Shown here: piece by piece, positions 1-64,000 of the stretch | Layout: every line of letters begins with the position of its first letter | Numbering within the stretch: the first letter of the stretch is position 1 | IMG/VR virus record: IMGVR_UViG_3300026531_000002 | Span: 1-64,000 of that record | DNA: 64,000 bases | From: a virus | Reading direction: 5' to 3' (one strand) | The notes under the pieces: model-generated | Seen by the model: only the letters and a program-made list of their open reading frames with translations | What the model was told of the DNA's origin: nothing | Databases searched by the model: none | Translations under genes and position numbers: made by a program

Positions 1-385
1 ACCTATCCAGCATCAACACAGCACTGAACCAGCATCAACACAGCACCTCACCCGTATTGAACCAGCACCTACCCAGCACCTATCCAGCACCTATCCAGCA
101 TCAACACAGCACTGAACCAGCACCTACCCAGCATCAACACAGCACCTATCCAGCACCTATCCAGCATCAACACAGCACCTATCCAGCACCTCACCCGTAT
201 TGAGACAGCACCTATCCAGCATCAACACAGCACCTCACCCGTATTGAACCAGCATCAACACAGCACCTATCCAGCACCTACCCAGCATCAACACAGCACC
301 TATCCAGCATCAACACAGCACCTACCCAGCATCAACACAGCACCTACCCAGCACCTATCCAGCACCTATCCAGCACCTACCCAGC
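1..385. repeat. Perfect 11-bp tandem array, 35 units
   Basis: From base 1 to 385 the sequence divides exactly into 35 consecutive 11-bp units with no insertions or deletions. The main unit types are ACCTATCCAGC, ACCTACCCAGC, ATCAACACAGC, ACTGAACCAGC and the pair ACCTCACCCGT + ATTGAACCAGC. Nearly all end in CAGC. The order of types is irregular, so it is not a simple higher-order repeat. All frames I checked are stopped, so it looks non-coding. The array begins at or before the window edge. An 11-bp step is close to one DNA helical turn, which places the CAG cores on one face of the duplex. It lies upstream of a terminase small subunit candidate, so a packaging (pac-like) or replication site is plausible; that role is inferred. 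Confidence 0.95.
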
Positions 386-777
386 CTTGAACCAACAAAG
401 CAAAAAAAATCGATTCATTGCCGACAAAGTATCTAGCAAAGCTACCACAAGTATCTAGCCAAACATAAAGTCAAAATAGATAAGAATAACTTTTTGGTCA
501 TATGTTCATAAATACTACAAATATAGATACATTCTAAAAAATAGAAAAAATCGATTTCTTATTCCTAATTGGCACAACACTTTAACAGCACCTGACACGG
601 AGTCTAGCAAAGCTACCACAAGTATCTTATCAGCCACGTCACAGCACTTCACCAGAACTGACACAGTTCCGTTACAGTTATGATTCAGTCCCGTTGCAAT
701 CCCGCACCAGCGCTGACACAGCTATAACAAAAAAGTAAATAAAAGCGAAACACACTAAAACCTAAAAAGGAAATTAC
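386..777. repeat. Gene-free stretch with degenerate 11-bp phased motifs
   Basis: No gene is supported here. A 25-bp direct repeat (TCTAGCAAAGCTACCACAAG followed by TATCT) occurs at 432-456 and 603-627. From about 652 to 735 the sequence again falls into 11-bp steps that begin with CAG (or CAA): CAGAACTGACA, CAGTTCCGTTA, CAGTTATGATT, CAGTCCCGTTG, CAATCCCGCAC, CAGCGCTGACA, CAGCTATAACA. The phase is kept although the sequences differ, which argues that spacing is what matters. Confidence 0.8.
735..755 (+). promoter_or_regulatory. Candidate late promoter (GCGAAA type) before terS
   Basis: The motif AAAAGCGAAACACAC lies about 25-35 bp before the terS start codon, with an AAGTAAAT stretch upstream. 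The same arrangement (AAAAAGTA..., AGCGAAA, A/C-rich leader, AAAAAGGA, ATG) precedes the genes at 2170 and 5275. On the minus strand, relatives with GCGATAGC or GCGACAC precede many structural genes. Confidence 0.5.
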
Positions 778-1701
778 ATGGCTAAAAATAAATTACCTAA
801 ACAAAATGCTGATTTAGATATCTTTTCTGACATCTTACAAGGTGAAGATGTGTCAGAACTTGTGCAGAATCTAACACAGGACTTGCACGGAACTGTTTCA
901 AGTAATGACATGGAGTCTGACACAGAACTGTCACAGAATCTTTCAAATACTGGTTCAGAGGTTGACACATATACTGACACAGAACTGTCACAGAATCTTT
1001 CAAATACTGGTTCAGAGGTTGACACGGAGTCTAGCGAAGCTGACACAGAGTCTGCACAAGTTATGACACAACAAACATTAGAACAAAAACTAGACCAACT
1101 TGAAACACCTTTAAAAGTAATAGAACCCACCCCCGAAGAAAAAAGTATGCTAGAACTAGCTGGTGAGGCTACTATGCAATCTGTTACTAAAACTGAATCA
1201 GACTCTTTTTCAGAAGCTGACACGAAGTCTTTTTCAGAAGCTGAATCAGAATCTAACGCAATAATAGAACAAGTGACTGACAAAGCTGTTATGGGAGTGA
1301 CACCAAAAAAACCTTTAAGTTTTGAAGAGTACCAAATAGTTGATATGTACATAGAGGGTAAAACAGAAGCCCAAATAGCTATGGATTTAGCTTTAACAAC
1401 TAAATACATTAAAACAGTCTTATCACGCCCCTATATTAGAAATTATGTAAATGAGATTGTAGAAGTAACTCAATATGCTATGAAACAGAACCGAATAAGG
1501 CTGTTAAATCTTATTGTAAATGCTAAAGTAGAGGAAACATTAGAGCAAGGTTTAAGTTATGCTGACTTGACTAAAAAAGATGTTGTTGATTTAATTAGAG
1601 AGTTAGACGGGCTTCAAAAAGAGAAAGAGAAAAAAGAGTTAGGTACAAACCAAAACAATACTTATGTGAATATCTTACAAAAAATAGTTAAGGACACTTA
1701 G
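778..1701 (+). CDS. Putative terminase small subunit (TerS) with repeat-rich N-terminus
   Basis: This 307-aa protein has a low-complexity, acidic, Ser/Thr/Glu-rich N-terminal 180 residues and a compact C-terminal part. Residues about 180-235 look like a helix-turn-helix unit (SFEEYQIVDMYIEGKTEAQI and following), followed by charged helices and a short hydrophobic tail (NTYVNILQKIVKD). HTH, oligomerising helices, then a short tail is the usual plan of phage terminase small subunits, which recognise packaging DNA; I make this call from architecture only. A 19-residue repeat (starting DTELSQNLSNTGSEVDT) occurs twice. The coding DNA of this part carries CAG words at 11/22-bp spacing, like the array upstream. 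The RBS AAAAAGGA fits the start. TerL is far away at 53.1-54.5 kb. Confidence 0.5.
   Translation: MAKNKLPKQNADLDIFSDILQGEDVSELVQNLTQDLHGTVSSNDMESDTELSQNLSNTGSEVDTYTDTELSQNLSNTGSEVDTESSEADTESAQVMTQQTLEQKLDQLETPLKVIEPTPEEKSMLELAGEATMQSVTKTESDSFSEADTKSFSEAESESNAIIEQVTDKAVMGVTPKKPLSFEEYQIVDMYIEGKTEAQIAMDLALTTKYIKTVLSRPYIRNYVNEIVEVTQYAMKQNRIRLLNLIVNAKVEETLEQGLSYADLTKKDVVDLIRELDGLQKEKEKKELGTNQNNTYVNILQKIVKDT
917..1030 (+). repeat. 57-bp direct repeat inside terS carrying 11-bp phased CAG motifs
   Basis: Two near-identical 57-bp copies (from about 917 and 974) encode a 19-aa repeat. CAG/CGG words inside fall at 923, 934, 956, 980, 991, 1013, 1025 and 1046. The spacings of 11, 22, 24, 11, 22, 12 and 21 follow DNA helix pitch rather than codon length, linking this coding repeat to the intergenic arrays. 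Confidence 0.75.
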
Positions 1702-1745
1702 TCTCTTAACTTATTCTTAAGCTTATCCAAAAACTGACACAGCAT

Positions 1746-2021
1746 CTATTCAACTTCGTGTCCAACTTCGTGTCCAACTTCGTGTCCAACACTGTCACAA
1801 AGTCTGTTTAGGTTTTGTATAAGCTCTTTTTCAGTATTTTTTTCTGGTATTGAGAAAGAATACCTTTCAAGCTCCTTATTAAGCTCTTTGTTATGATACT
1901 CTTTCCAATTCTTATTCTGATTGTTGTTAAGCTTACTATGAGAATATGAATTTTGGCTAATAATATAAACTAGCCCTAAAATAACCAACACCATAACCAA
2001 ATAAAATCTTTTTTGGCTCAT
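1746..2021 (-). CDS. Small membrane-anchored protein with C-terminal GHEV repeats
   Basis: A 91-aa protein of unknown function. One N-terminal transmembrane segment (residues about 6-22, FYLVMVLVILGLVYIIS) is followed by a polar, Asn/Lys/Glu-rich region and three tandem GHEV repeats at the C-terminus. The GHEV repeats come from a 12-bp DNA repeat (CAACTTCGTGTC on the plus strand). The start has a good RBS (AAAGGAG). A TATAAT box on the minus strand at 2056-2061 suggests a promoter of its own. It is convergent with terS. Confidence 0.7.
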   Translation of the reverse strand: MSQKRFYLVMVLVILGLVYIISQNSYSHSKLNNNQNKNWKEYHNKELNKELERYSFSIPEKNTEKELIQNLNRLCDSVGHEVGHEVGHEVE

Positions 2022-2055
2022 TTACAACTCCTTTATTTTTTGTTATTACTTTTGT

Positions 2056-2061
2056 ATTATA
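2056..2061 (-). promoter_or_regulatory. Candidate -10 box for the 1746-2021 gene
   Basis: A minus-strand TATAAT lies about 35 bp before the start codon. No -35 box is evident. Confidence 0.35.
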
Positions 2062-2127
2062 GCCTAACTTACCTTAATCCACCCTGTTCCAGAGCTAACA
2101 CAGGACTGAACCCAAAAAAGTAAAAAA

Positions 2128-2150
2128 TACACAAACAGCGAAACACACAA
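2128..2150 (+). promoter_or_regulatory. Candidate late promoter (GCGAAA type)
   Basis: ACAGCGAAACACACAAAA with an upstream AAAAAAGTAAAAAAT stretch matches the motif before terS and the hub gene, and sits about 25-35 bp before the start codon at 2170. Confidence 0.45.
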
Positions 2151-2169
2151 AAATGTAAAAGGAAAATTA

Positions 2170-2571
2170 ATGAAAGCACAAGAAGAATTTGATGTTGTAG
2201 TTCTAAACAATAAGCAAGTAACATACCTACAAGGGGCATGGAAAGAAGCAACTATAAAAGTAAAATACCCATTTACTGCTCCATTCCTACAAAGAAGTTA
2301 TAGTGTAAATAGAAAAAATAAAACTTATGTAATAGGACTTAAACAGGACCTGTATCAGCTGTTAGACTTTATCAACGGATTAGGTATTACTATTAACTAT
2401 GAGTATTTTTCTCCTATTAAAGAAAGAGAAGAAATAATAGAGAAATTTGTTAGAGTTAAGGAAGTACAACCTGAAAAATTGTGTAAGTATATTATTTTTA
2501 AGTATAAAGAAGAAGAGAATACATTTATTGTAATGTACTGTATCCAACAAGCATTAAGTATTAAATGCTAA
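2170..2571 (+). CDS. Hypothetical protein, probably late expressed
   Basis: A 133-aa mixed alpha/beta protein with no recognised motif, membrane segment or signal peptide. It begins MKAQEEFDVVVLNN and has several alternating hydrophobic strands. The RBS (AAAAGGA) and a late-type promoter motif point to co-expression with virion genes, so a minor structural or assembly role is possible but unproven. An IS200/IS605-like mini-element begins right after the stop codon. Confidence 0.65.
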   Translation: MKAQEEFDVVVLNNKQVTYLQGAWKEATIKVKYPFTAPFLQRSYSVNRKNKTYVIGLKQDLYQLLDFINGLGITINYEYFSPIKEREEIIEKFVRVKEVQPEKLCKYIIFKYKEEENTFIVMYCIQQALSIKC

Positions 2572-2572
2572 A

Positions 2573-2624
2573 TTGACACACTCCCCATTGTTAAAACAAG
2601 AGGTTTTACGGCTATTTTGGATAA
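2573..2624 (-). mobile_element. Minimal IS200/IS605-like end remnant (about 52 bp)
   Basis: Read on the minus strand this starts TTATCCAAAATAGCCGTAAA and ends AACAATGGGGAGTGTGTCAA. The first part matches the left end, and the second the right end, of the larger element at 9419-9630. Between them is one hairpin (CTTGTTTTAACAATGGGG type). It therefore looks like a fusion of the two ends with no interior. The family link rests on the hairpin ends and the GTGTGTCAA terminus and is from memory. Confidence 0.5.
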
Positions 2625-2729
2625 AAAAAGGTTTTTAGAGTTAGGTAGTGTAAAGTGTAGAGTAACACTTGACACTTAAAATGTACCCTGAACCCCTTAT
2701 TTGCGATAATTCTGGCTAAATATTACAGA

Positions 2730-2755
2730 GTTTCCTTTTAAAAAGGAAACTTTTT
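2730..2755 (+). terminator. Rho-independent terminator
   Basis: GTTTCCTTTTAAAAAGGAAAC is a self-complementary hairpin followed by TTTTT. It would end transcription from the 2170-2571 gene. Confidence 0.7.
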
Positions 2756-2860
2756 CAGCTCTTTCCCAGCATCTGACACAGCTCTTTTCCAGTACCTACA
2801 CAGCACTGACACAGCTCTTTCCCAGCATCTGACACAGCTCTTTTCCAGTACCTACACAGC
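2756..2860. repeat. 11/12-bp phased CAG array
   Basis: CAG words occur at 2756, 2767, 2779, 2790, 2801, 2812, 2823, 2835, 2846 and 2857, each 11 or 12 bp from the next. Units include CAGCTCTTTCC, CAGCATCTGACA, CAGCTCTTTTC and CAGTACCTACA, and a 56-bp block is duplicated. It follows the terminator above. I see no gene between 2572 and 2861. Confidence 0.85.
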
Positions 2861-2861
2861 A

Positions 2862-3068
2862 TCAATAAAGTGTCTTAATAAAAAACACTAACAAGTTCTC
2901 TAGTTCAGCATCTGACACAGCGTTGTGTAATTCCTGTGCTGTTAGTTTGTTGTAAACCTTAGGAGGCTTTCTTTTCTCTTTTGGTTGTGGATTACTAGAT
3001 GTTTCAGCCTTTGGATTACTAGATGTTTCTTTATTTGTTTCTTTTGTTTTGTTAGTATTCATAAACAT
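2862..3068 (-). CDS. Small hypothetical protein with Lys/Pro/Ser-rich N-terminus
   Basis: A 68-aa protein. The N-terminal 40 residues are polar and repetitive (the SSNP motif occurs twice), with a basic KEKRKPPKVYNK stretch. The C-terminus is a short predicted helix. No function can be given. The start is either M1 or M3; the GAAAGG RBS lies very close. Its 3' end overlaps the edge of the 11/12-bp repeat array. Confidence 0.5.
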   Translation of the reverse strand: MFMNTNKTKETNKETSSNPKAETSSNPQPKEKRKPPKVYNKLTAQELHNAVSDAELENLLVFFIKTLY

Positions 3069-3069
3069 T

Positions 3070-3115
3070 GCCTTTCAATTTTTGAGTTAGTATATCAAAA
3101 ATAATAATGAAAGGC
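3070..3115 (-). promoter_or_regulatory. Promoter flanked by an inverted repeat
   Basis: A minus-strand TATACT (AGTATA at 3089-3094) lies between GCCTTTCA and TGAAAGGC, 8-bp inverted repeats about 30 bp apart. It would drive the 2862-3068 gene; the flanking repeat may be an operator. Confidence 0.4.
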
Positions 3116-3188
3116 AAGAAAGTCAGTCAGCAAGTTGACTAAAGCTTTGTAAACTTCAAGCACTTTACTGACTAAAAAATAGGTTAGA

Positions 3189-3416
3189 CTAGTAAATAGA
3201 AGTGTAGTACAAATCTTTTAACTCTTGTTCGGTAACTAAACGGCTACTTACTAAGTGTTGGTTCAGCTTCATAAACTCATCTTGTGTAAGCTTCTTATTT
3301 CTATATCTTTTATCACACTTAGAACAGTATTTGAAACCTCTAAAATGTGAATCTAATAATTCAGTTCCACAAACAGGACACAGCTTGTTGTATAACTCTT
3401 TTTTAATTGTACTCAT
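3189..3416 (-). CDS. Small zinc-ribbon protein
   Basis: A 75-aa protein with two CxxC-type pairs, CPVCG (residues about 13-17) and CSKC (about 31-34), separated by 14 residues. This is a typical zinc ribbon, followed by a helical C-terminus. Such small phage proteins often bind nucleic acid or host proteins, but no specific role can be assigned. It is the last member of a leftward run of small genes whose promoter lies at about 5005-5042. Confidence 0.65.
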   Translation of the reverse strand: MSTIKKELYNKLCPVCGTELLDSHFRGFKYCSKCDKRYRNKKLTQDEFMKLNQHLVSSRLVTEQELKDLYYTSIY

Positions 3417-3433
3417 TATTTCTCCTTTACTTT

Positions 3434-3583
3434 TTATTCAAATAAAGCTAATAAGTCTGAAATATCATACAGACCAAACACAAACCACAAAACTACACTA
3501 AAAAAGATTGATGATACTATGGCTACAACAGTGATTAAACTATAAATACCAATAACTTTTAAGTATTCTTTAAACTTCTTCAT
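3434..3583 (-). CDS. Tiny membrane protein (49 aa)
   Basis: The minus strand reads ATG AAG AAG TTT ... GAA TAA, giving a 49-aa protein that starts MKKFKEYLKVIGIYSL, continues with one or two hydrophobic segments (VVAIVSSIFFSVVLWFVFGL) and ends SDLLALFE. A strong RBS (AAAGGAGATG) precedes the start. It overlaps the end of the upstream gene (3570-3803) by 14 bp, as expected within an operon. Function unknown. Confidence 0.6.
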   Translation of the reverse strand: MKKFKEYLKVIGIYSLITVVAIVSSIFFSVVLWFVFGLYDISDLLALFE

Positions 3584-3803
3584 TTTCATCTCCTTTATTA
3601 TTATTGTTATTATGCATAGCTGAAACTGAAAACTCTTTAGCTACTTTACCATTTTCCCAAACTTTAATTAATAATCTATCAGGAAAAGACTCATCTAAAA
3701 TATAATCAGTCACTCTTTTATAGTCTTCTGTTACAAGAACCGTATCAGAACCGTAACAGCCCATATTGTCATACCCAAATTTTTCTATTGAATAAATTTT
3801 CAT
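3570..3803 (-). CDS. Hypothetical small protein
   Basis: A 77-aa protein beginning MKIYSIEKFGYDNMGCYG with a probable beta-rich core and a low-complexity Asn run and acidic tail (NNNNNKGDENEEV). It resembles the short 'MKIY' phage proteins at 31234 and 9150 in style only. Function unknown; part of the leftward small-gene operon. Confidence 0.6.
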   Translation of the reverse strand: MKIYSIEKFGYDNMGCYGSDTVLVTEDYKRVTDYILDESFPDRLLIKVWENGKVAKEFSVSAMHNNNNNKGDENEEV

Positions 3804-3880
3804 TTTTAGTCCTTTTCATTTACTGTACCATAATTTGTAAAGTACCCAACGGCTAAAGACCATTGGTATTTCTGTTATAT

Positions 3881-4084
3881 TTATTTTAAAATAATAGTTT
3901 TTGTATCAACTTTTTTATTAGTGTGCCAACCAGTAGCAACATTATTTTCAACCCACCCCTCTTGTATTTTAGAGGTAGGTTCACCATTCTCAAACCAAAT
4001 AGACACCTTAACAGGGCTGTGTAAGGTACTATCAAGCCACTTATCTTTTAAGTTTACCCAGCCTGTTAGATTGTATCTATTCAT
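3881..4084 (-). CDS. Hypothetical small protein
   Basis: A 67-aa protein with Trp- and Val-rich beta-like segments (GWVNLKDKW, VSIWFENGEP, GWVENN). It overlaps the upstream gene by 8 bp, so translational coupling is likely. No function recognised. Confidence 0.6.
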   Translation of the reverse strand: MNRYNLTGWVNLKDKWLDSTLHSPVKVSIWFENGEPTSKIQEGWVENNVATGWHTNKKVDTKTIILK

Positions 4085-4496
4085 TTGCTAGTTCCTTTAA
4101 AAGCTTATTAGTCATTTCAATATGTTCTTCAAAAACATCTTCTAAGGCTTCCCATTCATCATCTGAAACAGGTTGTCCTCCCTCATAATTTTCATATAAA
4201 TCTAAATAACTCTTTTGAAATAGTCTTGAGTACAAATCTCTCTCAAAGCCACTTAACTGTTTTTGTAATACTAACTCCACTAAAAGTAAAAATAAATCTT
4301 TTTGGTGGAAATAATCAATATACTGTTTTGAATGAAGAGCTTGTAAAGCTTCTTCAACTCTTTTTAAGTAAACATTAGCCCAAGCTAAAACTTTAAACTT
4401 ATTAAGTTTTAACTCAAATAAATCCATTTCAAGACTTTTAAAGGTCTTGATAGGAAAATCAACTAACTCAAACATTCTTTCTATTTGGTACTTCAT
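4077..4496 (-). CDS. Hypothetical helical protein
   Basis: A 139-aa, mostly alpha-helical, acidic protein starting MKYQIERMFELVDFPIKT. No motif recognised. A good RBS (AAGGAGAG) precedes the start, and it overlaps its downstream neighbour by 8 bp and nearly abuts the upstream one. Confidence 0.65.
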   Translation of the reverse strand: MKYQIERMFELVDFPIKTFKSLEMDLFELKLNKFKVLAWANVYLKRVEEALQALHSKQYIDYFHQKDLFLLLVELVLQKQLSGFERDLYSRLFQKSYLDLYENYEGGQPVSDDEWEALEDVFEEHIEMTNKLLKELANE

Positions 4497-4754
4497 TTAC
4501 TCTCCTTTTACAAATTTACAATTTTCTTTTTTGTATTCTAACACACCTAAATCAGTATATAATAATACCTTATCAGCTCCTATTCCATAATTGTTAGAAG
4601 CAACTTTACTATTATTATCCTCACACATTAAGTATTTATTAGTGTTTATAGGGTTTTCCTCAATAGCCACCATAACAAAATAAGAGGCCGCACCCCAAAT
4701 AGCCGCCATTAAAAAAACATAACCTACATTTACTTTTATAAAATCCTTTGTCAT
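4497..4754 (-). CDS. Small inner-membrane protein
   Basis: An 85-aa protein with one transmembrane helix (residues about 10-30, VGYVFLMAAIWGAASYFVMV) and a polar C-terminal domain with two cysteines. The topology suggests a short cytoplasmic N-terminus and a larger exported part. Its start overlaps the upstream stop by one base. A role in superinfection exclusion or host takeover is possible but unsupported. Confidence 0.6.
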   Translation of the reverse strand: MTKDFIKVNVGYVFLMAAIWGAASYFVMVAIEENPINTNKYLMCEDNNSKVASNNYGIGADKVLLYTDLGVLEYKKENCKFVKGE

Positions 4755-4978
4755 TATAACACCTCTACTTCTAAATTGAATGACCCCACTAAAGAATTTA
4801 AAATTGAAGTTATCTCTAGTATTTGGTCTCTTTTAATAACCATCTCAAGGTCAAAACCACCCTCAAATAGTTGTCCCTGAAATAAATCTTCGTTAAAGCT
4901 TAACAAGCCCTGAATAAGCTGTTTGTTGTCGCCCTCTTCAAGTCCTGTAAAAGCTGTTATTTGTATTTTACTAAACAT
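4754..4978 (-). CDS. Hypothetical protein, first gene of small-gene operon
   Basis: A 74-aa protein starting MFSKIQITAFTGLEEGDNKQ. No recognised domain. The RBS (AAAGGAG) is good, and an early-type promoter lies just upstream, so it heads the leftward operon 4978 to 3189. Confidence 0.6.
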   Translation of the reverse strand: MFSKIQITAFTGLEEGDNKQLIQGLLSFNEDLFQGQLFEGGFDLEMVIKRDQILEITSILNSLVGSFNLEVEVL

Positions 4979-5004
4979 TTTATCTCCTTTTTGTTTGTAT
5001 ATTA

Positions 5005-5042
5005 GAAGTATAACACAACAAACCTTAAATAAAAATAAAACC
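5005..5042 (-). promoter_or_regulatory. Early (Campylobacter sigma70-like) promoter
   Basis: On the minus strand, TTTAAGG is followed by a T-rich spacer and TGTTATACTTCT (extended -10, TG-n-TATACT). About 35 bp of the upstream flank, with TTTTATTTTTATTTAAGG, is nearly repeated at 9633-9670 and 13573-13610, defining a family of leftward early promoters. Confidence 0.65.
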
Positions 5043-5059
5043 TATAACTTTTACAAATT

Positions 5060-5225
5060 CAGTCCTATTCAGTCCTGTTTCAGTTTCTGACACGGAATCT
5101 GACACGGAACCCTATTCAGTCCTGTTTCAGTTTCTGACACGGAGTCTGACACGGAACCCTATTCAGTCCTGTTTCAGTTTCTGACACGGAGTCTGACACG
5201 GAACCCTATTCAGTCCTGTTTCAGA
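5060..5225. repeat. 47-bp tandem repeat, about 3.4 copies, with 11/12-bp sub-period
   Basis: Copies start at 5064, 5111, 5158 and 5205 (partial). Each 47-bp unit holds four CAG/CGG-bearing sub-units (CCTATTCAGT, CCTGTTTCAGT, TTCTGACACGG, AGTCTGACACGG) at 11-12 bp spacing. It lies just before the late-type promoter of the tail hub gene. Confidence 0.9.
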
Positions 5226-5235
5226 ATTTAATTAA

Positions 5236-5256
5236 AAAGTAGAATAGCGAAAACCT
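5236..5256 (+). promoter_or_regulatory. Candidate late promoter before tail hub gene
   Basis: AAAAAGTAGAATAGCGAAAA, about 25 bp before the start codon at 5275, matches the terS-type late motif. Confidence 0.5.
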
Positions 5257-5274
5257 AAACAAAAAAGGAAAGAA

Positions 5275-7593
5275 ATGGGACAGCATTGTACAACAGTCAG
5301 TTACAGTACCTTAGTAGAATGGGTAATAGGGTACTGCCAAAAGGCTGATAGTGTTTCAGGTTATAAATATAAAGATAAAATTGTATGGGCTGATTGGGTA
5401 AATGATGGAGATATTAGTGGAGCTGAAACTTATGAATTTAAAGGTAAAACAGGAAAACCACCAGAAGGAGATGTTCCACATAATTTTTCAGGCGTAAGCA
5501 AGATAAAAGTCTTAGGGGCTTATGCACCTGCTGCTAGTGATATTAGCCTATGTGTAAATGGTTTCTATGATGCAAGAGGTATTGTTAAAGCGTGGTTTCA
5601 CGAAGCAGAGCCTTTAGATTACGAATACAGACCTTTTGGAGCTTACATAGGAGAAAATGCAACTACTATTCCAGCCACTAAACTAAGATTAAGTAATATG
5701 GACATAGGGAAAGGTGAGGTTTTAACATACTATGATAATGACGTAGATGACTTTATTTTTGGAAAGGTTGGGACAGCTCAAAATGATGCTGGAGAGGATA
5801 CTTATACAGTATTACAGGATAAAGATGGTGAAATAAAAGTCTACCCTATGAATAATATAAGTGCTGCTCCAGAAGTTGTAACAGCCCATAGAATGATATG
5901 GAGAAGCTGGAAAGATATGAACCCTATTGTTATTTTAGTTGATATTTTGTTAGAACATTTACAAATCCCTGTTGATAATTTAGATTTAAGTAGTTTTAGG
6001 TATGCGGCTTTATTGTGTTATGTGGAAAGAATTACTTATAGTGTTTTAATAGATGAAGCTAAAAGTGTAGAGCAGTGGATTAAGTACCTTTTAAAGCCTA
6101 TCTTTGGAGATTTATATTATGACTACCAAACAGGAAAATTAAAAATAAGCTTGCAAAGACATATACCAGATGATATTTCAGAAGAAGAATTAAATGATTT
6201 AGAGATACCTGTCTTAGATGATGATGTAGTTGATGATGTAGTATTAAAAGTAGGTAGTTGGTATGATGTACCTAGTAAGTTTGTTGTAAAATGGACTAAC
6301 TTAGAAGAGAATAAAGTAGAAAGTTTTACAAAAGAAGATATTGCATTATATCAAAACAACCAATTATTTAAGGCTGAAGAGCTAGATTATACTATGATAA
6401 CAAGCAAAGAAACAGCAGACTTTATGGCTAAATATGCTACAAATATAAAAGCAAAACCTATTAAAGAGGTTAGATTTAAATTAAGTGCTTACACTCCTTT
6501 AGAATTAAGTATTACTAACATTATTTATTTAGAGTTAGAGAGTATAAACTTAAAAGGTTTTTATTATATTACAGAATTTGGTAGCAATAAAGAAGAGCAA
6601 CCTTATATAGATGTAACGGCTATTTCAATAGGCTTAGACAGCTCTTTATATTTTGCTAGTGAGGATACTCCTATGCCAAGTGGGGTTGATTTTAGCATCA
6701 GTACTTTACCAGTTTCTGATACGGAAATGATACAGCTTCCTGATTATGTTGGTTTAGCAGGAATTAACCCAGATAAATTTTTTGGAATTGTAAATGAATA
6801 TGTACTAGCAAGTAATGATGAAATTATTGAGAAATACTATGCTAACAAATTAGAGGGTAAAGTATGGAAAAAAGTAGAGTTAGATAGAGCTAACATTGAT
6901 ATAGAACATAATCAAACTGCCTTTAATGCTAAAATACAACTAGATGTGAGTAACATAGAACCTAATAGTAGTTTACAATATAGTTGTAGTGAAAGCGAGT
7001 TCCAACAAGGTAGATTACAAATGTACTTAAATGGGGTTGTGTATTTTATTAGAAAAATTTATAGTAATAACGGGGATTGGTTCATAGAGGGTGTATTATC
7101 TCCTTATAGAAATACTAACATCATAGAAGCAAGTGATGATAACTTAGGAATTAACGTAAGTGGTTTAACAGCTTATATAAGATATGCAACATATAGCACT
7201 AAAGAAATGGAGGTTAACTTAAGTGGTGGCTATACAAAAGAGTACGCAGCTAGATTAGCAAATGATTATACAACAAGTGAAGAGGTAACTCAAACAGTTC
7301 AAATGCAGTATAAATATGTTCCTGAAACATATGCCTATAAAGCAAATGGTAAAGTATATTTTCAACCTTTACACAGCTACGCAGGAAACTTTGATTATAG
7401 ATATGAAAAGGCTAGTAACTATAATTACAAACTATATGATGATAATGAAATAGAGTTAACTGACCTTACATTAGGAATAGATGATGAGAGTGGACACTAC
7501 TATTTTGAGGGGAATGATGTAGCAAATGCAGTATTTATAGGCGTAATTAATCCTGTTACTAATATATTAACAAGAACCCCTATTGAGGTTTAA
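5275..7593 (+). CDS. Tail hub / tail-tip protein (lambda J- or TipJ-like)
   Basis: A 772-aa virion protein. About residues 220-260 contain NPIVILVDILLEHL followed by an LDLSSF segment, similar to the 'NP..IL.D.L......gi' signature of J/TipJ tail-tip proteins. Next come VEQWIKYLLKPIFGDLYYDY and GKLKISL, typical of hub domains, and a hub-like block containing VSKFVVKWTNLEE-type beta strands. The C-terminal 300 residues are beta-rich. These proteins close the tail tube and hold receptor-binding parts. It starts unusually (MGQHCTTVSYSTL) without the usual N-terminal segment, and a short gene at 47256-47489 looks like exactly that segment. The gene heads a + strand operon with 7635, 7909 and 8301. 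Confidence 0.65.
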   Translation: MGQHCTTVSYSTLVEWVIGYCQKADSVSGYKYKDKIVWADWVNDGDISGAETYEFKGKTGKPPEGDVPHNFSGVSKIKVLGAYAPAASDISLCVNGFYDARGIVKAWFHEAEPLDYEYRPFGAYIGENATTIPATKLRLSNMDIGKGEVLTYYDNDVDDFIFGKVGTAQNDAGEDTYTVLQDKDGEIKVYPMNNISAAPEVVTAHRMIWRSWKDMNPIVILVDILLEHLQIPVDNLDLSSFRYAALLCYVERITYSVLIDEAKSVEQWIKYLLKPIFGDLYYDYQTGKLKISLQRHIPDDISEEELNDLEIPVLDDDVVDDVVLKVGSWYDVPSKFVVKWTNLEENKVESFTKEDIALYQNNQLFKAEELDYTMITSKETADFMAKYATNIKAKPIKEVRFKLSAYTPLELSITNIIYLELESINLKGFYYITEFGSNKEEQPYIDVTAISIGLDSSLYFASEDTPMPSGVDFSISTLPVSDTEMIQLPDYVGLAGINPDKFFGIVNEYVLASNDEIIEKYYANKLEGKVWKKVELDRANIDIEHNQTAFNAKIQLDVSNIEPNSSLQYSCSESEFQQGRLQMYLNGVVYFIRKIYSNNGDWFIEGVLSPYRNTNIIEASDDNLGINVSGLTAYIRYATYSTKEMEVNLSGGYTKEYAARLANDYTTSEEVTQTVQMQYKYVPETYAYKANGKVYFQPLHSYAGNFDYRYEKASNYNYKLYDDNEIELTDLTLGIDDESGHYYFEGNDVANAVFIGVINPVTNILTRTPIEV

Positions 7594-7605
7594 TTCAAAT
7601 AAGAA

Positions 7606-7625
7606 CGAAACAACAAACAAAAAAG
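7606..7625 (+). promoter_or_regulatory. Weak late-type motif
   Basis: AATAAGAACGAAACAACAAA before the 7635 gene resembles the GCGAAA late motif, but the G is replaced by A. Confidence 0.25.
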
Positions 7626-7634
7626 GAAAAATAA

Positions 7635-7898
7635 ATGGCTGAAACAATCACAATTACGGAAGACCAAACTTTAATCTTAGAAGGTGGAACTTTATACAAA
7701 CTAGAGGGAGCAAACTTATTACAAAATCAAACTGATACAGAATTGTTTGTTTCTGAAATAGAAGCTGAAGCAGATAAACATAGAGGTTTTTTAGTGTTAT
7801 ACTCTCAAGTAGTGTATATGGACAATAATTTAGGCTATATCAAACCTAAAGAAGACACACAAGTTTACGTTCAAACAGCTGAAACAGCTTCTAATTAA
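7635..7898 (+). CDS. Small virion-type protein
   Basis: An 87-aa protein starting MAETITITEDQTLILEGGTL, with beta-rich sequence and an acidic character. Size, position after the hub gene and beta content suggest a small tail or decoration protein. No specific family recognised. RBS AAAAAGGA fits the start. Confidence 0.55.
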   Translation: MAETITITEDQTLILEGGTLYKLEGANLLQNQTDTELFVSEIEAEADKHRGFLVLYSQVVYMDNNLGYIKPKEDTQVYVQTAETASN

Positions 7899-7908
7899 GG
7901 AGAACTAA

Positions 7909-8292
7909 ATGGCACTTCCTAATGGTTTAGAAGAAATAGTAGAGCAAAGTAGTATTTGGAGACTGATTATTAACAGTAACTTTGCAAAATGCCTAGTTAA
8001 AAATAATGAAGTTTTAAGTCCAACTTTAACAAATAGTTGGGAAACTGAAACAGATGCTAGAGCATTAAAAGTTGAGTGGAAAGGTGAACTAAGACACTTG
8101 CACGGTGTTATTAAGAATGGAAATAATGGTGAGGTTTGTAACTTAAGTGGGTTTGAACCTGATTTTGATATTTACTTTATTGCAGTAAATGCTGATGACA
8201 ACTCTATTTGTAATTTAAAAATACAAAGTGACGGTAAGTTAGTATTTGACAATGGTAATAACAGTAATGTAGTAATTAACATAGTATATTAG
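7909..8292 (+). CDS. Hypothetical virion protein, beta-rich
   Basis: A 127-aa protein with many short beta-type segments and Asn-rich turns (GNNGEVCNLSGFEPDFDIYF). Eleven bases separate it from the upstream stop, with RBS AAGGAG. The neighbourhood (hub before, connector after) suggests a structural role, possibly a fibre or tail accessory protein. No domain recognised. Confidence 0.55.
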   Translation: MALPNGLEEIVEQSSIWRLIINSNFAKCLVKNNEVLSPTLTNSWETETDARALKVEWKGELRHLHGVIKNGNNGEVCNLSGFEPDFDIYFIAVNADDNSICNLKIQSDGKLVFDNGNNSNVVINIVY

Positions 8293-8300
8293 GAGAAATT

Positions 8301-8843
8301 ATGTTTGTAGATTTATTAGAAAGATTTAAATTAATACTAGATTATGAAGCTTCAACAGTTGCTGAAGAAGAGTTTTTAATAGAGTGCTTAAAAAGTGCTG
8401 TGGTGTATGTTGAGAATTATACTCATATCATTTTCGAGTATAAGGAAATAGAAGAACTTGTATTAAGCCTAGACAGTAAACACTATTTCACTAAACATGG
8501 GTATATTCAAGAAGTTAAATACATCTTAGATGAGGATTTACAAGTAATTGATAGTAGTGCTATCAAAGTAAAGCCTGAAAGCAACAAAGTGTACCATAGA
8601 GGCTTACTAAGACCTTTTTACACAATAAAATATAGTGTAGGTTGGAGAAGCATTGATTCAGTTCCTGAAAAGTACTTAACAAGTGTTTTACAATTAGCTA
8701 AAAAAGTGTATTTTGATTTAAAAAAAGATACGGATATTTATACAGCTGAAAGTATAACTGTAAGAGAATATACCAGAACAACTGATAAATTGCCTAATAT
8801 TGTTAGAGATAATTTAGATAGAATGAGATTAGTATATTTATAG
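8301..8843 (+). CDS. Head-tail connector (HK97 gp6-like) candidate
   Basis: A 180-aa protein. Its N-terminus is helical (FLIECLKSAVVYVENYTHI), matching the 'A..yiE.yt' pattern of gp6/phage_connect-type adaptor proteins. It is followed by strands with YTIKYSVGW and a helical segment (YLTSVLQLAKKVYFDL). It ends with a 'LP..V...L...R' tail, also typical of the family. These proteins form the ring beneath the portal that joins head to tail. It is the last gene of the + strand structural cluster and is followed by a hairpin terminator. The assignment is by pattern only. Confidence 0.5.
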   Translation: MFVDLLERFKLILDYEASTVAEEEFLIECLKSAVVYVENYTHIIFEYKEIEELVLSLDSKHYFTKHGYIQEVKYILDEDLQVIDSSAIKVKPESNKVYHRGLLRPFYTIKYSVGWRSIDSVPEKYLTSVLQLAKKVYFDLKKDTDIYTAESITVREYTRTTDKLPNIVRDNLDRMRLVYL

Positions 8844-8850
8844 GTAGCTG

Positions 8851-8890
8851 ACAGGAGGCCAAAATGGTGTTTAATCATTGGGCTTCCTGT
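8851..8890 (+). terminator. Hairpin terminator after connector gene
   Basis: ACAGGA pairs with TCCTGT and GCC with GGC around an AT-rich loop, followed by TTATTTATTT. It sits between the + cluster and the convergent leftward gene at 8899. Confidence 0.5.
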
Positions 8891-8898
8891 TTATTTAT

Positions 8899-9135
8899 TT
8901 ATAATTTTCTTGAACTAAACAATTCAGGAGCTAATTCAATAGCCTCTAAAACATCTTTATCTCTATAAGTCAGCCCCATAGAAATCTTACCAGCTAGAAC
9001 ACCTTTAGTAAAGTTGTCTAAAGTATGACTAGCAAAAAAATACTTGCCCTCTTCAACAAACTTCTTTACCTCGCTTAAAGGTAATCTAGTCAATTTCATA
9101 ACTAAGTTGATTTTTTTAATTTCATTCTTATTCAT
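8899..9135 (-). CDS. Hypothetical small protein
   Basis: A 78-aa helical protein (MNKNEIKKINLVMKLTRLPL...). The segment RLPLSEVKKFVEEGKYF could form a short HTH-like helix pair, but this is weak. Last gene of a leftward pair with 9150-9365. Confidence 0.55.
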   Translation of the reverse strand: MNKNEIKKINLVMKLTRLPLSEVKKFVEEGKYFFASHTLDNFTKGVLAGKISMGLTYRDKDVLEAIELAPELFSSRKL

Positions 9136-9149
9136 TGTTTTCTCCTTTC

Positions 9150-9365
9150 TTAGATTTCTTCTGTTTCAGATATTTGAAAGCCTCTTTTAAAATCTGGATT
9201 GCTAGTCTGTCTTCTAAAGATAGTAGAATCTTTATTCCACTCACCCTCAAATCCTTTTTTATTTACAAAATCAATTAGTTTTTGCTTGTCTTTAGCCACT
9301 GCAACAACCTCTTCATCAGTATAGCCTTGTACTATATCCCAATCAATTAATACATAAGTTTTCAT
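9150..9365 (-). CDS. Hypothetical small protein
   Basis: A 71-aa protein starting MKTYVLIDWDIVQGYTDEEV, with an alpha/beta pattern similar in style to other short phage proteins here. RBS AAAGGAG. Its expected early promoter just upstream appears to be interrupted by the mobile element at 9419-9630. Confidence 0.55.
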   Translation of the reverse strand: MKTYVLIDWDIVQGYTDEEVVAVAKDKQKLIDFVNKKGFEGEWNKDSTIFRRQTSNPDFKRGFQISETEEI

Positions 9366-9418
9366 CTTTATCTCCTTTTTATTTATATGTTTAGCAACTT
9401 TATAGTCACATTAAAAGT

Positions 9419-9525
9419 TTGACACACTCCCCATTGTTAAAACAAGGGGATTCTGGTTTTAAAGCAACAGAAGCCGTTAAGGTCTTATTCTGTCTATACC
9501 AAGAGTTGATGCCCCAACTCTTTTA
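9419..9525 (-). ncRNA. omegaRNA/reRNA-like transcript region of the element
   Basis: On the minus strand a TATAAT box (about 9527-9536) is followed by a hairpin (AAGAGTTG/CAACTCTT, 9501-9522), about 50 nt of linker, then the right-end hairpin and the AGTGTGTCAA terminus. A promoter-proximal structured RNA that ends at the right end, with flanking DNA as a guide, is how TnpB-associated omegaRNAs are organised. No tnpB is present in the window, so any function would need a host or other phage copy. The layout is seen; the RNA itself is inferred. Confidence 0.4.
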
Positions 9526-9630
9526 ATATTATATCATACTTTTTCTTAATTTTAATTTAAAAAGAATTGTTTAAGTAAAGCCTTATATCCCCATTGTTGA
9601 AACAAGGGGTTTTACGGCTAGTTTGGATAA
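9419..9630 (-). mobile_element. Non-autonomous IS200/IS605-like element (no TnpA/TnpB)
   Basis: On the minus strand the element opens TTATCCAAACTAGCCGTAAA, then a hairpin (9589-9609, CCCC/GGGG stem with TTGTT/AACAA arms). It closes with a second, nearly identical hairpin (9429-9449) followed by AGTGTGTCAA. Subterminal hairpins next to asymmetric ends, with no terminal inverted repeats, are the hallmark of IS200/IS605 transposons, which Y1 transposase TnpA mobilises as single strands. No ORF lies inside. The flanks match the conserved early promoter family: TTTAAGG-TTTATT on one side and ACTTTTAATGTGACTATAAA on the other, compared with the intact site at 13541-13590. This indicates insertion into a promoter. 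Confidence 0.65.
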
Positions 9631-9632
9631 TA

Positions 9633-9670
9633 AACCTTAAAGAAAAATAAAACCTATAACTTTTACAAAA
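9633..9670 (-). promoter_or_regulatory. Interrupted early promoter (upstream half)
   Basis: The sequence matches the upstream part of the promoters at 5005-5042 and 13557-13600 (TTTAAGG and T-rich flank), but the -10 half is replaced by the element at 9419-9630. The rest of the gene-free stretch to 9730 shows nothing else clear. Confidence 0.5.
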
Positions 9671-9730
9671 AATATTTAATAGAAATTGAATAGGAGCCGA
9701 AACAGCCCCTTTAAAGTAGATTAGTAGGAA

Positions 9731-11986
9731 TTAAGAAGAACAACTTTCACATTCATCTTTTTCAGCACCTTTTAAGCCATTGAAGTAGTATAATGATTTA
9801 ACTCCGTTTTTATAGCAGTCTAACCATAGCTTTGTCTCCTCCTTAATAGAGTATGACTTATCTTTATCATAAGCTAATTCATAAGTGTTAACTGACTGAC
9901 CCTGCTCCATATATCTTTGTCTTATCCCTGCCAACTCAATCAAATGAGAATTATCAAAAGTGTGTGCTAACTCATATCTGTTTCCAAGCTGTCTAAGGTC
10001 TGGAGCAGGGTTTGGAGTAGCGCCTAAATCTGTTGTTTTGATACTGATAAAGTCCTTAATAGGTTCTATACCCTCTGTTACATTAGCAATTAGAGAACTA
10101 GTAGCAGTAGGAGCGATTGCAAAATGAGTACTGAAACGAACTCCCCTTTCAAGCACTAAATCAGCAACTCTTTCATCTCTTACAAAACTTCTAACCCAAT
10201 TTTCATCTTTCCACTTTGTGTTATTAATTAAAGGAAAAGCTCCTCTTTCTTTAGCAAGCATTGTAGAAGCCTCTATAACTGTTAATTGAAACTCTCTCAT
10301 AGCCTTATCCATCTCTACTTTAGCCTCTTTGGAAGAGAATTTAATATTAATTCTAGCAAAGTACTTAGCAAGGTTGTTGATACCAATTCCAATAGGTCTG
10401 TACATTTTATTAGTAAATTCTCCAGACTTATTAGGATAGAATGCTGTATCAATTAAATTATCTTGTGCTTTTAATAAGTTATAAACCATATTTAATCTAT
10501 CAAACTTACTAAGTAACATAAAATGGTTGATATTAATACTTGCTAAATTACATAACCAAGTATCTCCAACAGCTCTTGTTTTAGTTTCTGTGTATTCTTG
10601 TTCATTAAAACTATAATTAAGTTCTGTATCAACGCCTGCTAAGGGCTGTGCTGGTAACATAATTTCTTGACACAAATTACTTGTAAAAATAGTATCCTTA
10701 AAAGGCGTTGTTTCATTGTTTACAACTTCCTTAAACAGAATATAAATATTACCTGTTTTCTTTCTTTGTTTAATAATTAAAGAAATTAAATCTCTAGCAC
10801 TAACAAACTTCTTTTTAATATGAGGATTTTTCTCATATGTTTCATACATCTTATTAAATTCTTCAATAGTTTTACAATAATTTAGCCCAACCTCTTTAGG
10901 GTCAAATAAAGCAACCTGCTCATCTTTGATAGCTCTTTCAATCAACAAATAATTAATAACAACACTTAGTTTTAAACCTCTAGCTCTTTTTTCAGGAACT
11001 CCCCCCTTATCATTAAGCATAACAAAATCCTCTATATCAAGACCCCACCAATCATAAGCAGCAATTCCAGAACCCTTGCGAAGACCGCGCTGATTAAAAG
11101 CATTAATAGTAGCCTCATAAAGTTTTGAAAAAGGAACTATACCACTACTTTTTCCGCCTGTTAAGTCAATAGAACTACCCATACTTCTTAAAAAGCCTAT
11201 ATACCAACTGATACCACCTCCGTAACGGCTGTATAAGCCTGCATCATTAGTGTTTGCTAAAATAGACTCACTATCATCAGCAATATTCATAACAACACAA
11301 CTAGCAACTTGTTGGGTTTTTGTTAGGGAACTAATCCATTTTGGTGTAGCTTCTGTGTAAGCAACCTCACCAGTATCCGTATTACCTGTTAAGTCGTTGT
11401 ATCTTTGCTTAATAAGTGCTAAAGTATCTGCACAATATTCTTTAGGTTTATTACTAAGTTCTTCTACAAATGGAGCTAAAGCAACTCTCATATAACCTAA
11501 TTGAGGAAGCTCACCTTTGAATAGGTATTTATCAAACATATTAATAGCACCCATAATAGTAAGCCTAAAATCTAATTCTGGTTTAATCATATTATCCAGC
11601 TCCTGCCAAACATCTGGTCGGATACCGTCAAGCTTTTCTAAATCAATCCCTACTATATTACCTGACATAATTGTTTCTGAAAAAATAGGGTATTCTCCTG
11701 CGTGTTTAATGCCATATAACTCTTTTTGTTTTTTTTGCACATAAAACCTACCAGCTATATTGGCAAACTCTGGATACATTCTACTAATTAGATTCTTAGC
11801 TGTATCAATATATAAATCTAATAAGTCATCTGAACTTATTTCATTTCTGTTATTTATTACTTCTTCTATTTCACTTCTAAAAATAGGAATTAAACTCTCA
11901 TAACCTCTAAAAGTAAATTTAATTTGATTGTCAAGTTTTCTATAATCAAAAGCCTCTATCTCACCATTTCTTTTTTTTACTTGCAT
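9731..11986 (-). CDS. nrdA: Ribonucleotide reductase class Ia, large subunit
   Basis: A 751-aa catalytic subunit that reduces ribonucleoside diphosphates to dNDPs with NrdB. An N-terminal ATP-cone (residues about 1-90, MQVKKRNGEIEAFDY) suggests dATP/ATP control. Active-site residues are present: C230 (VASCVVMN), the N437-x-C439-x-E441 triad (SNLCQEIM), APTATSS near 625, the Y733-Y734 radical-transfer pair (SLYYFNG) and the C-terminal shuttle cysteines C746 and C749 (ECESCS). Length matches E. coli NrdA. It is separated from nrdB by more than 33 kb and lies on the other strand. It has its own promoter and a terminator upstream, so it is transcribed apart from dut and its neighbours. Confidence 0.97.
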   Translation of the reverse strand: MQVKKRNGEIEAFDYRKLDNQIKFTFRGYESLIPIFRSEIEEVINNRNEISSDDLLDLYIDTAKNLISRMYPEFANIAGRFYVQKKQKELYGIKHAGEYPIFSETIMSGNIVGIDLEKLDGIRPDVWQELDNMIKPELDFRLTIMGAINMFDKYLFKGELPQLGYMRVALAPFVEELSNKPKEYCADTLALIKQRYNDLTGNTDTGEVAYTEATPKWISSLTKTQQVASCVVMNIADDSESILANTNDAGLYSRYGGGISWYIGFLRSMGSSIDLTGGKSSGIVPFSKLYEATINAFNQRGLRKGSGIAAYDWWGLDIEDFVMLNDKGGVPEKRARGLKLSVVINYLLIERAIKDEQVALFDPKEVGLNYCKTIEEFNKMYETYEKNPHIKKKFVSARDLISLIIKQRKKTGNIYILFKEVVNNETTPFKDTIFTSNLCQEIMLPAQPLAGVDTELNYSFNEQEYTETKTRAVGDTWLCNLASININHFMLLSKFDRLNMVYNLLKAQDNLIDTAFYPNKSGEFTNKMYRPIGIGINNLAKYFARINIKFSSKEAKVEMDKAMREFQLTVIEASTMLAKERGAFPLINNTKWKDENWVRSFVRDERVADLVLERGVRFSTHFAIAPTATSSLIANVTEGIEPIKDFISIKTTDLGATPNPAPDLRQLGNRYELAHTFDNSHLIELAGIRQRYMEQGQSVNTYELAYDKDKSYSIKEETKLWLDCYKNGVKSLYYFNGLKGAEKDECESCSS

Positions 11987-12007
11987 ATAATTCTCCTTTT
12001 TGTTTTA

Positions 12008-12032
12008 ATGTTATAATTGTAGTATATAGTAG
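12008..12032 (-). promoter_or_regulatory. Candidate nrdA promoter
   Basis: A minus-strand TATACT (AGTATA at 12021-12026) lies just after the terminator hairpin and about 35 bp before the nrdA start. Confidence 0.4.
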
Positions 12033-12034
12033 CT

Positions 12035-12064
12035 GAAAAAGAGCTGAAACGGAACTGTTTCAGC
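12035..12064 (-). terminator. Terminator between dut operon and nrdA
   Basis: GCTGAAAC and GTTTCAGC form an 8-bp stem (12043-12064). On the minus strand it is followed by TCTTTTT. Confidence 0.7.
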
Positions 12065-12066
12065 CT

Positions 12067-12402
12067 TTAGTAGAATAAACCTTCGTCGCGGTAGATTATA
12101 CTTGATTTACCTTTTAAATCTGTATAAGGTGGGATTATCTCAATCCATTGTCCATTGTCTAAATAGAATTTTTTTCTATCAACTTTAATAATTGAGTAAC
12201 CCATTTCTCTAATAAGAAATCTTAATAAATACTCCAAATAAGGAACTGAAACAGAATTTAAAGCAACAACTGTTACATTGTTTCCAAAGTCTGTTTCAGT
12301 TAAAGCTTGTATCAGCATATTAGTAGTTTTTCCACTACCTCTACCTGTTACTACTCTATTAAATGTATTATGAACTCTATCAATATCTAATTTTTTAGCC
12401 AT
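12067..12402 (-). CDS. Small P-loop protein
   Basis: A 111-aa protein with a clear Walker A motif near residues 20-27 (TGRGSGKTT) and a strand at about 44-50 (VTVVAL), as in P-loop NTPases. It is only about half the size of a complete ATPase domain, and no Walker B acid is obvious. It may be a truncated terminase- or helicase-type ATPase kept as a regulator, or a domain that acts with a partner. It lies 3 bp downstream of dut and ends just before a terminator. Confidence 0.6.
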   Translation of the reverse strand: MAKKLDIDRVHNTFNRVVTGRGSGKTTNMLIQALTETDFGNNVTVVALNSVSVPYLEYLLRFLIREMGYSIIKVDRKKFYLDNGQWIEIIPPYTDLKGKSSIIYRDEGLFY

Positions 12403-12404
12403 AT

Positions 12405-12854
12405 TTAGTCCTTGTTAGTAGAGCCTAAACCACCATTTCTTTGCTTGTTTTCTCTATATTTATTGCCTAATAGAGTGTTACCTTGATGTTCCATAATAAG
12501 AATTTGTGCAACCCTATCTCCTTTATTGATAACAAAAGGCTCACTATTCAAATTGTGTACAATCAATTTTACTTCATCTGTATAGTCAGCATCTAAAATA
12601 CCTGTACCAGCAAGTAACCCTTTAGCTCTTAAAGAGCTTCTTAGTTCTAACTGAATAAAAATATCCTGCATAACAATCTTTTCAAGACCGTCAAGGTCTT
12701 CCCAATCATAACTAAAACCTAATGGAATAATAGCTGTTGAATTAGCTGGTAAGGTTACAGTAACCCTGCTTACACAATCATATCCTGCACTATATTCAGT
12801 CTTAGCTTTTGGTATACAATCAATTTCTTTGTCTAAGTTTTTAAAGTTAATCAT
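12405..12854 (-). CDS. dut: Trimeric dUTPase
   Basis: A 149-aa enzyme that hydrolyses dUTP to dUMP and PPi, which keeps uracil out of phage DNA and supplies dUMP to ThyX. All five motifs are visible: SAGYDCVS (1), LRSSLRAKGL (2), GILDADYTDEV (3), KGDRVAQILI (4) and a Gly-rich C-terminal NGGLGSTNKD (5). In motif 5 the usual stacking Phe is Leu. Length is standard. Its start codon overlaps the upstream stop by one base. Confidence 0.95.
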   Translation of the reverse strand: MINFKNLDKEIDCIPKAKTEYSAGYDCVSRVTVTLPANSTAIIPLGFSYDWEDLDGLEKIVMQDIFIQLELRSSLRAKGLLAGTGILDADYTDEVKLIVHNLNSEPFVINKGDRVAQILIMEHQGNTLLGNKYRENKQRNGGLGSTNKD

Positions 12855-13195
12855 TAATCCCCCTTTAATACTTTAGCAGTTGCCGCTGCCATTAAAATAT
12901 CAATAGTTTGTTTATTACTCTTGTCAATATAACACATAAGTTTTTTATAATATTCATATGGAGTATCCTTATCAAGGCTGTCAAGGCTCTCTAATTTACC
13001 ACTCATTAATAATTCTGGCACAATATATACAGTAAGAGCATCTAACCCTAACAATAAAAGACCTAAAAGCTCTTCATCAGTTGGCTCTCTATACCCATTT
13101 GTTTGTGCTTCTACAACATAATCAGCAGCTTTACTTATAATACTCTCTTTATCCTCTAATTTTTTTGGTACATTTAATTCATCTATTGTTCTCAT
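12854..13195 (-). CDS. Hypothetical helical protein
   Basis: A 113-aa helical protein (MRTIDELNVPKKLEDKES...), with a Leu-rich central helix (LLGLLLLGLDALTVYIV) that could be buried or membrane-associated. No family recognised. Translationally coupled to dut. Confidence 0.6.
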   Translation of the reverse strand: MRTIDELNVPKKLEDKESIISKAADYVVEAQTNGYREPTDEELLGLLLLGLDALTVYIVPELLMSGKLESLDSLDKDTPYEYYKKLMCYIDKSNKQTIDILMAAATAKVLKGD

Positions 13196-13208
13196 TTTGT
13201 ATCCTTTC

Positions 13209-13511
13209 TTATGCTTCTAAAAATTCTATTTGGTCTAAAGTTACAATGCTTTCTGCACCATCATACTCTTCAATATAAAACTTAGTCCCCTTTGGAACAA
13301 ACTCAAAATCAAGGTCTTCAAAATATATAGCATCCTTGCCTAGCCCGTATCTCTCCTCTAAGATAGAGAAAAATCTTTTTTCATCATTATTTAATACAGC
13401 CTCTACTAAATCCTTATCCATTGGGTTAATATTATTCCAAGTTGAAAACCCAGCACCAAAATTAGGTGAAATAATAACACCAACCATATTGTCTTTGATA
13501 AATTTTTCCAT
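13209..13511 (-). CDS. Hypothetical protein, first gene of dut operon
   Basis: A 100-aa protein starting MEKFIKDNMVGVIISPNFGA, with an acidic C-terminal half. RBS AAAAGGA. No domain recognised. It follows the intact early promoter at 13557-13600. Confidence 0.6.
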   Translation of the reverse strand: MEKFIKDNMVGVIISPNFGAGFSTWNNINPMDKDLVEAVLNNDEKRFFSILEERYGLGKDAIYFEDLDFEFVPKGTKFYIEEYDGAESIVTLDQIEFLEA

Positions 13512-13556
13512 TTCATTTCCTTTTAAAATTAATTTTGCGACTTCATAGTCACATTA

Positions 13557-13600
13557 GAAGTATAACAAACAAAACCTTAAATAAAAATAAAACTTATAGA
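13557..13600 (-). promoter_or_regulatory. Early (Campylobacter sigma70-like) promoter
   Basis: On the minus strand TTTATTTAAGG, a T-rich spacer and TTGTTATACTTCTAATGTG carry an extended -10 (AGTATA at 13559-13564). This is the intact version of the site interrupted at 9419-9630. Confidence 0.65.
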
Positions 13601-13625
13601 TTTTACAAAAGAAATTTGAAAGAGT

Positions 13626-13641
13626 TGAGGCGGAAGCCTCA
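13626..13641 (-). terminator. Short hairpin after polA
   Basis: TGAGGC-GGAA-GCCTCA forms a perfect 6-bp stem. On the minus strand it is followed by a pyrimidine-rich but not purely T run, so this is a moderate candidate. Confidence 0.45.
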
Positions 13642-13647
13642 TAAGTA

Positions 13648-16332
13648 CTAAGAAAGTGTTGCCCAAGTGTCCCCATATTCTGGCTCTGCTTCCATAGGCA
13701 AGAAAACAGAAGCATTTTTATCAAAATAATCATCAAACTTTTCCATACTGTAACTTATTAAATTTCCTTGTAATTCAATATCACTATTACCTGAAACAAC
13801 CCTTTTTAGGTATTCTCTATAATCTGGTGAAATCTCTTCTTTTAAATAAGCATAAACAGCATCATGTATAATATTAACTAAAACTGTGTCATATTTAAAT
13901 GCAGGTGTGTTATAGTATAACCATTCCGTAGCATTAATAGTAGCTAATCCAGAACTTTGAATACTAAAATTCACAGCCACCCTTTCATCTTTACTGCTAA
14001 TCCAGCTTAATTTACTCTTAAGATATGGCAACAGCACATAATGACTGCTGAAACGGCTTAAATAATAGTTAGCCTTTAAAGGTCTGTCACAGCCTGTTAT
14101 ATAAAAAATAGGGTGTGGTAACTCTAATTCTTGACTCTTAGCTTTTTCAATAGTTTGCATATTATAATTATAAGTAGCTTTATAGGCTTCCCAATAGTTG
14201 TCATAAATAAATCTTTCATTCTTCTTAAAAGATTGTCTTTGTTTAAGATAGTTTAAAGAAAATGTATATCCCTTACTGTCTTGTCTTAATTTAGGGTACT
14301 TTTTCTTAATACTATTAATATCATCTTTAATAGCCTTAATATACTCAACACTACCTACTTCCAAACCTTTTGTTTTATTCTCAATAGCTTCTTTCACATC
14401 TGGCATTTTGTCAGACCAATAAGAATAAGTATTGTAACAGTGACTATCAATACCATATTTAGTAATAGCATAAAGAGCCTCATCTTGTGCTTCATTAATC
14501 CCTACACGGCTCTCTAATGCAGAATAGTCAGCCCCTACCATCATATAACCATCAGGAGCTTTAAAAACATCTTTGATAGTCTTTCCATACTTGCTTCCAG
14601 ATGGGATTGTTAATAAAGACACTACTCCAGAACTACTCAAACGGCGTGATAAAGTTCCTGTTTGGTTGAATTGATTAAACACTTTATAGGTTCCTGCTCC
14701 TGTATGCACACAACCATCATTTAAGTTTGTAATATAAGTATTAAGAGCTTTTTTAAGGTCTTGAATATCTTTAATTTGTTGTATCAACTCTTTATCCTCT
14801 TCAGATACATTAGGATTTTCTAACCAAAATGCCAAAGTATCCTTATCAGTCTTTCTATCTTTATCTAATAAAGGTAAACCCATAACCTCATAATAAAGAG
14901 TTTGTTTATGATTAGGGCTAGCTATGTTGAATTTAATATGTTTAAAGTCAGCTATTGTTTTTTGTTTTTTGTGTTGGCGATTATATTTTTCCATAGCAGA
15001 AAACCTTAGCAGGATTTCAGCTTCAGCTATTTTTGGGTGTCCTATAACTTCCTTTTTCTTTTCTTCATCATAATACCCGATGAGAGCTTTCTCATCATCT
15101 TCAAGCATTTTTGGTAACTCTACTACAAGTCTTTCTAACTTTGCTTTATCCACTTCCATACCATTCAAAGCCATATAAGTTAGCACTTTAGATTGTCTAA
15201 TCATACTTAAATAGGCTTTTCTTAGTTCGTTTTTTAAAGGGTGTTGTTTAAGAATATCTAATAACCAGTAATAAATTCTTTTAGTTGCTATTACATCTAT
15301 ATTATTATAAGTTGCAACCTCTCTAATATCAGCATTAATTAAGTCTGATTGGTCAATGTTCTCATCATACTCTCCAAACCACTTATAAGAAAGAGCTTTC
15401 AAAGAATTTGATGTTCTTTCTGTACTATTAAATACTAAGTAAGCTAAAAATAAAGTATCCTCATAGTTTTGTTTTTGTGTTATTTCATAATACTTTGTGT
15501 GGTCTTCTGCATTATAAAAATTGCCTTTTAAATATAGATTATGTATTAAAAAAGGATTATCAAAGTTAGCCCAATTATGCCCTACTATTTTCTTACTTTC
15601 TTGATACTTTAAAAGAAACCTACTAACAACTTCTGAAATAGCTTCATCTCTCAAATCAAAACAATAAGCTGTTTCATCTTTTGTCCCAAAACTAATTGTA
15701 AGAAGCCCATCTTTATACCAATAAAGCCCTGTTGTTTCAATATCAACAAACAAAATAGGCTCTTTAAATAACTTAGTCAGCACTTTTAAAGCTTCTGATT
15801 TAGTATTTATAAAGTTATCCTGTTCTGATTTTATCTTTTCAAAACCTTTTACAAACCCTGTTTCAATTTGTCTATACACTTCTGTTTTATTCCCACCATT
15901 AAAACCTTTAAGGTTCTGTAAAAGCTGTTGTAACATTTTTAATTTATATGGTGTAGTGGTAATCTGATATGTATCAAAAATAGGCACAATATGTTTAGGA
16001 CTATTTGTTATTTTTTTTACTAACTTACTTTGAGGCAGTAGCATACCAACTGCTAAATCAGGCTTAGAAAGTGTTGTAAGAAACTTTAGCAGTGCCTTAT
16101 CAGATGCTAAAATATACTCAATATCATATAAATCTTCTAGTTTAGCAATCTCTTTTAAAGCTCTCTCAACCTCGTCTTTTTTTATTGTGTTTTTTATAGG
16201 GATATCTACCCCTATAACACAAGACTCCTCTAAAATATCTTTGTATATAACTAAATCAGAAGTTTTAAATTTATTCTCATTTACTAAAATTACATACTTA
16301 ACAGCATCTGAATGATTAAATAATACTTCCAT
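13648..16332 (-). CDS. DNA polymerase A family with 3'-5' exonuclease
   Basis: An 894-aa replicative polymerase. The proofreading exonuclease spans about residues 190-360, with VDIETTG (D197, E199), HNWANFDN (D258) and YNNIDV (D346). In the polymerase domain, motif A is GADYSALESR (D602). Motif B follows the R-x3-K-x3-F-x3-Y spacing (R683, K687, F691, Y695). Motif C is IIHDAVYAY (H823, D824), where the usual Glu after the catalytic Asp is Ala. The first 180 residues match no domain I know. There is no 5' nuclease domain; that activity is a separate gene (19514-20419). It has its own promoter. Confidence 0.93.
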   Translation of the reverse strand: MEVLFNHSDAVKYVILVNENKFKTSDLVIYKDILEESCVIGVDIPIKNTIKKDEVERALKEIAKLEDLYDIEYILASDKALLKFLTTLSKPDLAVGMLLPQSKLVKKITNSPKHIVPIFDTYQITTTPYKLKMLQQLLQNLKGFNGGNKTEVYRQIETGFVKGFEKIKSEQDNFINTKSEALKVLTKLFKEPILFVDIETTGLYWYKDGLLTISFGTKDETAYCFDLRDEAISEVVSRFLLKYQESKKIVGHNWANFDNPFLIHNLYLKGNFYNAEDHTKYYEITQKQNYEDTLFLAYLVFNSTERTSNSLKALSYKWFGEYDENIDQSDLINADIREVATYNNIDVIATKRIYYWLLDILKQHPLKNELRKAYLSMIRQSKVLTYMALNGMEVDKAKLERLVVELPKMLEDDEKALIGYYDEEKKKEVIGHPKIAEAEILLRFSAMEKYNRQHKKQKTIADFKHIKFNIASPNHKQTLYYEVMGLPLLDKDRKTDKDTLAFWLENPNVSEEDKELIQQIKDIQDLKKALNTYITNLNDGCVHTGAGTYKVFNQFNQTGTLSRRLSSSGVVSLLTIPSGSKYGKTIKDVFKAPDGYMMVGADYSALESRVGINEAQDEALYAITKYGIDSHCYNTYSYWSDKMPDVKEAIENKTKGLEVGSVEYIKAIKDDINSIKKKYPKLRQDSKGYTFSLNYLKQRQSFKKNERFIYDNYWEAYKATYNYNMQTIEKAKSQELELPHPIFYITGCDRPLKANYYLSRFSSHYVLLPYLKSKLSWISSKDERVAVNFSIQSSGLATINATEWLYYNTPAFKYDTVLVNIIHDAVYAYLKEEISPDYREYLKRVVSGNSDIELQGNLISYSMEKFDDYFDKNASVFLPMEAEPEYGDTWATLS

Positions 16333-16360
16333 AACTATCCTTTTTGTTAAAATAATAGAA

Positions 16361-16390
16361 AGGATAACAAAAAAAAACTTAAAAAGAGAT
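16361..16390 (-). promoter_or_regulatory. polA promoter, early type
   Basis: On the minus strand TTTTTAAG, a T-run and TTGTTATCCTTTC match the early promoter pattern (TG-n-TATCCT). Confidence 0.5.
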
Positions 16391-16401
16391 TAAAAGAAAA
16401 G

Positions 16402-16424
16402 ACAACCCCCTAGTAGGGATTGTG
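16402..16424 (-). terminator. Terminator after 16430-17350 gene
   Basis: On the minus strand CAATCCC pairs with GGGGTTG (one G-U) around TACTAG and is followed by TCTTTTCTTTT. Confidence 0.65.
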
Positions 16425-16429
16425 TTATG

Positions 16430-17350
16430 TTAGTTAGTACCTAATTGAGTAGGGCAGATTTCCTCACCTAAAGCTAGAGCAAGATTTAAAGAGATGTCTT
16501 TATTAACCCAAATAAAAGAACTTACATATAATGAATGTCCATGGTCATCATCATCAATAATAATTCCGTTAAAATAATTTGCACCAGAACTATCAGACTT
16601 AAAATAGTTAGCCGCATCTGAACCTGTGTATAAATCACCTGTATAATTATCTTTAACTGCTAAAACTTTTTCTGATACCCTGCCACTCCCTGCTTGTTTT
16701 ATATCTAATATAACTGTATACCATCTACCACTTTCTGCATTACTTCCTATCTTATATTTGTAGTAATAGTTACTTGCAGATTCAGGGTTTCCAACTGCTA
16801 CACAAAAATCATAGTCTTTATCAAAAGCACTATCTCCATAATAAAAATTAAAAATCATTTTACTATGGTTTGTAATTAAAGCATATGCGTTCTCTTTATT
16901 TGTTATTGGTCTATCAATGTAAGTATATTGATTAACTTTTAATAAAGGTATAGGAGTGCCTTTGTAATTTTCGTCCCATGTTAGTTCATAATCTGCTTCA
17001 CTATATGCTTGTACATCTGCAAAGTTTAAGTCTTCATAATCATTATTATCTTCGTTCCAGCGTCTAATCTTATCTTTGTCAGCAATCATAGGGGCTTGTG
17101 TTACAATATAAGGAAAATCATCACCAAAAGGAGTCTTTTTACCCCAATCATACTTAGCTGCTATTACTTCCCCTCCTTTTGTTTCAAAAGTGTAGCTCTC
17201 CCTAAAATCAAAAACTGTTCCGTCACTTGTAGTAACTTTAAATAAACAACTATTACCTACTACTTGAATATCTCTTCCTCTTTCATCACCATCTTTATCA
17301 GGAATTTGAAAGTACATATCACTATCTTTCCAGATTGTTATTTTATCCAT
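16430..17350 (-). CDS. Putative virion protein, unknown
   Basis: A 306-aa acidic, Tyr/Asp-rich, probably beta-rich protein. The N-terminus (MDKITIWKDSDMYFQIPDKD) resembles a small domain often seen on phage baseplate or fibre proteins, but I cannot name a family. A weak late-like motif (AAAACGAAACAAAC on the minus strand, about 17371-17388) precedes it. With its neighbour 17385-18428 it may form part of a surface or fibre structure. Confidence 0.55.
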   Translation of the reverse strand: MDKITIWKDSDMYFQIPDKDGDERGRDIQVVGNSCLFKVTTSDGTVFDFRESYTFETKGGEVIAAKYDWGKKTPFGDDFPYIVTQAPMIADKDKIRRWNEDNNDYEDLNFADVQAYSEADYELTWDENYKGTPIPLLKVNQYTYIDRPITNKENAYALITNHSKMIFNFYYGDSAFDKDYDFCVAVGNPESASNYYYKYKIGSNAESGRWYTVILDIKQAGSGRVSEKVLAVKDNYTGDLYTGSDAANYFKSDSSGANYFNGIIIDDDDHGHSLYVSSFIWVNKDISLNLALALGEEICPTQLGTN

Positions 17351-17384
17351 TGTTTAGTCCTTATTTTTTTTGGTTTGTTTCGTT

Positions 17385-18428
17385 TTATTCATCGTCTATA
17401 TCCTCGTCATCTTCATCTTCAAACTCCTCTTCTTTAAACACTATCTTATATTCTGTATCATCTTGATATAATGTAGTGTCCCAAACATCTTCATCAATTA
17501 AGTCATCACCTTGATAAACATCAAAAGGGTAGTCCTGACTTTCAAAATAAATGTCCCCCTCATCAGCTAAAATATAAATAAACTTATCAGGGTCTTCTCC
17601 CATACCAAAAATAAATGTTTCCATATCAGGGTCAATACGGTCTCCATTATTAGGATAAGTATTCCAAATATAGTGGTCAGTTCCGAGTTCAGCCCCTGCT
17701 CCTAATGTAATAGGGTTTGTATTAGCACCCCAAAACTCTTTGCCACCTTTAAAATAAACTTTAATAGGAGTTTCTGTTTCAAAGTGTGCAGTTCCTAAAG
17801 CCAATAAGTTCTTAATTGTAGGAGTTACATTTTCATCTATATTAACATAAGGATACTTTCCTATTGTTAAAGTTTTAGGACTATCTGTATTATTTAAAAA
17901 AGTTCTGTAAGACTTTAAATCAACAATCCCCTCACTTGTTGCTAAAACATCAGGAGAGTTATTCACAATATAGCTACCATCTTTCTCATACTCATAAACC
18001 GCATAAGACTCTTTAATAGGTCTATTAAAGTTAATTTTTACAAAAGTTTCTAAGTTGTTAGGATTATCAATCACCACATTATCTATTTCATCATCTGTAA
18101 TAGTTAATGTAACAGTCTCTTTAGACCCTTTACCCTCACTATCAAGTACTAATATATCAAGCTTATAAACATTATCTTTATTAGCATCTAAAGGGTATTC
18201 ATAATCAAATTTGCGTATACCTTTAATTATGTTACTCCCCTCTTCAACCTTAAAAAATTGTTTATCTTCCCCCTCAATAATAATTGTATAAGGCTCTGTT
18301 CCACCCTCTATATCTAAATCTAAAATAATATCTGAATGTTCAGTAGTTGAAAAGGTAGTCCCCTTTAAAACAGGACAACCACCCCCACTACAACTACCGC
18401 CCATTCTAAATTGGAAATAGTGTATCAT
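17385..18428 (-). CDS. Putative virion surface protein with Ig/cadherin-like segment
   Basis: A 347-aa protein. Residues about 25-115 have the alternating pattern of an Ig/cadherin-type fold (YTIIIEGEDKQFFKV, YKLDILVLDSEGKGSKETVT). A BspA-like phrase follows later (TLTIGKYPYVNI), and a strongly acidic tail (EEFEDEDDEDIDDE) ends the chain. There is a Cys/Gly cluster at the N-terminus (GGSCSGGGCPVL); translation could also start at the internal Met of FRMGGS. It is preceded by a late-type TATCGA motif. The likely role is virion decoration or host contact, inferred from fold style only. Confidence 0.55.
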   Translation of the reverse strand: MIHYFQFRMGGSCSGGGCPVLKGTTFSTTEHSDIILDLDIEGGTEPYTIIIEGEDKQFFKVEEGSNIIKGIRKFDYEYPLDANKDNVYKLDILVLDSEGKGSKETVTLTITDDEIDNVVIDNPNNLETFVKINFNRPIKESYAVYEYEKDGSYIVNNSPDVLATSEGIVDLKSYRTFLNNTDSPKTLTIGKYPYVNIDENVTPTIKNLLALGTAHFETETPIKVYFKGGKEFWGANTNPITLGAGAELGTDHYIWNTYPNNGDRIDPDMETFIFGMGEDPDKFIYILADEGDIYFESQDYPFDVYQGDDLIDEDVWDTTLYQDDTEYKIVFKEEEFEDEDDEDIDDE

Positions 18429-18448
18429 AATACCCTCTCATTTTTTGT

Positions 18449-18465
18449 GGAGGGTATCGAAAATT
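18449..18465 (-). promoter_or_regulatory. Candidate late promoter (TCGATA variant)
   Basis: On the minus strand AAATTTTCGATACCC, 20-35 bp before the start codon at 18428, fits the structural-gene motif family with TCGATA instead of GCGATA. Confidence 0.4.
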
Positions 18466-19278
18466 TCAGGGTTGCGGGTCTGTTTCTAAAGGTTTAATGT
18501 AAGGAATTTGGCTTGATTGGATATAAGAGTTATAGTTAATAGAGTTAATAGGCTTGTTAATCAAATCAGGATTATAAACACCTATTTGATAATCAATAAA
18601 ATCAAGATATTCAAATCTATTTAAATTTACATACTTTCTAAAATCAAATAACCTACTCTTAGTGGTTTTAGGCCTAGCAGGGTCAAAAAAATCATTTATA
18701 AACAGTTTCGTATCTAAACTAAACAACCAACTTTGTATTACACTTAAAGAAATAGTATTTACATCTGTTGTTTCATGCACTAAATAGCCTGTTAAATAAG
18801 TATCTCTTAAATTTAATTTTTCCAAATCTTGTTTAATATGTGGTAAATTTAGCCAATCTTGATTATCATTTGTAATATAAGCATTACCTAAATAATCTAC
18901 ATAAACATACACAAACATACCACCTTTAGGGGCTTCATATTGAAATGTATGAACATTTGCTCTTATCTTTGTGTTAGGGATTACTATCTTTTCAGGTAAA
19001 GGTTTTCTTTTTAGAATACCGTTATTTATAATATCTTCAATATCCTTAAGTTCATCTTTTTGTATTCCAAATAACAACTGTGAAGCTTTTTTGTGGATAT
19101 ATGTCTTAGTCTCATTAAAATAATTAAGCATAATTTGCAGTCTAAGGAGTTTATCATTTAAAAGTTCGGGCTCGCTCCTAAGATTAGAAGTATCCACACC
19201 ACTAAAAATAACAGGATTGAACCACACCTTAATAGGGTGTGTAAGTTCTTCTTTAGTGTTTTCCTCTAAAAAAATCAT
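18466..19278 (-). CDS. Hypothetical protein
   Basis: A 270-aa protein with no recognised motif (MIFLEENTKEELTHPIKVWF). It has mixed helices and strands and a Tyr/Asn-rich C-terminus. It overlaps the upstream HTH gene by 4 bp, so the two are probably co-translated. A virion role is possible because the late-motif gene 17385-18428 follows it. Confidence 0.6.
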   Translation of the reverse strand: MIFLEENTKEELTHPIKVWFNPVIFSGVDTSNLRSEPELLNDKLLRLQIMLNYFNETKTYIHKKASQLLFGIQKDELKDIEDIINNGILKRKPLPEKIVIPNTKIRANVHTFQYEAPKGGMFVYVYVDYLGNAYITNDNQDWLNLPHIKQDLEKLNLRDTYLTGYLVHETTDVNTISLSVIQSWLFSLDTKLFINDFFDPARPKTTKSRLFDFRKYVNLNRFEYLDFIDYQIGVYNPDLINKPINSINYNSYIQSSQIPYIKPLETDPQP

Positions 19279-19514
19279 CTAGCCTCCTTAGTATTTGTGT
19301 TTAGTTTAAAATCATAAAAGGCTTTTAAAGCATCATCATCAAAGAAATCATATTTAGATAACTTCCAAGTTCTTTTGTAAGTTTTCCTTTGTAATAAATT
19401 GTAAATAAAATTAGAATCCACTCCATATTTTTCTACTAAAGATGGGATTGTACTCCTGTTTGTGTAGAAATCTTCTATAATTTCTAAAACCGTTTCTTCT
19501 ATCATGTTATTCAT
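19275..19514 (-). CDS. Small helix-turn-helix protein
   Basis: A 79-aa protein. Residues about 22-48 (TIPSLVEKYGVDSNFIYNLL + QRKTYKRTW) form a clear HTH similar to the DNA-binding modules that accompany homing endonucleases and recombinases. It overlaps both neighbours (4 bp downstream, 1 bp upstream). It may be a transcription regulator or a nuclease accessory; the target is unknown. Confidence 0.6.
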   Translation of the reverse strand: MNNMIEETVLEIIEDFYTNRSTIPSLVEKYGVDSNFIYNLLQRKTYKRTWKLSKYDFFDDDALKAFYDFKLNTNTKEAR

Positions 19515-20419
19515 TATTTAGCTCCTTTCATATATGGTAAAAATTGATTAATAACAAATTTATTAGGAATAAATCCAAATCTACTACACACCATAATCAT
19601 ATCATTTTTGTTTTTGAATTTTATTTGTGGTGTATTCATTTGCTCTTTTAATGTTATTTGTTGTTTTTCATTTAAGTCTTTAAAATACATTCTTTTGAAT
19701 AGTGTATAATTAAAGTCAAACATCTCCTTAGTATCTTTAAATCTTTCAGGCTGTCTCCCTACTTTATAGGCTTCATGTATATCTTCTTTCAGTTCCTCAA
19801 TAGGGGCGTTAACATCAAAATACTTCATAAATGATTTTGCCCCAAACCCTCTAATACCTTGTACATTCTCTTTTGAGACACCTGTAAAAGCATCTATAAC
19901 AGCTAACTTTTCAGGTTCAAAACCATACTCTTTAGTAAAATCTTTTTTAGTATATAATAAGTCTTTATTTGTATAATAAACATCAGCATTATCTTCTAAA
20001 AACTTAATCCAATCCTTGTCTTCTGTAATCATTGTAACATGATAATCCTCTTTGTCTTTTAACTTATCTGACACCACAGAAGCAATATCATCAGCCTCTA
20101 AACCATCTATTTTTAAAACCCTACCAAAATACTTAATTTGGTTTGGCAGTTCTTGTTGGTCTTTTCTAAACTGTTGAAATTTATCTAATTGAGATTTAGT
20201 TTGATACTTTTCTCTATTAGCTTTCCTCTGTGCTTTATACTCTTTAAAAACTTCACTTCTCCAACTCTTAGAATCAAATAAGAAATACACTAAAGCATTT
20301 CTTTTATTTAATTTGTTAAGAGTAAATGAGATTGTTTCTAAGATAGATAAAAGAGGTCTGTTCCTACTAAAAGCTTTGTAGGTGTAAATAGAACTATCTA
20401 CTAATATAATCTCTTTCAT
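19514..20419 (-). CDS. 5'-3' exonuclease / flap endonuclease (T4 RNase H-like)
   Basis: A 301-aa nuclease that removes RNA primers and 5' flaps, the activity missing from the polymerase at 13648. Metal ligands are visible: D8 (LVDSS), D49 (FDSK), the E108-A-D110-D111 cluster (GLEADDIA), D134 and D136 (TEDKDW) and D176 (IDAFTG). The helix-3-turn DNA-binding loop is at about 187-196 (QGIRGFGAKS). YKAQR near 61-65 is the helical arch start. The length is typical for phage enzymes. Its own promoter (TATAAT) precedes it. Confidence 0.92.
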   Translation of the reverse strand: MKEIILVDSSIYTYKAFSRNRPLLSILETISFTLNKLNKRNALVYFLFDSKSWRSEVFKEYKAQRKANREKYQTKSQLDKFQQFRKDQQELPNQIKYFGRVLKIDGLEADDIASVVSDKLKDKEDYHVTMITEDKDWIKFLEDNADVYYTNKDLLYTKKDFTKEYGFEPEKLAVIDAFTGVSKENVQGIRGFGAKSFMKYFDVNAPIEELKEDIHEAYKVGRQPERFKDTKEMFDFNYTLFKRMYFKDLNEKQQITLKEQMNTPQIKFKNKNDMIMVCSRFGFIPNKFVINQFLPYMKGAK

Positions 20420-20442
20420 TTGTTACCCTTTCTGTTTTTAAG

Positions 20443-20475
20443 ATTATACTAACAAATAGCTTAATAAGTGCTTAT
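20443..20475 (-). promoter_or_regulatory. Promoter for 5' nuclease gene
   Basis: Minus strand: TTATTAAGC, then TTTGTTAGTATAATC. The TATAAT box is at 20443-20448 on the complement. Confidence 0.5.
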
Positions 20476-20496
20476 TTTGGAATAGTTTTTAGAAGA

Positions 20497-20519
20497 AAGA
20501 GGAGTTAAAACCTCCTCTT
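20497..20519 (-). terminator. Terminator after ssDNA-binding protein gene
   Basis: AAGAGGAG and CTCCTCTT form an 8-bp stem with a 7-nt loop, followed on the minus strand by TTCTTCTAAAA. Confidence 0.6.
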
Positions 20520-20532
20520 GTTTAAATGTAGA

Positions 20533-21375
20533 CTAGAACGGGATTTCATCTTCATCTATATCTACTTCAGGTACTTTATTAGTATCCGAACCATTAACAG
20601 TAGTGTCAGTAGATTGTTTAGGTTTTGGCTCAACAACTTCATCAGCATCTTTTAAAACACTATCAGCTACTTCTAATGCTTCATCAATTAAAGGTGAAAG
20701 TTCTTTTAGTAAGTCTAAAGATAATGGTTCAATCTTTTTAGCAACCATAACCCAAATCATTGAACCAACACTATTTTTAACTTTTTCAGCCCCTAAAGTC
20801 ACAAGGTCAGTTAAGATAATATCTTGCACTTTTTTACCTAGTTTCTCAAGGCTCTCTACAAATGCTGAATAAGACATATATGAGTGCGTAATAGCTCTAA
20901 CTTCCCACTTACCAGATGGAAGCTTCAATAGCCAAATTTGAATTGCTTTCCAAGACATTTGTACGCCTTGCTGAACAAGCTCTGCAACAGTCTCTCCACT
21001 TTCAACTCTAGCTTTTGCTTTACTCATATACATATTGTTATAAATTGGTGTTCTATAACGAGGTTTTTGCCCAAATGGAACATACTCCTCATACCACACA
21101 CCTTGTGCGACCAATACCCCATCTAATTCAGGAGCCGCCCAACCCTCTTCTTCAACTTTACCTTGTGCAATTTTCCAGTCTCCAATTAACCAACCTTTTC
21201 TGATGTCAGCAAAGTCTAAAAGAATATCATCTTTTTCTCTATTCACTTTAAAGTATTTTAATTTACTTCCGCTACCTCCAGCTGTTCCTGCTTTTTGTTT
21301 TGCAATTTTTGTAGCTAACTCTTCAGGATATCCTGCTTTTATTAAGTCAGCTTTAATATCTTCAAATCTTGACAT
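20533..21375 (-). CDS. Putative single-stranded DNA-binding protein
   Basis: A 280-aa protein. The core (residues about 40-215) is beta-rich with many aromatic residues (GWLIGDWKIAQ, YRTPIYNNMYMSK), as in phage ssDNA-binding proteins. The C-terminus is acidic and ends DIDEDEIPF, closely matching the conserved acidic tip that SSB proteins use to recruit partners. A linker of Lys/Pro/Ser/Thr lies between. It sits among replication genes and has its own early promoter and terminator, consistent with high expression. The fold is not proven by sequence alone. Confidence 0.65.
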   Translation of the reverse strand: MSRFEDIKADLIKAGYPEELATKIAKQKAGTAGGSGSKLKYFKVNREKDDILLDFADIRKGWLIGDWKIAQGKVEEEGWAAPELDGVLVAQGVWYEEYVPFGQKPRYRTPIYNNMYMSKAKARVESGETVAELVQQGVQMSWKAIQIWLLKLPSGKWEVRAITHSYMSYSAFVESLEKLGKKVQDIILTDLVTLGAEKVKNSVGSMIWVMVAKKIEPLSLDLLKELSPLIDEALEVADSVLKDADEVVEPKPKQSTDTTVNGSDTNKVPEVDIDEDEIPF

Positions 21376-21421
21376 TGTTTCTCCTTTTTTTTTATTTTGG
21401 CAACTTTGAAGTTACTCTGTA

Positions 21422-21475
21422 AGTATAGTATATTAAACCTTAAATAACCCTGAAATTAAAAATAAAACCGAAACA
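21422..21475 (-). promoter_or_regulatory. Early promoter for ssDNA-binding protein
   Basis: Minus strand: TTATTTAAGG, T/A spacer, then ACTATACTTAC (AGTATA at 21422-21427). Confidence 0.55.
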
Positions 21476-21494
21476 ACACTTAAAAAGGTTGTAA

Positions 21495-22772
21495 ATGTTT
21501 AATACACAAGAGATTAATAAAATTGAACACTTCTTCTTTAATCACCTAATTAAAACAGTAAATATCAAAGAAAGAAAAGATTACTTAGCAGATTTCTTTA
21601 AAGAAAACCCAAAACTAGCCTTTAAATTAAGACACTACGCAGAATTTTTAAACCCTGTTAGAGTTAGAACACAAAGATTAGGAGTTAAGTCTGCTATCTT
21701 TGCTAAAGAAATTGATACAGAAATTGAAACATTATACTTCAATAAATTCTTATATTACTATTTAACAGCTCCTCATAAAGTAACTGAATTAGGGCTGTAT
21801 AAACATATCACACAAACTAAATACAATCTATTAGGCTTCCTAACTAGCAAGGAAATTAAGCAAGCAATTAGAAACCTTAAAAATTACAAAGTAACTATGA
21901 CTAAAACAGAAGTATTAGGTTTATTCAAAGAACATATAGATAAAGATAGGGAAGAATTTGATAAAAACAAAATCAAAGTGTATAAAACAGAAGAGTTTTA
22001 CCCAAATATACCTAAAATCACTATTGCTAATTTAAGAGTTCCTACTACAAGAAACCATTTATTCTTTTTTTATGTTGATAGCAAAGGCTTTACACACACT
22101 TCTTTAGATGGCAGGTTACATTATAGCTATATACAATATTTAAAAGATAAGATAAGATTAGGTAAAGTATTAATAGGGTTTGTAGAACACAAAGACTCTG
22201 ATTTAATACACAATAGATTAGTTGAATTTAAACAGGTTCATAAAATCAAAAAAAGAGTTTTTAATCACATTTACCACCATATATGTCAAACAGATTTAAA
22301 CCTACAATTTGAACTATTTAAAAAAGGAGAGCGAAATCACTGTGAATTTGAAGACTGTCCTAGAATAGATAGCTTTAACAATTTCTTAATAGTCCAATAC
22401 TCAAACTTTAAACCTACTTATGTTAAAGCCGCTAAAAACAAAGAAACACAAGTAGCTAATTATTTTTACCAATTCAGTAGATTAGGGGTATTGCAAAAAA
22501 AATATGAAATAAAAGTTATGAAACCTAATCTAGTTGAAATAGAAGCCCCTCAAGGTTTTATCCATTACATAAAAGTAAAAATTAAAGGCAAAAATTATAA
22601 AGTAAAAATGAGAAGAAAAGCTATTGACTTGACACAAGAACAACTAAAAAATTTAGATGTAGAAAAAACAAAAGCAAAATGTATTGTGATGAAAGATAAA
22701 GGAAAAATAAAAGGAGTTGAAATACTAGAGCTTGACCCTGTGTATAAAAAAGTAAAAGTTAGGGGATTATAG
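21495..22772 (+). CDS. Hypothetical basic protein, lone + strand gene
   Basis: A 425-aa Lys/Phe/Tyr-rich protein that I do not recognise. The N-terminal half is helical. Around residues 190-215 there is a short motif (FFFYVDSKGFTHTSLDGRLH), then a basic, Cys/His-containing region (HHICQTDLNLQFELFK; ERNHCEFEDC). The C-terminus has KVKIKGKNYKVKMRRKAIDL, likely a nucleic-acid-binding strand pair. It lies divergent to the ssDNA-binding gene and convergent with 22767, surrounded by leftward replication genes. A plausible but unsupported guess is a nucleic-acid enzyme or a late-acquired accessory gene. Confidence 0.7.
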   Translation: MFNTQEINKIEHFFFNHLIKTVNIKERKDYLADFFKENPKLAFKLRHYAEFLNPVRVRTQRLGVKSAIFAKEIDTEIETLYFNKFLYYYLTAPHKVTELGLYKHITQTKYNLLGFLTSKEIKQAIRNLKNYKVTMTKTEVLGLFKEHIDKDREEFDKNKIKVYKTEEFYPNIPKITIANLRVPTTRNHLFFFYVDSKGFTHTSLDGRLHYSYIQYLKDKIRLGKVLIGFVEHKDSDLIHNRLVEFKQVHKIKKRVFNHIYHHICQTDLNLQFELFKKGERNHCEFEDCPRIDSFNNFLIVQYSNFKPTYVKAAKNKETQVANYFYQFSRLGVLQKKYEIKVMKPNLVEIEAPQGFIHYIKVKIKGKNYKVKMRRKAIDLTQEQLKNLDVEKTKAKCIVMKDKGKIKGVEILELDPVYKKVKVRGL

Positions 22773-23009
22773 CCCTAACTCATCAAGAAGCATTTTATTA
22801 TGCCTCACAGCTTTCAAAACTCTGTGTATTCTTAATCTAAGCTCGTACAAATCATTGTATGATTTAGTTTTAAGCTCATTAGCCATTAACTCATCAAGCT
22901 CTTTAGCCAGCACCTTACCAGCCTCATATTTAAATCTAATAGCCTCTTTGTAAGGTAAATCCGCAAACTCTTTAGGGTCTAACCCATATAAATATCTAGC
23001 ATCAATCAT
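22767..23009 (-). CDS. Hypothetical helical protein downstream of sigma factor
   Basis: An 80-aa helical protein (MIDARYLYGLDPKEFADLPY...). Its start overlaps the end of the sigma factor gene by 8 bp, suggesting coupled translation. A small partner of the sigma factor (co-activator or anti-sigma) is an attractive idea, but only the gene arrangement supports it. Its end overlaps the convergent gene by 6 bp. Confidence 0.6.
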   Translation of the reverse strand: MIDARYLYGLDPKEFADLPYKEAIRFKYEAGKVLAKELDELMANELKTKSYNDLYELRLRIHRVLKAVRHNKMLLDELGL

Positions 23010-23709
23010 ATACTTTCCACACTAATTTTACAATATCATCTAAGTCTGTTTCATCGCTTAACAAGTACTTGTCCAGAACCTCTTTAACCTCTTTACTAGC
23101 TTCTTCAATAACTTCTAACACTTCTTTCCTTTTAAGTCCTGTTTTCTTCCCTATAAAAGTTGTTTTTTCATTATAAATAAAATAATCTATTAAAACAAAT
23201 AGTTCAATATCACTTAAAACTTTTCTTAGGTCTGCTATAACCCTCTTAAAAAAATTGTCTAAAATAACTTGCTCTTCTAAAGCTAATTTTTGTTGTCTCC
23301 CTACTGTTATTCTTGCCACATCTACCGTTTCAATAGTGGGAGTTAAGTCTTTTAAAGGTACAAAATCTCTTTGTTTAGGTCTAACTGTAACAGCACCATA
23401 AATAGATTGTTTGCCTATATAATCTTGCATAGAACCTACTATTCTTCTGTGGATATACCCCATATAATTATCATTTTGGGTAGGGTCATACCTACTTAAA
23501 CCTCTAATATAGGCTAATACCCCCTCAACAAACAAATTCTCTTTGGTAATAGCCTCAAAAGATTTAGCGGCAATCTTAGAAGCTTTTGTATAAATAAACC
23601 TTAAATGCTCATTTGGTATATCCCATTTCCCATTCTTAAAAACAGGAATTGGATTTCCTTTATCATTATATGTAATACTAACATCTTCTCTATCTAAAAA
23701 GTGCTTCAT
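23002..23709 (-). CDS. Sigma factor, FliA/sigma28-like
   Basis: A 235-aa protein with sigma70-family layout. Region 2 spans residues about 34-102: LFVEGVLAYIRGLSRYDP followed by a Y-I-H-R-RI-VGSMQDYIG block. It matches the 'G...gl..ai..fDp....F..Y...RI.Gam.D..R' pattern of FliA/WhiG-type sigmas. Region 4 is recognisable at about 160-213 (helices with FIGKKTGLKRKEVLEVIEEA). Region 3 is short. Like T4 gp55 it could redirect host RNA polymerase to late genes. Most structural genes here carry a GCGATA-type motif, and sigma28 of Campylobacter recognises CGATWT, so the two may be a pair. It is transcribed with the gp46/gp47-like recombination genes. Confidence 0.75.
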   Translation of the reverse strand: MKHFLDREDVSITYNDKGNPIPVFKNGKWDIPNEHLRFIYTKASKIAAKSFEAITKENLFVEGVLAYIRGLSRYDPTQNDNYMGYIHRRIVGSMQDYIGKQSIYGAVTVRPKQRDFVPLKDLTPTIETVDVARITVGRQQKLALEEQVILDNFFKRVIADLRKVLSDIELFVLIDYFIYNEKTTFIGKKTGLKRKEVLEVIEEASKEVKEVLDKYLLSDETDLDDIVKLVWKVYD

Positions 23710-23712
23710 TTC

Positions 23713-25389
23713 TTATCCTTTCTCTTTTTCACAACGGCTTAAACCATTCTCTTTAATAATTTTTAAAACTCTGTAATTACTATTCATTTCAATATTATGA
23801 TTAATTAAATAGATAGCCTTATTATACTGTAAATTAAGCAATCTTTCAACAAACCCTATTCCCTCTTTATCAAAAACACCTAAAATCTCATCTAACACAA
23901 TAACATTTGGTGTTTGAACTCCTAAAGTATTTAAAACATTATGAACAGCAAATAACAGTACTAAATTAACTCTTAGTCTTTCTCCAGCACTTAAAGCAGA
24001 ATAATTACGGTTACTTCCATTAACTTCAAAATCTAGCTTAATAGTCTTATTCACTAAACTAATATGTATAATAAAGTTGTTTGCAGTTAACTTAAATAAC
24101 TCTTCGGCCTTGATTGTCAGTAGAGCTACAAAATGTTCTAACAGTTTGCTCTCAATATCTCCTGACCTGATGTATTTGTGTAGTTGGTCAAGATTGCTTA
24201 TTCTTTTCTTTAAAAACAACTCTTCTGATTCTAACTCTTTTTTCTTTTTAATAAGCTTTGCTCTGTGTTTTAGTAACTCTTTATTCTCTTCATTCATTTG
24301 CTTAGCATTATCAATCTTATTAGTTAAAGAATTGATTGTCTCTTTATAATAAGAAACTTTATCATCATAATCTTTGCGACGTTGTTTCAGCTCTGTTTCA
24401 ATATCTTGTAATTCATTTTTAAGAGCTGAAACAACCCCTGCTTGTCTCTCTCTTGCATTTTCAAGTTTAGAAAGTGCTTTTTCATAATCTGTAACAGTTC
24501 CTGTCACATCACTCTTACACACAGGACAAGTTCCTGTCTTAAGTTTGTTTATAATACCTTTTCCAACCTCTATTCTAGCATCTAATTTATTTAACTTTTG
24601 AAGCTCTGTGTTGTATATACTTTGTTTATCTTGTAAAGCACTTGATAAGCCCTGTATAAGCTCTACTAAGTTATTTGATGCTTTAAACTTATTATACTCT
24701 TTCTCAATACTTTCTAACTCCGCCTCATAAGGTCTTGTATCAATTTCCTTATAATCAACTGATAAAGTGTTATCAATTCCCACTAATTTAGAAATAACCA
24801 CATCTAACTTATTTTTATAAATTGTTTTTTCATCAGCTAATACAGTAGCTAATTGATTTACTGTTTCAAGATTTAATAAAGTGTTTAGTAGTCCACCTTT
24901 TTTATGCAGATTTACAATATTTTCAATAGTGTTTGGATTGTTATATAGCATTAAAGCAAAACTAGAAAATGATAGCCCTGTAATATTTTGCTCTATATAT
25001 GCTAGTTGTTGTTTTTTAGTCTTAGGAGTAATATCAATCCATTCCCCATCAATATTTTTAAAAATGAAAGTTACAGTCCTACTTCTATCATTTAAAATAG
25101 TGTATAGGTTTCCGTCAATACCTGTTAGGATTAACTCAAGCATATAAGGCTTTCCTGTAACATTATTTGAAACATCTTTAATAGTTAGTTTTTCAGACTT
25201 CAAATTTTTATCATATAGGCACTGTAAAATAGCATTAAAAACAGCTGTCTTACCTGCTCCATTACTTGTGTTATCTTCACTCAACACATCTCTATTTTCT
25301 CCCTCAACAATAGTTACACCATCTTCAAATTCAACAGTACAACTATCAATACTAAAAAAGTTATCTATATAAAGCTTTCTAAGGGTCAT
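23713..25389 (-). CDS. Recombination nuclease ATPase subunit (SbcC/Rad50, T4 gp46-like)
   Basis: A 558-aa SMC-like ATPase. Walker A is NGAGKT (residues 43-48). Two coiled-coil arms flank a zinc hook CPVC (288-291). The signature motif is SALSAGERLRV (about 464-473), and Walker B is NVIVLDE (D500, E501). With the SbcD-like nuclease at 26262-27182 it should process DNA ends for recombination-dependent replication, as gp46/gp47 do in T4. It is separated from its partner by three small genes. It overlaps the next upstream gene by 4 bp. Confidence 0.93.
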   Translation of the reverse strand: MTLRKLYIDNFFSIDSCTVEFEDGVTIVEGENRDVLSEDNTSNGAGKTAVFNAILQCLYDKNLKSEKLTIKDVSNNVTGKPYMLELILTGIDGNLYTILNDRSRTVTFIFKNIDGEWIDITPKTKKQQLAYIEQNITGLSFSSFALMLYNNPNTIENIVNLHKKGGLLNTLLNLETVNQLATVLADEKTIYKNKLDVVISKLVGIDNTLSVDYKEIDTRPYEAELESIEKEYNKFKASNNLVELIQGLSSALQDKQSIYNTELQKLNKLDARIEVGKGIINKLKTGTCPVCKSDVTGTVTDYEKALSKLENARERQAGVVSALKNELQDIETELKQRRKDYDDKVSYYKETINSLTNKIDNAKQMNEENKELLKHRAKLIKKKKELESEELFLKKRISNLDQLHKYIRSGDIESKLLEHFVALLTIKAEELFKLTANNFIIHISLVNKTIKLDFEVNGSNRNYSALSAGERLRVNLVLLFAVHNVLNTLGVQTPNVIVLDEILGVFDKEGIGFVERLLNLQYNKAIYLINHNIEMNSNYRVLKIIKENGLSRCEKEKG

Positions 25390-25634
25390 TCCATACCCTC
25401 CCTAATATCTTTTAAAGTTTGGATAATGTGGTCTAAATCTTCTTTACTAAGTTCTGATGTGTCCATATCATATACATACTCCTCATCTTCTTTCAAAAAA
25501 GATAGAAAAGCTCTATTATCTACTAGACTAAAAGTACACTTAACAATAGGGCAATCAACTAGCTCACCCTCAAACTCTAACAAAACTCTAGTTTCTGCTT
25601 TATCTCCAAAATATTTAAAATCAAATTTACTCAT
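25386..25634 (-). CDS. Hypothetical acidic protein
   Basis: An 82-aa protein of strands followed by an acidic helix (DTSELSKEDLDHIIQTLKDI). It overlaps both neighbours (4 and 8 bp), so it is tightly coupled in the recombination operon. Similar in pattern to the next gene, 25627-25866, and possibly a diverged duplicate. Function unknown. Confidence 0.6.
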   Translation of the reverse strand: MSKFDFKYFGDKAETRVLLEFEGELVDCPIVKCTFSLVDNRAFLSFLKEDEEYVYDMDTSELSKEDLDHIIQTLKDIREGME

Positions 25635-25866
25635 AGATATTTGCCTCCATTTCTAATACAAAATCTTTAAAAAGTTTTTTAGGCATTTCTGTAAAAGAAT
25701 GATTTTTCAACTCACCCTCTAAATCTGTGATGATAATCTCTAAAAATATTTTTCCATCTTTATTTACAAACCTGACAGAATGTTCTTCCTCTCCTGTTGT
25801 ATCAACAACCTCTAATGTGTCACTTTTAGCACCTGTATTGTGGTCAAACATAGTTACAAATTTCAT
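25627..25866 (-). CDS. Hypothetical acidic protein
   Basis: A 79-aa beta-rich acidic protein (MKFVTMFDHNTGAKSDTLEV) ending in a helix, with the same strand-then-helix plan as 25386-25634. RBS AAAGGAG. No function recognised. Confidence 0.6.
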   Translation of the reverse strand: MKFVTMFDHNTGAKSDTLEVVDTTGEEEHSVRFVNKDGKIFLEIIITDLEGELKNHSFTEMPKKLFKDFVLEMEANIYE

Positions 25867-25878
25867 TTTATTTCTCCT

Positions 25879-26214
25879 TTATATTTTTTTAATTGCATCT
25901 AACAAATCTTGATAAAAAACTTTTTGGGCATTTGCCCAAGAACTTTCATCAGACTTTTTCGGCAAATGCCGAAGAACTTTTTCGGGAATTCCCGAAGAAC
26001 TTTTTAAGCTCTCATTATATACTTTTAAGATTAATTCCCAAGTCTCTTTTTTTCTTAGATAAGTATCAAGTCTTTTAGGTTTCAACCCTTTAGCTTCTCT
26101 AATAGAATTACCAATCTCTAACACATCTTCTAATTTTCCCATCATTGTCTTGTGCCATATTTTAACACTACCAAACTTACCCAAATTAACTGTCATTAAT
26201 TGATTAGTTTTCAT
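25879..26214 (-). CDS. Hypothetical protein with palindrome cluster in its 3' part
   Basis: A 111-aa basic protein (MKTNQLMTVNLGKFGSVKIW...). The N-terminal 70 residues look like a compact helical domain. The C-terminal 45 residues are encoded by DNA containing three short palindromes (see 25924-25995), so this part may be a recent, DNA-driven extension. Function unknown. Part of the gp46/gp47-like operon. Confidence 0.6.
   Translation of the reverse strand: MKTNQLMTVNLGKFGSVKIWHKTMMGKLEDVLEIGNSIREAKGLKPKRLDTYLRKKETWELILKVYNESLKSSSGIPEKVLRHLPKKSDESSWANAQKVFYQDLLDAIKKI
25924..26003. repeat. Three tandem palindromes with shared AAGAACTTT flanks
   Basis: On the plus strand the palindromes GGGCATTTGCCC, CGGCAAATGCCG and CGGGAATTCCCG are each followed by AAGAACTTT. 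They are GC-rich islands within AT-rich coding DNA and could form RNA hairpins in the mRNA or cruciforms in DNA. Confidence 0.8.
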
Positions 26215-26261
26215 TTTATTTCTCCTTTATATTTTTTTTATTCATTATAACAAAACAACCT

Positions 26262-27182
26262 TTAAAGCCCCTTAAACAACCCTAAAAAGTAATTTAACTC
26301 ACTGCCTTGATATTTTTCTTTGATATAACTTTCAATAATCTCTTCGGCAGTTGTAACAGGAGCTGTTTCAATCACACTAGAAACTCTTTCACCCTCATAC
26401 ACAACCTCTATAATATTTTGATGTTCGGGCTTATAATCAGGATTGCTTGTCACAACCTTATACAGATGCTTATTCTTCTCCTCTTCAGATAGCTTACTAA
26501 AATCCTTATCAGATATTTTATACTTGTTACCTAAGTCTAATTTTACAGCTGTTAATTGAAGTTTGTAATCTAATTTAAATACTATATTATCAAGCATACT
26601 AGCTTCTTTAAAGTGTGTAGTATAAGGAGAGCCAGAATATATTACATTATTTCTAATAAAGTTGTGTGTATGAATATCTCCTAATAGTGTTAAATCATAT
26701 AAACCAGATACTAAATCAGGACTTACTTCATCTTCTACATAAGGGACTCCAGCTCTAAAGTGACTAAATAACACCTTACAGCCCTTTGTGTCAGTTATTT
26801 TATCTAAGTTATTCCAATCTACAAACCTACATTCAATCCCATCAATAAATACTACATCATTTCTAAGTAATACAAACTTATCTTTTAAATACAAATAATC
26901 AAATGTAGTAGTATTTTTATCAATAGCCTCGTGATTTCCTGCATATAAATAGATTGTGTATTTCTCTTTCAAAATTTCAATAAAATCTAAAAACAACCCA
27001 ACCTCTCTAATTGTTGGATACCGTTTATCAAAAATATCCCCCCCTAAAATAATGTTTTCCTCATCTTTAAAAGCTTCTTTTTTAGTTAGTTGGGTAGCTA
27101 AATCAAGCACCCTATTCTCCTCAAAAGCATCAATCTTTTTATTTCCAGATAGTTTAATGTGAATATCAGCAGTAAATATCAT
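26262..27182 (-). CDS. Recombination nuclease (SbcD/Mre11, T4 gp47-like)
   Basis: A 306-aa metallophosphoesterase. Motifs in order: ADIHI (D-x-H, residues about 5-9), GGDIFD (about 46-51), AGNHEA (about 81-86), LFSHFRAG (His) and GDIHTHN (D-x-H-x-H). This is the canonical phosphodiesterase set of SbcD/Mre11. It should act with the SbcC-like protein at 23713. The C-terminal part lacks the long capping domain of bacterial SbcD, as in phage gp47. It has its own TATAAT promoter. Confidence 0.92.
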   Translation of the reverse strand: MIFTADIHIKLSGNKKIDAFEENRVLDLATQLTKKEAFKDEENIILGGDIFDKRYPTIREVGLFLDFIEILKEKYTIYLYAGNHEAIDKNTTTFDYLYLKDKFVLLRNDVVFIDGIECRFVDWNNLDKITDTKGCKVLFSHFRAGVPYVEDEVSPDLVSGLYDLTLLGDIHTHNFIRNNVIYSGSPYTTHFKEASMLDNIVFKLDYKLQLTAVKLDLGNKYKISDKDFSKLSEEEKNKHLYKVVTSNPDYKPEHQNIIEVVYEGERVSSVIETAPVTTAEEIIESYIKEKYQGSELNYFLGLFKGL

Positions 27183-27201
27183 ATATCATCCTTTTTTGTA
27201 T

Positions 27202-27235
27202 ATTATACCTTATTTTAGCTGAAAAATAAAAGGTT
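27202..27235 (-). promoter_or_regulatory. Promoter for gp47-like gene
   Basis: Minus strand: AAAATAAGGTATAATATAC (complement of TATAAT at 27202-27207), about 20 bp before the start. Confidence 0.5.
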
Positions 27236-27244
27236 TTAATGGTT

Positions 27245-27312
27245 GGCATAGGGAAATATATAGGTAAGAATAGAAAATGGGTTGTAGGGGCTGTTAGACC
27301 CCTTTATGGATA
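27245..27312 (-). repeat. 3'-flank element, copy 1
   Basis: Directly after the stop of the 27316-27582 gene, the minus strand reads TAAAGGGGTCTAACAGCCCC, then CCATTTTCTATTCTTACCTA and TATATTTCCCTA. The same order of blocks occurs at 30221-30292 on the plus strand. AGGGG...CCCCT could form a terminator-like hairpin. Confidence 0.55.
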
Positions 27313-27315
27313 GAT

Positions 27316-27582
27316 TTAATCAGCTAATACAACATCAAACAAGAACTTACTAAACTCTTGAAAGTACTTATTCTTATGTACTGATTTATTATTATATACT
27401 CTCACTAGAAAACCTTTTAAATCATACAAAGCTTCAGAAGCCCCTAAATCTTGTAAAATCTCATAATAGTCTTCTAAATAAATAAGATAGTCAGAACTAA
27501 ATTTATAATCTTTCATAAACTTTCTAATATACTCTTCAATCTCCTGTTTCAGTGCTTTATCAGCTTCTGTTTCAATACACAT
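27316..27582 (-). CDS. Hypothetical helical protein
   Basis: An 88-aa, almost entirely helical acidic protein (MCIETEADKALKQEIEEYIR...). It abuts the upstream gene with no gap. Last gene of the Rep operon; followed by the repeated 3' element. Function unknown. Confidence 0.6.
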   Translation of the reverse strand: MCIETEADKALKQEIEEYIRKFMKDYKFSSDYLIYLEDYYEILQDLGASEALYDLKGFLVRVYNNKSVHKNKYFQEFSKFLFDVVLAD

Positions 27583-28107
27583 CTAATCCTCCTCATCAAT
27601 ATCATCAATAGCTCTAAAAGTTGCCTCAATTCCTTTAATCTCTTTTGCTCTGTCTTGTAACAAATCCTCCTCAAAAAATAGAGAAATCATTAATATCTCT
27701 AGCCTTTCTTGAATGTTATCAAGGGTCTGATAAAAATCCTCTAAAGGTTTCTTTTTCCACTTCTGTTTAGCTTTCTTAATCACAGCTTCACTATCATACT
27801 CTTTACCAACTATTGCATAAACACTCCTAACCAGTGCCGCAACAGCATTTTCAACTTTCTTAAAAGAATAGTTAATGTTGTTTTGTGTGATATAATCAAA
27901 AACTTCAAAAACAATAGGAGCAAAAGCTAAATCTTCTAAATCAGGGTTCATAACTTCTAAATCTAATTTATAAGCAATTACCTTAGTGTATAAATCAAAA
28001 ATCTTATCAACATCAACTTTATCAGCATATTGTAAAGTAATGTCACTGCTCCCTAAAAGCTCCTGTTCAATTAAATTAAGTGTTGTAACTACGTCTATAT
28101 GTTTCAT
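27583..28107 (-). CDS. Hypothetical helical protein in Rep operon
   Basis: A 174-aa helical protein (MKHIDVVTTLNLIEQELLGS...) with a basic patch (KKAKQKWKKK) near residue 130 and a very acidic C-terminus (DDIDEED). Position directly after the Rep/primase gene suggests a replication accessory role. No family recognised. RBS AAAGGAG. Confidence 0.6.
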   Translation of the reverse strand: MKHIDVVTTLNLIEQELLGSSDITLQYADKVDVDKIFDLYTKVIAYKLDLEVMNPDLEDLAFAPIVFEVFDYITQNNINYSFKKVENAVAALVRSVYAIVGKEYDSEAVIKKAKQKWKKKPLEDFYQTLDNIQERLEILMISLFFEEDLLQDRAKEIKGIEATFRAIDDIDEED

Positions 28108-28121
28108 TTTATTTCTCCTTT

Positions 28122-29336
28122 CTAAATAAATTGTTCTTCAAGAGCTTTAGATGCTTTCTCAATTAACTCTTGTGTTTCTCTTTTCTTTCTCTCTTTTTCA
28201 AACTCGTAATACTCATAATAAGAGTCAAACCCCATTATGTGTGCCATAGCCTCATCAAAATCTTCTGCAAAAGCCTCACCTGTTAAATCACTTAAGAACT
28301 TATCAAGTAAAGCATAGCTAAGTCTATCAAAATCAATGTCTTTATTGTCTTTAGCTCCTAATAATAACATAAGAATATCTTTAATAATCTTTTTATATTT
28401 AGCGGCACTAGACTTAGAGATACCAGTAAGCTTTGCTAGCTCCCTAACTGACATATTTCTAATTTGTTTAATAGTAAGCATATTAGCTGAAATAGCCTCT
28501 ATAATCTTTCTAATAGTTTTATCTTTCTTTCTTTGTGCTAACATTCTATTAAAAGCAATAGTTCTCTCATTTGTAGTCCTATTAACATACTTAGTAATCA
28601 TAAACTTATTAATACTTGCTACAATACTCTCTACTTCTTTTTTGGGTAGTGGATTTTCCATTTTCTCAAGTGTTGAATAAGCTTCTGCCACAAGTCCATC
28701 TAAGCCTATATTTCTAAAGTTTCTATAAGCCCATTTTCTTAAATAATCAAACATCTTAACATTTCTCTCTCCTTTCTTAGCTTTAATAACATCTTTTTTA
28801 GCTACAAATACTCTCTTTCTGCTCTTAACTTTCTTAAATGTTTTTTTCTTAACCTCATAAGTAGCTAATAAATCATCAAACTCATATAAACTCTTAATAG
28901 TGTGTCCAAACTCCATTGTAGAGTGCTTTAAAGGGTTTCTCCAAACTCTACCAGCACTAGCCGCCTTAGCGTGAATATCAGCTCCTAACTTATCTGCTAA
29001 AGCATTTAAAATAAAGTTTAATTTTTGTGTTTGTTTATAGTTAGAAGTTTTAATAGGATTTTGTAAAAACCAATGAATGTGAAACCCTCTAGTAGTCTTT
29101 ACAATCATAGTTGGTAAAGGAATTTTAAGCTCTGTAAAAACTTCAATAGGGTCTTTATCTTCAAAAGGATTAACATTATCTATATCAATACTAATAGCAG
29201 GAATAAAATATTCATTTCCTAATCTAATAAAATTATAATCTAATGCTTTTTCTTTTTTAACATAACTATATTCTTCATTCTTATCATTGGTAACTAATAC
29301 AGAATAATTTAAACTTTTAGTAATTAATTCTTTCAT
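28122..29336 (-). CDS. ColE2-type Rep: AEP primase + PriCT + HTH
   Basis: A 404-aa plasmid-style replication initiator. Residues 49-53 (SIDID) give the D-x-D metal motif of archaeo-eukaryotic primases. GFHIHWF (about 84-90) fits the s-x-H motif, and GADIHAKAAS a third. Residues about 189-245, containing ENPLPKKEVESIVASINK, match the PriCT-1 domain. A C-terminal HTH follows (RELAKLTGISKSSAAKYKKI, about 298-317). This order (Replicase, PriCT, HTH) is that of ColE2-family Rep proteins, which bind the origin and make the first primer there. It lies next to the inverted-repeat region 29414-30648, a candidate origin. A separate DnaG-type primase is encoded at 36060. Confidence 0.75.
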   Translation of the reverse strand: MKELITKSLNYSVLVTNDKNEEYSYVKKEKALDYNFIRLGNEYFIPAISIDIDNVNPFEDKDPIEVFTELKIPLPTMIVKTTRGFHIHWFLQNPIKTSNYKQTQKLNFILNALADKLGADIHAKAASAGRVWRNPLKHSTMEFGHTIKSLYEFDDLLATYEVKKKTFKKVKSRKRVFVAKKDVIKAKKGERNVKMFDYLRKWAYRNFRNIGLDGLVAEAYSTLEKMENPLPKKEVESIVASINKFMITKYVNRTTNERTIAFNRMLAQRKKDKTIRKIIEAISANMLTIKQIRNMSVRELAKLTGISKSSAAKYKKIIKDILMLLLGAKDNKDIDFDRLSYALLDKFLSDLTGEAFAEDFDEAMAHIMGFDSYYEYYEFEKERKKRETQELIEKASKALEEQFI

Positions 29337-29413
29337 TTCCTTTACCTCTCTTAAACTTTAAACTAATTATAACAAAATAAAACTTAAAAGTAAATTAAGT
29401 CTAATAAGAATAC

Positions 29414-29566
29414 CCAACTACTGAACTATTAAGATTATACACTTACTAATAAATACTAATCTCTTTTACTATAAATATTTAGTATATGTATTAGATACCC
29501 TCACAGCACTGTACCAGCTCTTAAACAGTTGCTTGTTTTTTTAAACAAACTGATGGTTTTGGACAC
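29414..29566 (-). promoter_or_regulatory. Left arm of divergent inverted-repeat control region
   Basis: Two blocks recur in inverted orientation at 30460-30648. Block 1 (29414-29463, 50 bp) is 48/50 identical to its partner and contains an outward-facing -10 box, TATAAT on the minus strand (29434-29439), before the Rep operon. Block 2 (29541-29566, TTAAACAAACTGATGGTTTT + GGACAC) is an essentially perfect 26-bp copy. This accounts for most of the gene-free stretch 29337-29687. Confidence 0.75.
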
Positions 29567-29687
29567 CTACAAAACCACAACTTACACAATACCTAAACAG
29601 CCCTGATACAGGACTTTTAAAGCATTTAATAACAAATTAAGAAAAAGTACAGTACAATATAAAATAACAACTTAAAAGGAGATAAAA

Positions 29688-30194
29688 ATGATTACAATCC
29701 AAAAAACAAATAAAGGTTACAAGTTAGCTAATTCTGCTTATACAAATGAGTATATTAATTTACAAAAAGCTTATAAGGTTGCTTTAAAAGAGTTGGTAAA
29801 GTTCTTAGAGTTTATTACTAAACAATATCTAAGTAGTGTTTTAAAAAGTGAAGTTAGAAAGTTAAATAAACAACTTTATTATACTAAATTAAAGATTAGT
29901 AGTGATTTAGAGTTTAGTTATGATAAATTAAATAGTTTAGATTTTGTGAATGAAATTGAATGTTGTATTGAAATTAAACTAAGACCTTTAAGTCCTTTAA
30001 AAGTAAATTTAATTAATGATGAAATCGAACTAGCTTATAACCGACTAAAAAATAAACAAAAAGAAGTTAAAAAACTAAGATTTGATTTACTTAATAAAAT
30101 CAACAGTCTAAGACCTAAAAAAGTTAAAAATATACATGAAGTTAATAAAATCATCAATGAATTAGAAAAAATGATTGATACTACTTTCCCCTAA
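29688..30194 (+). CDS. Hypothetical protein between inverted control arms
   Basis: A 168-aa Lys/Leu-rich, highly helical protein, probably coiled-coil (ELVKFLEFITKQYLSSVL; RLKNKQKEVKKLRFDLLNKI). No domain recognised. RBS AAAAGGAG is strong. It is the only gene enclosed by the inverted repeats, so a regulator acting on them (or an origin-binding factor) is a reasonable hypothesis, not a finding. Confidence 0.65.
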   Translation: MITIQKTNKGYKLANSAYTNEYINLQKAYKVALKELVKFLEFITKQYLSSVLKSEVRKLNKQLYYTKLKISSDLEFSYDKLNSLDFVNEIECCIEIKLRPLSPLKVNLINDEIELAYNRLKNKQKEVKKLRFDLLNKINSLRPKKVKNIHEVNKIINELEKMIDTTFP

Positions 30195-30220
30195 TTAACC
30201 TAACAACTGTTATACCTCTT

Positions 30221-30292
30221 TAAAGGGGTCTAGCAGGCTCATAAATCCATTTTCTCATCTTACCTATACATTTACCTACCCTTAACCTTAAA
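30221..30292 (+). repeat. 3'-flank element, copy 2
   Basis: After the 29688-30194 gene: TAAAGGGGTCTAGCAGGCTC, then CCATTTTCTCATCTTACCTA, TACATTTACCTACCC. Same block order as the minus-strand copy at 27245-27312, about three quarters identical by eye. Confidence 0.55.
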
Positions 30293-30357
30293 AGTGCTTC
30301 AAAAGCTTATTTTGTTGTTTTTATTGTTAAAGAGTTGGTACAGTTAGTTTTTTAACA

Positions 30358-30404
30358 TACTATCCATTATTAAAACAAGGAATTTTACAATTAGTTTAGA
30401 TAAT
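30358..30404 (-). mobile_element. Degenerate IS200/IS605-like end
   Basis: On the minus strand TTATCTAAACTAATTGTAAA followed by a CCTTGTTTTAATAATGG hairpin-like stretch resembles the left end at 9589-9630, with several changes. The GTGTGTCAA end is missing. Probably a decayed copy. Confidence 0.35.
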
Positions 30405-30459
30405 TCTGACAAAGTGCTTAAAAGGTGCTGTTTAGGTGCTTTGAAAGGGGTTTATATTA

Positions 30460-30648
30460 AGTGTCCAAAACCATCAGTTTGTTTAATTTTTTAAAAGCTT
30501 TTCAGTTTCCGTACCAGTCCTTGAAAGATTGCTTGTAGTCTTAACTGTATTAGTAATTGTATCAGTATAATAAGAGTATCTAAATATTTAAATTAATAGA
30601 GATTAGTATTTATTAGTAAGGGTATAATCTTATTAGTTCAGTAGTTGG
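30460..30648 (+). promoter_or_regulatory. Right arm of divergent inverted-repeat control region
   Basis: Block 2 (about 30460-30486) and block 1 (30599-30648) repeat the left arm in inverted order. Block 1 carries an outward TATAAT at 30623-30628, facing the rightward replication operon. The blocks are about 110 bp apart here and about 77 bp apart in the left arm. Together with the arm, the gene-free stretch 30195-30730 also holds the 3' element and the degenerate mobile-element end. Confidence 0.75.
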
Positions 30649-30697
30649 TTATTTATTAAGTAAGTTTGAGTTTGTTGAAAGTAATGAGATAATAAGT

Positions 30698-30703
30698 TAT
30701 AAT
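30698..30703 (+). promoter_or_regulatory. Second TATAAT box before GIY-YIG gene
   Basis: AAGTTATAATTTGC lies 28 bp before the GTG start at 30731, so transcription could begin from here as well as from the box at 30623. Confidence 0.4.
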
Positions 30704-30730
30704 TTGCTAAACTTTTAAGGAGCTGTGTAA

Positions 30731-31237
30731 GTGTTTTATTCTCATTTGGATAAGTATTTTTATAATAATAAGAAGAGGTTATTAATTTCTATTGTACCAG
30801 AAAGGAAACAAAATAAGAAAATAATTACTTTTTATTGTAAAGGTTGTAAAAAGTATTATACTCAAAATATGACTAACTTAATTAGACAAGGTTTAAAGAA
30901 ATGTGATTGTTATAAAAATAAGTTTACTCCTCATCACAAAAATAGTAAAGAGTTAGGTTTTTTATATATTATTCAGGATTTAGAAACAGGACTCTATAAG
31001 ATTGGAATTACTAAAAATATTAAGAGGAGGTTTCAAGGTAAAAGAATAGCTGTGTTATTTACTGCTTATAGTGTATTAGGAAATTTGTATGATATAGAAC
31101 AGTATATTCTAAATGAGTATTCAGAATACAAAAAGTTTAATCTTAACTATAAAAGTAATGGTGGAACAGAATTTTTTAAGTGTGATTATGATATAATTAA
31201 TAAAATGATTAAAGACATTAATAAGGAGTTACAATGA
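30731..31237 (+). CDS. GIY-YIG-type nuclease-like protein (T5orf172 style)
   Basis: A 168-aa protein starting at GTG with RBS AAGGAG. The N-terminal part (residues about 30-65) has a Cys-rich element (FYCKGCKKYY ... KKCDCYKNK) that likely binds zinc. The C-terminal part fits GIY-YIG/T5orf172: GFLYIIQDLE and LYKIGITKNIKRRF give the paired Y-I / Y-K-I-G-I-T strands and the conserved Arg on the next helix, with a Glu (IEQYIL) later. Such proteins are common in phages as free-standing nucleases or regulators. First gene of the rightward operon. Confidence 0.75.
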   Translation: MFYSHLDKYFYNNKKRLLISIVPERKQNKKIITFYCKGCKKYYTQNMTNLIRQGLKKCDCYKNKFTPHHKNSKELGFLYIIQDLETGLYKIGITKNIKRRFQGKRIAVLFTAYSVLGNLYDIEQYILNEYSEYKKFNLNYKSNGGTEFFKCDYDIINKMIKDINKELQ

Positions 31238-31416
31238 AAATTTACACTATTTTTTGTGACTATGATATAGGACAAGATGAGTTTGCATTCACTACTAAAG
31301 AGAAGGCTATTGAGTGGGCTAAAGAAGCTATTGAATTGGTTGGGGATATTGAAGAAGACTTTGACGAGTTAGTGAAAGATGGTCTTATTTATTTTGAAGA
31401 GAAAGAATTGATTTAA
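31234..31416 (+). CDS. Hypothetical acidic small protein
   Basis: A 60-aa acidic protein (MKIYTIFCDYDIGQDEFAFT) with strand-helix pattern. ATGA-type overlap with the upstream gene (4 bp) supports it. Function unknown. Confidence 0.6.
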   Translation: MKIYTIFCDYDIGQDEFAFTTKEKAIEWAKEAIELVGDIEEDFDELVKDGLIYFEEKELI

Positions 31417-31444
31417 ACCGAAACAGGGCTTAAAAGGAATTGAG

Positions 31445-31768
31445 ATGAACTTTATTAAGGTTATATTAGATAATTCATCTATAAATACTAAAGGAATTGG
31501 TAAAGAGCCTTTTAAGCCTAATAAGAAAGAGTTTTTAAAGCTGTATAAAAAATATACAACTAAAGAGATAACAGCTACTACTTTTAAGAAAGAATTGCAC
31601 AATAGATGTGATATTATAGGCTGTGTAAGTAATAATCAAAGTATAGTTGATTGTGATACATGTCCTATTTTTGATTGGTGTCAAGCTGAAAAGGGTTATG
31701 AACAGATTAAAATGGGAGCTGTTACAAAAGCTGTTAAAGAGCTGAATAAGAATAAAGGTAAAAAATGA
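31445..31768 (+). CDS. Cys-rich small protein
   Basis: A 107-aa basic protein. Its C-terminal half holds several cysteines (NRCDIIGC, DCDTCPIFDWC), probably binding zinc or another metal. The N-terminal half is helical and Lys-rich (GKEPFKPNKKEFLKLYKKYT). No family recognised. Its stop overlaps the next start (ATGA). Confidence 0.6.
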   Translation: MNFIKVILDNSSINTKGIGKEPFKPNKKEFLKLYKKYTTKEITATTFKKELHNRCDIIGCVSNNQSIVDCDTCPIFDWCQAEKGYEQIKMGAVTKAVKELNKNKGKK

Positions 31769-31860
31769 ATTTAATCAAATGGCTTATTTTAGAAGTTGCT
31801 TTGTTTATTTGGTTGGCTGTGTCAGTCTTAATAGATGCTATATCAGCACTTAGGAGGTAA
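31765..31860 (+). CDS. Tiny membrane protein (31 aa)
   Basis: The + strand encodes MNLIKWLILEVALFIWLAVS followed by VLIDAISALRR, one hydrophobic helix with a basic end. It overlaps the upstream gene by ATGA. Its last codons AGG AGG TAA form the Shine-Dalgarno site for the RuvC-like gene 2 bp further on, so its reading-frame end doubles as a ribosome binding site. Function unknown. Confidence 0.5.
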   Translation: MNLIKWLILEVALFIWLAVSVLIDAISALRR

Positions 31861-31862
31861 AG

Positions 31863-32333
31863 ATGTTAAAAGTTGGTTTAGACTTATCAAGCACTGCTTC
31901 GGCTGTTGTAATATTAAATGAAAATAACACTCTTATTGACTTCTTTTTAATTCAACCTAATAAAGCTTTAGACATTATGGATAGAATTATTGAGATAGGT
32001 AAAAAAATAAGAGATGTTTTAGGGTATTACCAATTAGAGATTGAAAAGGTGAATATTGAGAGTGGAGCTTTTATGGCTAAAGGCAAGAGAAATGAACTAG
32101 CAATGCTGAATGGTATTGTTTATTTTATTAGTAGAGATTTAGGCTTCAATACTATTACAACGCCTCCAAACTCACTTAAAAAGAAAGCCACAGGAAATGG
32201 AAGAGCTTCAAAAGCGGACATGTTCGATGCCTTGCCAGATGCTGTTGCTATGAGATTTATAAATAGTGAGTATAAGAAATTAGATGATTTAACTGATGCT
32301 TATCATTTAGCTAAAATTATTGATATTCCTTAA
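31863..32333 (+). CDS. RuvC-like Holliday junction resolvase
   Basis: A 156-aa RNase H-fold resolvase. Catalytic residues are D7 (VGLDLSST), E66 (NIESGAF) and an acidic pair late in the chain (DDLTDAYHLA; D142, D145). The conserved basic loop PNSLKKKATGNGRASKADM is typical of RuvC. It should resolve or trim branched phage DNA before packaging. RBS AGGAGG is supplied by the end of the upstream gene. Confidence 0.9.
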   Translation: MLKVGLDLSSTASAVVILNENNTLIDFFLIQPNKALDIMDRIIEIGKKIRDVLGYYQLEIEKVNIESGAFMAKGKRNELAMLNGIVYFISRDLGFNTITTPPNSLKKKATGNGRASKADMFDALPDAVAMRFINSEYKKLDDLTDAYHLAKIIDIP

Positions 32334-32354
32334 CAAGACAGGCTACTTTCCTAT

Positions 32355-32388
32355 ACTCTCTTTTACGGGAGTATATCCTTTTCTTATT
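32355..32388 (+). terminator. Terminator after ruvC-like gene
   Basis: TATACTC and GAGTATA form a 7-bp stem around TCTTTTACGG, followed by TCCTTTTCTT. Confidence 0.6.
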
Positions 32389-32413
32389 TTGTTAAACTTC
32401 TACTTTTATTTTC

Positions 32414-32436
32414 ATTTAAGTTTTATTAGGTATAAT
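32414..32436 (+). promoter_or_regulatory. Early promoter for antirepressor gene
   Basis: CATTTAAG, TTTTATTAGG, then TATAAT at 32431-32436. It overlaps an in-frame ATG at 32435, which argues for translation starting at 32468 instead. Confidence 0.6.
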
Positions 32437-32467
32437 GGGTGTATATAAGCAAATAAGGAGAATTGAA

Positions 32468-33169
32468 ATGAAAGATATAATTCAAATTAACACACAGGTA
32501 ATAGGTGCTGATACAGTTAATGCTGTTAATGCTAGAGAGCTTTGGAAGGCTTTAGAAAGTAAACAACAATTTGCTGATTGGATTAAGAAGAGATTAGAAA
32601 GATTTATTGAAAATGAGGATTTTATAGTTATTCATAATTCTATGAAAAACCCTCAAGGCGGGAGACCACAAAAAGAGTATATTATAACTGTTGATACCGC
32701 TAAAATGATAGCAATGATGGAAAACAACCAAAAAGGTGATGAAATAAGAAGATACTTTATTGAAATTGAGAAAAAATATAAAGCTGATAACCCATCTTAT
32801 ATGATTGAAGACCCAATTAAAAGGGCTGAAAGATGGATTGAAGAGGAAAAAGAAAGACAAAAATTAGCTTTAGAGAATAAACAAATGAAACCCAAAGCAG
32901 AATATTTTGATGCTTTAGTAGAGAGAAAGTTATTAACTAATTTTAGGGATACTGCTAAAGAATTTGGTATAGGTCAAAAAGACTTTATTCATTTTCTGTT
33001 AGATAATCATTTTATTTTTAGAGATAAGAATAAACAAATAAAACCATATAATGAGTTTGTTCCAGAGTTATTTGAAATAAAAGAGTGGAAATCTAAAAAG
33101 AAATCAGGGTTACAAACCTTAATAACACCTAAAGGTAGAGAGACTTTTAGATTATTATTAAATAAGTAA
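32468..33169 (+). CDS. Phage antirepressor (AntA/AntB + KilAC domains)
   Basis: A 233-aa two-domain regulator. Residues about 1-100 match the AntA/AntB domain (VNARELWKALESKQQFADWI, GRPQKEYIITVDTAKMIAMM). Residues about 140-230 match the KilA-C/ANT domain (FRDTAKEFGIGQKDFIHFLL, then LQTLITPKGRETFRLLL). Such proteins bind repressors or DNA and alter phage gene control. The start was set at the ATG after AAGGAG; the upstream ATG at 32435 sits in the -10 box. The gene has its own promoter and terminator. No repressor or integrase is seen, so a role in lysogeny is uncertain. Confidence 0.88.
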   Translation: MKDIIQINTQVIGADTVNAVNARELWKALESKQQFADWIKKRLERFIENEDFIVIHNSMKNPQGGRPQKEYIITVDTAKMIAMMENNQKGDEIRRYFIEIEKKYKADNPSYMIEDPIKRAERWIEEEKERQKLALENKQMKPKAEYFDALVERKLLTNFRDTAKEFGIGQKDFIHFLLDNHFIFRDKNKQIKPYNEFVPELFEIKEWKSKKKSGLQTLITPKGRETFRLLLNK

Positions 33170-33190
33170 GACAGGCTACTTTCCTGTCTT
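33167..33190. terminator. Bidirectional terminator
   Basis: AAGACAGG-CTACTTT-CCTGTCTT forms a perfect 8-bp stem between the convergent antirepressor and o-spanin genes. Confidence 0.7.
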
Positions 33191-33475
33191 AACAAACTTC
33201 TTATTATACTCTATATTAACCTTATTCAGCTTCATAAATCTCTTATAAAGTGTTGTATCATACTTTCTTATTTTATTGAAATCAGATACACTCATACACA
33301 ATCTATTTCCTTTTTGGTGTAAAGTTATTTTAGGTCTTTTAGGGACTTTGTAAACTGGCATTTTAGGGTATTTTGGTGTAACTTTTTCAGGACTTGCACA
33401 ACCACTTAATAATAATGGTATAGTATAAAGTACATTTAGTAATTTAAAGTGTTTTTTATAAAATACATTTAACAT
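33176..33475 (-). CDS. Outer spanin candidate (Rz1-like lipoprotein)
   Basis: A 99-aa lipoprotein. A basic N-terminus and hydrophobic segment lead into the lipobox LLLSGC (Cys near residue 26), followed by a Pro-rich stretch (YPKMPVYKVPKRPK), as in Rz1 proteins. It lies 10 bp downstream of a gene with the form of an inner spanin (33486-33764). The pair would fuse inner and outer membranes at the end of lysis in a Gram-negative host. It is longer than lambda Rz1. Confidence 0.7.
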   Translation of the reverse strand: MLNVFYKKHFKLLNVLYTIPLLLSGCASPEKVTPKYPKMPVYKVPKRPKITLHQKGNRLCMSVSDFNKIRKYDTTLYKRFMKLNKVNIEYNKKFVKTGK

Positions 33476-33485
33476 TTTTTACTCC

Positions 33486-33764
33486 TTAATATATAATTGT
33501 GAATGTTTTTTCTTCTGGTTCAGTTGTTTGTTTGCTTACAGGTAAAGGTTTAATCTCTTTTACTGAAACATTTACATCTTGCAATAAAATATCTTGTACT
33601 ACCTCTTGAAAATCAGAAGCTGTTTCAAGGCTTTCTAAATTCTGTTTACATACTTTTAAAGTGCTTTCTAGCTTCTCTATTTTGTTGGTATAGTATTGAT
33701 AACCGATTATTAAACCTAAAACTAAAATAGTTGGGATTGCTACTTCTAGTATTTTTCTATACAA
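33486..33764 (-). CDS. Inner spanin candidate (Rz-like)
   Basis: A 92-aa protein with one N-terminal transmembrane helix (IPTILVLGLIIGYQYY, residues about 9-26) and then a coiled-coil-like periplasmic part (KIEKLESTLKVCKQNLESLE), the layout of Rz. Two-gene spanin order (i-spanin then o-spanin) fits. A late-type motif (GGCGACAC on the minus strand, 33786-33800) lies just upstream, which suits a lysis gene. It interrupts the rightward replication operon on the opposite strand. Confidence 0.65.
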   Translation of the reverse strand: MYRKILEVAIPTILVLGLIIGYQYYTNKIEKLESTLKVCKQNLESLETASDFQEVVQDILLQDVNVSVKEIKPLPVSKQTTEPEEKTFTIIY

Positions 33765-33782
33765 TTTAAACTCCTATTTTTA

Positions 33783-33803
33783 TGTTGAGTGTCGCCGTTT
33801 CAG
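33783..33803 (-). promoter_or_regulatory. Candidate late promoter for spanin genes
   Basis: Minus strand: GAAACGGCGACACTCAAC, 20-35 bp before the i-spanin start; a GCGACAC variant like those before 41394 and 48209. Confidence 0.4.
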
Positions 33804-33865
33804 CTTTTTGTAAGTTAATTTTTGCTAGACTTTGCAAGTGTTATTATTTTTAAAAAAGGATAAAG

Positions 33866-34033
33866 ATGAAAGAAATCAAATATAAAGGAAAGCCTGCCAA
33901 ACTCTTGAGAGTGGTTAAAGATAAAGTTTATAAAAGGGCATTTACTTATTACTTAATAGAGGTAGAAAGGAAGAAAAATCCACAAATATGGTTAGGTAAA
34001 AAAGCCTACGAAGAAAATGTAGAGGAGGTATAA
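33866..34033 (+). CDS. Small basic protein (55 aa)
   Basis: Starts MKEIKYKGKPAKLLRVVKDK and ends YEENVEEV. Lys-rich with a probable small beta-barrel pattern. Strong RBS (AAAAAGGA) and its stop abuts the next ATG. Function unknown. Confidence 0.55.
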   Translation: MKEIKYKGKPAKLLRVVKDKVYKRAFTYYLIEVERKKNPQIWLGKKAYEENVEEV

Positions 34034-34258
34034 ATGATTATTAGTGTATTGGAGAAAAACGGTAAAAAGTATTATCACACTATTTCAATTATTGATAAAG
34101 TGTTTGATAATGTATATGAGTGTTATTTTGATAAGGTTAAAACTCTTGTGAAATTTGAGAACATTATACTACAAGATTTAGTGATGGGTGTTTTGTTTGA
34201 AATAGATAAAAATGATGAAATGATAGTGCTTAGAAAGGCTTATGATGAATGTAATTAA
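34034..34258 (+). CDS. Hypothetical small protein
   Basis: A 74-aa beta-rich protein (MIISVLEKNGKKYYHTISII). RBS AGAGGAGG lies in the end of the preceding gene. It overlaps the helicase gene by 17 bp. Function unknown. Confidence 0.6.
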   Translation: MIISVLEKNGKKYYHTISIIDKVFDNVYECYFDKVKTLVKFENIILQDLVMGVLFEIDKNDEMIVLRKAYDECN

Positions 34259-35438
34259 TAGAGCTGTTGCATATGCCGTTAAAGAGGGTAAGGAGAACCT
34301 TTTAACAAGCTTATTAAATATTAATAGTGAAAAAGGTTTAGTTAAAATTTTAAAAGAGTTTTATAGTACTTACAAGAGGTTACCTAATGCAAATAACTTT
34401 AAGACTTATATTTTACACAAACACCCTAATTATAGTAGCACTTTTAATAAGCTAATAGAAACTGAATTTGATGATATCACAGTTTCTATTATAAAATCTT
34501 CAGTAGCTAAAGAAGTTGTTATGAAGGATATTAATAAGCTACTAGAAAATATTAATGAAGAAGAAACTGAATCAGTGCTGGTTAAGTTAGATAAAATAAA
34601 ATCTAGTGCAGTTAATATTTTAGATAGTGGGTTAGTAAATCCAAAAGATGATGAGTATGCTGTTGAAGCAATGACAACAGTTGAATCTTTTATTCCTATC
34701 CTTAAGCAAAAGAATTATCAATTTGCTGGTTTAAACATTATTGGTGGTGATACAGGAGGGGGAAAGTCTATTTACTTACTACAACAGCTTATGTATAATT
34801 ATGAGAGAGGAAAAGATGTAGCAATGTTCTCTTTAGAGTTAAGTAGGTTTGAGGTTTATGCTAGAATGTATAGTTTAGTTAATAATGTACCATTTGAGAA
34901 AGTGTATGCTAATCCTAATTATATTGATAGGGTTAATGAGTGGAAAAAAGACTATTTTAATAGGGATAATCAATTTCTTATTATGGATAATGATTTAACA
35001 ACAGATGGTTTATATTCTGAATTAGAAACTTTAAAAGGGTATGTAATAGGGATAGACTATCTAAATTTAGTAGAGCCAGCTGAAAAAGATAGCTTTAAAG
35101 AGAACTTCTTTGTTTTATCAAAAATGGCAAAGCACTTACACAAGCTGGCTAAGAGGCTTGGTCAGGTCATATTCAGCCCTGTGCAGATTAATAAAGAAGA
35201 TGTGAAAGAGAAAGATAATGTTATTAAAATATCTGTTAGAGGTTCTAAAGAGTTATTGTTTAGTGCTACTTCTTTTGTGTATTTATTAAAGAGTGAAGAG
35301 AGTAACGGAGAAGATGAGTTTGATATTATGAAAGCTTATTTCTTGAAAACTAGAAATGCTCCTAAATGTGTTGTTATTTTAGAGGCTGATTTTGCTTGTA
35401 TGAAGTTTTTACCAACTGTTATTTATGAGAGAATTTAA
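34242..35438 (+). CDS. Replicative DNA helicase, DnaB/T4 gp41-like
   Basis: A 398-aa RecA-fold helicase. Walker A is GGDTGGGKS (about 168-176). FSLELSRFEV (about 196-205) is the DnaB H1a-type motif, and Walker B is VIGIDYLNLV (D272). A later LGQVIFSPVQIN gives the H3-type sensor Gln, and VRGSKELLFSA is near the arginine-finger region. It likely unwinds the fork for the PolA-type polymerase with the DnaG-like primase at 36060. The start may be either of two adjacent ATGs (34242/34245). Confidence 0.9.
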   Translation: MMNVINRAVAYAVKEGKENLLTSLLNINSEKGLVKILKEFYSTYKRLPNANNFKTYILHKHPNYSSTFNKLIETEFDDITVSIIKSSVAKEVVMKDINKLLENINEEETESVLVKLDKIKSSAVNILDSGLVNPKDDEYAVEAMTTVESFIPILKQKNYQFAGLNIIGGDTGGGKSIYLLQQLMYNYERGKDVAMFSLELSRFEVYARMYSLVNNVPFEKVYANPNYIDRVNEWKKDYFNRDNQFLIMDNDLTTDGLYSELETLKGYVIGIDYLNLVEPAEKDSFKENFFVLSKMAKHLHKLAKRLGQVIFSPVQINKEDVKEKDNVIKISVRGSKELLFSATSFVYLLKSEESNGEDEFDIMKAYFLKTRNAPKCVVILEADFACMKFLPTVIYERI

Positions 35439-35446
35439 GTATAATA
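35434..35446 (+). promoter_or_regulatory. Possible internal promoter
   Basis: TTTAAGTATAATACG overlaps the helicase stop codon; a TATAAT box at 35440-35445 could feed the methyltransferase and primase genes. Confidence 0.35.
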
Positions 35447-35473
35447 CGTTAAAATAAACAAAAAGGAGATTGT

Positions 35474-36058
35474 ATGACAAAAAATCAATATAAAAAAACA
35501 GGTAGTGATGAATCATATACTTACCCATATTTGATAACACCTTTATTGTCTTTTATTGAAGAATTTAAAGATAAAATAGGAAAGGAAAATTTGACAATAT
35601 GGTGTCCATTTGATTTAGAAAAAGATTTAGAGATTAAAGGTGTAAAATATTTTGAAAGTTATTATTGTAAAATATTTAAAGAAGCTGGTTATAATGTAAT
35701 ATGTTCTCATATTTTAACAGGACAAGATTTTTTTGAGTATGAACCATTAGATTATGATATTATTGTTAGTAATCCACCATTTAAAAATAAAAGGCTTTTT
35801 TTTGAAAGAGCTTTAAGCTTACATAAACCATTTGTTTTATTAAGCACTGCTTCGTGGTTTAATGACGGCGGTGTATATAATGTATTTAAAAATGAAAAAC
35901 TACAATTATTAATGCCAAAGGAAAGGGCTGTATTTTTTGATAATAGTAAAAATCAAATTGGTAAAAGAGCCTCATTTAAGTCTATATACTATTGTAAAGA
36001 TTTTTTAGTTGGTCATGATATTAAATGGTTTGAGTTAGGAAAACAAAAAGGAGTTTAA
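35474..36058 (+). CDS. N6-adenine methyltransferase-like protein
   Basis: A 194-aa protein with the catalytic motif NPPF in YDIIVSNPPFKNKRLF (about 95-105), as in N6-adenine DNA methyltransferases. Upstream are TIWCPFDLEKD and an ICSHILTGQDFFEYE segment that fit a SAM-binding Rossmann core of the small phage EcoRI-methylase-like group. It may modify phage DNA against host restriction. The target site is unknown, and a classical FxGxG motif is not seen. Confidence 0.65.
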   Translation: MTKNQYKKTGSDESYTYPYLITPLLSFIEEFKDKIGKENLTIWCPFDLEKDLEIKGVKYFESYYCKIFKEAGYNVICSHILTGQDFFEYEPLDYDIIVSNPPFKNKRLFFERALSLHKPFVLLSTASWFNDGGVYNVFKNEKLQLLMPKERAVFFDNSKNQIGKRASFKSIYYCKDFLVGHDIKWFELGKQKGV

Positions 36059-36059
36059 A

Positions 36060-36935
36060 ATGAGAGAGTTAATTTTAGATTATTTAGAAACAAGTGGTAT
36101 TCCCTATAAAGTAACAGGTGACGAGTGGATTTTATCTAAATGCTTTAATCCAAAACACAATGATAAAAGTCCATCTCTTTCAATTAATACTGAAACAGGG
36201 GCTGGAAAGTGCTTTGGGTGTGGTTTTACTATACACCCTATTTTTTGGATTAAAGGTGAGATAAATGATAAAATACTATTAGAAATGGAAGCTAAAGCAA
36301 TACTTAATAAGCATTTTAAAAAGAAAGATGAGCCAAAAGAAAAAGTAGAGTTTAAATTACCAATCAAAACTAGAGATGTTGAGGCAGGTTGGAGAGGTCT
36401 TGAGGAAGATACTATTAATAAACTAGATTTATTCATTACTGATAAGGGTAGATTTAAAAATAGAGTAATATTTCCTTTTTACAACTCTAAAAAGAAGTTA
36501 CAAGGGTTTAATTCAAGAGCTTTGGGCAATGAAACTCCTAAGTACTTATACAGTAAAGGTATAGACCCTTATTCAATTATTTATCCAGCTTTTAATGTGT
36601 TTGATATTCAAAGAAGTGAAGTTGTTATTGTAGAGGGGATTATAGATGCTATTTTAATGAATCAGGTGGGTTTGAAGGCTATATTTAATTTTGGAACAGC
36701 AAATATTTTTACTGATAAAAAAATAGAGTACCTTTTAAGTCAAGGTATAGAAACTTTAGTGTTAGCTTTAGACAAAGATGAAGCAGGCTTTAAAGGTAAC
36801 GGTAGGTACTTATCAGATAAGAAGATAAGAAAGTACTTTGATATTAAATTAGTAAAAGAGTACAAACCTCTTCAAGATTTTTTTGTATCCGACTACAAGG
36901 ACTTTTCAGACTATTATCTGTCACTTATTTCTTAG
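36060..36935 (+). CDS. DnaG-type primase
   Basis: A 291-aa primase. The N-terminal zinc finger (residues about 28-54: CFNPKHNDKSPSL ... GKCFGCGF) is of the CHC2 type. The Toprim domain shows VVIVEGIIDAIL (Glu near 195) and LALDKDEAGFKG (DxD near 238). It should prime lagging-strand synthesis with the DnaB-like helicase. It is shorter than bacterial DnaG and lacks the helicase-binding domain, as usual for phages. It starts 1 bp after the upstream stop. Confidence 0.92.
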   Translation: MRELILDYLETSGIPYKVTGDEWILSKCFNPKHNDKSPSLSINTETGAGKCFGCGFTIHPIFWIKGEINDKILLEMEAKAILNKHFKKKDEPKEKVEFKLPIKTRDVEAGWRGLEEDTINKLDLFITDKGRFKNRVIFPFYNSKKKLQGFNSRALGNETPKYLYSKGIDPYSIIYPAFNVFDIQRSEVVIVEGIIDAILMNQVGLKAIFNFGTANIFTDKKIEYLLSQGIETLVLALDKDEAGFKGNGRYLSDKKIRKYFDIKLVKEYKPLQDFFVSDYKDFSDYYLSLIS

Positions 36936-36941
36936 TTTTAT

Positions 36942-36972
36942 TTTTATTTAAGCTTTATTTTGTTAAACTTCT
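36942..36972 (+). promoter_or_regulatory. Early promoter before dNMP kinase genes
   Basis: TTTATTTAAGC, TTTATTTTG, TTAAACTTCT: the early pattern with a TTAAAC -10. Confidence 0.5.
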
Positions 36973-37002
36973 ACTATATACATTAACAAAAGGAGAAACA
37001 AA

Positions 37003-37089
37003 ATGAGTAATAAATTAAAAGGTTTGTTTGGGAACATGGTTATATTGGTGAACCAGTTATTAGATGGTTATAAAAGTAAAAGGGATTAA
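37003..37089 (+). CDS. Tiny protein (28 aa)
   Basis: ATG AGT AAT ... AGG GAT TAA encodes MSNKLKGLFGNMVILVNQLL + DGYKSKRD, one amphipathic or hydrophobic helix. RBS AAAAGGAG is good and it directly precedes the dNMP kinase. It could be a leader peptide or a small membrane protein. Confidence 0.4.
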   Translation: MSNKLKGLFGNMVILVNQLLDGYKSKRD

Positions 37090-37090
37090 A

Positions 37091-37678
37091 ATGAAAGTAG
37101 TAGGATTAATAGGAAAAAAGAATGTTGGTAAGGACACTATTGCTGACATTATGACAAGACATTTAAGGTTTAAAGGGTATAAAGTTGCTACAACAGCCTT
37201 AGCAGTACCTTTAAAATCTGAAGTGGCTGATATGTTAGGTATTTCATTAACTGAATTAGAGGAAAGTAAGAACACTGATAAGTTGTATGATGTTAGAACT
37301 ATTAGAGAATGGTTGCAGTTTATTGGTGAGGAAAACTGTAAAACAAATAAAAAATACTATGTGAATAGATTAGGCGAGTCTTTAATTTACTATAAAAATA
37401 TAGGTATGGATTTTGTAATAGTTACAGATGTTAGAAAGATTATTGAAGCAGACTATTTGAAAGAGAAATGGGACAGTGTAAATATTAAAATTATTAGGGA
37501 TACAGGCTTAAAAGATGTTCACACAACTGAAACAGAAGTTGATAAAATTCCTGATAATTTAATTGATTATACTTGCTACAATACTGAATATGACAGCCTG
37601 TACCATAAGGTAGAGGATTGTCTTATAGGTTTAGGTTTATTAGATGAGTTTTGGTATGTAGGAGCATCTGATGACTGA
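37091..37678 (+). CDS. Deoxynucleoside monophosphate kinase-like (T4 gp1-like)
   Basis: A 195-aa P-loop kinase. The start is placed at the ATG after AAAAGGGA, giving MKVVGLIGKKNVGKDT; an in-frame upstream GTT/ATG run lacks a site. Walker A is GKKNVGKDT (about 7-15). VRTIREWLQFIGEENC is the R-rich 'lid' region seen in T4 gp1 and relatives, and DFVIVTDVRK gives the Walker B-like D. It would phosphorylate dNMPs, including ThyX product, to feed replication. It overlaps the next gene by 8 bp. Confidence 0.8.
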   Translation: MKVVGLIGKKNVGKDTIADIMTRHLRFKGYKVATTALAVPLKSEVADMLGISLTELEESKNTDKLYDVRTIREWLQFIGEENCKTNKKYYVNRLGESLIYYKNIGMDFVIVTDVRKIIEADYLKEKWDSVNIKIIRDTGLKDVHTTETEVDKIPDNLIDYTCYNTEYDSLYHKVEDCLIGLGLLDEFWYVGASDD

Positions 37679-38105
37679 AAAAGAGATTGATATTGTTATG
37701 GCACATATTATTAAGGTTACTGATAAAAAAGTGTTACAGCCTTTTACAGGTGGTTTTTCTAAAGATAGAAAAAAGATTATAGCATTTAGAAAGAATATGT
37801 ATCCCTATGTTAGAAAAAAGATTGAGAAAAATCAAGACCACTCATTTGTAAAGTATATTGATTTTAAAAATTATATAGAGAATTTGTTTGATAATGATAT
37901 AGATAGCACTATAAATTATGGTAAAGCTAACTTAGTTATTATTGATAATGTAGGGTTAGAATCGTTTAAACCCACTACATCAATTAAGGCCTTAGAAAGT
38001 TTGATTTTAAATGCTGGTGATAGATATATAGTAGTTAATATTTTTAATAATTTTGTTGAGTATAGTAAGTTATTATTTGATTTAGGTTTTGAAAAGGAGC
38101 ATTGA
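37671..38105 (+). CDS. Hypothetical protein with Walker B-like strand
   Basis: A 144-aa protein. ANLVIIDNVGLESF (about 88-101) resembles a Walker B strand of AAA+ loader proteins, but no P-loop is visible, so it may be a degenerate loader or just a similar strand. It is coupled at both ends (8-bp overlap upstream; TGATG overlap with the helicase). Confidence 0.55.
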   Translation: MTEKEIDIVMAHIIKVTDKKVLQPFTGGFSKDRKKIIAFRKNMYPYVRKKIEKNQDHSFVKYIDFKNYIENLFDNDIDSTINYGKANLVIIDNVGLESFKPTTSIKALESLILNAGDRYIVVNIFNNFVEYSKLLFDLGFEKEH

Positions 38106-40576
38106 TGAAAAAGCTAATAGAGGTAGATATTACAGGAACTTTACAAGTTCCTTTTGAGTTATCAACATACTTTGATTTAGAAAATTATTTATACTACAAG
38201 AAGAAACACCAAACAATAGAGGCTGTAACTACTATTAAGTTTGATGATACAACAGCATATTTTCCACGTAATTTAGAGAAATTTATAAAATCTATTAAAG
38301 AGCCTGATAAGTTTAAGATTAAGTTTCATAACAAGACTGTTACAAATCCTGCTAATATATCTGTTTCAGATACTTTCTCATTGCTGGATAGACAAAAAGA
38401 GCCTACTAGACAAATGTTAGAGCTACTAAAAACAAAATCACAATGTATCTTACAGGCCCCGCCCTCGTGGGGGAAAGAGCAACCATTATACTCAAAAATA
38501 TTAACACCAAATGGTTGGACAACAATGGAAAAAATTAAAGCAGGAGATTATGTTATAGGGTCTGATGGACTACCAAAAAAGGTCTTAGAAGTATTTCCAC
38601 AAGGTGTTAAAGATGTTTATAGATTACATTTTTCAGATAAAACATATGTTGATTGTGGTTTAGAACACTTATGGACTATTGAGGTTGATAATACCGAAAA
38701 AACAGTAACTACTAAGTGGTTATTTAATAATTTAACAAGAGCATATATTAGACTTCCTAAATATACACAATCCAATAACAAAATATATTATGATGCTTAC
38801 AGTATAGGTAAAAATGTAAAACAAAGTAAATATATACCTAAAACATTATTATACGCAAACATAGAGGATAGAATTTTATTTATAAAAGGGTTATTAGGTA
38901 TTATTAGAAATATAAATATCCTACCAACAGCAAGTTTAACTTTAATAAAAAAGTCTATATTACAAAACAATATAGCAGATATTATAAGAAGTTGTGGTTT
39001 TTTAGTCACACAAAGTAATGATGATTTATATATTGATTTTGTTACAGATAAAAAAAGAATAACAAAAATAGAGAAGCTACCAAATAAAACTGAAATGAAA
39101 TGTATAGCTATTGATAGTCAAGACCATTTATACGTAACTGATGGGTATACATTGACACATAACAGCTATTCATTAGCACACATTGTAAAGGAACTTGGTC
39201 AGAAGTCTTTAATATTAGTTGATAAGACTTTATTAGCAGACCAAATGTATAAGGAGTTTAAAAATAACACTAAAGATACTGATATAAGCTTGTTAAGTAG
39301 TAAGAATAAAAAATTAGGAGATGTTAATATAGCAACTCTTCAGTTCCTATTAAAAAATAGTGATTTACTAGAACAACTAAGTAAAGAAATTGGGTTTGTA
39401 GTTCAAGATGAGTGTGTAACTGGTGATACTGAAATTTTTACTGAAAAAGGTTGGGTTAGGTTTGATGAATTAGATAGAAGTACTAAAGTTGCTCAAGTTA
39501 ATCCTGATACTCTAGAATATGATTTTGTGATGCCTACTAGGTACATTAAAAGGTTTTCTAAATTAATATATGGGGTTAAAACAGATAAATATAAAATAGA
39601 AAGTACAGCAGGACATAATCACTTAATAAAAGATACACAAACAGGAAACAAACTAACAGGTTCAATTAAATGGTTTCCTAATAATTTTAACTTATTTAAT
39701 ATTGACGGAACTGAATATGAATTTATAAATAGTAAAAAATACAACTATATATATAATGATTATGTTTATTGTGTAGAAGTCCCAACACATTATATTTATA
39801 TTAGACAGAATGGATTGCCATATGTAACAGGAAATTGTCATTCAATTTCAATAGGAGCTTTTACAGATGTGATACACTCAATTCCTGCTAGATACCGATT
39901 AGGTCTTTCAGCAACCCCTACAAGGTCTGATGGGCTGACTGAAGCTATTTATGATGCTTTGGGTTATCATAAAGTGATTGCTACAAATCCTGATAATTTA
40001 GATGTTGATATATATTCACACCATATTCCTATTTCAGCTTATGGAGAGGATTACCATTCATTCTTATTTAATCTATACACTCATAGGGATTTTTTAAAGA
40101 GATTAGTAAAGCTTGTTACAACTGCTGTTAAGAATAAAAGACAGGTTTTGTTATATACAACTTCACAGTCTATTCAAGTGTTTTATCAAGAGCTGTTTAA
40201 ACAGCTTAAACCTTTATTACTTAACAGCAACTCAACACAAAAAAAGAAGAATGAGATATTAGAGAAGTTTGATAAAAGAGAAAGTCCTATTCTAATTTCA
40301 GGAACATCTGTAACAAAAGGAGTTTCAATTTACACATTAGATACAATTATCAACTGTGCATTTAATACTAAAGAGAATTTAGAACAACTAATAGGTAGGT
40401 TAAGAAGAAATGATGATACTAAAAAGAAGCCTGTATTTATTACATTTAGTTTTGATAGTGCTTATAAACAAGGGCAAAAGCAAGAGAAAATATTAAGAAA
40501 TCTTGTTAAACCCACTAATGATACTTTTAATAAGGTTGGTAAGTTTGGAGATTTAGTAGATGTGTTAGAGGCTTAA
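38105..40576 (+). CDS. UvsW-like SF2 helicase with two inteins
   Basis: An 823-aa precursor. Removing two inteins leaves a 453-aa SF2 helicase. Its motifs run Walker A PPSWGK|S, DECH box (QDE|CHS), LSATPTRSDG (motif III) and EQLIGRLRRND (motif VI). It resembles T4 UvsW, which migrates branched DNA and shifts replication modes. Intein 1 splits Walker A between K and S; intein 2 splits the DExH box between E and C. Both sites are catalytic, so the enzyme should be inactive until spliced. Translation starts at ATG 38105, overlapping the previous stop (TGATG). A bidirectional terminator follows. Confidence 0.9.
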   Translation: MKKLIEVDITGTLQVPFELSTYFDLENYLYYKKKHQTIEAVTTIKFDDTTAYFPRNLEKFIKSIKEPDKFKIKFHNKTVTNPANISVSDTFSLLDRQKEPTRQMLELLKTKSQCILQAPPSWGKEQPLYSKILTPNGWTTMEKIKAGDYVIGSDGLPKKVLEVFPQGVKDVYRLHFSDKTYVDCGLEHLWTIEVDNTEKTVTTKWLFNNLTRAYIRLPKYTQSNNKIYYDAYSIGKNVKQSKYIPKTLLYANIEDRILFIKGLLGIIRNINILPTASLTLIKKSILQNNIADIIRSCGFLVTQSNDDLYIDFVTDKKRITKIEKLPNKTEMKCIAIDSQDHLYVTDGYTLTHNSYSLAHIVKELGQKSLILVDKTLLADQMYKEFKNNTKDTDISLLSSKNKKLGDVNIATLQFLLKNSDLLEQLSKEIGFVVQDECVTGDTEIFTEKGWVRFDELDRSTKVAQVNPDTLEYDFVMPTRYIKRFSKLIYGVKTDKYKIESTAGHNHLIKDTQTGNKLTGSIKWFPNNFNLFNIDGTEYEFINSKKYNYIYNDYVYCVEVPTHYIYIRQNGLPYVTGNCHSISIGAFTDVIHSIPARYRLGLSATPTRSDGLTEAIYDALGYHKVIATNPDNLDVDIYSHHIPISAYGEDYHSFLFNLYTHRDFLKRLVKLVTTAVKNKRQVLLYTTSQSIQVFYQELFKQLKPLLLNSNSTQKKKNEILEKFDKRESPILISGTSVTKGVSIYTLDTIINCAFNTKENLEQLIGRLRRNDDTKKKPVFITFSFDSAYKQGQKQEKILRNLVKPTNDTFNKVGKFGDLVDVLEA
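38477..39163 (+). other. Intein 1 (class 3-like, 229 aa, in Walker A)
   Basis: It starts EQPLYSKILTPNGWTTMEKI with no N-terminal Cys/Ser nucleophile and ends YTLTHN before extein Ser. It carries the three marks of class 3 inteins: Trp in block B (LEHLWTIEV), Cys in block F (EMKCIAIDSQDHLYVTDGY) and Thr in block G (THN). The middle (RILFIKGLLGIIRNIN...) resembles a LAGLIDADG endonuclease half whose catalytic acids are lost, so homing activity is probably dead. Confidence 0.8.
39413..39835 (+). other. Intein 2 (class 1 mini-intein, 141 aa, in DExH box)
   Basis: It starts with Cys (CVTGDTEIFTEKGWVRFDEL), has a block B with TAGHNHLI and a block F/G VYCVEVPTHYIYIRQNG...VTGN, then extein Cys. No endonuclease domain is present. 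The penultimate residue is Gly rather than the usual His, a known but less common variant. Confidence 0.85.
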
Positions 40577-40586
40577 ACAGCCTCTA
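40566..40586. terminator. Bidirectional terminator
   Basis: TAGAGGC-TTAAACA-GCCTCTA hairpin followed by TTTATTTT, between the helicase and the convergent 40588 gene. Confidence 0.7.
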
Positions 40587-40587
40587 T

Positions 40588-40926
40588 TTATTTTGGTAAA
40601 GTGTCCTTGAAAGCCTCTCCACTAATATACTTTTCCAGAACTTCTAAAGCATCATAAGCTTTATTAATTCCTATATTAGTTCCTAAATCAATTTCAATAG
40701 CCACAAATAGACTGCCTATAACTGCTGAATACATATTTGAATTGTTGTTATACATAATTACTAATAACTCATCAATATCATTAAGTACTTCTCCTAAAAT
40801 TAGGATTGCTTCAGCCTCTTTTTTAGTTTCTAAACCTGTAACTTCTAATAGGTAACTAAGTCCCTTATAAGTATCTAAAAACATTTCTATTTTTTTCTTT
40901 TTAAACCTGTAACTACATTCAACCAT
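40588..40926 (-). CDS. Hypothetical helical protein
   Basis: A 112-aa helical protein (MVECSYRFKKKKIEMFLDTY...). It lies after the tail-completion gene at the left end of the structural block. No family recognised. Confidence 0.6.
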   Translation of the reverse strand: MVECSYRFKKKKIEMFLDTYKGLSYLLEVTGLETKKEAEAILILGEVLNDIDELLVIMYNNNSNMYSAVIGSLFVAIEIDLGTNIGINKAYDALEVLEKYISGEAFKDTLPK

Positions 40927-40977
40927 TTTTACTTCCTTTTTTTATTGTATTGTATAAAAATTATACTACAAAGTCAA

Positions 40978-41394
40978 TCAAGTTGCTGAAAAAGTAACTT
41001 CTAATGTTATTTCAGCAACTGAATAAGGGTGTAACAATCCACCGTCTCTTTTCATACTTGTAAAGTTATAATTAACAAGCTTATCACATTTTAGGTTATC
41101 ATACACGCTATTATAAACTAAATCTATTAAATCACTTAAGTTATCTTCATAAGTATCTCTATGTTGTTTATTGTAGATTAAAAATCTTATAGTTCCGTAT
41201 ACTCTATTGTATCCTGCATAATTAACTCTATTTTCTCCAACATTTTCTTTTTCATAAATTACACCAATGCTTGGGTAGTATCTAGCTTTTTCCCAAACAG
41301 GAATATGATTTTTATAAACCTTTTTAAATGCACCTGTGTTTTCAAGTATTGAAACTATATCATCAATGATTTTTCCACGAATATTGTTAGACAT
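40978..41394 (-). CDS. Tail terminator/completion protein candidate
   Basis: A 138-aa alpha/beta protein. The N-terminal helix (IDDIVSILENTGAFKKVY), a strand with YPSIGVIYEKENV, then YGTIRFLIYNKQ and a C-terminal strand VAEITLEVTFSA match the order in tail terminator/tail completion proteins that cap the tail tube. It lies downstream of the capsid cluster and has a late-type motif before it. The assignment rests on pattern and position. Confidence 0.5.
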   Translation of the reverse strand: MSNNIRGKIIDDIVSILENTGAFKKVYKNHIPVWEKARYYPSIGVIYEKENVGENRVNYAGYNRVYGTIRFLIYNKQHRDTYEDNLSDLIDLVYNSVYDNLKCDKLVNYNFTSMKRDGGLLHPYSVAEITLEVTFSAT

Positions 41395-41413
41395 TGTTTA
41401 AGTCCTTTTTAGG

Positions 41414-41432
41414 TGTGTGTCGCTTTATTTTT
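41414..41432 (-). promoter_or_regulatory. Candidate late promoter (GCGACAC variant)
   Basis: Minus strand: AAATAAAGCGACACACAC, about 20-35 bp before the start at 41394; the same string occurs before 48209. Confidence 0.5.
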
Positions 41433-41456
41433 TTTAATGATTTTGTAAGTAGGAGT

Positions 41457-41475
41457 AGAGGCTGATTAAGCCTCT
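41457..41475 (-). terminator. Hairpin at end of 41466-41687 gene
   Basis: AGAGGC-TGATTAA-GCCTCT overlaps the stop codon region; no strong T-run follows. Confidence 0.4.
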
Positions 41476-41687
41476 GTGAAAGAGTTTGGAAAAGTTTTTA
41501 AAAGATATTCAAAAGTTTTTGTATCAACTTCTTTTATATCTTCATTTTTGAAGTCAATTCCACATGATGTAATTCCTGTTCCAGTGTATTTAACTTTTTT
41601 CTTAGTAGGTTTTTTAGGAGTTTTTTTAGGGGTTTCTTTTTCAGTTGTTTCTACAACCTCTTCTGTTTTAATTTTTCTCTTTGCCAT
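41466..41687 (-). CDS. Small Lys/Pro/Thr-rich head protein candidate
   Basis: A 73-aa protein with a basic, repetitive N-terminus (KKTPKKPTKKKVKY) and a short folded C-terminus. It directly follows the major capsid gene, where small head-completion or 'Rho-N-like' proteins are often found. No firm family call. Confidence 0.55.
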   Translation of the reverse strand: MAKRKIKTEEVVETTEKETPKKTPKKPTKKKVKYTGTGITSCGIDFKNEDIKEVDTKTFEYLLKTFPNSFTEA

Positions 41688-41716
41688 AGCTTATCCTTTA
41701 TTTAGCAAGCTGGGGA

Positions 41717-42907
41717 TTACCCAACATTGCTAACCATAGCTACTGCAGTGTCATTAAGAGTTAATTTTTTAAAGTCAATGTCTCTATATCCTACAAAGAT
41801 GTTAGTAGAATTTACAATGTTTCTATCAGTTTCAAGAGTGATACCACCTCTTTCTGCAACACCAAAGTAATCTCTAGCAACTACTAGAACAGCAGTTTTA
41901 TCACCACTCTCATCATCACTTCCATCTGCGTTCATATTTTCTGGAATGTGACTAGAAACAACAATGCTCATACCCCAAACTTTACCAATTTCACCTCTAA
42001 TTAAAGTTGCCATACTACCATATTTGTCAAGAGTTGTTACCCTATCATCAGCATTTAATAGGTCATAACCAACTTTAGGGTTTACAACTACTACTAAGTC
42101 AGCTGGTCTTAGTCCGTAAAGCCCTAATTTAGCTCTAGCTTCTAAAATGTTATCAATGTTGATTTTAGCACCGCCATTATCAACAACATTTCCAGCGTCT
42201 TTAGCCATTTTTAAAAGTCCATCGAAAGACTTTCTTACATCATTAACATCAGATATATTCACATCCCCTCTTACAATAGCTTTTTCAGAAGCATCTTTAA
42301 TACTTCTAACAACTTTAGCTCTAATTAGTGGAGTTAAAAATGGAATTGTTTCGAGGTCTGCTTGGTCAGCACTTGTTACTAATGCTTTTAGTCTGTCAGT
42401 TTTAAAGCTGATTTTACCAGCACCTAAAGCACTCTCAATAGCATCTTGTGCAGGTTGAATTCTGTATGTTACAATATTATCTACAACTGCTGGAATAGAA
42501 AGTGTTTCTCTATTTCTTGGTAAAGTGAATTTAGGGAAGATACTTTCAAGCTCTAACATTGCTTGTAAATCTTCATAAACAGTTCCTAAGAATTCCTCTG
42601 CTAACCAATCTTGTAAATCATCAGGAACTAATGCTTTTTCTTCTAAGATTTTATACTCATCAAAAGACTTAGCTGGCATACCTGTTACCAGTGACTTAAT
42701 AAAAAGAACATCTTTAACCTTTTCAACTTCTTTATCAGTTGCTTTTTCAGGAGTTGCGGTAATATTTTTCTTAGCAAGTTTTTTAAGCTCCATAACCTCT
42801 TTGCTTAATTCTTCTACTTGCTCTGCTGTTAGTTTAGATTTTTCTCCTAACTCTTGGTTAAGCTCTTGTAGTCTGCTTTCCATTTCTTCAAATTTTTTAA
42901 TGCCCAT
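41717..42907 (-). CDS. Major capsid protein, HK97 fold
   Basis: A 396-aa precursor. Residues about 1-90 are a charged coiled coil (LQELNQELGEKSKLTAEQVE...), the delta/scaffold domain that the protease would remove. The mature part begins near residue 90-110. It has hallmarks of HK97 capsids: a strand-rich N-arm (FPKFTLPRNRETLSIPAVVD), DGLLKMAKDAG, ADLVVVVNPKVGYDLLN (about 275-290) and a C-terminal GYRDIDFKKLTLNDTA-type segment. Gene order portal, protease, capsid is the standard HK97 order. A late-type motif precedes it. Confidence 0.9.
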   Translation of the reverse strand: MGIKKFEEMESRLQELNQELGEKSKLTAEQVEELSKEVMELKKLAKKNITATPEKATDKEVEKVKDVLFIKSLVTGMPAKSFDEYKILEEKALVPDDLQDWLAEEFLGTVYEDLQAMLELESIFPKFTLPRNRETLSIPAVVDNIVTYRIQPAQDAIESALGAGKISFKTDRLKALVTSADQADLETIPFLTPLIRAKVVRSIKDASEKAIVRGDVNISDVNDVRKSFDGLLKMAKDAGNVVDNGGAKINIDNILEARAKLGLYGLRPADLVVVVNPKVGYDLLNADDRVTTLDKYGSMATLIRGEIGKVWGMSIVVSSHIPENMNADGSDDESGDKTAVLVVARDYFGVAERGGITLETDRNIVNSTNIFVGYRDIDFKKLTLNDTAVAMVSNVG

Positions 42908-42929
42908 TATACATTCCTTTTATTTTTTG

Positions 42930-42950
42930 TGTGTGCTATCGGTAAATTTT
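42930..42950 (-). promoter_or_regulatory. Candidate late promoter before capsid gene
   Basis: Minus strand: AAAATTTACCGATAGCACAC, with CCGATAGC in place of GCGATAGC, about 30 bp before the capsid start. Confidence 0.55.
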
Positions 42951-43742
42951 CTATGAAAACTGCTCGTTAATTTTTTCTTCTAGTAACTCATAAATTCTTA
43001 ATTGGTCTTCTAAAGGTAAACTTGCTAATTGCTCTTCAATAGTTTTTTCAGCCTCTGGTTCAGTTGTTGGTTCAGCCTCTGGTTCAGTTGTTGATTCAGC
43101 CTCTGGTTCAGTTGTTGGTTCAGCCTCTGGTTCAGTTGTTGGTTCAGTTGTTGATTCAGCCTCTGGTTCAGCCTCTGGTTCAGTTGTTGGTTCAGCTTCT
43201 TCTTCAAGTGCTTTATAAGCTAATACACATTTCCCATCAGCACACTTAAACATTTTAACTTCACTATCTACTTCTGCAATTTGGCTTTCTACATTCATAG
43301 GTAGAGGAACAACACTAATTTCAAATAACTTAATTTTAGTTAATAAATAGTAATCTTCTTTCTTTTCTTCCTCTAAAACTTCATATCCTATTGATAAAGT
43401 TCTAAGTGTTCCTGTTTTAAGCCCAAAATATACTTTAGGATAAATATCTCTAAATACTTCTAGTTGGACATATAGACCATCATCTCTCATTTCAATTTCT
43501 AAAGTTTTACCTATAAAGTTTCTATGTTCGTGGTTATACAAAACAATAGGGTTTTTTAAGTAGTAAGATAAATCATAAGCATCTGGAGCAACAGACTCAT
43601 TCCATTCATCTTTTACAATTTGTCCTGTTTCATCTTTATAGCGGTTCGCATAGCCCTCCACAATAACAGACTCATAACCGTCTGCTTTCTCATTAACCCT
43701 AACAGCTTTAATTTCTAAATTAAGGTGTTTAGTTTTCATCAA
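42951..43742 (-). CDS. Prohead maturation protease (HK97 gp4 / U35 family)
   Basis: A 263-aa serine protease. The catalytic His is in LYNHEHRNFIGK (about 90-100) and Ser in LRTLSIGYEV (about 135-143); KIKLFEISVVPLPMN completes the conserved core. It would cut the capsid scaffold domain. Residues about 175-240 are a degenerate PTTEPEAE repeat, absent from typical proteases, then a short helix. That tail may act as scaffold or be removed itself. Confidence 0.93.
   Translation of the reverse strand: MMKTKHLNLEIKAVRVNEKADGYESVIVEGYANRYKDETGQIVKDEWNESVAPDAYDLSYYLKNPIVLYNHEHRNFIGKTLEIEMRDDGLYVQLEVFRDIYPKVYFGLKTGTLRTLSIGYEVLEEEKKEDYYLLTKIKLFEISVVPLPMNVESQIAEVDSEVKMFKCADGKCVLAYKALEEEAEPTTEPEAEPEAESTTEPTTEPEAEPTTEPEAESTTEPEAEPTTEPEAEKTIEEQLASLPLEDQLRIYELLEEKINEQFS
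43045..43200 (-). repeat. 12-bp repeat encoding TTEPEAEP tail
   Basis: Plus-strand units GTTCAGCCTCTG, GTTCAGTTGTTG and GATTCAGCCTCT follow each other with CAG every 12 bp. The coding result is a Thr/Glu/Pro/Ala repeat at the protease C-terminus. The TTCAG core also appears in the intergenic phased arrays. Confidence 0.85.
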
Positions 43743-43764
43743 TTTTCCTTTTATTTTTTGTGCA

Positions 43765-43780
43765 GAATGTCGTAGATTGC
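43765..43780 (-). promoter_or_regulatory. Weak late-type motif before protease gene
   Basis: Minus strand: CAATCTACGACATTCTGCAC, an ACGACA variant of the GCGACA/GCGATA motif, followed by the usual CAAAAAATAAAAGGA leader. Confidence 0.35.
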
Positions 43781-43815
43781 TTGTATTTGTATTTTGGGAT
43801 AATGTCAGCTAAAAA

Positions 43816-45198
43816 CTAGCCAACATTGTTAGAAGTAGAATCAACATCTAAAGGATTATCATTAGCCCCTCCTAAAGGGTCAGATGTTGATGGGTTGTTT
43901 GTAGTTACATCTCTTGTAATATCTTCAACGGTAGGGATACCGTTTTCAACATAATGTGGTATTTCTCCTATAATAGAAACTGCTAGAATGTGTTTATCAG
44001 CATTTTCAACATCTTTTAATGGTTCTAGCCCTACTAATTCTCTACTTTCATTTAAAGATGTTATACCTGTAATATATAGCTGTCTTGCACTTGTTGCTTT
44101 AACATCTAGGCTTGTATCTAGTTCTACAACTCTATTTAAATCAAATTCAAAGTGTAACCCTCTATAAAACTTATTCAAGTGTTGTTGTATTTTATCTTGT
44201 ATTTTATATAGATAAGGTCTAACAGCTGTATTAAACACCATTTTCATTAGTTGTTGTGGTTGTGTTGGAGAAGTAATCTCACCACCTAAAACAACAGGGT
44301 GTATTTTATAGGCTCTAAAAATTCTCTGTTCTGATACTTTTAATGAGTCTAATAACATACTATCTCTAGGGTTTGCTTGAATAGGGACATAATCAGCCTT
44401 ATTAGGTAACACAGCAGTACCTCTTTTGAATTTACCCTCTTTTCCATATAAATCCCTAAACTGCTCTCTTAAACTCTCTATTTGGTCTGGAGTAAGTGGT
44501 AATTCAGATTTTATTAAACCACTTATTAGGCTAGAGCCATCATAAAATGTTTTAAGCTCCTCTAAAGATGCTTTGTCAAGTTGCATAGTATTTAATAATG
44601 CTCTAATAGGGCTGACACCGTAAAAAGGACTTGCTAAGCTTGCATTTCTGAATTGGATAAGTTCCTCTTCTTTATATGGAATAGAGCTGTTATAAATATA
44701 ACCACTAATACCGCTATCACTATCATTAATCACAACATCAACAAGATGAGGTTGGTATAGATACCAGCTTTCAAGTTCAGTCCCTATTTTATCAAAAGTT
44801 ACATAACTATTACCATTTAATAATAAGCCCTGTGTAATTAACTCAATCAACTCACCCCAACTTTGATTAGGGTTTGGAGCTTTGCTCCATTTTATTAATT
44901 CAGGCTCTTTAACTTCTTTTTTGTTTCCATCTTTGTCTATTCTATATAATGTAGGAATAGCTTGGCTAGCGGCTTTTGCAATATAATCTACACAAGCATA
45001 AATCAGTTCACTTGTGTGAAAAGCTGTTGTAGTTCCTGCACTATTTGGGTTAGCTGTACTCATACCATTAGATAAAATAGTTTCTTCTTTTTTAAGCTGT
45101 TCTCTTGTATTCCCACCTAAATGATAAAATGCTTGAGGAGCAGGATTGTTTTTCTCTTCTATCTCTTTTTTACCAAAGAGTTTTGTAAAAAATCCCAT
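43816..45198 (-). CDS. Portal protein, HK97 family
   Basis: A 460-aa portal. Recognisable segments include CVDYIAKAASQAIPTLYR near residue 70, SWGELIELITQGLLLNGNSYV near 120, FYGVSPIRALLNTMQ near 195, and SEQRIFRAYKIHPVVLGG near 285, a strong signature of the family. The last 60 residues are variable and Asn/Asp-rich. Twelve copies would form the DNA channel at the capsid vertex. It heads the head-gene cluster, with a clear late motif upstream. Confidence 0.92.
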   Translation of the reverse strand: MGFFTKLFGKKEIEEKNNPAPQAFYHLGGNTREQLKKEETILSNGMSTANPNSAGTTTAFHTSELIYACVDYIAKAASQAIPTLYRIDKDGNKKEVKEPELIKWSKAPNPNQSWGELIELITQGLLLNGNSYVTFDKIGTELESWYLYQPHLVDVVINDSDSGISGYIYNSSIPYKEEELIQFRNASLASPFYGVSPIRALLNTMQLDKASLEELKTFYDGSSLISGLIKSELPLTPDQIESLREQFRDLYGKEGKFKRGTAVLPNKADYVPIQANPRDSMLLDSLKVSEQRIFRAYKIHPVVLGGEITSPTQPQQLMKMVFNTAVRPYLYKIQDKIQQHLNKFYRGLHFEFDLNRVVELDTSLDVKATSARQLYITGITSLNESRELVGLEPLKDVENADKHILAVSIIGEIPHYVENGIPTVEDITRDVTTNNPSTSDPLGGANDNPLDVDSTSNNVG

Positions 45199-45212
45199 AA
45201 TCTACCTTTTTG

Positions 45213-45240
45213 GCAGGCTATCGCACATTTTTTAGAATTT
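45213..45240 (-). promoter_or_regulatory. Late promoter before portal gene
   Basis: Minus strand: TTCTAAAAAATGTGCGATAG followed by CCTGCCAAAAAGG. The stretch GAAAAATTC, TAAAAAAT, TGCGATAGC is nearly repeated before the 61508 gene, one of the best matches of the late motif. Confidence 0.6.
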
Positions 45241-45257
45241 TTCTTGTTGTTAAGGTT

Positions 45258-45282
45258 TGTTTAAGGTTACTTATATTATAAT
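45258..45282 (+). promoter_or_regulatory. Promoter for candidate sRNA
   Basis: TTTAAGG followed by TATTATAATTTC; TATAAT at 45277-45282, same early pattern. Confidence 0.5.
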
Positions 45283-45288
45283 TTCAAC

Positions 45289-45430
45289 AGGTGGCAGGAA
45301 CAAGACCTCCTACCAAATGATTTTAACTGTCACCTAAGACTGATTGGATTTATTATCCACTTCATTCTATCTCCTTTTTTAATTATTTATATTTTTGTTA
45401 GCCTTGAGTTTAATCCTCTCAAGGCTTTTA
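45289..45430 (+). ncRNA. Candidate structured small RNA (about 140 nt)
   Basis: Between an early-type promoter (TATAAT 45277-45282) and a rho-independent terminator (45400-45430) there is no sizeable ORF. The RNA would begin with a 9-bp stem (AGGTGGCAG 45289-45297 with CTGTCACCT 45327-45335, one G-U). Its loop contains ACCTCCT, complementary to a Shine-Dalgarno sequence. This suggests a regulatory RNA that pairs with ribosome binding sites, but no target is shown. The other strand of this gap shows only an 11-codon ORF. Confidence 0.4.
45400..45430 (+). terminator. Rho-independent terminator
   Basis: AGCCTTGAG and CTCAAGGCT form a perfect 9-bp stem (45400-45426), followed by TTTTATCC. Confidence 0.7.
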
Positions 45431-45451
45431 TCCACTTTTTCTATTTCAGTT

Positions 45452-45480
45452 TATTTTAAGTTTTATTTTGTTATACTTTC
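45452..45480 (+). promoter_or_regulatory. Early promoter for nrdB
   Basis: TTTTAAG, TTTTATTTTG, TTATACTTTC: extended -10 TG-n-TATACT (45472-45477). Confidence 0.65.
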
Positions 45481-45505
45481 TTATCTAAATTTTAAGGAGA
45501 TAAAA

Positions 45506-46504
45506 ATGATAAAACTATTTAAGTACGAAGAGAGTAGTATTTATACTAAACTTTTTGAAAAAGGGTTTGCAGACTTCTGGACTCATAACTCTGTAAATTA
45601 TGATAAAGACTATTTAGGCTTTCAAACAAAACTACCAAAAACTGCACAAGATGTATTTATGAAGACAATAGGGTTTCAATCTGTAATGGATAGTGGTGTA
45701 GTAAATGGATATATCCCGCTTGCTAAAGACTCTGAAGATAAGATGTTGCAGGCTCTTTATATGTATATTGCTCAAAACGAGTCAATACACAGCCTTAGTT
45801 ATGCCTATGGACTGCAACAGACTTTTGGAAATCAAGCAGACCAAATTCTTGAGGAACTTGAAAAGACTCCTGAAGTACAAGATAGAATGAAAGTTGAAGA
45901 AGCAGTTGAAGAGGCTTATTCAATAGCTGTTGAGAATAATTTACCTCATAAAAATAACTTAAGACTCCAACACTTAATTAATACATACCTATTAGAGCAT
46001 ATTAAGTTTCCTGTTAGTTTCTTTGTAGTTTTTTGGTTAAATGATAAATACAGTAACCCTTTAAATGGTTTTACTCAAGCTTTGAAAGAAATTGCAAATG
46101 ATGAATTAAACCTACACACAGTAGCTAATATGAATGTAATCAAAAAAGGGATTAAATCAGGAGAGTTTGACAGATATGATGTAGAAAACCTTGCTAAAAA
46201 TAGGGCAATGTTTATTTATGAGGAAGAAGAAAAGTGGGTTGATTTTCTTTTAGGGAAAGAAGATTTAAAAGGATTAAATAAAGATTTATACCTATACTTT
46301 GTAAAATACCAAACCTATTTAGCACTCAAAAAGTTAGGAATAGAAACTGAAGAAGTGCCTAAAAAGAGTGTTGTAAGTTGGTTTGATAATTACCGTGATA
46401 TCAGTAAAGCTCAAGTGTCACAGCAAGAAACTGATGGGGTTTCTTATCAAAATTTTATAGTAGATGATGTATCAGACTTAGGCGAGCTTGAACTTTATAT
46501 TTAA
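45506..46504 (+). CDS. nrdB: Ribonucleotide reductase class Ia, small subunit
   Basis: A 332-aa radical-generating subunit that partners NrdA (9731-11986). Metal and radical residues are visible in QNESIHSLSYAYGL (E-x-x-H plus the radical Tyr at the E. coli Y122 position). Also seen are LLEHIKFPVSFFVVFW (Glu) and IANDELNLHTVAN (E/H). The start is set at the ATG after AAGGAG; the longer upstream frame overlaps the promoter. It sits with an early promoter and a terminator as an island among leftward late genes, so it is likely expressed early regardless of its neighbours. Confidence 0.95.
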   Translation: MIKLFKYEESSIYTKLFEKGFADFWTHNSVNYDKDYLGFQTKLPKTAQDVFMKTIGFQSVMDSGVVNGYIPLAKDSEDKMLQALYMYIAQNESIHSLSYAYGLQQTFGNQADQILEELEKTPEVQDRMKVEEAVEEAYSIAVENNLPHKNNLRLQHLINTYLLEHIKFPVSFFVVFWLNDKYSNPLNGFTQALKEIANDELNLHTVANMNVIKKGIKSGEFDRYDVENLAKNRAMFIYEEEEKWVDFLLGKEDLKGLNKDLYLYFVKYQTYLALKKLGIETEEVPKKSVVSWFDNYRDISKAQVSQQETDGVSYQNFIVDDVSDLGELELYI

Positions 46505-46515
46505 CCAATTTTTAG

Positions 46516-46537
46516 CAGGTAGTCTATATACTACCTG
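46516..46537. terminator. Bidirectional terminator after nrdB
   Basis: CAGGTAGT-CTATAT-ACTACCTG, perfect 8-bp stem; it overlaps the stop of the convergent tail gene. Confidence 0.65.
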
Positions 46538-47255
46538 TAACAGGGTTGTTTTCTGGTATTCCTAAAAATCCTCCAAAATTTCTTTGATTATCAAATTTTA
46601 CTTTACAAGTTGTATAAGTTTTGTCGCAACCTTTATGTAGGTAAAATCCACTAGAACCTATATCAGGACTGGCTAAGTTCCTGTTAAGTGTAATAATATT
46701 GTTATCCACATCTACATCTACAATCATTCTATTTGGTTGGTTAGGTATAATAATATAACCATCTTTAAAGCTTTCTAAATCAGGAACACTTTGATTTATT
46801 TGGATTTTGTTTCCTGATACAATACTGAAAACATTAACTAGTATTTTTAAATGTGTTAAACCACAATTTACATCGCCTAACTGAAATCTGCATTTTTTAG
46901 AGTAGTATTGAGTTGGAAATTTGCCCCCTGTCAAGATTTTTAACATATCCCCTGTTGTAATTGTTGCAATTCCTGTTGCATATTCTGTCTCAATAGCTGT
47001 TATAATTCCTGTATATAATTGCCTACCACTTTCATTTTTGATAGTCACTTTTTGAATCATATCAATTAATTCAGTATTGATTTTATTAAAAGGCTCTTTA
47101 TTATAGGGTACTTTTATTTTTATTTCTTTTTTATTAATATCATTATCTAACTTATCAATACTAACAGCTAGAGGTTCATATTGTCCGAATGCTTGTGTAG
47201 TGTTATTGAAATACCACACTTTATTATTTATTGTAAATTCAAATAGGTACATCAT
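46524..47255 (-). CDS. Minor tail protein, phage_BR0599 family
   Basis: A 243-aa protein with the cysteine pattern of BR0599 (lambda L-like) minor tail proteins: KKCRFQLGDVNCGLTHL near residue 125 and KGCDKTYTTCKVKFDNQRNF + GGFLGIPE at the C-terminus. The N-terminal half is beta-rich. The Cys set may bind an iron-sulphur cluster, as in lambda gpL. It abuts the tail-tip fragment gene (47256) with no gap. In lambda-like tails the order L, K, I, J holds; here a K-like peptidase lies two genes upstream. Confidence 0.8.
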   Translation of the reverse strand: MMYLFEFTINNKVWYFNNTTQAFGQYEPLAVSIDKLDNDINKKEIKIKVPYNKEPFNKINTELIDMIQKVTIKNESGRQLYTGIITAIETEYATGIATITTGDMLKILTGGKFPTQYYSKKCRFQLGDVNCGLTHLKILVNVFSIVSGNKIQINQSVPDLESFKDGYIIIPNQPNRMIVDVDVDNNIITLNRNLASPDIGSSGFYLHKGCDKTYTTCKVKFDNQRNFGGFLGIPENNPVTGSI

Positions 47256-47489
47256 TTATCCTTGACAAACTCTAGTAGGTATCTTATCAATACTATCATT
47301 ATAACCTAAAAAATTTCCTGCTACCCACGCTGACCCATACAATACAGGTATAGGTTTGGAGAGTGTATTTTGAGGTACACTAAATTCCTGTGAAAGCGCT
47401 GGAGATGGTGGTGTATCAGGAATTTGAGGTACATTTAATAATAAGTATGTTAAAAATAACAAACCACCAATTAAAAATAAAAGAAACAT
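47256..47489 (-). CDS. N-terminal fragment of a tail-tip (TipJ/J-like) protein
   Basis: A 77-aa protein: a hydrophobic N-terminus (LLFLIGGLLFLTYLLL), a Pro-rich linker, then SKPIPVLYGSAWVAGNFLGY. The last part matches the 'IPvvyGt.rv.Gn.iwy' motif found near the start of TipJ/J-type tail-tip proteins. It ends there, while those proteins run for hundreds of residues more. The large hub gene at 5275 lacks this segment, so the two may be separated parts of one ancestral protein. Confidence 0.55.
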   Translation of the reverse strand: MFLLFLIGGLLFLTYLLLNVPQIPDTPPSPALSQEFSVPQNTLSKPIPVLYGSAWVAGNFLGYNDSIDKIPTRVCQG

Positions 47490-48209
47490 TTACACCTCCT
47501 TTCCTGCTTTAGTTGCATTTGCATATGTAGTATATACTAATCTTTTCTCACAATTATCATTAGGCATTCTGAAATCAATAAATACAGATTTTCTATATTT
47601 TTTAATACAAACTTTATCATTTTGATTTCCTCCTAATATATACAGATATCTCTCATCAGAACTAATACCTAATACTATTCCAATATGTCCACCACCTTTT
47701 CTACTTTTAATAGCTAAACTACCATAATAAGGTTTACCAACACTAACCCCAAAATTTAACCAACTTTTAGCTCTAAAAGGGTATTTAGGTAGATTGTGAT
47801 AGCCTGCTTTTACCATGATAAAACTAATAAAACTAGCACACCATGGCACATCATCTTTCCAATGATACCCCCCTGCTACTCTGTGGTATTGCTCTATTCT
47901 TTTATTAGAACCTGCTCCCCTTATTTCAGTTACTCCTAATTCTTCTTTTGCTATTTTTACATAGTTGTAGGGACATTTTTTAGTGGCTTTTTTACCCTCT
48001 TTAAAATATTCTAATAAGAGTTTGACTTGGTCTTGGTTAAGATGATTCACAGTGTATAAAGTGATATTACCAAATATATCATCTTCAGTTAAATGTTTAT
48101 CAAACAATTTATTGATAATTCTTTGTAGTTTCCTAACACTGTATTTTTTAAATAGGTTTCTGATTTCTTTATTTTTTATTTTTTTGATGCTGACTAAGTA
48201 TCTACTCAT
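47490..48209 (-). CDS. Tail-associated CHAP/NlpC-type peptidoglycan hydrolase (TIGR02594-like)
   Basis: A 239-aa protein. Residues about 80-215 match the TIGR02594-like cysteine peptidase: IAKEELGVTEIRG, DVPWCASFISF (C124), KGGGHIGIVLG (H175), ILGGNQNDKV (N195). The N-terminal 75 residues are basic and helical. Position next to tail-tip genes suggests a gpK-like enzyme that opens peptidoglycan during DNA entry. It could also be the lysis endolysin, since no other is seen in the window. Confidence 0.75.
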   Translation of the reverse strand: MSRYLVSIKKIKNKEIRNLFKKYSVRKLQRIINKLFDKHLTEDDIFGNITLYTVNHLNQDQVKLLLEYFKEGKKATKKCPYNYVKIAKEELGVTEIRGAGSNKRIEQYHRVAGGYHWKDDVPWCASFISFIMVKAGYHNLPKYPFRAKSWLNFGVSVGKPYYGSLAIKSRKGGGHIGIVLGISSDERYLYILGGNQNDKVCIKKYRKSVFIDFRMPNDNCEKRLVYTTYANATKAGKEV

Positions 48210-48224
48210 ATCAATTCCTTTTTG

Positions 48225-48245
48225 TTTGTGTGTCGCTTTATTTTA
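48225..48245 (-). promoter_or_regulatory. Candidate late promoter (GCGACAC variant)
   Basis: Minus strand: AAATAAAGCGACACACAAAC before the peptidase gene, nearly identical to the site at 41414-41432. Confidence 0.5.
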
Positions 48246-48246
48246 T

Positions 48247-48270
48247 TTTAAGCTTTATTTTGTTATACTT
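48247..48270 (+). promoter_or_regulatory. Early promoter for 48300 gene
   Basis: TTTTAAGC, TTTATTTTG, TTATACTTCT. It overlaps the divergent late motif by a few bases. Confidence 0.65.
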
Positions 48271-48299
48271 CTAAAAATAACATATAAAAAGGAGAAAAA

Positions 48300-48611
48300 A
48301 TGTTAATCCATAAAAACAATACAACTACAACGGCAGTGAGGTTAAATAAGCATTATCAGGATTTATACAATCTCACTAAACAACATAATTTAAACTTTAA
48401 AAGTAGTTTAGAATGTTTTATTTGTAGTAATATAGATAGTGATTTTGTGTATAATAATAAAGACTCTAATAAAGATAACCAAAAAATAGTAGGTATATCA
48501 TTAGGTAAAGAATTTATAGAACTACTAAAGGAAAAGGAAAAACCCCTAACAGATGCTGTTAAGAGTTTTCTTGATTACTTTGAAGCTAGTTTAGGTAGCT
48601 CTCTGCATTAA
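48300..48611 (+). CDS. Hypothetical protein in early + strand island
   Basis: A 103-aa protein (MLIHKNNTTTTAVRLNKHYQ...). The 'TTTAVRLNKHYQDLYNL' start resembles a ribbon-helix-helix-like pattern, so a DNA-binding role is possible. Its 3' end overlaps the convergent chaperone gene by 26 bp. Early promoter and RBS (AAAAGGAG) present. Confidence 0.55.
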   Translation: MLIHKNNTTTTAVRLNKHYQDLYNLTKQHNLNFKSSLECFICSNIDSDFVYNNKDSNKDNQKIVGISLGKEFIELLKEKEKPLTDAVKSFLDYFEASLGSSLH

Positions 48612-48972
48612 GAGGGTCTTTAGTTACTGATACAATTATTTGTGCAACTTCTGCAACAATATCAGCAGGTAGCAAATTGATACTCTCATCTAACAGCTGT
48701 CCTGCTTGATTAAATTTAGGTTTAATTTCTTTATCATTTTCATCAAATAAATTCTTCCAACCCGTTACAGCATTTTTAAATACTTGATAAGCAAATGTAC
48801 CAGATTGAATAAATGCTTCTTCGCCTCCATTGGTGAATTTAGTAAGGTTATCTTCAATTTTTGCAAAAGTTTTGTTGTCAAGTCTTTTAAAAGTAACTGT
48901 GAAAGGTTTTTCTTCTGCTCTTTCAATAAGTGGTATATATGTGTATTCTTTTTGTTTGGTTACAATTTTCAT
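48586..48972 (-). CDS. Tail assembly chaperone candidate
   Basis: A 128-aa protein beginning MKIVTKQKEYTYIPLIERAE, with FTVTFKRLDNKTFAKIEDNL and a helical C-terminal half (LLPADIVAEVAQIIVSV). It lies just downstream of the major tail protein gene, where tail assembly chaperones are encoded. A longer frame starting at 49101 would run through the promoter region, so the ATG after AAAAAGGA is preferred. I did not find a convincing frameshifted extension. Confidence 0.5.
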   Translation of the reverse strand: MKIVTKQKEYTYIPLIERAEEKPFTVTFKRLDNKTFAKIEDNLTKFTNGGEEAFIQSGTFAYQVFKNAVTGWKNLFDENDKEIKPKFNQAGQLLDESINLLPADIVAEVAQIIVSVTKDPLNAESYLN

Positions 48973-48992
48973 TGTTGTCCTTTTTGAATTTT

Positions 48993-49012
48993 TTGTTCGG
49001 TATCGGAAAGTT
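48993..49012 (-). promoter_or_regulatory. Candidate late promoter (CCGATA variant)
   Basis: Minus strand: CAAACTTTCCGATACCGAAC, about 25-40 bp before the start at 48972. Confidence 0.45.
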
Positions 49013-49023
49013 TGAAAAATTAA

Positions 49024-49040
49024 GTTTTTTAGGGTATAAT
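49024..49040 (+). promoter_or_regulatory. Promoter for Cys-rich protein pair
   Basis: TTTTTTAGGGTATAATAAAT; TATAAT at 49035-49040, 21 bp before the start at 49061. Confidence 0.5.
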
Positions 49041-49060
49041 AAATAAAAAAAGGAATTGAT

Positions 49061-49246
49061 ATGAATACTGATTTCACTTTCTGTGATGGGAATGAGTGCA
49101 ATAAAAGGTATGAATGTAAAAGATGGATTAATAACTACCCTGAAGACTATAAAGATAAAAAATTGTGGTATATGTTTAGCTTTGAGTGTATAGAAAATAA
49201 CTATTCAGCATACATTGAAATAGAAAAGGGTAAAAATGAAGTGTGA
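49061..49246 (+). CDS. Small Cys-containing protein
   Basis: A 61-aa protein (MNTDFTFCDGNECNKRYECK) with four cysteines (C8, C13, C19 and one near 47) that may bind a metal. It starts a two-gene early operon. Function unknown. Confidence 0.55.
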   Translation: MNTDFTFCDGNECNKRYECKRWINNYPEDYKDKKLWYMFSFECIENNYSAYIEIEKGKNEV

Positions 49247-49445
49247 TAACTGTCTAAATAATTTTGAAGAAAATGATATTTTTTATATGCTACCAACTGA
49301 AATAGTTAAGTTAGATGAGAATGATATAGTTACTTTCTATGATAAAAATCATAGACCTTTTACACCACTCATCAAGGTTTGTAGAGGTTGTATAATAAAA
49401 ACAATTAATTATTATTGTGAAGAGTTGGAAATAAAAGAGGGATAA
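49236..49445 (+). CDS. Small zinc-binding-type protein
   Basis: A 69-aa protein with CDNC near the start and CRGC near residue 50, a split CxxC...CxxC pattern typical of small zinc-binding domains. It overlaps the previous gene by 11 bp and is followed by a strong terminator. Function unknown. Confidence 0.6.
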   Translation: MKCDNCLNNFEENDIFYMLPTEIVKLDENDIVTFYDKNHRPFTPLIKVCRGCIIKTINYYCEELEIKEG

Positions 49446-49446
49446 A

Positions 49447-49478
49447 ACACCAGCGAAGCCCTGATGAGGGGCTGGTGT
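49447..49478 (+). terminator. Strong terminator
   Basis: ACACCAGC pairs with GCTGGTGT and CCC with GGG inside (49447-49478), between convergent genes. Confidence 0.7.
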
Positions 49479-49490
49479 ATCTTAGAAGAA

Positions 49491-50489
49491 TTATACTTCA
49501 ACAGCTACATAAATTGCTTCGCCGTTATCATCAAGACTAGCCATAAATTCAATATTATTTACTAAAATTCCGTCATCATCATCAATAGCAACTGAACTAT
49601 ATTTAGATTTAGGAATATAGATAGCAAATTTTTTACCGCCTGTCATAAGTTCTAGGTAGATTTCTGCATCAGCATTGTTCTTAAACTTGTTAAGTTCGTC
49701 CCAACCTGTAAAGTCAATAGTGAATGAACCTTTTACTTCTTTAGCTGTAACTTCTTTTGAGTCAATACCACTTGAAGTAATTGCTTCTCTATCTGAAACA
49801 GTATTTGATACAGTAAATTTAAGGTTTTTAGCTGTATAAGAAGTCCCATCAACAGTAAATACAGCATTTTTACCTACAATAGGGTCAAGAATTTCTGGAG
49901 TAGCTAGTAAATCTTCACCACTTACACTTTCAAAAGAACTAGCTCCTAAATCAAAACTAATAGTAGCAATATCAGCAACTGTAAAGTCAAAATCAACACT
50001 ATTTGGTACAATACCTTTTAAAGTTAATGATTGAGAGTCTGAAGTATCACACCCCATCATTTCTTTAACAGCTAGTGAACTACCTGTACCACAAGGTTTA
50101 TTAAGTTTGTATAAAGTAGCTGTTCCTGTTTCACCGCTTTGTGCTTCTACAATTTTTTTATTATCACTATCAATAATTGCACCTGTACCATCTCCAGCTG
50201 CTTCTTTAATACCTAAAGCTACTTCTAAAACAACATCACCAGCTATTGTACCATCATCTTTTCTTGCAAGCTCAAGTCCTAAACTCCCTGAACCTTTTTC
50301 TTTACCAGCAAGACTAGGTAGTTTTACGAATGAGTTTACTTGTGCCTTTCTCTCAATAGTATCAACTTCTGGTTTTAAATTTGTATCACTTGTTACAGCA
50401 ACTGTATCAGCATCTGTGAAAGTTCCCCCCTCATTAAAGTTAGCTTCTTTAATGATTGCATAAAGTATCCCTTTACTAGAATAAGCCAT
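49491..50489 (-). CDS. Major tail tube protein candidate
   Basis: A 332-aa protein, low in Cys/Trp, with many Ala/Thr/Ser/Gly. It begins MAYSSKGILYAIIKEANFNE and has tube-protein-like segments (EVDTIERKAQVNSFVK; DREAITSSGIDSKEVTAKEV; GSFTIDFTGWDELNKFKN; DAEIYLELMTGGKKFAIYIP). Size, composition and place before the chaperone support the major tail protein. A GCGATAGC late motif precedes it. Confidence 0.65.
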   Translation of the reverse strand: MAYSSKGILYAIIKEANFNEGGTFTDADTVAVTSDTNLKPEVDTIERKAQVNSFVKLPSLAGKEKGSGSLGLELARKDDGTIAGDVVLEVALGIKEAAGDGTGAIIDSDNKKIVEAQSGETGTATLYKLNKPCGTGSSLAVKEMMGCDTSDSQSLTLKGIVPNSVDFDFTVADIATISFDLGASSFESVSGEDLLATPEILDPIVGKNAVFTVDGTSYTAKNLKFTVSNTVSDREAITSSGIDSKEVTAKEVKGSFTIDFTGWDELNKFKNNADAEIYLELMTGGKKFAIYIPKSKYSSVAIDDDDGILVNNIEFMASLDDNGEAIYVAVEV

Positions 50490-50512
50490 TTTTATTCCTT
50501 TATTTTTTGTGT

Positions 50513-50532
50513 GGGCTATCGCTAAAAATTTG
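50513..50532 (-). promoter_or_regulatory. Late promoter before tail tube gene
   Basis: Minus strand: AAATTTTTAGCGATAGCCCA, then CAAAAAATAAAGGA leader; about 30 bp before the start. Confidence 0.6.
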
Positions 50533-50545
50533 AGGAGAATAAGAG

Positions 50546-50564
50546 GCAGACTTGGTTAGTCTGC
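50546..50564 (-). terminator. Hairpin at end of 50556-51827 gene
   Basis: GCAGAC-TTGGTTA-GTCTGC, 6-bp stem overlapping the stop; on the minus strand followed by CTCTTATTCTCC, a weak T-run. Confidence 0.4.
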
Positions 50565-51827
50565 ACTTTGAGGTTTTCTATAAAGTAGGAAAAGGTCAGG
50601 ATAATTATCAATTTTAGTTTTGAATTTATTATTTTCAATATGCGGTAAAGAGCTATATAAAATTTCTTCTGTTTCTGGAATATCATACTCAACAACTTTA
50701 TAAGGGTCTGGGTAAATAATCTTGACCATGTCATTAAAGTCGTCTGATACAATTATAGCTCCGTCTTCATTTCTAACAATCACACCTTTAGGGGCATAAA
50801 TTCCATTTAGTTTTGGTGGGGTTGTAGCAAGATTTTCTACACTAGCTTGACCAGCAACCCAAATAATATTTCTATTTTCTAAATCAAAACCAATAACTTG
50901 TTTTAAAGCCTCACTAACTACTATTAATTGATTGCCATAAACACAAAAGTCATTTATCATTAAATCAAAAGTAATCCCAAATTCAGGCGGTGGGGTATAT
51001 GTTGTTATATATGTTGCATTATTGTTTTCATCTAACTCAAATACAGCTACTTGATTTAAATAAATAGAAACATATAGTTTATTCCCTATAATTCTCATAG
51101 CTTTAGGGTTTTTAATATAACCCTCTTCTGGATAATAACTGTTATTTCCTCTGTATAAAATGGTTTTTACTAATTCACCGTTTGTGTCTAATTCAAAAAC
51201 AACTCCATCACTCTTATTTGTTAAATATGTATCATTTTCAACATCATAACCTCTACCATACAGTTGTGCTACTGCATAATTTCCATTAGGTAGTTTTGAA
51301 ATTTGTCTTACATAATTTAATCTTCTATCTTTTAATTCGCCACGGCTATTATTCCCAAAATCCCATAAATGTTCTAAAGTTGAGTATTTTACAGCTTCTA
51401 TTTTATAGTCTTTAGCAACTATCATAATATCATTCTCAATATCAACTAGAACGGTTCTTAGTGATACTTGTCCTCTGTATCCTTTAATAAAGTTAAAGTG
51501 TTTGTCATAAATAAAAGCTCCGTAATAGCCAGCAACAGCAAACATTTCTTCACCATCTTCATAAAATCTATAAAATTTATATTGGTCTCTATTTGCTAGA
51601 TTGTAACCATCTCTAGCAGTATGTAAAAGTAACCAATCTCTTGTCTTAACAGGCTCTTCTAAAGGTTTGTAATAACCATATGCTAAAGCTTCTACTTCAA
51701 GCTGTTCTAACATCTCATCAACTACATAATCAGGAAGAGCATTACACACATTATCATAGTATCTACTATTTGCTTCAACTACTTTAGCTTGCCCCTCTTT
51801 TACTTTTAATAGGCACTCTTTAATCAT
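50556..51827 (-). CDS. Beta-propeller (NHL-like) virion protein candidate
   Basis: A 423-aa protein. After a helical N-terminus (about 1-50), repeated units of about 45-50 residues show the 'G....v.....IivfD..g' rhythm of NHL/six-bladed propellers (YGAFIYDKHFNFIKGYRGQV; GVVFELDTNGELVKTILYRG; QLIVVSEALKQVIGFDLENR; GIYAPKGVIVRNEDGAIIVS). It lies between the tail tube and a neck protein gene, with its own late motif. A propeller that binds a host-surface ligand or decorates the virion is a reasonable but unproven reading. Confidence 0.6.
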   Translation of the reverse strand: MIKECLLKVKEGQAKVVEANSRYYDNVCNALPDYVVDEMLEQLEVEALAYGYYKPLEEPVKTRDWLLLHTARDGYNLANRDQYKFYRFYEDGEEMFAVAGYYGAFIYDKHFNFIKGYRGQVSLRTVLVDIENDIMIVAKDYKIEAVKYSTLEHLWDFGNNSRGELKDRRLNYVRQISKLPNGNYAVAQLYGRGYDVENDTYLTNKSDGVVFELDTNGELVKTILYRGNNSYYPEEGYIKNPKAMRIIGNKLYVSIYLNQVAVFELDENNNATYITTYTPPPEFGITFDLMINDFCVYGNQLIVVSEALKQVIGFDLENRNIIWVAGQASVENLATTPPKLNGIYAPKGVIVRNEDGAIIVSDDFNDMVKIIYPDPYKVVEYDIPETEEILYSSLPHIENNKFKTKIDNYPDLFLLYRKPQSAD

Positions 51828-51845
51828 CTTTTAGTCCTTATTTTT

Positions 51846-51870
51846 TGGCTCGCTATCGCAAATTTGGGCT
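51846..51870 (-). promoter_or_regulatory. Late promoter before propeller gene
   Basis: Minus strand: CAAATTTGCGATAGCGAGCC then AAAAAATAAGGA; one of the clearest GCGATAGC motifs. Confidence 0.6.
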
Positions 51871-52372
51871 AAATGATTTTTCTAAGGCTTGCTAGTTCAT
51901 CAAATACATCAGCTATACTTAAAACTGAACCTCTTCCACCTCGTTTTGTTAAAACATCATTAACCCATTTTTCCCATTTTGGTGTTGCCCCATCTTTTCT
52001 AGCAGGTTTTCCGTAGTTTGTAAAGTAGGCATAATCAACTCCTATCTCACCTGAAGCAGTAATTGACACATTTCCTTGACCTGTTATTTTTGTTTTCAAT
52101 TTTCCACGAATATTTCTTTTTTGTTTTCCAGAATTTTGGTATGGAAATAATCTGTTAGCTGGTCTAGCCCTGTGTAGGTACTGCTTCGGAATTAAGATTG
52201 AAACAGCCTCTTTTAAAGACCTTTCCCATTTGTTTATTTCTTCATGTGTAAGCTGTATAAAAGCATCAATAGTATCTTTACTGAATTTATCTAAGTTTAG
52301 TCTAAAGTTTTTCCAGCTTTTTGGAATATAACCCCTTGCATCTGCTTTTTCAATCCATAATAAATTAGCCAT
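51869..52372 (-). CDS. Neck / head-tail joining protein candidate (HK97 gp10-like)
   Basis: A 167-aa basic protein. A helical N-terminal half (IDAFIQLTHEEINKWERSLK) is followed by a strand pair with GEIGVDYAYFTNYGKPARKD, reminiscent of the 'v....pYA.yvE.Gt' motif of gp10-like proteins, and a C-terminal helix. Such proteins link capsid connector and tail. Position in the morphogenesis block supports this; the family call is tentative. Confidence 0.5.
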   Translation of the reverse strand: MANLLWIEKADARGYIPKSWKNFRLNLDKFSKDTIDAFIQLTHEEINKWERSLKEAVSILIPKQYLHRARPANRLFPYQNSGKQKRNIRGKLKTKITGQGNVSITASGEIGVDYAYFTNYGKPARKDGATPKWEKWVNDVLTKRGGRGSVLSIADVFDELASLRKII

Positions 52373-52403
52373 TTAGTATCCTTTTAAGTGCTGTTTCGAT
52401 TTA

Positions 52404-52434
52404 TTTTATTTTAAGGTTTATTGTGTTATACTTT
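52404..52434 (+). promoter_or_regulatory. Early promoter for 52461 and nuclease genes
   Basis: TTTTAAGG, TTTATTGTG, TTATACTTTC (TATACT 52427-52432). Confidence 0.65.
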
Positions 52435-52460
52435 CAACATATACAACAAAGGAGTTCAGA

Positions 52461-52580
52461 ATGAGAAATTTTCATATTGTAAAGGCTTTTAAAAAAGAGG
52501 TTGATTTAAAAACTCGTGTTGTTAAATCTAAAAAGAAATATACTAGAAAAGTTAAACACAAAAGGAGAGGTTGTGAGTGA
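52461..52580 (+). CDS. Small very basic protein (39 aa)
   Basis: Encodes MRNFHIVKAFKKEVDLKTRV + VKSKKKYTRKVKHKRRGCE. About 40% Lys/Arg. RBS AAAGGAG is good. Its end overlaps the GTG start of the nuclease gene by 8 bp. A nucleic-acid or nuclease-binding partner is possible. Confidence 0.5.
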   Translation: MRNFHIVKAFKKEVDLKTRVVKSKKKYTRKVKHKRRGCE

Positions 52581-53076
52581 GTATTTAACAGAAGCTAAGT
52601 TAGAATTATACCTAAAAAATATCTTTCCAAATACAAATATAATTAGAGATAGAATTGTTCCTAATTCTGGTATAAAAAACAGACCAGATTTTAGAATAGA
52701 TGAATTAATGTTAATTGTAGAGTTTGATGGTTATGGACACTATACAAAACCTAAAACAATACTAACTGATAATATGAAAGATACTACTTATCAAAATATG
52801 GGTTATACAGTTGTTAGAATACCTTATTTTATTCAATGGTCAAAAGAACTTGTTAAATCATTATTTGGTATTGACACTACAATAAAACAAACTTACCCGC
52901 ACGGATTTATTGATAAGAAAGCACCTCTACCAGCTGAATTTTGTAGTTTAGGTTTAGAAAAGTTTAATGAAGATTTAAATAAATTTAGTTTTGCTAAAAA
53001 TGATATTTTAATATCATTAAAAAATAAAATAGATAGTGGTTTAGACTACTTGTTAGTTTATCCACTAAATTTTTAA
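52573..53076 (+). CDS. PD-(D/E)XK nuclease (DUF559/Vsr-like)
   Basis: A 167-aa protein. The catalytic core is RPDFRIDELMLIVEFDGYGH (PD ... E-x-D), followed by a conserved region with TYQNMGYTVVRIPYF, matching DUF559/very-short-patch-like endonucleases. The start is taken as GTG at 52573 with RBS AAAGGAGAGG; the longer frame from 52516 would run through the small upstream gene. An early-expressed nuclease next to terminase could be a mobile homing-type enzyme, a defence or takeover nuclease, or a repair enzyme. Confidence 0.7.
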   Translation: MSEYLTEAKLELYLKNIFPNTNIIRDRIVPNSGIKNRPDFRIDELMLIVEFDGYGHYTKPKTILTDNMKDTTYQNMGYTVVRIPYFIQWSKELVKSLFGIDTTIKQTYPHGFIDKKAPLPAEFCSLGLEKFNEDLNKFSFAKNDILISLKNKIDSGLDYLLVYPLNF

Positions 53077-53079
53077 ATA

Positions 53080-53096
53080 GAGGCTAATTAAGCCTC
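53080..53096. terminator. Bidirectional terminator
   Basis: GAGGCT-AATTA-AGCCTC between the convergent nuclease and terminase genes; an AAAT/ATTT flank gives T-runs on the + side. Confidence 0.55.
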
Positions 53097-53099
53097 CAC

Positions 53100-54491
53100 T
53101 TACAACACTATAAAATCTGTACTATTTTTTTCTTGATTAATAACACTTGCATACAAATACCGCAAACTTGCTAAAGCTAAGTCAAAGTGTTTATGCTTCT
53201 TGCTAATCATAATTGTTTTAGTATTAGGGTTTTTCCATCTCAAATTTTCAATCTCATCTATTAACTGTGTGCAGTTTTCACTAATAAGTAGTTTACCTTT
53301 ATCAAACCCTGTATTAACATATTCCAAACCATTATCAATAGGGTTGAATGCAGGGTATGTATAATACTGATAGTTATTCACTAAATCAACTTGTGTTTGT
53401 GTTGCAGATGGGTCAAGAAACCTTAAAATCTTTTGAACACCAAACTGCTCTTCTAGTTGTACCCACCCTTTGTAATGTGTTTCTAAAGGAGCTTGTGCAA
53501 CACTATACTCACCAACAATGTAAAAGTTACCTGTAAAGTCCTCTTTAAACCCTAATAAATAACCTGTGTTAGCGGCATATCCAACATCTATTCCAGCATA
53601 GAATTGTATATGTTCAGGGTGTTTTAACTTCTCTAAAATAACACTATGTTCAACTACATTTTTATCTCTATCAAAAGCATAATAAAGTTGCTCATTTGCA
53701 CCTTTTGTCCAAACACATTCGTACTCTCTTTTAAAGGTAACTTCATCAAGCTCTTGTTTGATTCTTGCTAAAAAATCTTTAGAGATATATGGGTTAGTTG
53801 CTGTTGGGTAACTTCTAGCAACATAGTGGTTGAAAGTTTTTCCTTTACACTCAAATTGATACTTTTTAGATTTTGCTCTGTTGTATAATGTGTAAAAATC
53901 ATTAGTTTCATCTCTAGCTGTTCCAATAAAAATTGTTTTAGAGTTTGCAAAACCGCACTCATCTGAACCAAAATCTGCTTGGCTAGGGCCTAATATACTC
54001 TCATATATATGAAGTGCATTGTTGATTGATTGGGTTTCCTCAAAAACAATTAAACTAAACCTGTCAGATAGAGCCGACTCATAGCTTGTATCAGTAACTA
54101 CACGGAGTTTTGCTCCATTCTCTAGTTTAATGTACATATTTTTAGTGTTCTGTTCGGCAATATCTAATTTAAGTTTCAATATGTTTTTTTTAGTTTCATT
54201 AAATATTGCGTAAGCATTAGCAAATTTTGGAGCAACAACTAGTACAGAAGCATTAGGAGCTAACATATCTGAAATTACAATACTAGATGTTAAAAAAGAT
54301 TTTCCCCATCTTCTCCCATTTACTAATACAAGATAACTGTATAGTCTTGATTTAACAATTTCTAAGACTTCCCTTTGTTTAGGGTGTGGTTTTTGTCCTA
54401 ATAAATCCCACACCTTTAAAGGGTCTATTAATCTAGCCACATCTAAGTATTCTTGTATCTCCTGTGGCAGTTCTGGTAAAGTTTCTTCCAC
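53100..54491 (-). CDS. Terminase large subunit
   Basis: A 463-aa packaging motor. The ATPase has Walker A NGRRWGKS (about 58-65), Walker B LIVFEE (E151/E152) and the C motif with FIGTARDETNDFY (about 188-200). The RNase H-like nuclease has YAGIDVGYA (D302), RFLDPSA and a C-terminal HFDLALASLRY (Asp). It translocates DNA into the prohead and cuts concatemers. Its candidate small subunit is far off at 778-1701, which is unusual, as terS normally lies next to terL. It overlaps a hairpin region at its 3' end. Confidence 0.93.
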   Translation of the reverse strand: MEETLPELPQEIQEYLDVARLIDPLKVWDLLGQKPHPKQREVLEIVKSRLYSYLVLVNGRRWGKSFLTSSIVISDMLAPNASVLVVAPKFANAYAIFNETKKNILKLKLDIAEQNTKNMYIKLENGAKLRVVTDTSYESALSDRFSLIVFEETQSINNALHIYESILGPSQADFGSDECGFANSKTIFIGTARDETNDFYTLYNRAKSKKYQFECKGKTFNHYVARSYPTATNPYISKDFLARIKQELDEVTFKREYECVWTKGANEQLYYAFDRDKNVVEHSVILEKLKHPEHIQFYAGIDVGYAANTGYLLGFKEDFTGNFYIVGEYSVAQAPLETHYKGWVQLEEQFGVQKILRFLDPSATQTQVDLVNNYQYYTYPAFNPIDNGLEYVNTGFDKGKLLISENCTQLIDEIENLRWKNPNTKTIMISKKHKHFDLALASLRYLYASVINQEKNSTDFIVL

Positions 54492-54689
54492 TTACTTCAC
54501 CTCCAAACTAATTATACCTTTTTTGATTTTCTTTTTAGTAGGTACCGCTCCTTTGGTTTTAACAGGTTCTACTTCAGACTTTGGAACTAATCTTAAAGAC
54601 CCACCAAACTCAACTTCTACAAACTCTCCTTTTTCTTCTACAATTCTACCTTTTCCAAATGTTTTATGTTTTACTATTTTAGTTTCCAT
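54492..54689 (-). CDS. Small Tudor-like protein (UvrD/PcrA C-terminal type)
   Basis: A 65-aa protein. Residues about 6-35, VKHKTFGKGRIVEEKGEFVE + VEFGG, match the 'H..fG.G.v.......v.V.F' Tudor-like module found at the C-terminus of UvrD/PcrA helicases, which contacts RNA polymerase. A basic tail follows. It abuts terL with no gap. It could tether packaging or transcription machinery; that is inference. Confidence 0.6.
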   Translation of the reverse strand: METKIVKHKTFGKGRIVEEKGEFVEVEFGGSLRLVPKSEVEPVKTKGAVPTKKKIKKGIISLEVK

Positions 54690-54713
54690 TATAAATCCTT
54701 TACAAATTTTAGT

Positions 54714-54732
54714 TAAGGTGTCGCTATTTAAG
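54714..54732 (-). promoter_or_regulatory. Candidate late promoter before terL operon
   Basis: Minus strand: TAAATAGCGACACCTTAAC, a GCGACAC variant, about 30 bp before the start at 54689. Confidence 0.5.
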
Positions 54733-54760
54733 AAATTATTAAGTTTTTTTTGTTATACTT
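54728..54760 (+). promoter_or_regulatory. Early promoter for 54802 and thyX
   Basis: ATTTAAG, ATTAAGTTTTTTTTG, TTATACTTTT; TATACT 54754-54759. Divergent from, and overlapping, the terL late motif. Confidence 0.6.
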
Positions 54761-54801
54761 TTATCAGCCCTTGAGGTGAATTTAATTTTTAGGAGATATA
54801 A

Positions 54802-55008
54802 ATGGAAAACAAAGAAATGAGTGCTGAAGAAAAAGCTAGATTAGAAAGAAAAAAGAAAGAAAAAGAAATGGTAGAAAGAAAAGCAAGAGCTGTTGCTAAA
54901 GAGAACGGTATTGATTTTTCTCAAGACTGGGAACAGTATTTTCTTAGTTATAGACTGCTAGGTTTTTCAGAAGAGTTAATTGTAAGTAAATGGAAAGAGG
55001 AGGTTTAA
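54802..55008 (+). CDS. Hypothetical Lys/Glu-rich helical protein
   Basis: A 68-aa protein with a charged helix (SAEEKARLERKKKEKEMVER) and a small C-terminal helical part. Its stop abuts the thyX start, with the RBS GAGGAGG inside its end. Function unknown. Confidence 0.6.
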   Translation: MENKEMSAEEKARLERKKKEKEMVERKARAVAKENGIDFSQDWEQYFLSYRLLGFSEELIVSKWKEEV

Positions 55009-55707
55009 ATGAGAATAGAATTATTACATAACACACCTTTATCAGTTGCTGTTATGGCAACTAGAACTTGTTATGACAGTTTTGATAAATCTGATACTGA
55101 AATTAATTGTGTAGATAAACATTGTGATTATGATAAATTTTTAGATACAAGAAAGTTTTGTTTAACTTGTGAGCAAAATAAAGCAGATTTAGGAGAAAAA
55201 GATAAAGAGCTTATCAATAGAATAGGCAACAAAATGCAACACCGTAGTGTACTAAGACACTTACACTATACTTTTTATATTGAGGGTATGAGTACTAAAA
55301 CTTTACTAGCTTTAACTAGACATAAAGTTGGAACAGAATTTTCTATTCAGTCTAGTAGGTTTACTTTAAAAAAAGAATATAAAAAAGGAAAGGTAAATTA
55401 TACTTACACAGGAAATAAAGATGTTGATACAATACTTGAACAAATTATTGAGTTGGTTGGAGATGCTATTGACACAGGAGCTAGTAATGATGAGTTAAGT
55501 ATGTTACTTCCACAAGCATATCAATATAATGGTGTTGTAACATTTTCTTTTGAGGCTCTTTATCACTTCTTAGATTTAAGATTAACCAAAGAAGCTCATT
55601 TTGATATTAGAAAACTAGCTGTAAAGCTTTATGAAAGCATACCTTTTGAACACCTTTATTTATTTGATGGTGTTAGAGATAAGTATGGAAATTTATTAGA
55701 TTTTTAG
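55009..55707 (+). CDS. thyX: Flavin-dependent thymidylate synthase
   Basis: A 232-aa FAD enzyme that makes dTMP from dUMP, completing the Dut/NrdA/NrdB pathway. The ThyX motif region is LLALTRHKVGTEFSIQSSRF (about 99-118). The motif's first R-H is kept, the third residue is Lys instead of Arg, and the segment to the Ser-Ser-Arg is one residue longer than in the classical RHRx7S. Downstream RLTKEAHFDIRKLA matches the conserved 'rl...AQ.eIR.la' helix. A Cys-rich insert near 34-56 (NCVDKHCDYDKF...CLTC) is uncommon. Expressed early with the 54802 gene. Confidence 0.9.
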   Translation: MRIELLHNTPLSVAVMATRTCYDSFDKSDTEINCVDKHCDYDKFLDTRKFCLTCEQNKADLGEKDKELINRIGNKMQHRSVLRHLHYTFYIEGMSTKTLLALTRHKVGTEFSIQSSRFTLKKEYKKGKVNYTYTGNKDVDTILEQIIELVGDAIDTGASNDELSMLLPQAYQYNGVVTFSFEALYHFLDLRLTKEAHFDIRKLAVKLYESIPFEHLYLFDGVRDKYGNLLDF

Positions 55708-55727
55708 GCTACCTCTTTAGTAGCCTA
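55705..55727. terminator. Bidirectional terminator after thyX
   Basis: TAGGCTAC-CTCTTTA-GTAGCCTA, perfect 8-bp stem preceded by TTTT and overlapping the convergent stop. Confidence 0.7.
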
Positions 55728-55960
55728 TCCTCTTCTTTTTGTAAAATTGCTCTTATTAATAACACAAAATTTACTACTAATAACAATACATTTCCATAAT
55801 TTAGTTCATGACCTTTATTGAGATACACAATAATAGGAGTAGCTAAAGATAATAAAAATGTACTATAACTCCTCCTATAAGCCTTAGTTTCTAATGCTAT
55901 TAATGGTAATAATAAACTAACAAAAATCACAACATCACAAGGAGTTATTTTATTTAACAT
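55709..55960 (-). CDS. Small multi-pass membrane protein (holin-like)
   Basis: An 83-aa protein with about three hydrophobic segments (VVIFVSLLLPLIAL; YSTFLLSLATPIIVYL; VLLLVVNFVLLIRAIL) and a charged C-terminus (QKEEDRLLKR), the form of a class I holin. The ATG at 55960 (RBS GGAGGTGGAG) is preferred to a TTG 15 bp upstream. Overlaps the upstream membrane-protein gene by 11 bp. No endolysin is adjacent, so holin is a suggestion only. Confidence 0.55.
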   Translation of the reverse strand: MLNKITPCDVVIFVSLLLPLIALETKAYRRSYSTFLLSLATPIIVYLNKGHELNYGNVLLLVVNFVLLIRAILQKEEDRLLKR

Positions 55961-56384
55961 TTTCTCCACCTCCAAAAACCTTTTTAACTCTTTTAACTAG
56001 AAAATCAAACACAGGAACACTATACCAACTTAAATAGAATGCTATAATAAACCAAATAGATTTATCTAACCTATAATCTTGTTGTGTTACTTCAAAATAC
56101 TTAATAACAAACTCATTACCTACTTTGCTTAATATTAAATACCAAAAAGGAATGCTGAATAAACCTATGACTAATCCTTTTACCAAACTTCCTATTACAA
56201 TCTTAGTTGTTAAGTCTTCTTCGCTAGTACTTAGTTCATGAACTACACCAAATGCTGACACAATAGCTCCTACACCAGCCAAATATAAAAACCCTGTATC
56301 TGTTAAAATTGTAATTTCTGCCAAAACACTTGAAGATGCTACGGCTACACCTGTTGCAATAGTATTATTAATTTCAGTGGTCAT
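55950..56384 (-). CDS. Membrane protein, holin or tail-region membrane factor
   Basis: A 144-aa protein with an N-terminal hydrophobic region (IATGVAVASSSVLAEITI; FLYLAGVGAIVSAFGVVH), a second (GSLVKGLVIGLFSIPFWYLIL) and a third (SIWFIIAFYLSWYSVPVFDF), then a basic tail. The start at 56384 has a good RBS (GGAGGTAA). With 55709 it may form a lysis (holin/antiholin) pair, but it has no recognised family. Confidence 0.55.
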   Translation of the reverse strand: MTTEINNTIATGVAVASSSVLAEITILTDTGFLYLAGVGAIVSAFGVVHELSTSEEDLTTKIVIGSLVKGLVIGLFSIPFWYLILSKVGNEFVIKYFEVTQQDYRLDKSIWFIIAFYLSWYSVPVFDFLVKRVKKVFGGGENVK

Positions 56385-56388
56385 ACTA

Positions 56389-56781
56389 TTACCTCCAACC
56401 ATAACTAATCCACTTTCCTAAAGTAACTCCATAGTAGAATACTTTAGCAGTTAATTTTGAAATACCTAATTCAAGTAAAGCTGTGTAAAATACTTTGTCA
56501 GCTCTTGTGCGGCGGTTTAGCCAGACTTCTCTGCTTTTAGTTTGCTCATAGAAATTATTAGCTTGACTGCATAGGTAATCATGTAAGATAACAGCAGGTA
56601 AATAGTCAGTTTTGTTCGGTGGGTACACGCACCAAAAAGGTCTAGGAATATCTGCTCCATTTGTAGTGTAATCTTTTGGTATAGTATAGGAGTGTTCCCC
56701 TACTTTAATCTTGTAATCTCTATTAACCTCTAATCTATTATTAGGTAAAGGTGTAAGAGATAAATCTTTATAAAAATCCAT
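56389..56781 (-). CDS. DUF1353 family protein
   Basis: A 130-aa protein. YTIPKDYTTNGADIPRPFWC (about 33-52) and YLPAVILHDYLCSQ (about 60-73) match DUF1353, a small family common near tail and lysis genes, with the conserved 'G.....tDgaSiPr..w' and 'aa..HDyLy' motifs. The His-Asp pair suggests an enzymatic (peptidase-like) role but the activity is unknown. A GCGATAAC late motif precedes it. Confidence 0.8.
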   Translation of the reverse strand: MDFYKDLSLTPLPNNRLEVNRDYKIKVGEHSYTIPKDYTTNGADIPRPFWCVYPPNKTDYLPAVILHDYLCSQANNFYEQTKSREVWLNRRTRADKVFYTALLELGISKLTAKVFYYGVTLGKWISYGWR

Positions 56782-56799
56782 TAAATACCCTTTTTTGGG

Positions 56800-56824
56800 G
56801 CGTTATCGCGGATTTTTTAGGTTA
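56800..56824 (-). promoter_or_regulatory. Late promoter before DUF1353 gene
   Basis: Minus strand: CCTAAAAAATCCGCGATAAC then GCCCCAAAAAAGG; clear match. Confidence 0.6.
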
Positions 56825-57400
56825 TTTTTTAGTGGTAATAAGCTCTAAATCCGCTGTTGTGTAGTCTTTATTTACTAACTTAAAAGTTAATGAGTCTGAA
56901 TTAAACCTAACATTAAATAATATATCAAAAGGTTCTTCAACATTGTGGTCTTTGGTTGGGGGATTTTCTAAAACCAAAGACAATCCCCCTCCGTCTCTTT
57001 GTTGTATATCTTGAATCCAAATAAAGTCTTCGTCCTTTAGTTTAATAGCTAATTTAGTATTAATATTGTGATAAAAACTATTATACCCAAAATCATTTGT
57101 TTTAATTACTGAACTATTTGTAGTTACAGGCTCTGTTAGGACACCGTAACATAATTTTGGGTTAAACACAAAACTTTCTTGTCTTCCTTGCACCTCTTTA
57201 AAAAATGAGTGTAAAATATATTTCTGTTCTATATTTATAAACTCTAAAGAAACTCTAAAAGCTAGCTGTGTAGGTTTTAGAGTATATAGTTCTTGTTTTT
57301 GGTAATCTTTTCCTATTGTTTTATTGTAATGAATATAAGAACTAGATATTTTATTTTCTCTAATTAATACTTCTGGAAATTCTCTAATAACTTCAGCCAT
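56822..57400 (-). CDS. Minor tail protein candidate
   Basis: A 192-aa beta-rich protein. LAFRVSLEFINIEQKYILHS, then FFKEVQGRQESFVF, resembles the 'r..l.f..l...e...l..Ff....G....F.f' region of distal-tail/minor tail proteins that sit at the tail tip. Zero gap to the upstream tail gene. Tentative family. Confidence 0.5.
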   Translation of the reverse strand: MAEVIREFPEVLIRENKISSSYIHYNKTIGKDYQKQELYTLKPTQLAFRVSLEFINIEQKYILHSFFKEVQGRQESFVFNPKLCYGVLTEPVTTNSSVIKTNDFGYNSFYHNINTKLAIKLKDEDFIWIQDIQQRDGGGLSLVLENPPTKDHNVEEPFDILFNVRFNSDSLTFKLVNKDYTTADLELITTKK

Positions 57401-58471
57401 TTATAACTCCTGTAATGTTATATTAATTTTAGTAAAGTTCTGTGTAGGGTAATCTACACTAACCGCATCAGTAATTTGCATTATCTTACAAGGCATCACA
57501 TAATAGTTTAAATCTAAAATTTTAATATTAGATTCTAATGTAATTACTCCATCACTTATTTGAATTACTTTAGAAATAAATCCTGTATCATTTTTATTAT
57601 AAACTGCCACATATTCTCCTAAAGTAAACAAATCTTCTGTCCCTTGTTGAATGTAAACCTTTTTATAGTTATTTTCATTCGTCTGTTTAACAGACTGTAA
57701 CAAACTCCACAAAGGTTGAATAGCAGTCAATTTTATATATTTAATTAAATTATCTAAAATAGATAGCAATTTTTGTTTACCTCCAACACTAATTGTAAAA
57801 GATGTTTTATATTTACCACCTAACAAGAAATTTTTTCTACTTTCTGTACCATTTAGGCTAGTAAATATTCTGTTATAAAAAAATAAAGTATCTGAATAAG
57901 CATTGAAATCAGGCTCTACAAGTACTGACACAGGAGCTAATTTAACTCTTTCTCCTAATATCCTAACAGGTATTTTTAATTTGTTCCCATCTTCATCTTC
58001 TAACTCTACATAAATTGTTTCATCAATAAAATCAACACCTACCATTTTTTTAGCAGTTAATTCAATCAAACCTTTTGTTTTAGGTAGCATTTGTAAAGTT
58101 AAAACATTATACTCAACTTCAGCACCTTTAGAAATATACACATTTGTAATACTAAAAGTATGGACAGTTGAGTTATATAATTCTAAAATAACTGAAATAT
58201 CTTCTGTTGATATTATTCCAAAATTAACCTCTAACTGCTTATTATTTCCTGTTCCTATAATATATTGTTGCAAATCAAAATATAAAACATTATTATTTCC
58301 AATAGGTTTATTTTGTCTTCCCTCATATTCAAGTTCTGTTGTGCTTATAGTTCTACCTTTATTATCTAAAGCATAAGCCCTTTCTAACTCTTCTATCTCT
58401 TTAACAGTGTCTTCTGTAAACACAAAAGGGAGTTTAGCAGGGTATTTACCTGCTCCAAATTCTGTTGCCAT
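57401..58471 (-). CDS. Minor tail / distal tail protein candidate
   Basis: A 356-aa protein. Its C-terminal half has the same plan as the 56822 gene but longer: TLFFYNRIFTSLNGTESRKN, KTSFTISVGGKQKLLSILDN, IQPLWSLL, LGEYVAVYNKNDTGFISKVI and YYVMPCKIMQITDAVSVDYP. This order ('R..p...f.....lW......v......I..v.....i.l') is common in tail-tip-proximal proteins. It overlaps the upstream gene by one base. Confidence 0.55.
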   Translation of the reverse strand: MATEFGAGKYPAKLPFVFTEDTVKEIEELERAYALDNKGRTISTTELEYEGRQNKPIGNNNVLYFDLQQYIIGTGNNKQLEVNFGIISTEDISVILELYNSTVHTFSITNVYISKGAEVEYNVLTLQMLPKTKGLIELTAKKMVGVDFIDETIYVELEDEDGNKLKIPVRILGERVKLAPVSVLVEPDFNAYSDTLFFYNRIFTSLNGTESRKNFLLGGKYKTSFTISVGGKQKLLSILDNLIKYIKLTAIQPLWSLLQSVKQTNENNYKKVYIQQGTEDLFTLGEYVAVYNKNDTGFISKVIQISDGVITLESNIKILDLNYYVMPCKIMQITDAVSVDYPTQNFTKINITLQEL

Positions 58472-59337
58472 TAGAATAAATCCTCTTCTTCTGTCATAAT
58501 TGTACCCTCAAATTCTCCTGATTTAGGTAAGAAAGGATATGCTAAAAATTCTTTATCAAATTCTTCAAACCTAATTGCTTCAGGAGCTATTGGGTGTCCA
58601 TCTGGAAATAAATAATGAGATGTGCTTTCCCCTACTAATTTAAATTCATCCCCACTTTCTGCAACAAAAAACTTCATAGGAGTTAAGTAAACACCACCAT
58701 GTTCATCAACCCAACTGTGAGTCTGTCTATCTATATCTAATTCAACCCTAAATTGATACTCCCCACCAGCTACTTTTTTATAGCTGTACCATTTGTCATC
58801 ATTAAAATAAAAGAATGCTTTAGTGTCATCTTGTTGTCCTAATAGGTATTGCCCACCACTAACTGCATCGAAATTTCTAGTAACACCTGCAAAGATGCTG
58901 GTGTGGTATTTATAGTTAATATTTTTTGTATAATAGTCCCTAAATCCAAATAAATACACATTTAAAAAATCTTGCCCTACATTCATAACTAATAGTCTAG
59001 GACTCATAGATGGATTTAACTCTCTACTAAAATTATACCATTGTTTCCAATATGGAAAGTTGTTACCGTCTTGGTCTTTTGGTCTTCCATCTTGGTCATC
59101 AAAACTAACACTTGCGTCATAACTATTAAAGACACTAATTTCTATTTGCCAATCAGTCCCATCTTCGGTATTTCTAAAACCTAAAATTAAATCAACTCCT
59201 GTTGATGTTGTTGATTTAATTACTTTTAAATTAGAATCATTTACTAAACTATCCCAACCATTATTAACTGCAAAGTCATGAATAGTCCCTAAAATATCTG
59301 TTGTCTTTTCCCTTAATGTTTTAAATACATAAGCCAT
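58471..59337 (-). CDS. Putative tail / virion protein
   Basis: A 288-aa protein. It starts MAYVFKTLREKTTDILGTIH, with DLILGFRNTEDGTDWQIEIS, and a Tyr/Phe-rich middle. A segment FLNVYLFGFRDYY + TKNINYKYHTSIFAG looks like repeated virion domains that accompany minor tail proteins. The order MAYV start and one-base overlaps with both neighbours show an operon. Function inferred from position. Confidence 0.5.
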   Translation of the reverse strand: MAYVFKTLREKTTDILGTIHDFAVNNGWDSLVNDSNLKVIKSTTSTGVDLILGFRNTEDGTDWQIEISVFNSYDASVSFDDQDGRPKDQDGNNFPYWKQWYNFSRELNPSMSPRLLVMNVGQDFLNVYLFGFRDYYTKNINYKYHTSIFAGVTRNFDAVSGGQYLLGQQDDTKAFFYFNDDKWYSYKKVAGGEYQFRVELDIDRQTHSWVDEHGGVYLTPMKFFVAESGDEFKLVGESTSHYLFPDGHPIAPEAIRFEEFDKEFLAYPFLPKSGEFEGTIMTEEEDLF

Positions 59338-61508
59338 TACATTACCCCCTCTTCATCTAGTTTTATTAAATACAGCTCGTTACTACCACTTCTTATAGAA
59401 GAACCCATTGTTACATAAGTTGTTCCTCCATTTGTTAGAGTATCTTCAGGAGCGACTCCTTGTCCATACACCTTTAAGAAATGTTTGCTTGTTCCATAAT
59501 ATACTCTTCTTAATGAGTTTTTGCTAGCACTATTTATAACTTTTTTAGTATAAAACTGAATAGGGTATATTAACGGGTTGTCACTATCTTGTGTAATACT
59601 AACACTACTGCTCCATTTACTAATAATAGGAGCTGTGTCAAACTTATAAGTTGTATACATAGTACTATAACTATGGTATCTCCAATAATTAGGAGCAACC
59701 CCTATAAATACTGAATTAGGGTTTTTAACCTCTGTAAAAGCAAATAAATCATCTACTTTTTCCCAATCATTATAATAAGTGTAGTAGTGCATACCAAAGT
59801 TGGCTTTAAAAGCTTCTGTTTGTGTTAGCATTTGGTCTGCTTTACAATAATAACTAGGGGCTGAAACATTACTATTGTCAGGTTGGTATATTTTGTATGT
59901 TAAAGAACTATTTTTAAAGTCTGTATCAAAACTGAACCAGAACTTATCAATTCTATGTTCATAATTTTTAGGAGCTGGACTATAAGGTTTTCCATAGTAT
60001 CCTACACCTAATCCTGTCATAGTACTAAATAAGTTACTACTAGAAATATATAAACTATCATCAAAACTATTATATACGTTAGTTAATGACATCAAATACA
60101 TATATGGTTTATCAGTAAATAAATGATAACTTTTGCATTTAATTCTGTCTTGTACTCTACCTAAAGTAATTGCAACATTTTCTGCTAAATACTGTGTTTC
60201 AAAATTCTCAATTCCACCTAAATAGTATAAGTCTTTGTCTTTTTTATAAAATCTATTTTGATGTTCCTGTACTGACTCATTTAATGATAAAACACTTGCA
60301 AGATTCGGATAAGTCCCTGCTTGTGGTTTATTTTGCATATAGTTATCAACATCTGCTTGAGTCCAATACTCATCTAAAGTAAATGTATCCCCATACTCTG
60401 CTGTTGTAAGTTTTGATAAATAATGATATAACCCTTTTACATACCCATTATCAGTCGCACTATAAACATTTTCACCATTAATATACACATCAATATTTCC
60501 ATTTGTCCTGTCAGTACATACAACATAAGTAATATAATCAGACGTATCTATACTATCTGGTAAAACTTCATTTTTAGCTATTGCTCTATCATTATCAGGA
60601 ATATAATCATAAAAAGTGTTATCAACTTTATCAGCATATACTCCTGTTTTTGTCCCTGCGTTATACACCTTATTTTTTCTTAAAAAATTTACAGCGTATT
60701 TGATATTATTAGTGGTGTTGTATAAACTCACCTCAATAAACCAACGACCTTTAAACTCTCCTATACTAAAGTGACTTCTAGTTCCGCGTGAAGAAGTGTA
60801 GGCATCGGCACTATAAAACCATAAACTATGGTCTGGTCTAATATTTACCACAGTGGTTCTCACTTCTGGGATATTATCTATAAATTGACTATCTTCTAAT
60901 AAATCAGTTAATAGAATATAATTAGCTTGTACATAGTTACTATCTGTACCGTAACCACTTTTTGTTGTATTACTAGTCATAGGTTTGTATAGCCCTGTAA
61001 TTAAAATACTATCACTATTAGTACTAAATCCTCTATCTTTTCCTAAATATGCTGTGTGGTACCTCATAATAGTTTGTCTAGGTTTATTGTTATATACAAC
61101 AACTCCTCTGCTTCTTAGTTTGGCTAAGTAAGAAGGTTCAATAGGAACTAGAGGGGTTGTTGTAGTGTTTTTAACTTCAAAACTTATAATATCACCCTCT
61201 TGCCATTCATTGCTACCCTCTATAATGAGAAACTTTACTTCTCCATTATCATAAGGTTCTCCAACTGTTGCATCATCTGTTTGCCCACTAATACTCCCCT
61301 CAACTTCAAACTTACTTGTATCACTTTTACAAGTCAAAGTCCATGTTTGTGGAGTTACTTGATTACCACTTTTATCAATACCTATTGCACTACCATTTCC
61401 ATTTCCTGTTACACTATATGCTGTAACAACAATTTGGTGAGTTATTGCTATATCAATCTGGTCAAGCATATCTGGAGCTGATATATTTCTTCCAACTATA
61501 TACGCCAT
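59337..61508 (-). CDS. Large tail protein with lectin/LamG-like region
   Basis: A 723-aa protein. The N-terminus (MAYIVGRNISAPDMLDQIDI, QIVVTAYSVTGNGNGSAIGI) resembles a virion-attachment domain with an Ig-like segment. Residues about 230-350 (SHFSIGEFKGRWFIEVSLYN; DYITYVVCTDRTNGNIDVYI) have the concanavalin/LamG 'Y.vv.dr..g....y.nG' style. The C-terminal half is Tyr-rich and repetitive. It could bind surface glycans. It is the first gene of a tight tail operon led by a clear late promoter. Confidence 0.6.
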   Translation of the reverse strand: MAYIVGRNISAPDMLDQIDIAITHQIVVTAYSVTGNGNGSAIGIDKSGNQVTPQTWTLTCKSDTSKFEVEGSISGQTDDATVGEPYDNGEVKFLIIEGSNEWQEGDIISFEVKNTTTTPLVPIEPSYLAKLRSRGVVVYNNKPRQTIMRYHTAYLGKDRGFSTNSDSILITGLYKPMTSNTTKSGYGTDSNYVQANYILLTDLLEDSQFIDNIPEVRTTVVNIRPDHSLWFYSADAYTSSRGTRSHFSIGEFKGRWFIEVSLYNTTNNIKYAVNFLRKNKVYNAGTKTGVYADKVDNTFYDYIPDNDRAIAKNEVLPDSIDTSDYITYVVCTDRTNGNIDVYINGENVYSATDNGYVKGLYHYLSKLTTAEYGDTFTLDEYWTQADVDNYMQNKPQAGTYPNLASVLSLNESVQEHQNRFYKKDKDLYYLGGIENFETQYLAENVAITLGRVQDRIKCKSYHLFTDKPYMYLMSLTNVYNSFDDSLYISSSNLFSTMTGLGVGYYGKPYSPAPKNYEHRIDKFWFSFDTDFKNSSLTYKIYQPDNSNVSAPSYYCKADQMLTQTEAFKANFGMHYYTYYNDWEKVDDLFAFTEVKNPNSVFIGVAPNYWRYHSYSTMYTTYKFDTAPIISKWSSSVSITQDSDNPLIYPIQFYTKKVINSASKNSLRRVYYGTSKHFLKVYGQGVAPEDTLTNGGTTYVTMGSSIRSGSNELYLIKLDEEGVM

Positions 61509-61525
61509 TTCATTACCTTTTTGGC

Positions 61526-61552
61526 TCGCTATCGCAGATTTTTTAGGAATTT
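61526..61552 (-). promoter_or_regulatory. Late promoter for tail operon 61508-56822
   Basis: Minus strand: CCTAAAAAATCTGCGATAGC then GAGCCAAAAAGG. With GGAAAATTC upstream it parallels the portal site at 45213-45240. Confidence 0.65.
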
Positions 61553-61562
61553 TCCTTGTTTA

Positions 61563-61592
61563 AGATTTATTTAAGTTTATTGTGTTATAATT
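61563..61592 (+). promoter_or_regulatory. Early promoter for 61645 gene
   Basis: TTTATTTAAG, TTTATTGTG, TTATAATTTT (TATAAT 61586-61591). Confidence 0.6.
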
Positions 61593-61644
61593 TTAGTAGA
61601 GGTTGTAAATAATACAACCAAATACTTAAAAAAAGGAGATACAA

Positions 61645-61995
61645 ATGAACTTAATTGTATTAATAGGAACAATAGGAGTAGTGGTTGTTTTAGCAATCAT
61701 TGTGGGTGTTTTTTTATTCGCTGTTTTAGGAGTTGTAGGGGCGACTGATGTAGCAACAGGTGGAGCTGTATCAAGTATTTTTTCATTAATTCATGGAATA
61801 CTAATTTTTATTGGTTTAGCTGTTTTATTTGTAGTATTTGTTTCAACAACTATAATAGTTACTCATTATATCCACCTTTTTTCTTATATAGTAGCTTACT
61901 TCTTAACTAATGAAGAAGAAGCTTTACAAGAGGTTTTAAATGAACTAAAACAAACTAATAAAATTGCAATGGAAGCACTAGAAGAGACTAAGTAG
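61645..61995 (+). CDS. Three-helix membrane protein
   Basis: A 116-aa protein with two or three transmembrane helices (LIVLIGTIGVVVVLAIIVGV, SLIHGILIFIGLAVLFVVFV, VTHYIHLFSYIVAYFL) and a charged cytoplasmic C-terminal helix (LQEVLNELKQTNKIAMEALE). It is an early-type + strand island between tail genes, convergent with the tape measure. It may be a superinfection exclusion or holin-like protein; no family recognised. Confidence 0.65.
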   Translation: MNLIVLIGTIGVVVVLAIIVGVFLFAVLGVVGATDVATGGAVSSIFSLIHGILIFIGLAVLFVVFVSTTIIVTHYIHLFSYIVAYFLTNEEEALQEVLNELKQTNKIAMEALEETK

Positions 61996-62015
61996 GAGGC
62001 TTATTCAGCTCCTAC
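61992..62015. terminator. Bidirectional terminator
   Basis: GTAGGAG-GCTTATTCAG-CTCCTAC between the membrane protein gene and the tape measure gene. Confidence 0.55.
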
Positions 62016-64000
62016 AATGTTCTTAATAATTCTTGTACCCTCTCTACTTGTTAAATACTGTGCAAATACTTGAGGGTCTATTGTATTAATAATCACAATC
62101 TCACTTTCACCAGAACTTACATTACTACTTTTACCACTCTTAACTTTATTTACATCATCTCTACTTAGAACATACTCACCTTTTTGTAAAATAGCAGGTA
62201 TCTCATCATCTTTTAATCCACCCATTTTAACATTAGCTGTATCTCTATCAACATAACCACCTGTATGGTATCTAGGAGGTTGCTGTGCTTTTATTGCCGC
62301 AACCTGTGCCATACCTTTTGCAATTATCAAACCCGCAACTGCTAAATTCATTGGGTAAGGTAACATAGGGTTTGCTAAGGCTTGACTAGCTCCCGCATAA
62401 GTGTTGATAATAGCTTCACCAACTCTTAATAATTTCAAAAACTCAAACATTCTTTTACTTTTAATGTATCCATCTTGCATCAACCCACTTATAATTCCAT
62501 CTACTTGTTGGATAGTAAATTTTGCTAATGCTAACTTAGTCTCAAATTGTGCTTGTGCTAAACTAGCTTTCTGTTCTGCTGTTACTCTAGTTAATTCTAA
62601 CTCTAACTTGTTTAGTTTCTTTTCAGCCTCTAAACCTTTTAATAAGCCCCTTTCTTTTTCATAGTTTATTTCTTCCATTTTAAGTTTAATAATATTTCTA
62701 ATGTCATCATAATGTTTAGCTATAACATCTGGACTTTCCATATCCTGTTTCATTATTCCACCATACCCACTAGAAATTCCAAAAGTAGTTTCTAATAAGT
62801 GTCCTTGTTGAATAGGACTATAACTTCTTTGAATTTCTTTCTCTTTTTTCTCAATAGTGCTTCTACGCAATTCAATAATCAACTCATCAAGCTTACTTCC
62901 TCCGCCTAACTCTTTAGCTTTTTCAATATACTGTTTAAACTCTTGCATAGTATCCATAAAAATTGTGCTTTGGTTTTTATTTTCAGCTATTACTTTTTGG
63001 ATACTCATAGTAAACTCTTGTAGCTCTTTTATTCTCTCCTCTTCTTTTTTCATTAAAGCTAGTTTTTTCTTCAACTCTTTTTCAGCACTCTTTTCAGCTT
63101 TTTTACTAGCTTTACTAATAGACTTGCTAGATATTTTACTAGCTTTTTTAATAGACTTGCTAGCTTTACTAAACTCTTTACCATACTTTTTAGCATATTT
63201 TTCAATATCTTTAAAGAATTTGTTTAAACCTTTTAAGTTACTTTTACTAGAGTTTGCTTTTTGGATTAAGCTTACATCTCTTCTACTTAAAACAACTTCT
63301 CCTGTTTGTAATACAGCTACTCTTTCATCACTTCCTACAACACCACCTGTATGGTATTTTTTGACCTCATTAGTTACTTTTAAGTCTGTTTTAACTTCTC
63401 CTGATTTAGTTTTAGCACTAGATGCTGTTACAGATGTTGAAACATCTGGCACTTTAATAGTAGGTGTAATAACTAGACTATTAATTTCATTCAGCTTTTT
63501 CTTTAGTAACTCTGTTTTACTAATACCTTTTTGAATAGCTGTTTCAAGAACTTTTCCGACTCTTTGAAACTTCTCCCCACTTTTAATAGTAGCTAATAAC
63601 TCTTCTTTAAATTTAGCAGTCAAGCCTGTATTATGTTTTATCATTTCTGCTAAAGTCTTTTGAGGTAGTTTCAAATCACCATACTTTTCTTTTAATTCAC
63701 TAAACTTAGCTTTTAGTTTTTCTGCTTCACCTCCTGCTTTAGCTAATTTAGTTTTTAGGTCAGCAGGAACTTTATTAAACTTATTCAAAACTTTATCAAG
63801 ATTATCTCCAACATTCATAAACTCTTGATTACTTCTATCAGCAACACTTTTTAACTCATTTAATTTATTATAGGTCTCCCCTGTTAATTGGTTAGCTTTC
63901 TCATTTAAAATATTCTCTAACTCAACTTTCTTTTGTTGCATTTCTAAAGCAATTTTTTTGTACTCTTTCAATCTTTCAGCTGGGTCAGCAATTTTATCAA
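62001..64000 (-). CDS. Tail tape measure protein (partial, runs off window)
   Basis: The C-terminal 665 residues or so of a tape measure. The reading frame stays open from 63971 to the window end (reading ...DKIADPAERLKEYKK), so the TTG near 63971 is probably not the true start. The protein is coiled-coil and Lys/Ala-rich. It holds two copies of a typical tape-measure motif, YHTGGVVGSDERVAVLQTGE + VVLSRRDV and YHTGGYVDR...DEIPAILQKGEYVLSRDDV. A hydrophobic segment (YPMNLAVAGLIIAKGMAQVA) near the C-terminus may insert in the host membrane during ejection. Its length sets tail length. Confidence 0.85.
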   Translation of the reverse strand, partial: DKIADPAERLKEYKKIALEMQQKKVELENILNEKANQLTGETYNKLNELKSVADRSNQEFMNVGDNLDKVLNKFNKVPADLKTKLAKAGGEAEKLKAKFSELKEKYGDLKLPQKTLAEMIKHNTGLTAKFKEELLATIKSGEKFQRVGKVLETAIQKGISKTELLKKKLNEINSLVITPTIKVPDVSTSVTASSAKTKSGEVKTDLKVTNEVKKYHTGGVVGSDERVAVLQTGEVVLSRRDVSLIQKANSSKSNLKGLNKFFKDIEKYAKKYGKEFSKASKSIKKASKISSKSISKASKKAEKSAEKELKKKLALMKKEEERIKELQEFTMSIQKVIAENKNQSTIFMDTMQEFKQYIEKAKELGGGSKLDELIIELRRSTIEKKEKEIQRSYSPIQQGHLLETTFGISSGYGGIMKQDMESPDVIAKHYDDIRNIIKLKMEEINYEKERGLLKGLEAEKKLNKLELELTRVTAEQKASLAQAQFETKLALAKFTIQQVDGIISGLMQDGYIKSKRMFEFLKLLRVGEAIINTYAGASQALANPMLPYPMNLAVAGLIIAKGMAQVAAIKAQQPPRYHTGGYVDRDTANVKMGGLKDDEIPAILQKGEYVLSRDDVNKVKSGKSSNVSSGESEIVIINTIDPQVFAQYLTSREGTRIIKNIVGAE

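What the first reader, a model, noticed from the sequence alone, without database searches (positions are those of the whole stretch)
1..385. Perfect 35-unit array of 11-bp repeats in helical phase
All 385 bases parse into 11-bp units with no indel, yet unit sequence varies among about five types in irregular order. This suggests selection on spacing (one helical turn) and on a CAGC edge, not simple slippage. 11 bp is not a multiple of 3 and all frames are stopped, so it is a DNA-level element. It could be a packaging site read by a TerS ring, a replication origin with phased binding sites, or a protein-coated bending array.
Basis: partly seen in the sequence, partly recalled or inferred. Interest (0 to 1): 0.8.

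Follow-up and report, generated by a model that had tools for sequence, protein, structure and literature searches.

The report
Phage genome with phased CTG-N3-CAG motifs
The 11-base repeats at the start of this phage sequence are real, and they are the densest patch of a spacing pattern (CTG, three bases, CAG, repeated every 11-12 bases) that also runs through the protein-coding genes of the whole phage, as if an unknown protein lines up along one face of its DNA.

Summary
The array is real: bases 1-385 are 35 indel-free 11-bp units of seven exact types in an order no different from random. It starts at the end of a 69,350-bp linear IMG/VR contig, so it is cut off. It is not isolated. Arrays of the same unit, CAG-NN(N)-CTGACA, recur in intergenic DNA and inside genes. 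In one gene the motif is read in all three frames. In 54 kb of coding sequence outside arrays, AG/CT dinucleotides are phased at 11-12, 22-24 and 33-36 bp beyond synonymous-codon shuffles (z=12.2 at lag 11). Spectral power is 115 times the null, against at most 10 in nine control sequences. The rigid element is the dyad CTG-N3-CAG: 78 copies against about 9 expected, with a 2-3 bp linker. Coding pairs show the same consensus as the arrays. It argues for a DNA-level cooperative binding code, with dense patches around a terS-like gene and the contig ends. Which protein binds is unknown. Packaging, partition or a chromatin-like coat remain inference. Period is 11-12 bp, not 10.5. No relative carrying the code was found.

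The parts
1..385 (+). 35-unit, 11-bp array, consensus CAG-NN-C(Y)(K)A-YM; seven exact unit types; truncated at the contig start
586..730 (+). Degenerate array upstream of the terS-like ORF: at 631-729 nine different units in strict 11-bp register (mean pairwise identity 52%, CAG kept in 8 of 9)
778..1701 (+). terS-like ORF, 307 aa, acidic N-terminal half, C-terminal match to small terminase (phrog_3802, E=2e-7); no Pfam or NCBIfam match
854..1258 (+). In-gene arrays in the terS-like ORF, including a 57-bp duplication at 917-1025; motif units of 11-12 bp
1751..1790 (.). 12-bp repeat CAACTTCGTGTC in the 3' end of ORF 1746-2021 (gives GHEV repeats); possibly a related unit
2756..2868 (+). Ten-unit array of mixed 11 and 12 bp units, contains an exact 56-bp duplication; overlaps the end of ORF call 2862-3068
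5066..5233 (+). Intergenic array of 47-bp blocks = 11+12+12+12 bp units, about 3.4 copies, upstream of ORF 5275-7593
11990..12062 (-). Short run of three units in 11-bp register upstream of the ribonucleotide reductase gene (9731-11986, -)
29504..29612 (+). Short runs (three plus two units in 11-bp register) in the intergenic region at the GC-skew switch
43047..43204 (+). 12-bp array (13 units) in the 3' part of the head-protease ORF, CAG on the strand opposite to the gene (gives PTTEPEAE repeats)
53100..54491 (-). Large terminase, distant T5-type (26% identity); context for packaging hypotheses
5275..63971 (.). Genome-wide phased AG/CT code in coding sequence outside arrays, present in every segment tested (the whole-record test also uses bases beyond the window)

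Best explanation
The array is the densest member of a genome-wide set of phased sites. The repeating element is a 9-bp dyad, CTG-NNN-CAG (often CTGACACAG or CTGAAACAG), joined by a flexible 2-3 bp linker, so successive elements fall every 11-12 bp (shown by sequence statistics). The most likely mechanism is inferred: a small symmetric DNA-binding protein, phage-encoded or from the host, binds one dyad per near-turn and spreads cooperatively along one face of the phage DNA. The arrays around the terS-like gene and the contig ends would be high-affinity nucleation sites, and the weaker phased sites in genes would let the filament spread. Choosing phage DNA for packaging, or holding and partitioning it, are the likeliest uses; this last step is a guess.
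For: Shown: outside the arrays, CAG-CAG spacing of 11 and 12 bp is enriched on both strands, and there are 18 chains of four or more units (the big array excluded) against 0.6 in order-2 Markov sequence. In 57 ORFs (54.4 kb) AG/CT autocorrelation exceeds synonymous-codon shuffles: z=12.2 at lag 11 (605 observed, 437 expected), with further peaks at 21-24 and 32-36 and troughs at 16-19 and 28-30. The excess remains without the tape-measure gene and in every genome segment. AG and CT are in antiphase, with spectral power 115 times the null; nine control sequences reach at most 10. CT to AG is mostly fixed at 7 bp, while AG to CT is more flexible. CTG-N3-CAG: 33 against 14.1 expected in coding, no other spacing enriched; 78 in the record against 8.7. 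Coding pairs carry the same bases as array units: C before AG, CT(T) at +4 to +6, A at +9, with the CT shifted by one at lag 12. In ORF 68075-68911 twelve units are read in all three frames. Periodicity is specific to AG/CT and CA/TG, not to GA/TC or AC/GT, which argues against generic slippage.
Against: No binding protein is identified, and no ParB, ParR, HU or ribbon-helix-helix family was found among the proteins scanned. The terS-like protein could not be modelled (pLDDT 43) and has no tblastn match in the phage collection. No relative with the same code was found, so conservation is untested. Average spacing of 11.5 bp drifts against a 10.5 bp helix unless the DNA is underwound. Each major unit type in the 385-bp array is copied exactly, which points to recent copying there. 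A mutation process that is itself periodic is not excluded.
Confidence: 0.45

Rival explanations
1. The arrays are the pac (or terminal-repeat) region: the small terminase made by ORF 778-1701 binds them to start packaging, as SPP1 gp1 is thought to use repeats that span the start of its own gene. The wider code is a side effect or a separate matter.
For: The terS-like ORF is 393 bp downstream of the big array and itself contains arrays; TerL is T5-type and T5 uses terminal repeats; repeats cluster at both contig ends, 68.9-69.35 kb and 0-5.2 kb; SPP1 pac has direct repeats at the start of its small terminase gene (PMC4737164).
Against: The same unit occurs at 5.1, 12, 29.5, 43 kb and genome-wide in synonymous sites, which a single pac does not need. 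SF6 terminase DNA-binding domain showed little specificity for the repeats (PMC4737164). T5 and VspSw_1 lack the code.
Confidence: 0.18
2. The arrays are minisatellites made by slippage and recombination with no function, and the coding signal is decayed remnants of such insertions.
For: Exact unit copies in 1-385; exact 56-57 bp and 47-bp duplications at 917-1025, 2756-2861 and 5064-5224. Arrays inside genes sit in low-complexity stretches. Other phages carry pure 11-bp and 10-bp tandem arrays.
Against: At 631-729 nine units in strict register share only 52% identity with CAG kept. Unit order in 1-385 has no block-duplication signature. The coding signal is largely restricted to AG/CT and CA/TG, lies at synonymous sites in conserved genes and is spread along the whole genome rather than in a few islands.
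Confidence: 0.2
3. It is an extreme case of the general 10-11 bp dinucleotide periodicity of cellular genomes, whose cause is unknown.
For: Such periodicity is under selection in many genomes and a binding partner has been proposed (PMC7537859). A few lytic phages show it (same paper).
Against: Large phages generally lack curvature-related periodicity (PMC3431218). In E. coli practically only AA/TT contribute (abstract of PMC516772). Here AA/TT is ordinary while a sequence-specific dyad dominates, at a power at least ten times any control including Erwinia phage Ea35-70.
Confidence: 0.12
4. The arrays are a centromere of a phage-plasmid, bound by a ParR- or TubR-like protein.
For: ParR and TubR centromeres use 10-12 bp direct repeats (general knowledge); the phage carries a Replicase-family gene of plasmid type at 28122-29336 and an antirepressor.
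Against: No ParA, ParM, TubZ or RHH protein was detected; a centromere would not need phased sites in every gene.
Confidence: 0.05

Closest known systems
SPP1/SF6 pac region and small terminase
   Same: Direct repeats next to and inside the start of a small terminase gene
   Different: SPP1 has three short repeat sets at one place; here the unit is 11-12 bp, many copies, and repeated across the genome including synonymous sites
Genome-wide 10-11 bp dinucleotide periodicity (class A flexible patterns; Atzinger and Lawrence 2020)
   Same: Phased motif through coding and non-coding DNA, seen at synonymous sites, unknown partner
   Different: Dominant signal is AG/CT and CA/TG in antiphase forming CTG-N3-CAG, period 11-12 bp, far stronger than controls, with explicit arrays, and in a phage
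Stoperators of L5-like mycobacteriophages
   Same: Many copies of one short protein-binding site dispersed through a phage genome (general knowledge)
   Different: Stoperators are single 13-bp sites in intergenic DNA tied to transcription; here sites are phased in tandem and also in genes
ParMRC parC / TubRC tubC centromeres
   Same: Tandem 10-12 bp repeats for cooperative dimers (general knowledge)
   Different: No partner genes found and the motif is genome-wide
T5 injection-stop and terminal-repeat region
   Same: Non-coding repeats in the terminal region of a phage with a related large terminase
   Different: T5 repeats are 23 bp of another sequence and T5 shows no AG/CT phase

Membership tests
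SPP1-type pac | Direct repeats adjacent to or inside the small terminase gene | tested here: met
   Arrays 1-385, 586-730 and 854-1258 around and inside ORF 778-1701
SPP1-type pac | Repeats confined to the packaging site | tested here: not met
   Same unit at 2.8, 5.1, 12, 29.5, 43 kb and phased code in all genome segments
SPP1-type pac | Packaging series starts at the site; small terminase binds it | not testable with these tools
   Needs reads and protein
A-tract / AA-TT 10-11 bp periodicity | AA/TT phased with no strand antisymmetry is the main signal | tested here: not met
   AA/TT power 6.7 times null, similar to controls; AG-CT signed power 115 times
Genome-wide dinucleotide periodicity (broad sense) | Some dinucleotides phased at 10-12 bp in coding DNA beyond synonymous shuffles | tested here: met
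ParMRC or TubZRC centromere | Tandem 10-12 bp repeats | tested here: met
ParMRC or TubZRC centromere | Adjacent genes for a filament protein and an adaptor | tested here: not met
   No such family among scanned proteins
Minisatellite made by slippage | Neighbouring units more alike than distant ones, block duplications | tested here: not met
   Random unit order in 1-385; met only for the 47, 56 and 57 bp blocks elsewhere
Stoperators | Dispersed copies of one short repressor-binding site in intergenic DNA, oriented with transcription | tested here: not met
   59 of 78 CTG-N3-CAG sites lie in ORFs and the site is a dyad without orientation; repressor binding not testable

The most novel reading that the evidence does not exclude
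The whole phage genome is written with a sequence-specific phased binding code, superimposed on its genes through synonymous codons, for a protein that forms a continuous filament of about 11.5 bp per unit on phage DNA: a phage chromatin code with the arrays as nucleation sites.
Probability: 0.3. Interest if true: 0.92.

Novelty: new variant of a known kind. Interest (0 to 1): 0.72.

Why it matters
Why coding DNA in many genomes carries a 10-11 bp dinucleotide phase, and what reads it, is an open question; phages were reported to lack strong curvature-related phase. This phage shows a far stronger phase that resolves into a defined 9-bp dyad with explicit arrays, so the unknown reader protein could be sought directly by DNA affinity. 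It would also show synonymous sites of a virus constrained by a DNA-level binding code.

Tried and rejected
Blastn of bases 1-800 against phage and plasmid records: no match. Rfam and tRNA scans: nothing. A shared CAGCAYC 11-bp array family across phages was considered after 23 IMG/VR hits, but period 10 gives 14 hits and a degenerate four-unit search gives only nearly pure tandem copies, so these look like ordinary slippage arrays. CTGACACRG pairs in viral and bacterial contigs are mostly Asp-Thr repeat proteins or single chance pairs. A survey for other carriers of the code among 295 fetched loci found none as consistent. Portal and TerL relatives: none close. Amphipathic-helix coding signal: excluded as the main cause by synonymous shuffles. 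RNA-level signal: unlikely because both sense AG and sense CT are phased. AlphaFold of the terS-like protein: too poor to use. Host assignment and a search of Campylobacterota genomes (promoter-like repeats suggested that phylum, a guess): not possible with the handles available.

Full report
What was given. The window is bases 1-64000 of a 69,350-bp linear IMG/VR virus record. It is about 31% G+C and encodes a tailed phage: portal, HK97-type head protease, major head protein, a T5-type large terminase, a tape measure of about 2,000 aa, DNA polymerase, helicases, primase, ribonucleotide reductase, ThyX, dUTPase, an antirepressor, and a plasmid-type Replicase gene.

The observation. Bases 1-385 are 35 indel-free units of 11 bp of seven exact types. 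The order of types has no repeated word longer than three units and does not differ from shuffled order. Longer exact repeats were assembled elsewhere in the same contig, so assembly does not force this. Base 1 is the contig end, so the array is truncated there.

The same unit elsewhere. Arrays with unit CAG-NN-CTGACA (11 bp) or CAG-NNN-CTGACA (12 bp) lie at 586-730, 854-1258, 2756-2868, 5066-5233 and 43047-43204. Beyond the window they lie at 68131-68288, 68861-69115 (minus strand) and 69257-69338 of the record. At 631-729 nine different units (52% mean identity) keep strict 11-bp register. In ORF 68075-68911 the motif occurs in all three codon phases (5, 4 and 3 of 12), so the repeat there is a property of the DNA, not of the protein. 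In the head-protease gene the motif is on the strand opposite to the gene.

The genome-wide phase. Outside the arrays CAG-CAG spacing of 11 and 12 bp is enriched on both strands. Outside the first 400 bases there are 18 chains of four or more units against 0.6 in Markov sequence. I then used only ORFs of at least 100 aa that contain no array (57 ORFs, 54.4 kb) and compared them with synonymous-codon shuffles, which keep every protein and codon count. CAG at lag 11: 20 against 6.5, z 5.8. AG/CT at lag 11: 605 against 437, z 12.2, with maxima at 11-12, 21-24 and 32-36 and minima at 16-19 and 28-30. AG to CT peaks at 3-5, 14-18 and 26-29; CT to AG peaks at 6-7 (z 12.1 at 7), 16-19 and 28-32. The signal is present without the tape-measure gene and in each segment. 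It is found in both sense AG and sense CT, and it shifts the whole distribution of local power rather than only a few islands. The period is 11.5 bp at short range, moving to 12.0 at long range where the codon frame biases it.

Specificity. Signed AG-CT power is 115 times the null and CA-TG 44 times, while GA-TC and AC-GT are near the null. In T4, CP220, HTVC008M, Presley, 11b, Twort, PV036460, an E. coli segment and Erwinia phage Ea35-70 no signed AG-CT value exceeds 10. A peak-to-trough index over 295 other loci has mean z 0.15 and sd 0.9; this phage scores about 10 as a whole and 2.3-6.1 in each slice of about 10 kb. T5 and VspSw_1 lack the phase. Generic duplication would phase all dinucleotides, so this is sequence-specific.

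The element. CTG-N3-CAG is enriched in coding (33 against 14.1) and no other CTG-CAG spacing is. The record holds 78 such sites against 8.7 from an order-3 Markov model, 21 of them in the first 5 kb; all spacings under 60 bp fall near multiples of 11-12. In coding pairs of AG at lag 11 the enriched bases are C at -1, C or T at +4 to +6 and A at +9. At lag 12 the CT is shifted by one. These are the bases of the array unit. The rigid part is therefore CTG-N3-CAG and the flexible part the 2-3 bp linker. This joins the array and the genome-wide code into one phenomenon. Within the 385-bp array itself most units carry CCTATC, CCTACC or TCAACA rather than a perfect CTG, so the dyad is imperfect there and CAG is the constant half.

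Interpretation. A rigid dyad with a flexible linker at near-helical spacing is what tandem binding of a symmetric dimer would need; that is an inference. Arrays cluster near the terS-like ORF (phrog_3802) and both contig ends, which makes packaging or genome handling attractive, with SPP1 pac as precedent (PMC4737164). The genome-wide spread argues against a single pac site and for a coat or spreading complex. Average spacing of 11-12 bp implies either a slow superhelical drift or underwound DNA. No candidate binder was identified by family searches.

Relation to what is known. Periodicity of 10-11 bp in cellular genomes is known and thought selected, with an unknown partner, and a few lytic phages show it (PMC7537859). 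Large phages generally lack curvature-related periodicity (PMC3431218). Class A flexible patterns are T-based (PMC1242344). I found no report of an AG/CT antiphase code, of a phased CTG-N3-CAG dyad, or of arrays joined to it; the paper library is limited to open-licence papers and the searches were few.

Limits. One genome, one contig, no reads, no host, no relatives carrying the code. Synonymous shuffles remove codon-pair effects, but these would not give an 11-bp oscillation. A periodic mutation process acting on protein-bound DNA could create part of the coding signal without selection; it would still imply phased protein-DNA contact. The controls are nine sequences plus about 295 short loci, not a census of phages.

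Noticed in passing
window 29409-29482 and 30580-30653: 74-nt inverted repeat, 92% complementary, 1.1 kb apart, at the point where GC skew changes sign and next to the Replicase gene 28122-29336; possible replication origin
   Followed up: no
window 2573-2606, 9419-9452, 9579-9612, 30352-30385: Four dispersed copies of a 34-nt element around CCCCATTGTTAAAACAAGGGG, a short hairpin
   Followed up: partly
window 36916-36970, 45424-45478, 48216-48270, 52379-52433; inverted at 4998-5041, 13553-13609, 29365-29408: Family of promoter-like repeats TTTAAGCTTTATTTTGTTATACTT upstream of genes
   Followed up: no
window 25953-26005: 23-bp tandem repeat ACTTTTTCGGCAAATCCCGAAGA in ORF 25879-26214, not of the CAG type
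   Followed up: no
window 28122-29336: Replicase-family gene (PF03090) with distant matches to replication initiators of small enterobacterial plasmids, unusual in a phage with a T5-type large terminase
   Followed up: partly
window 8301-8843: ORF with a weak match to a sialyltransferase family, below cutoff
   Followed up: no
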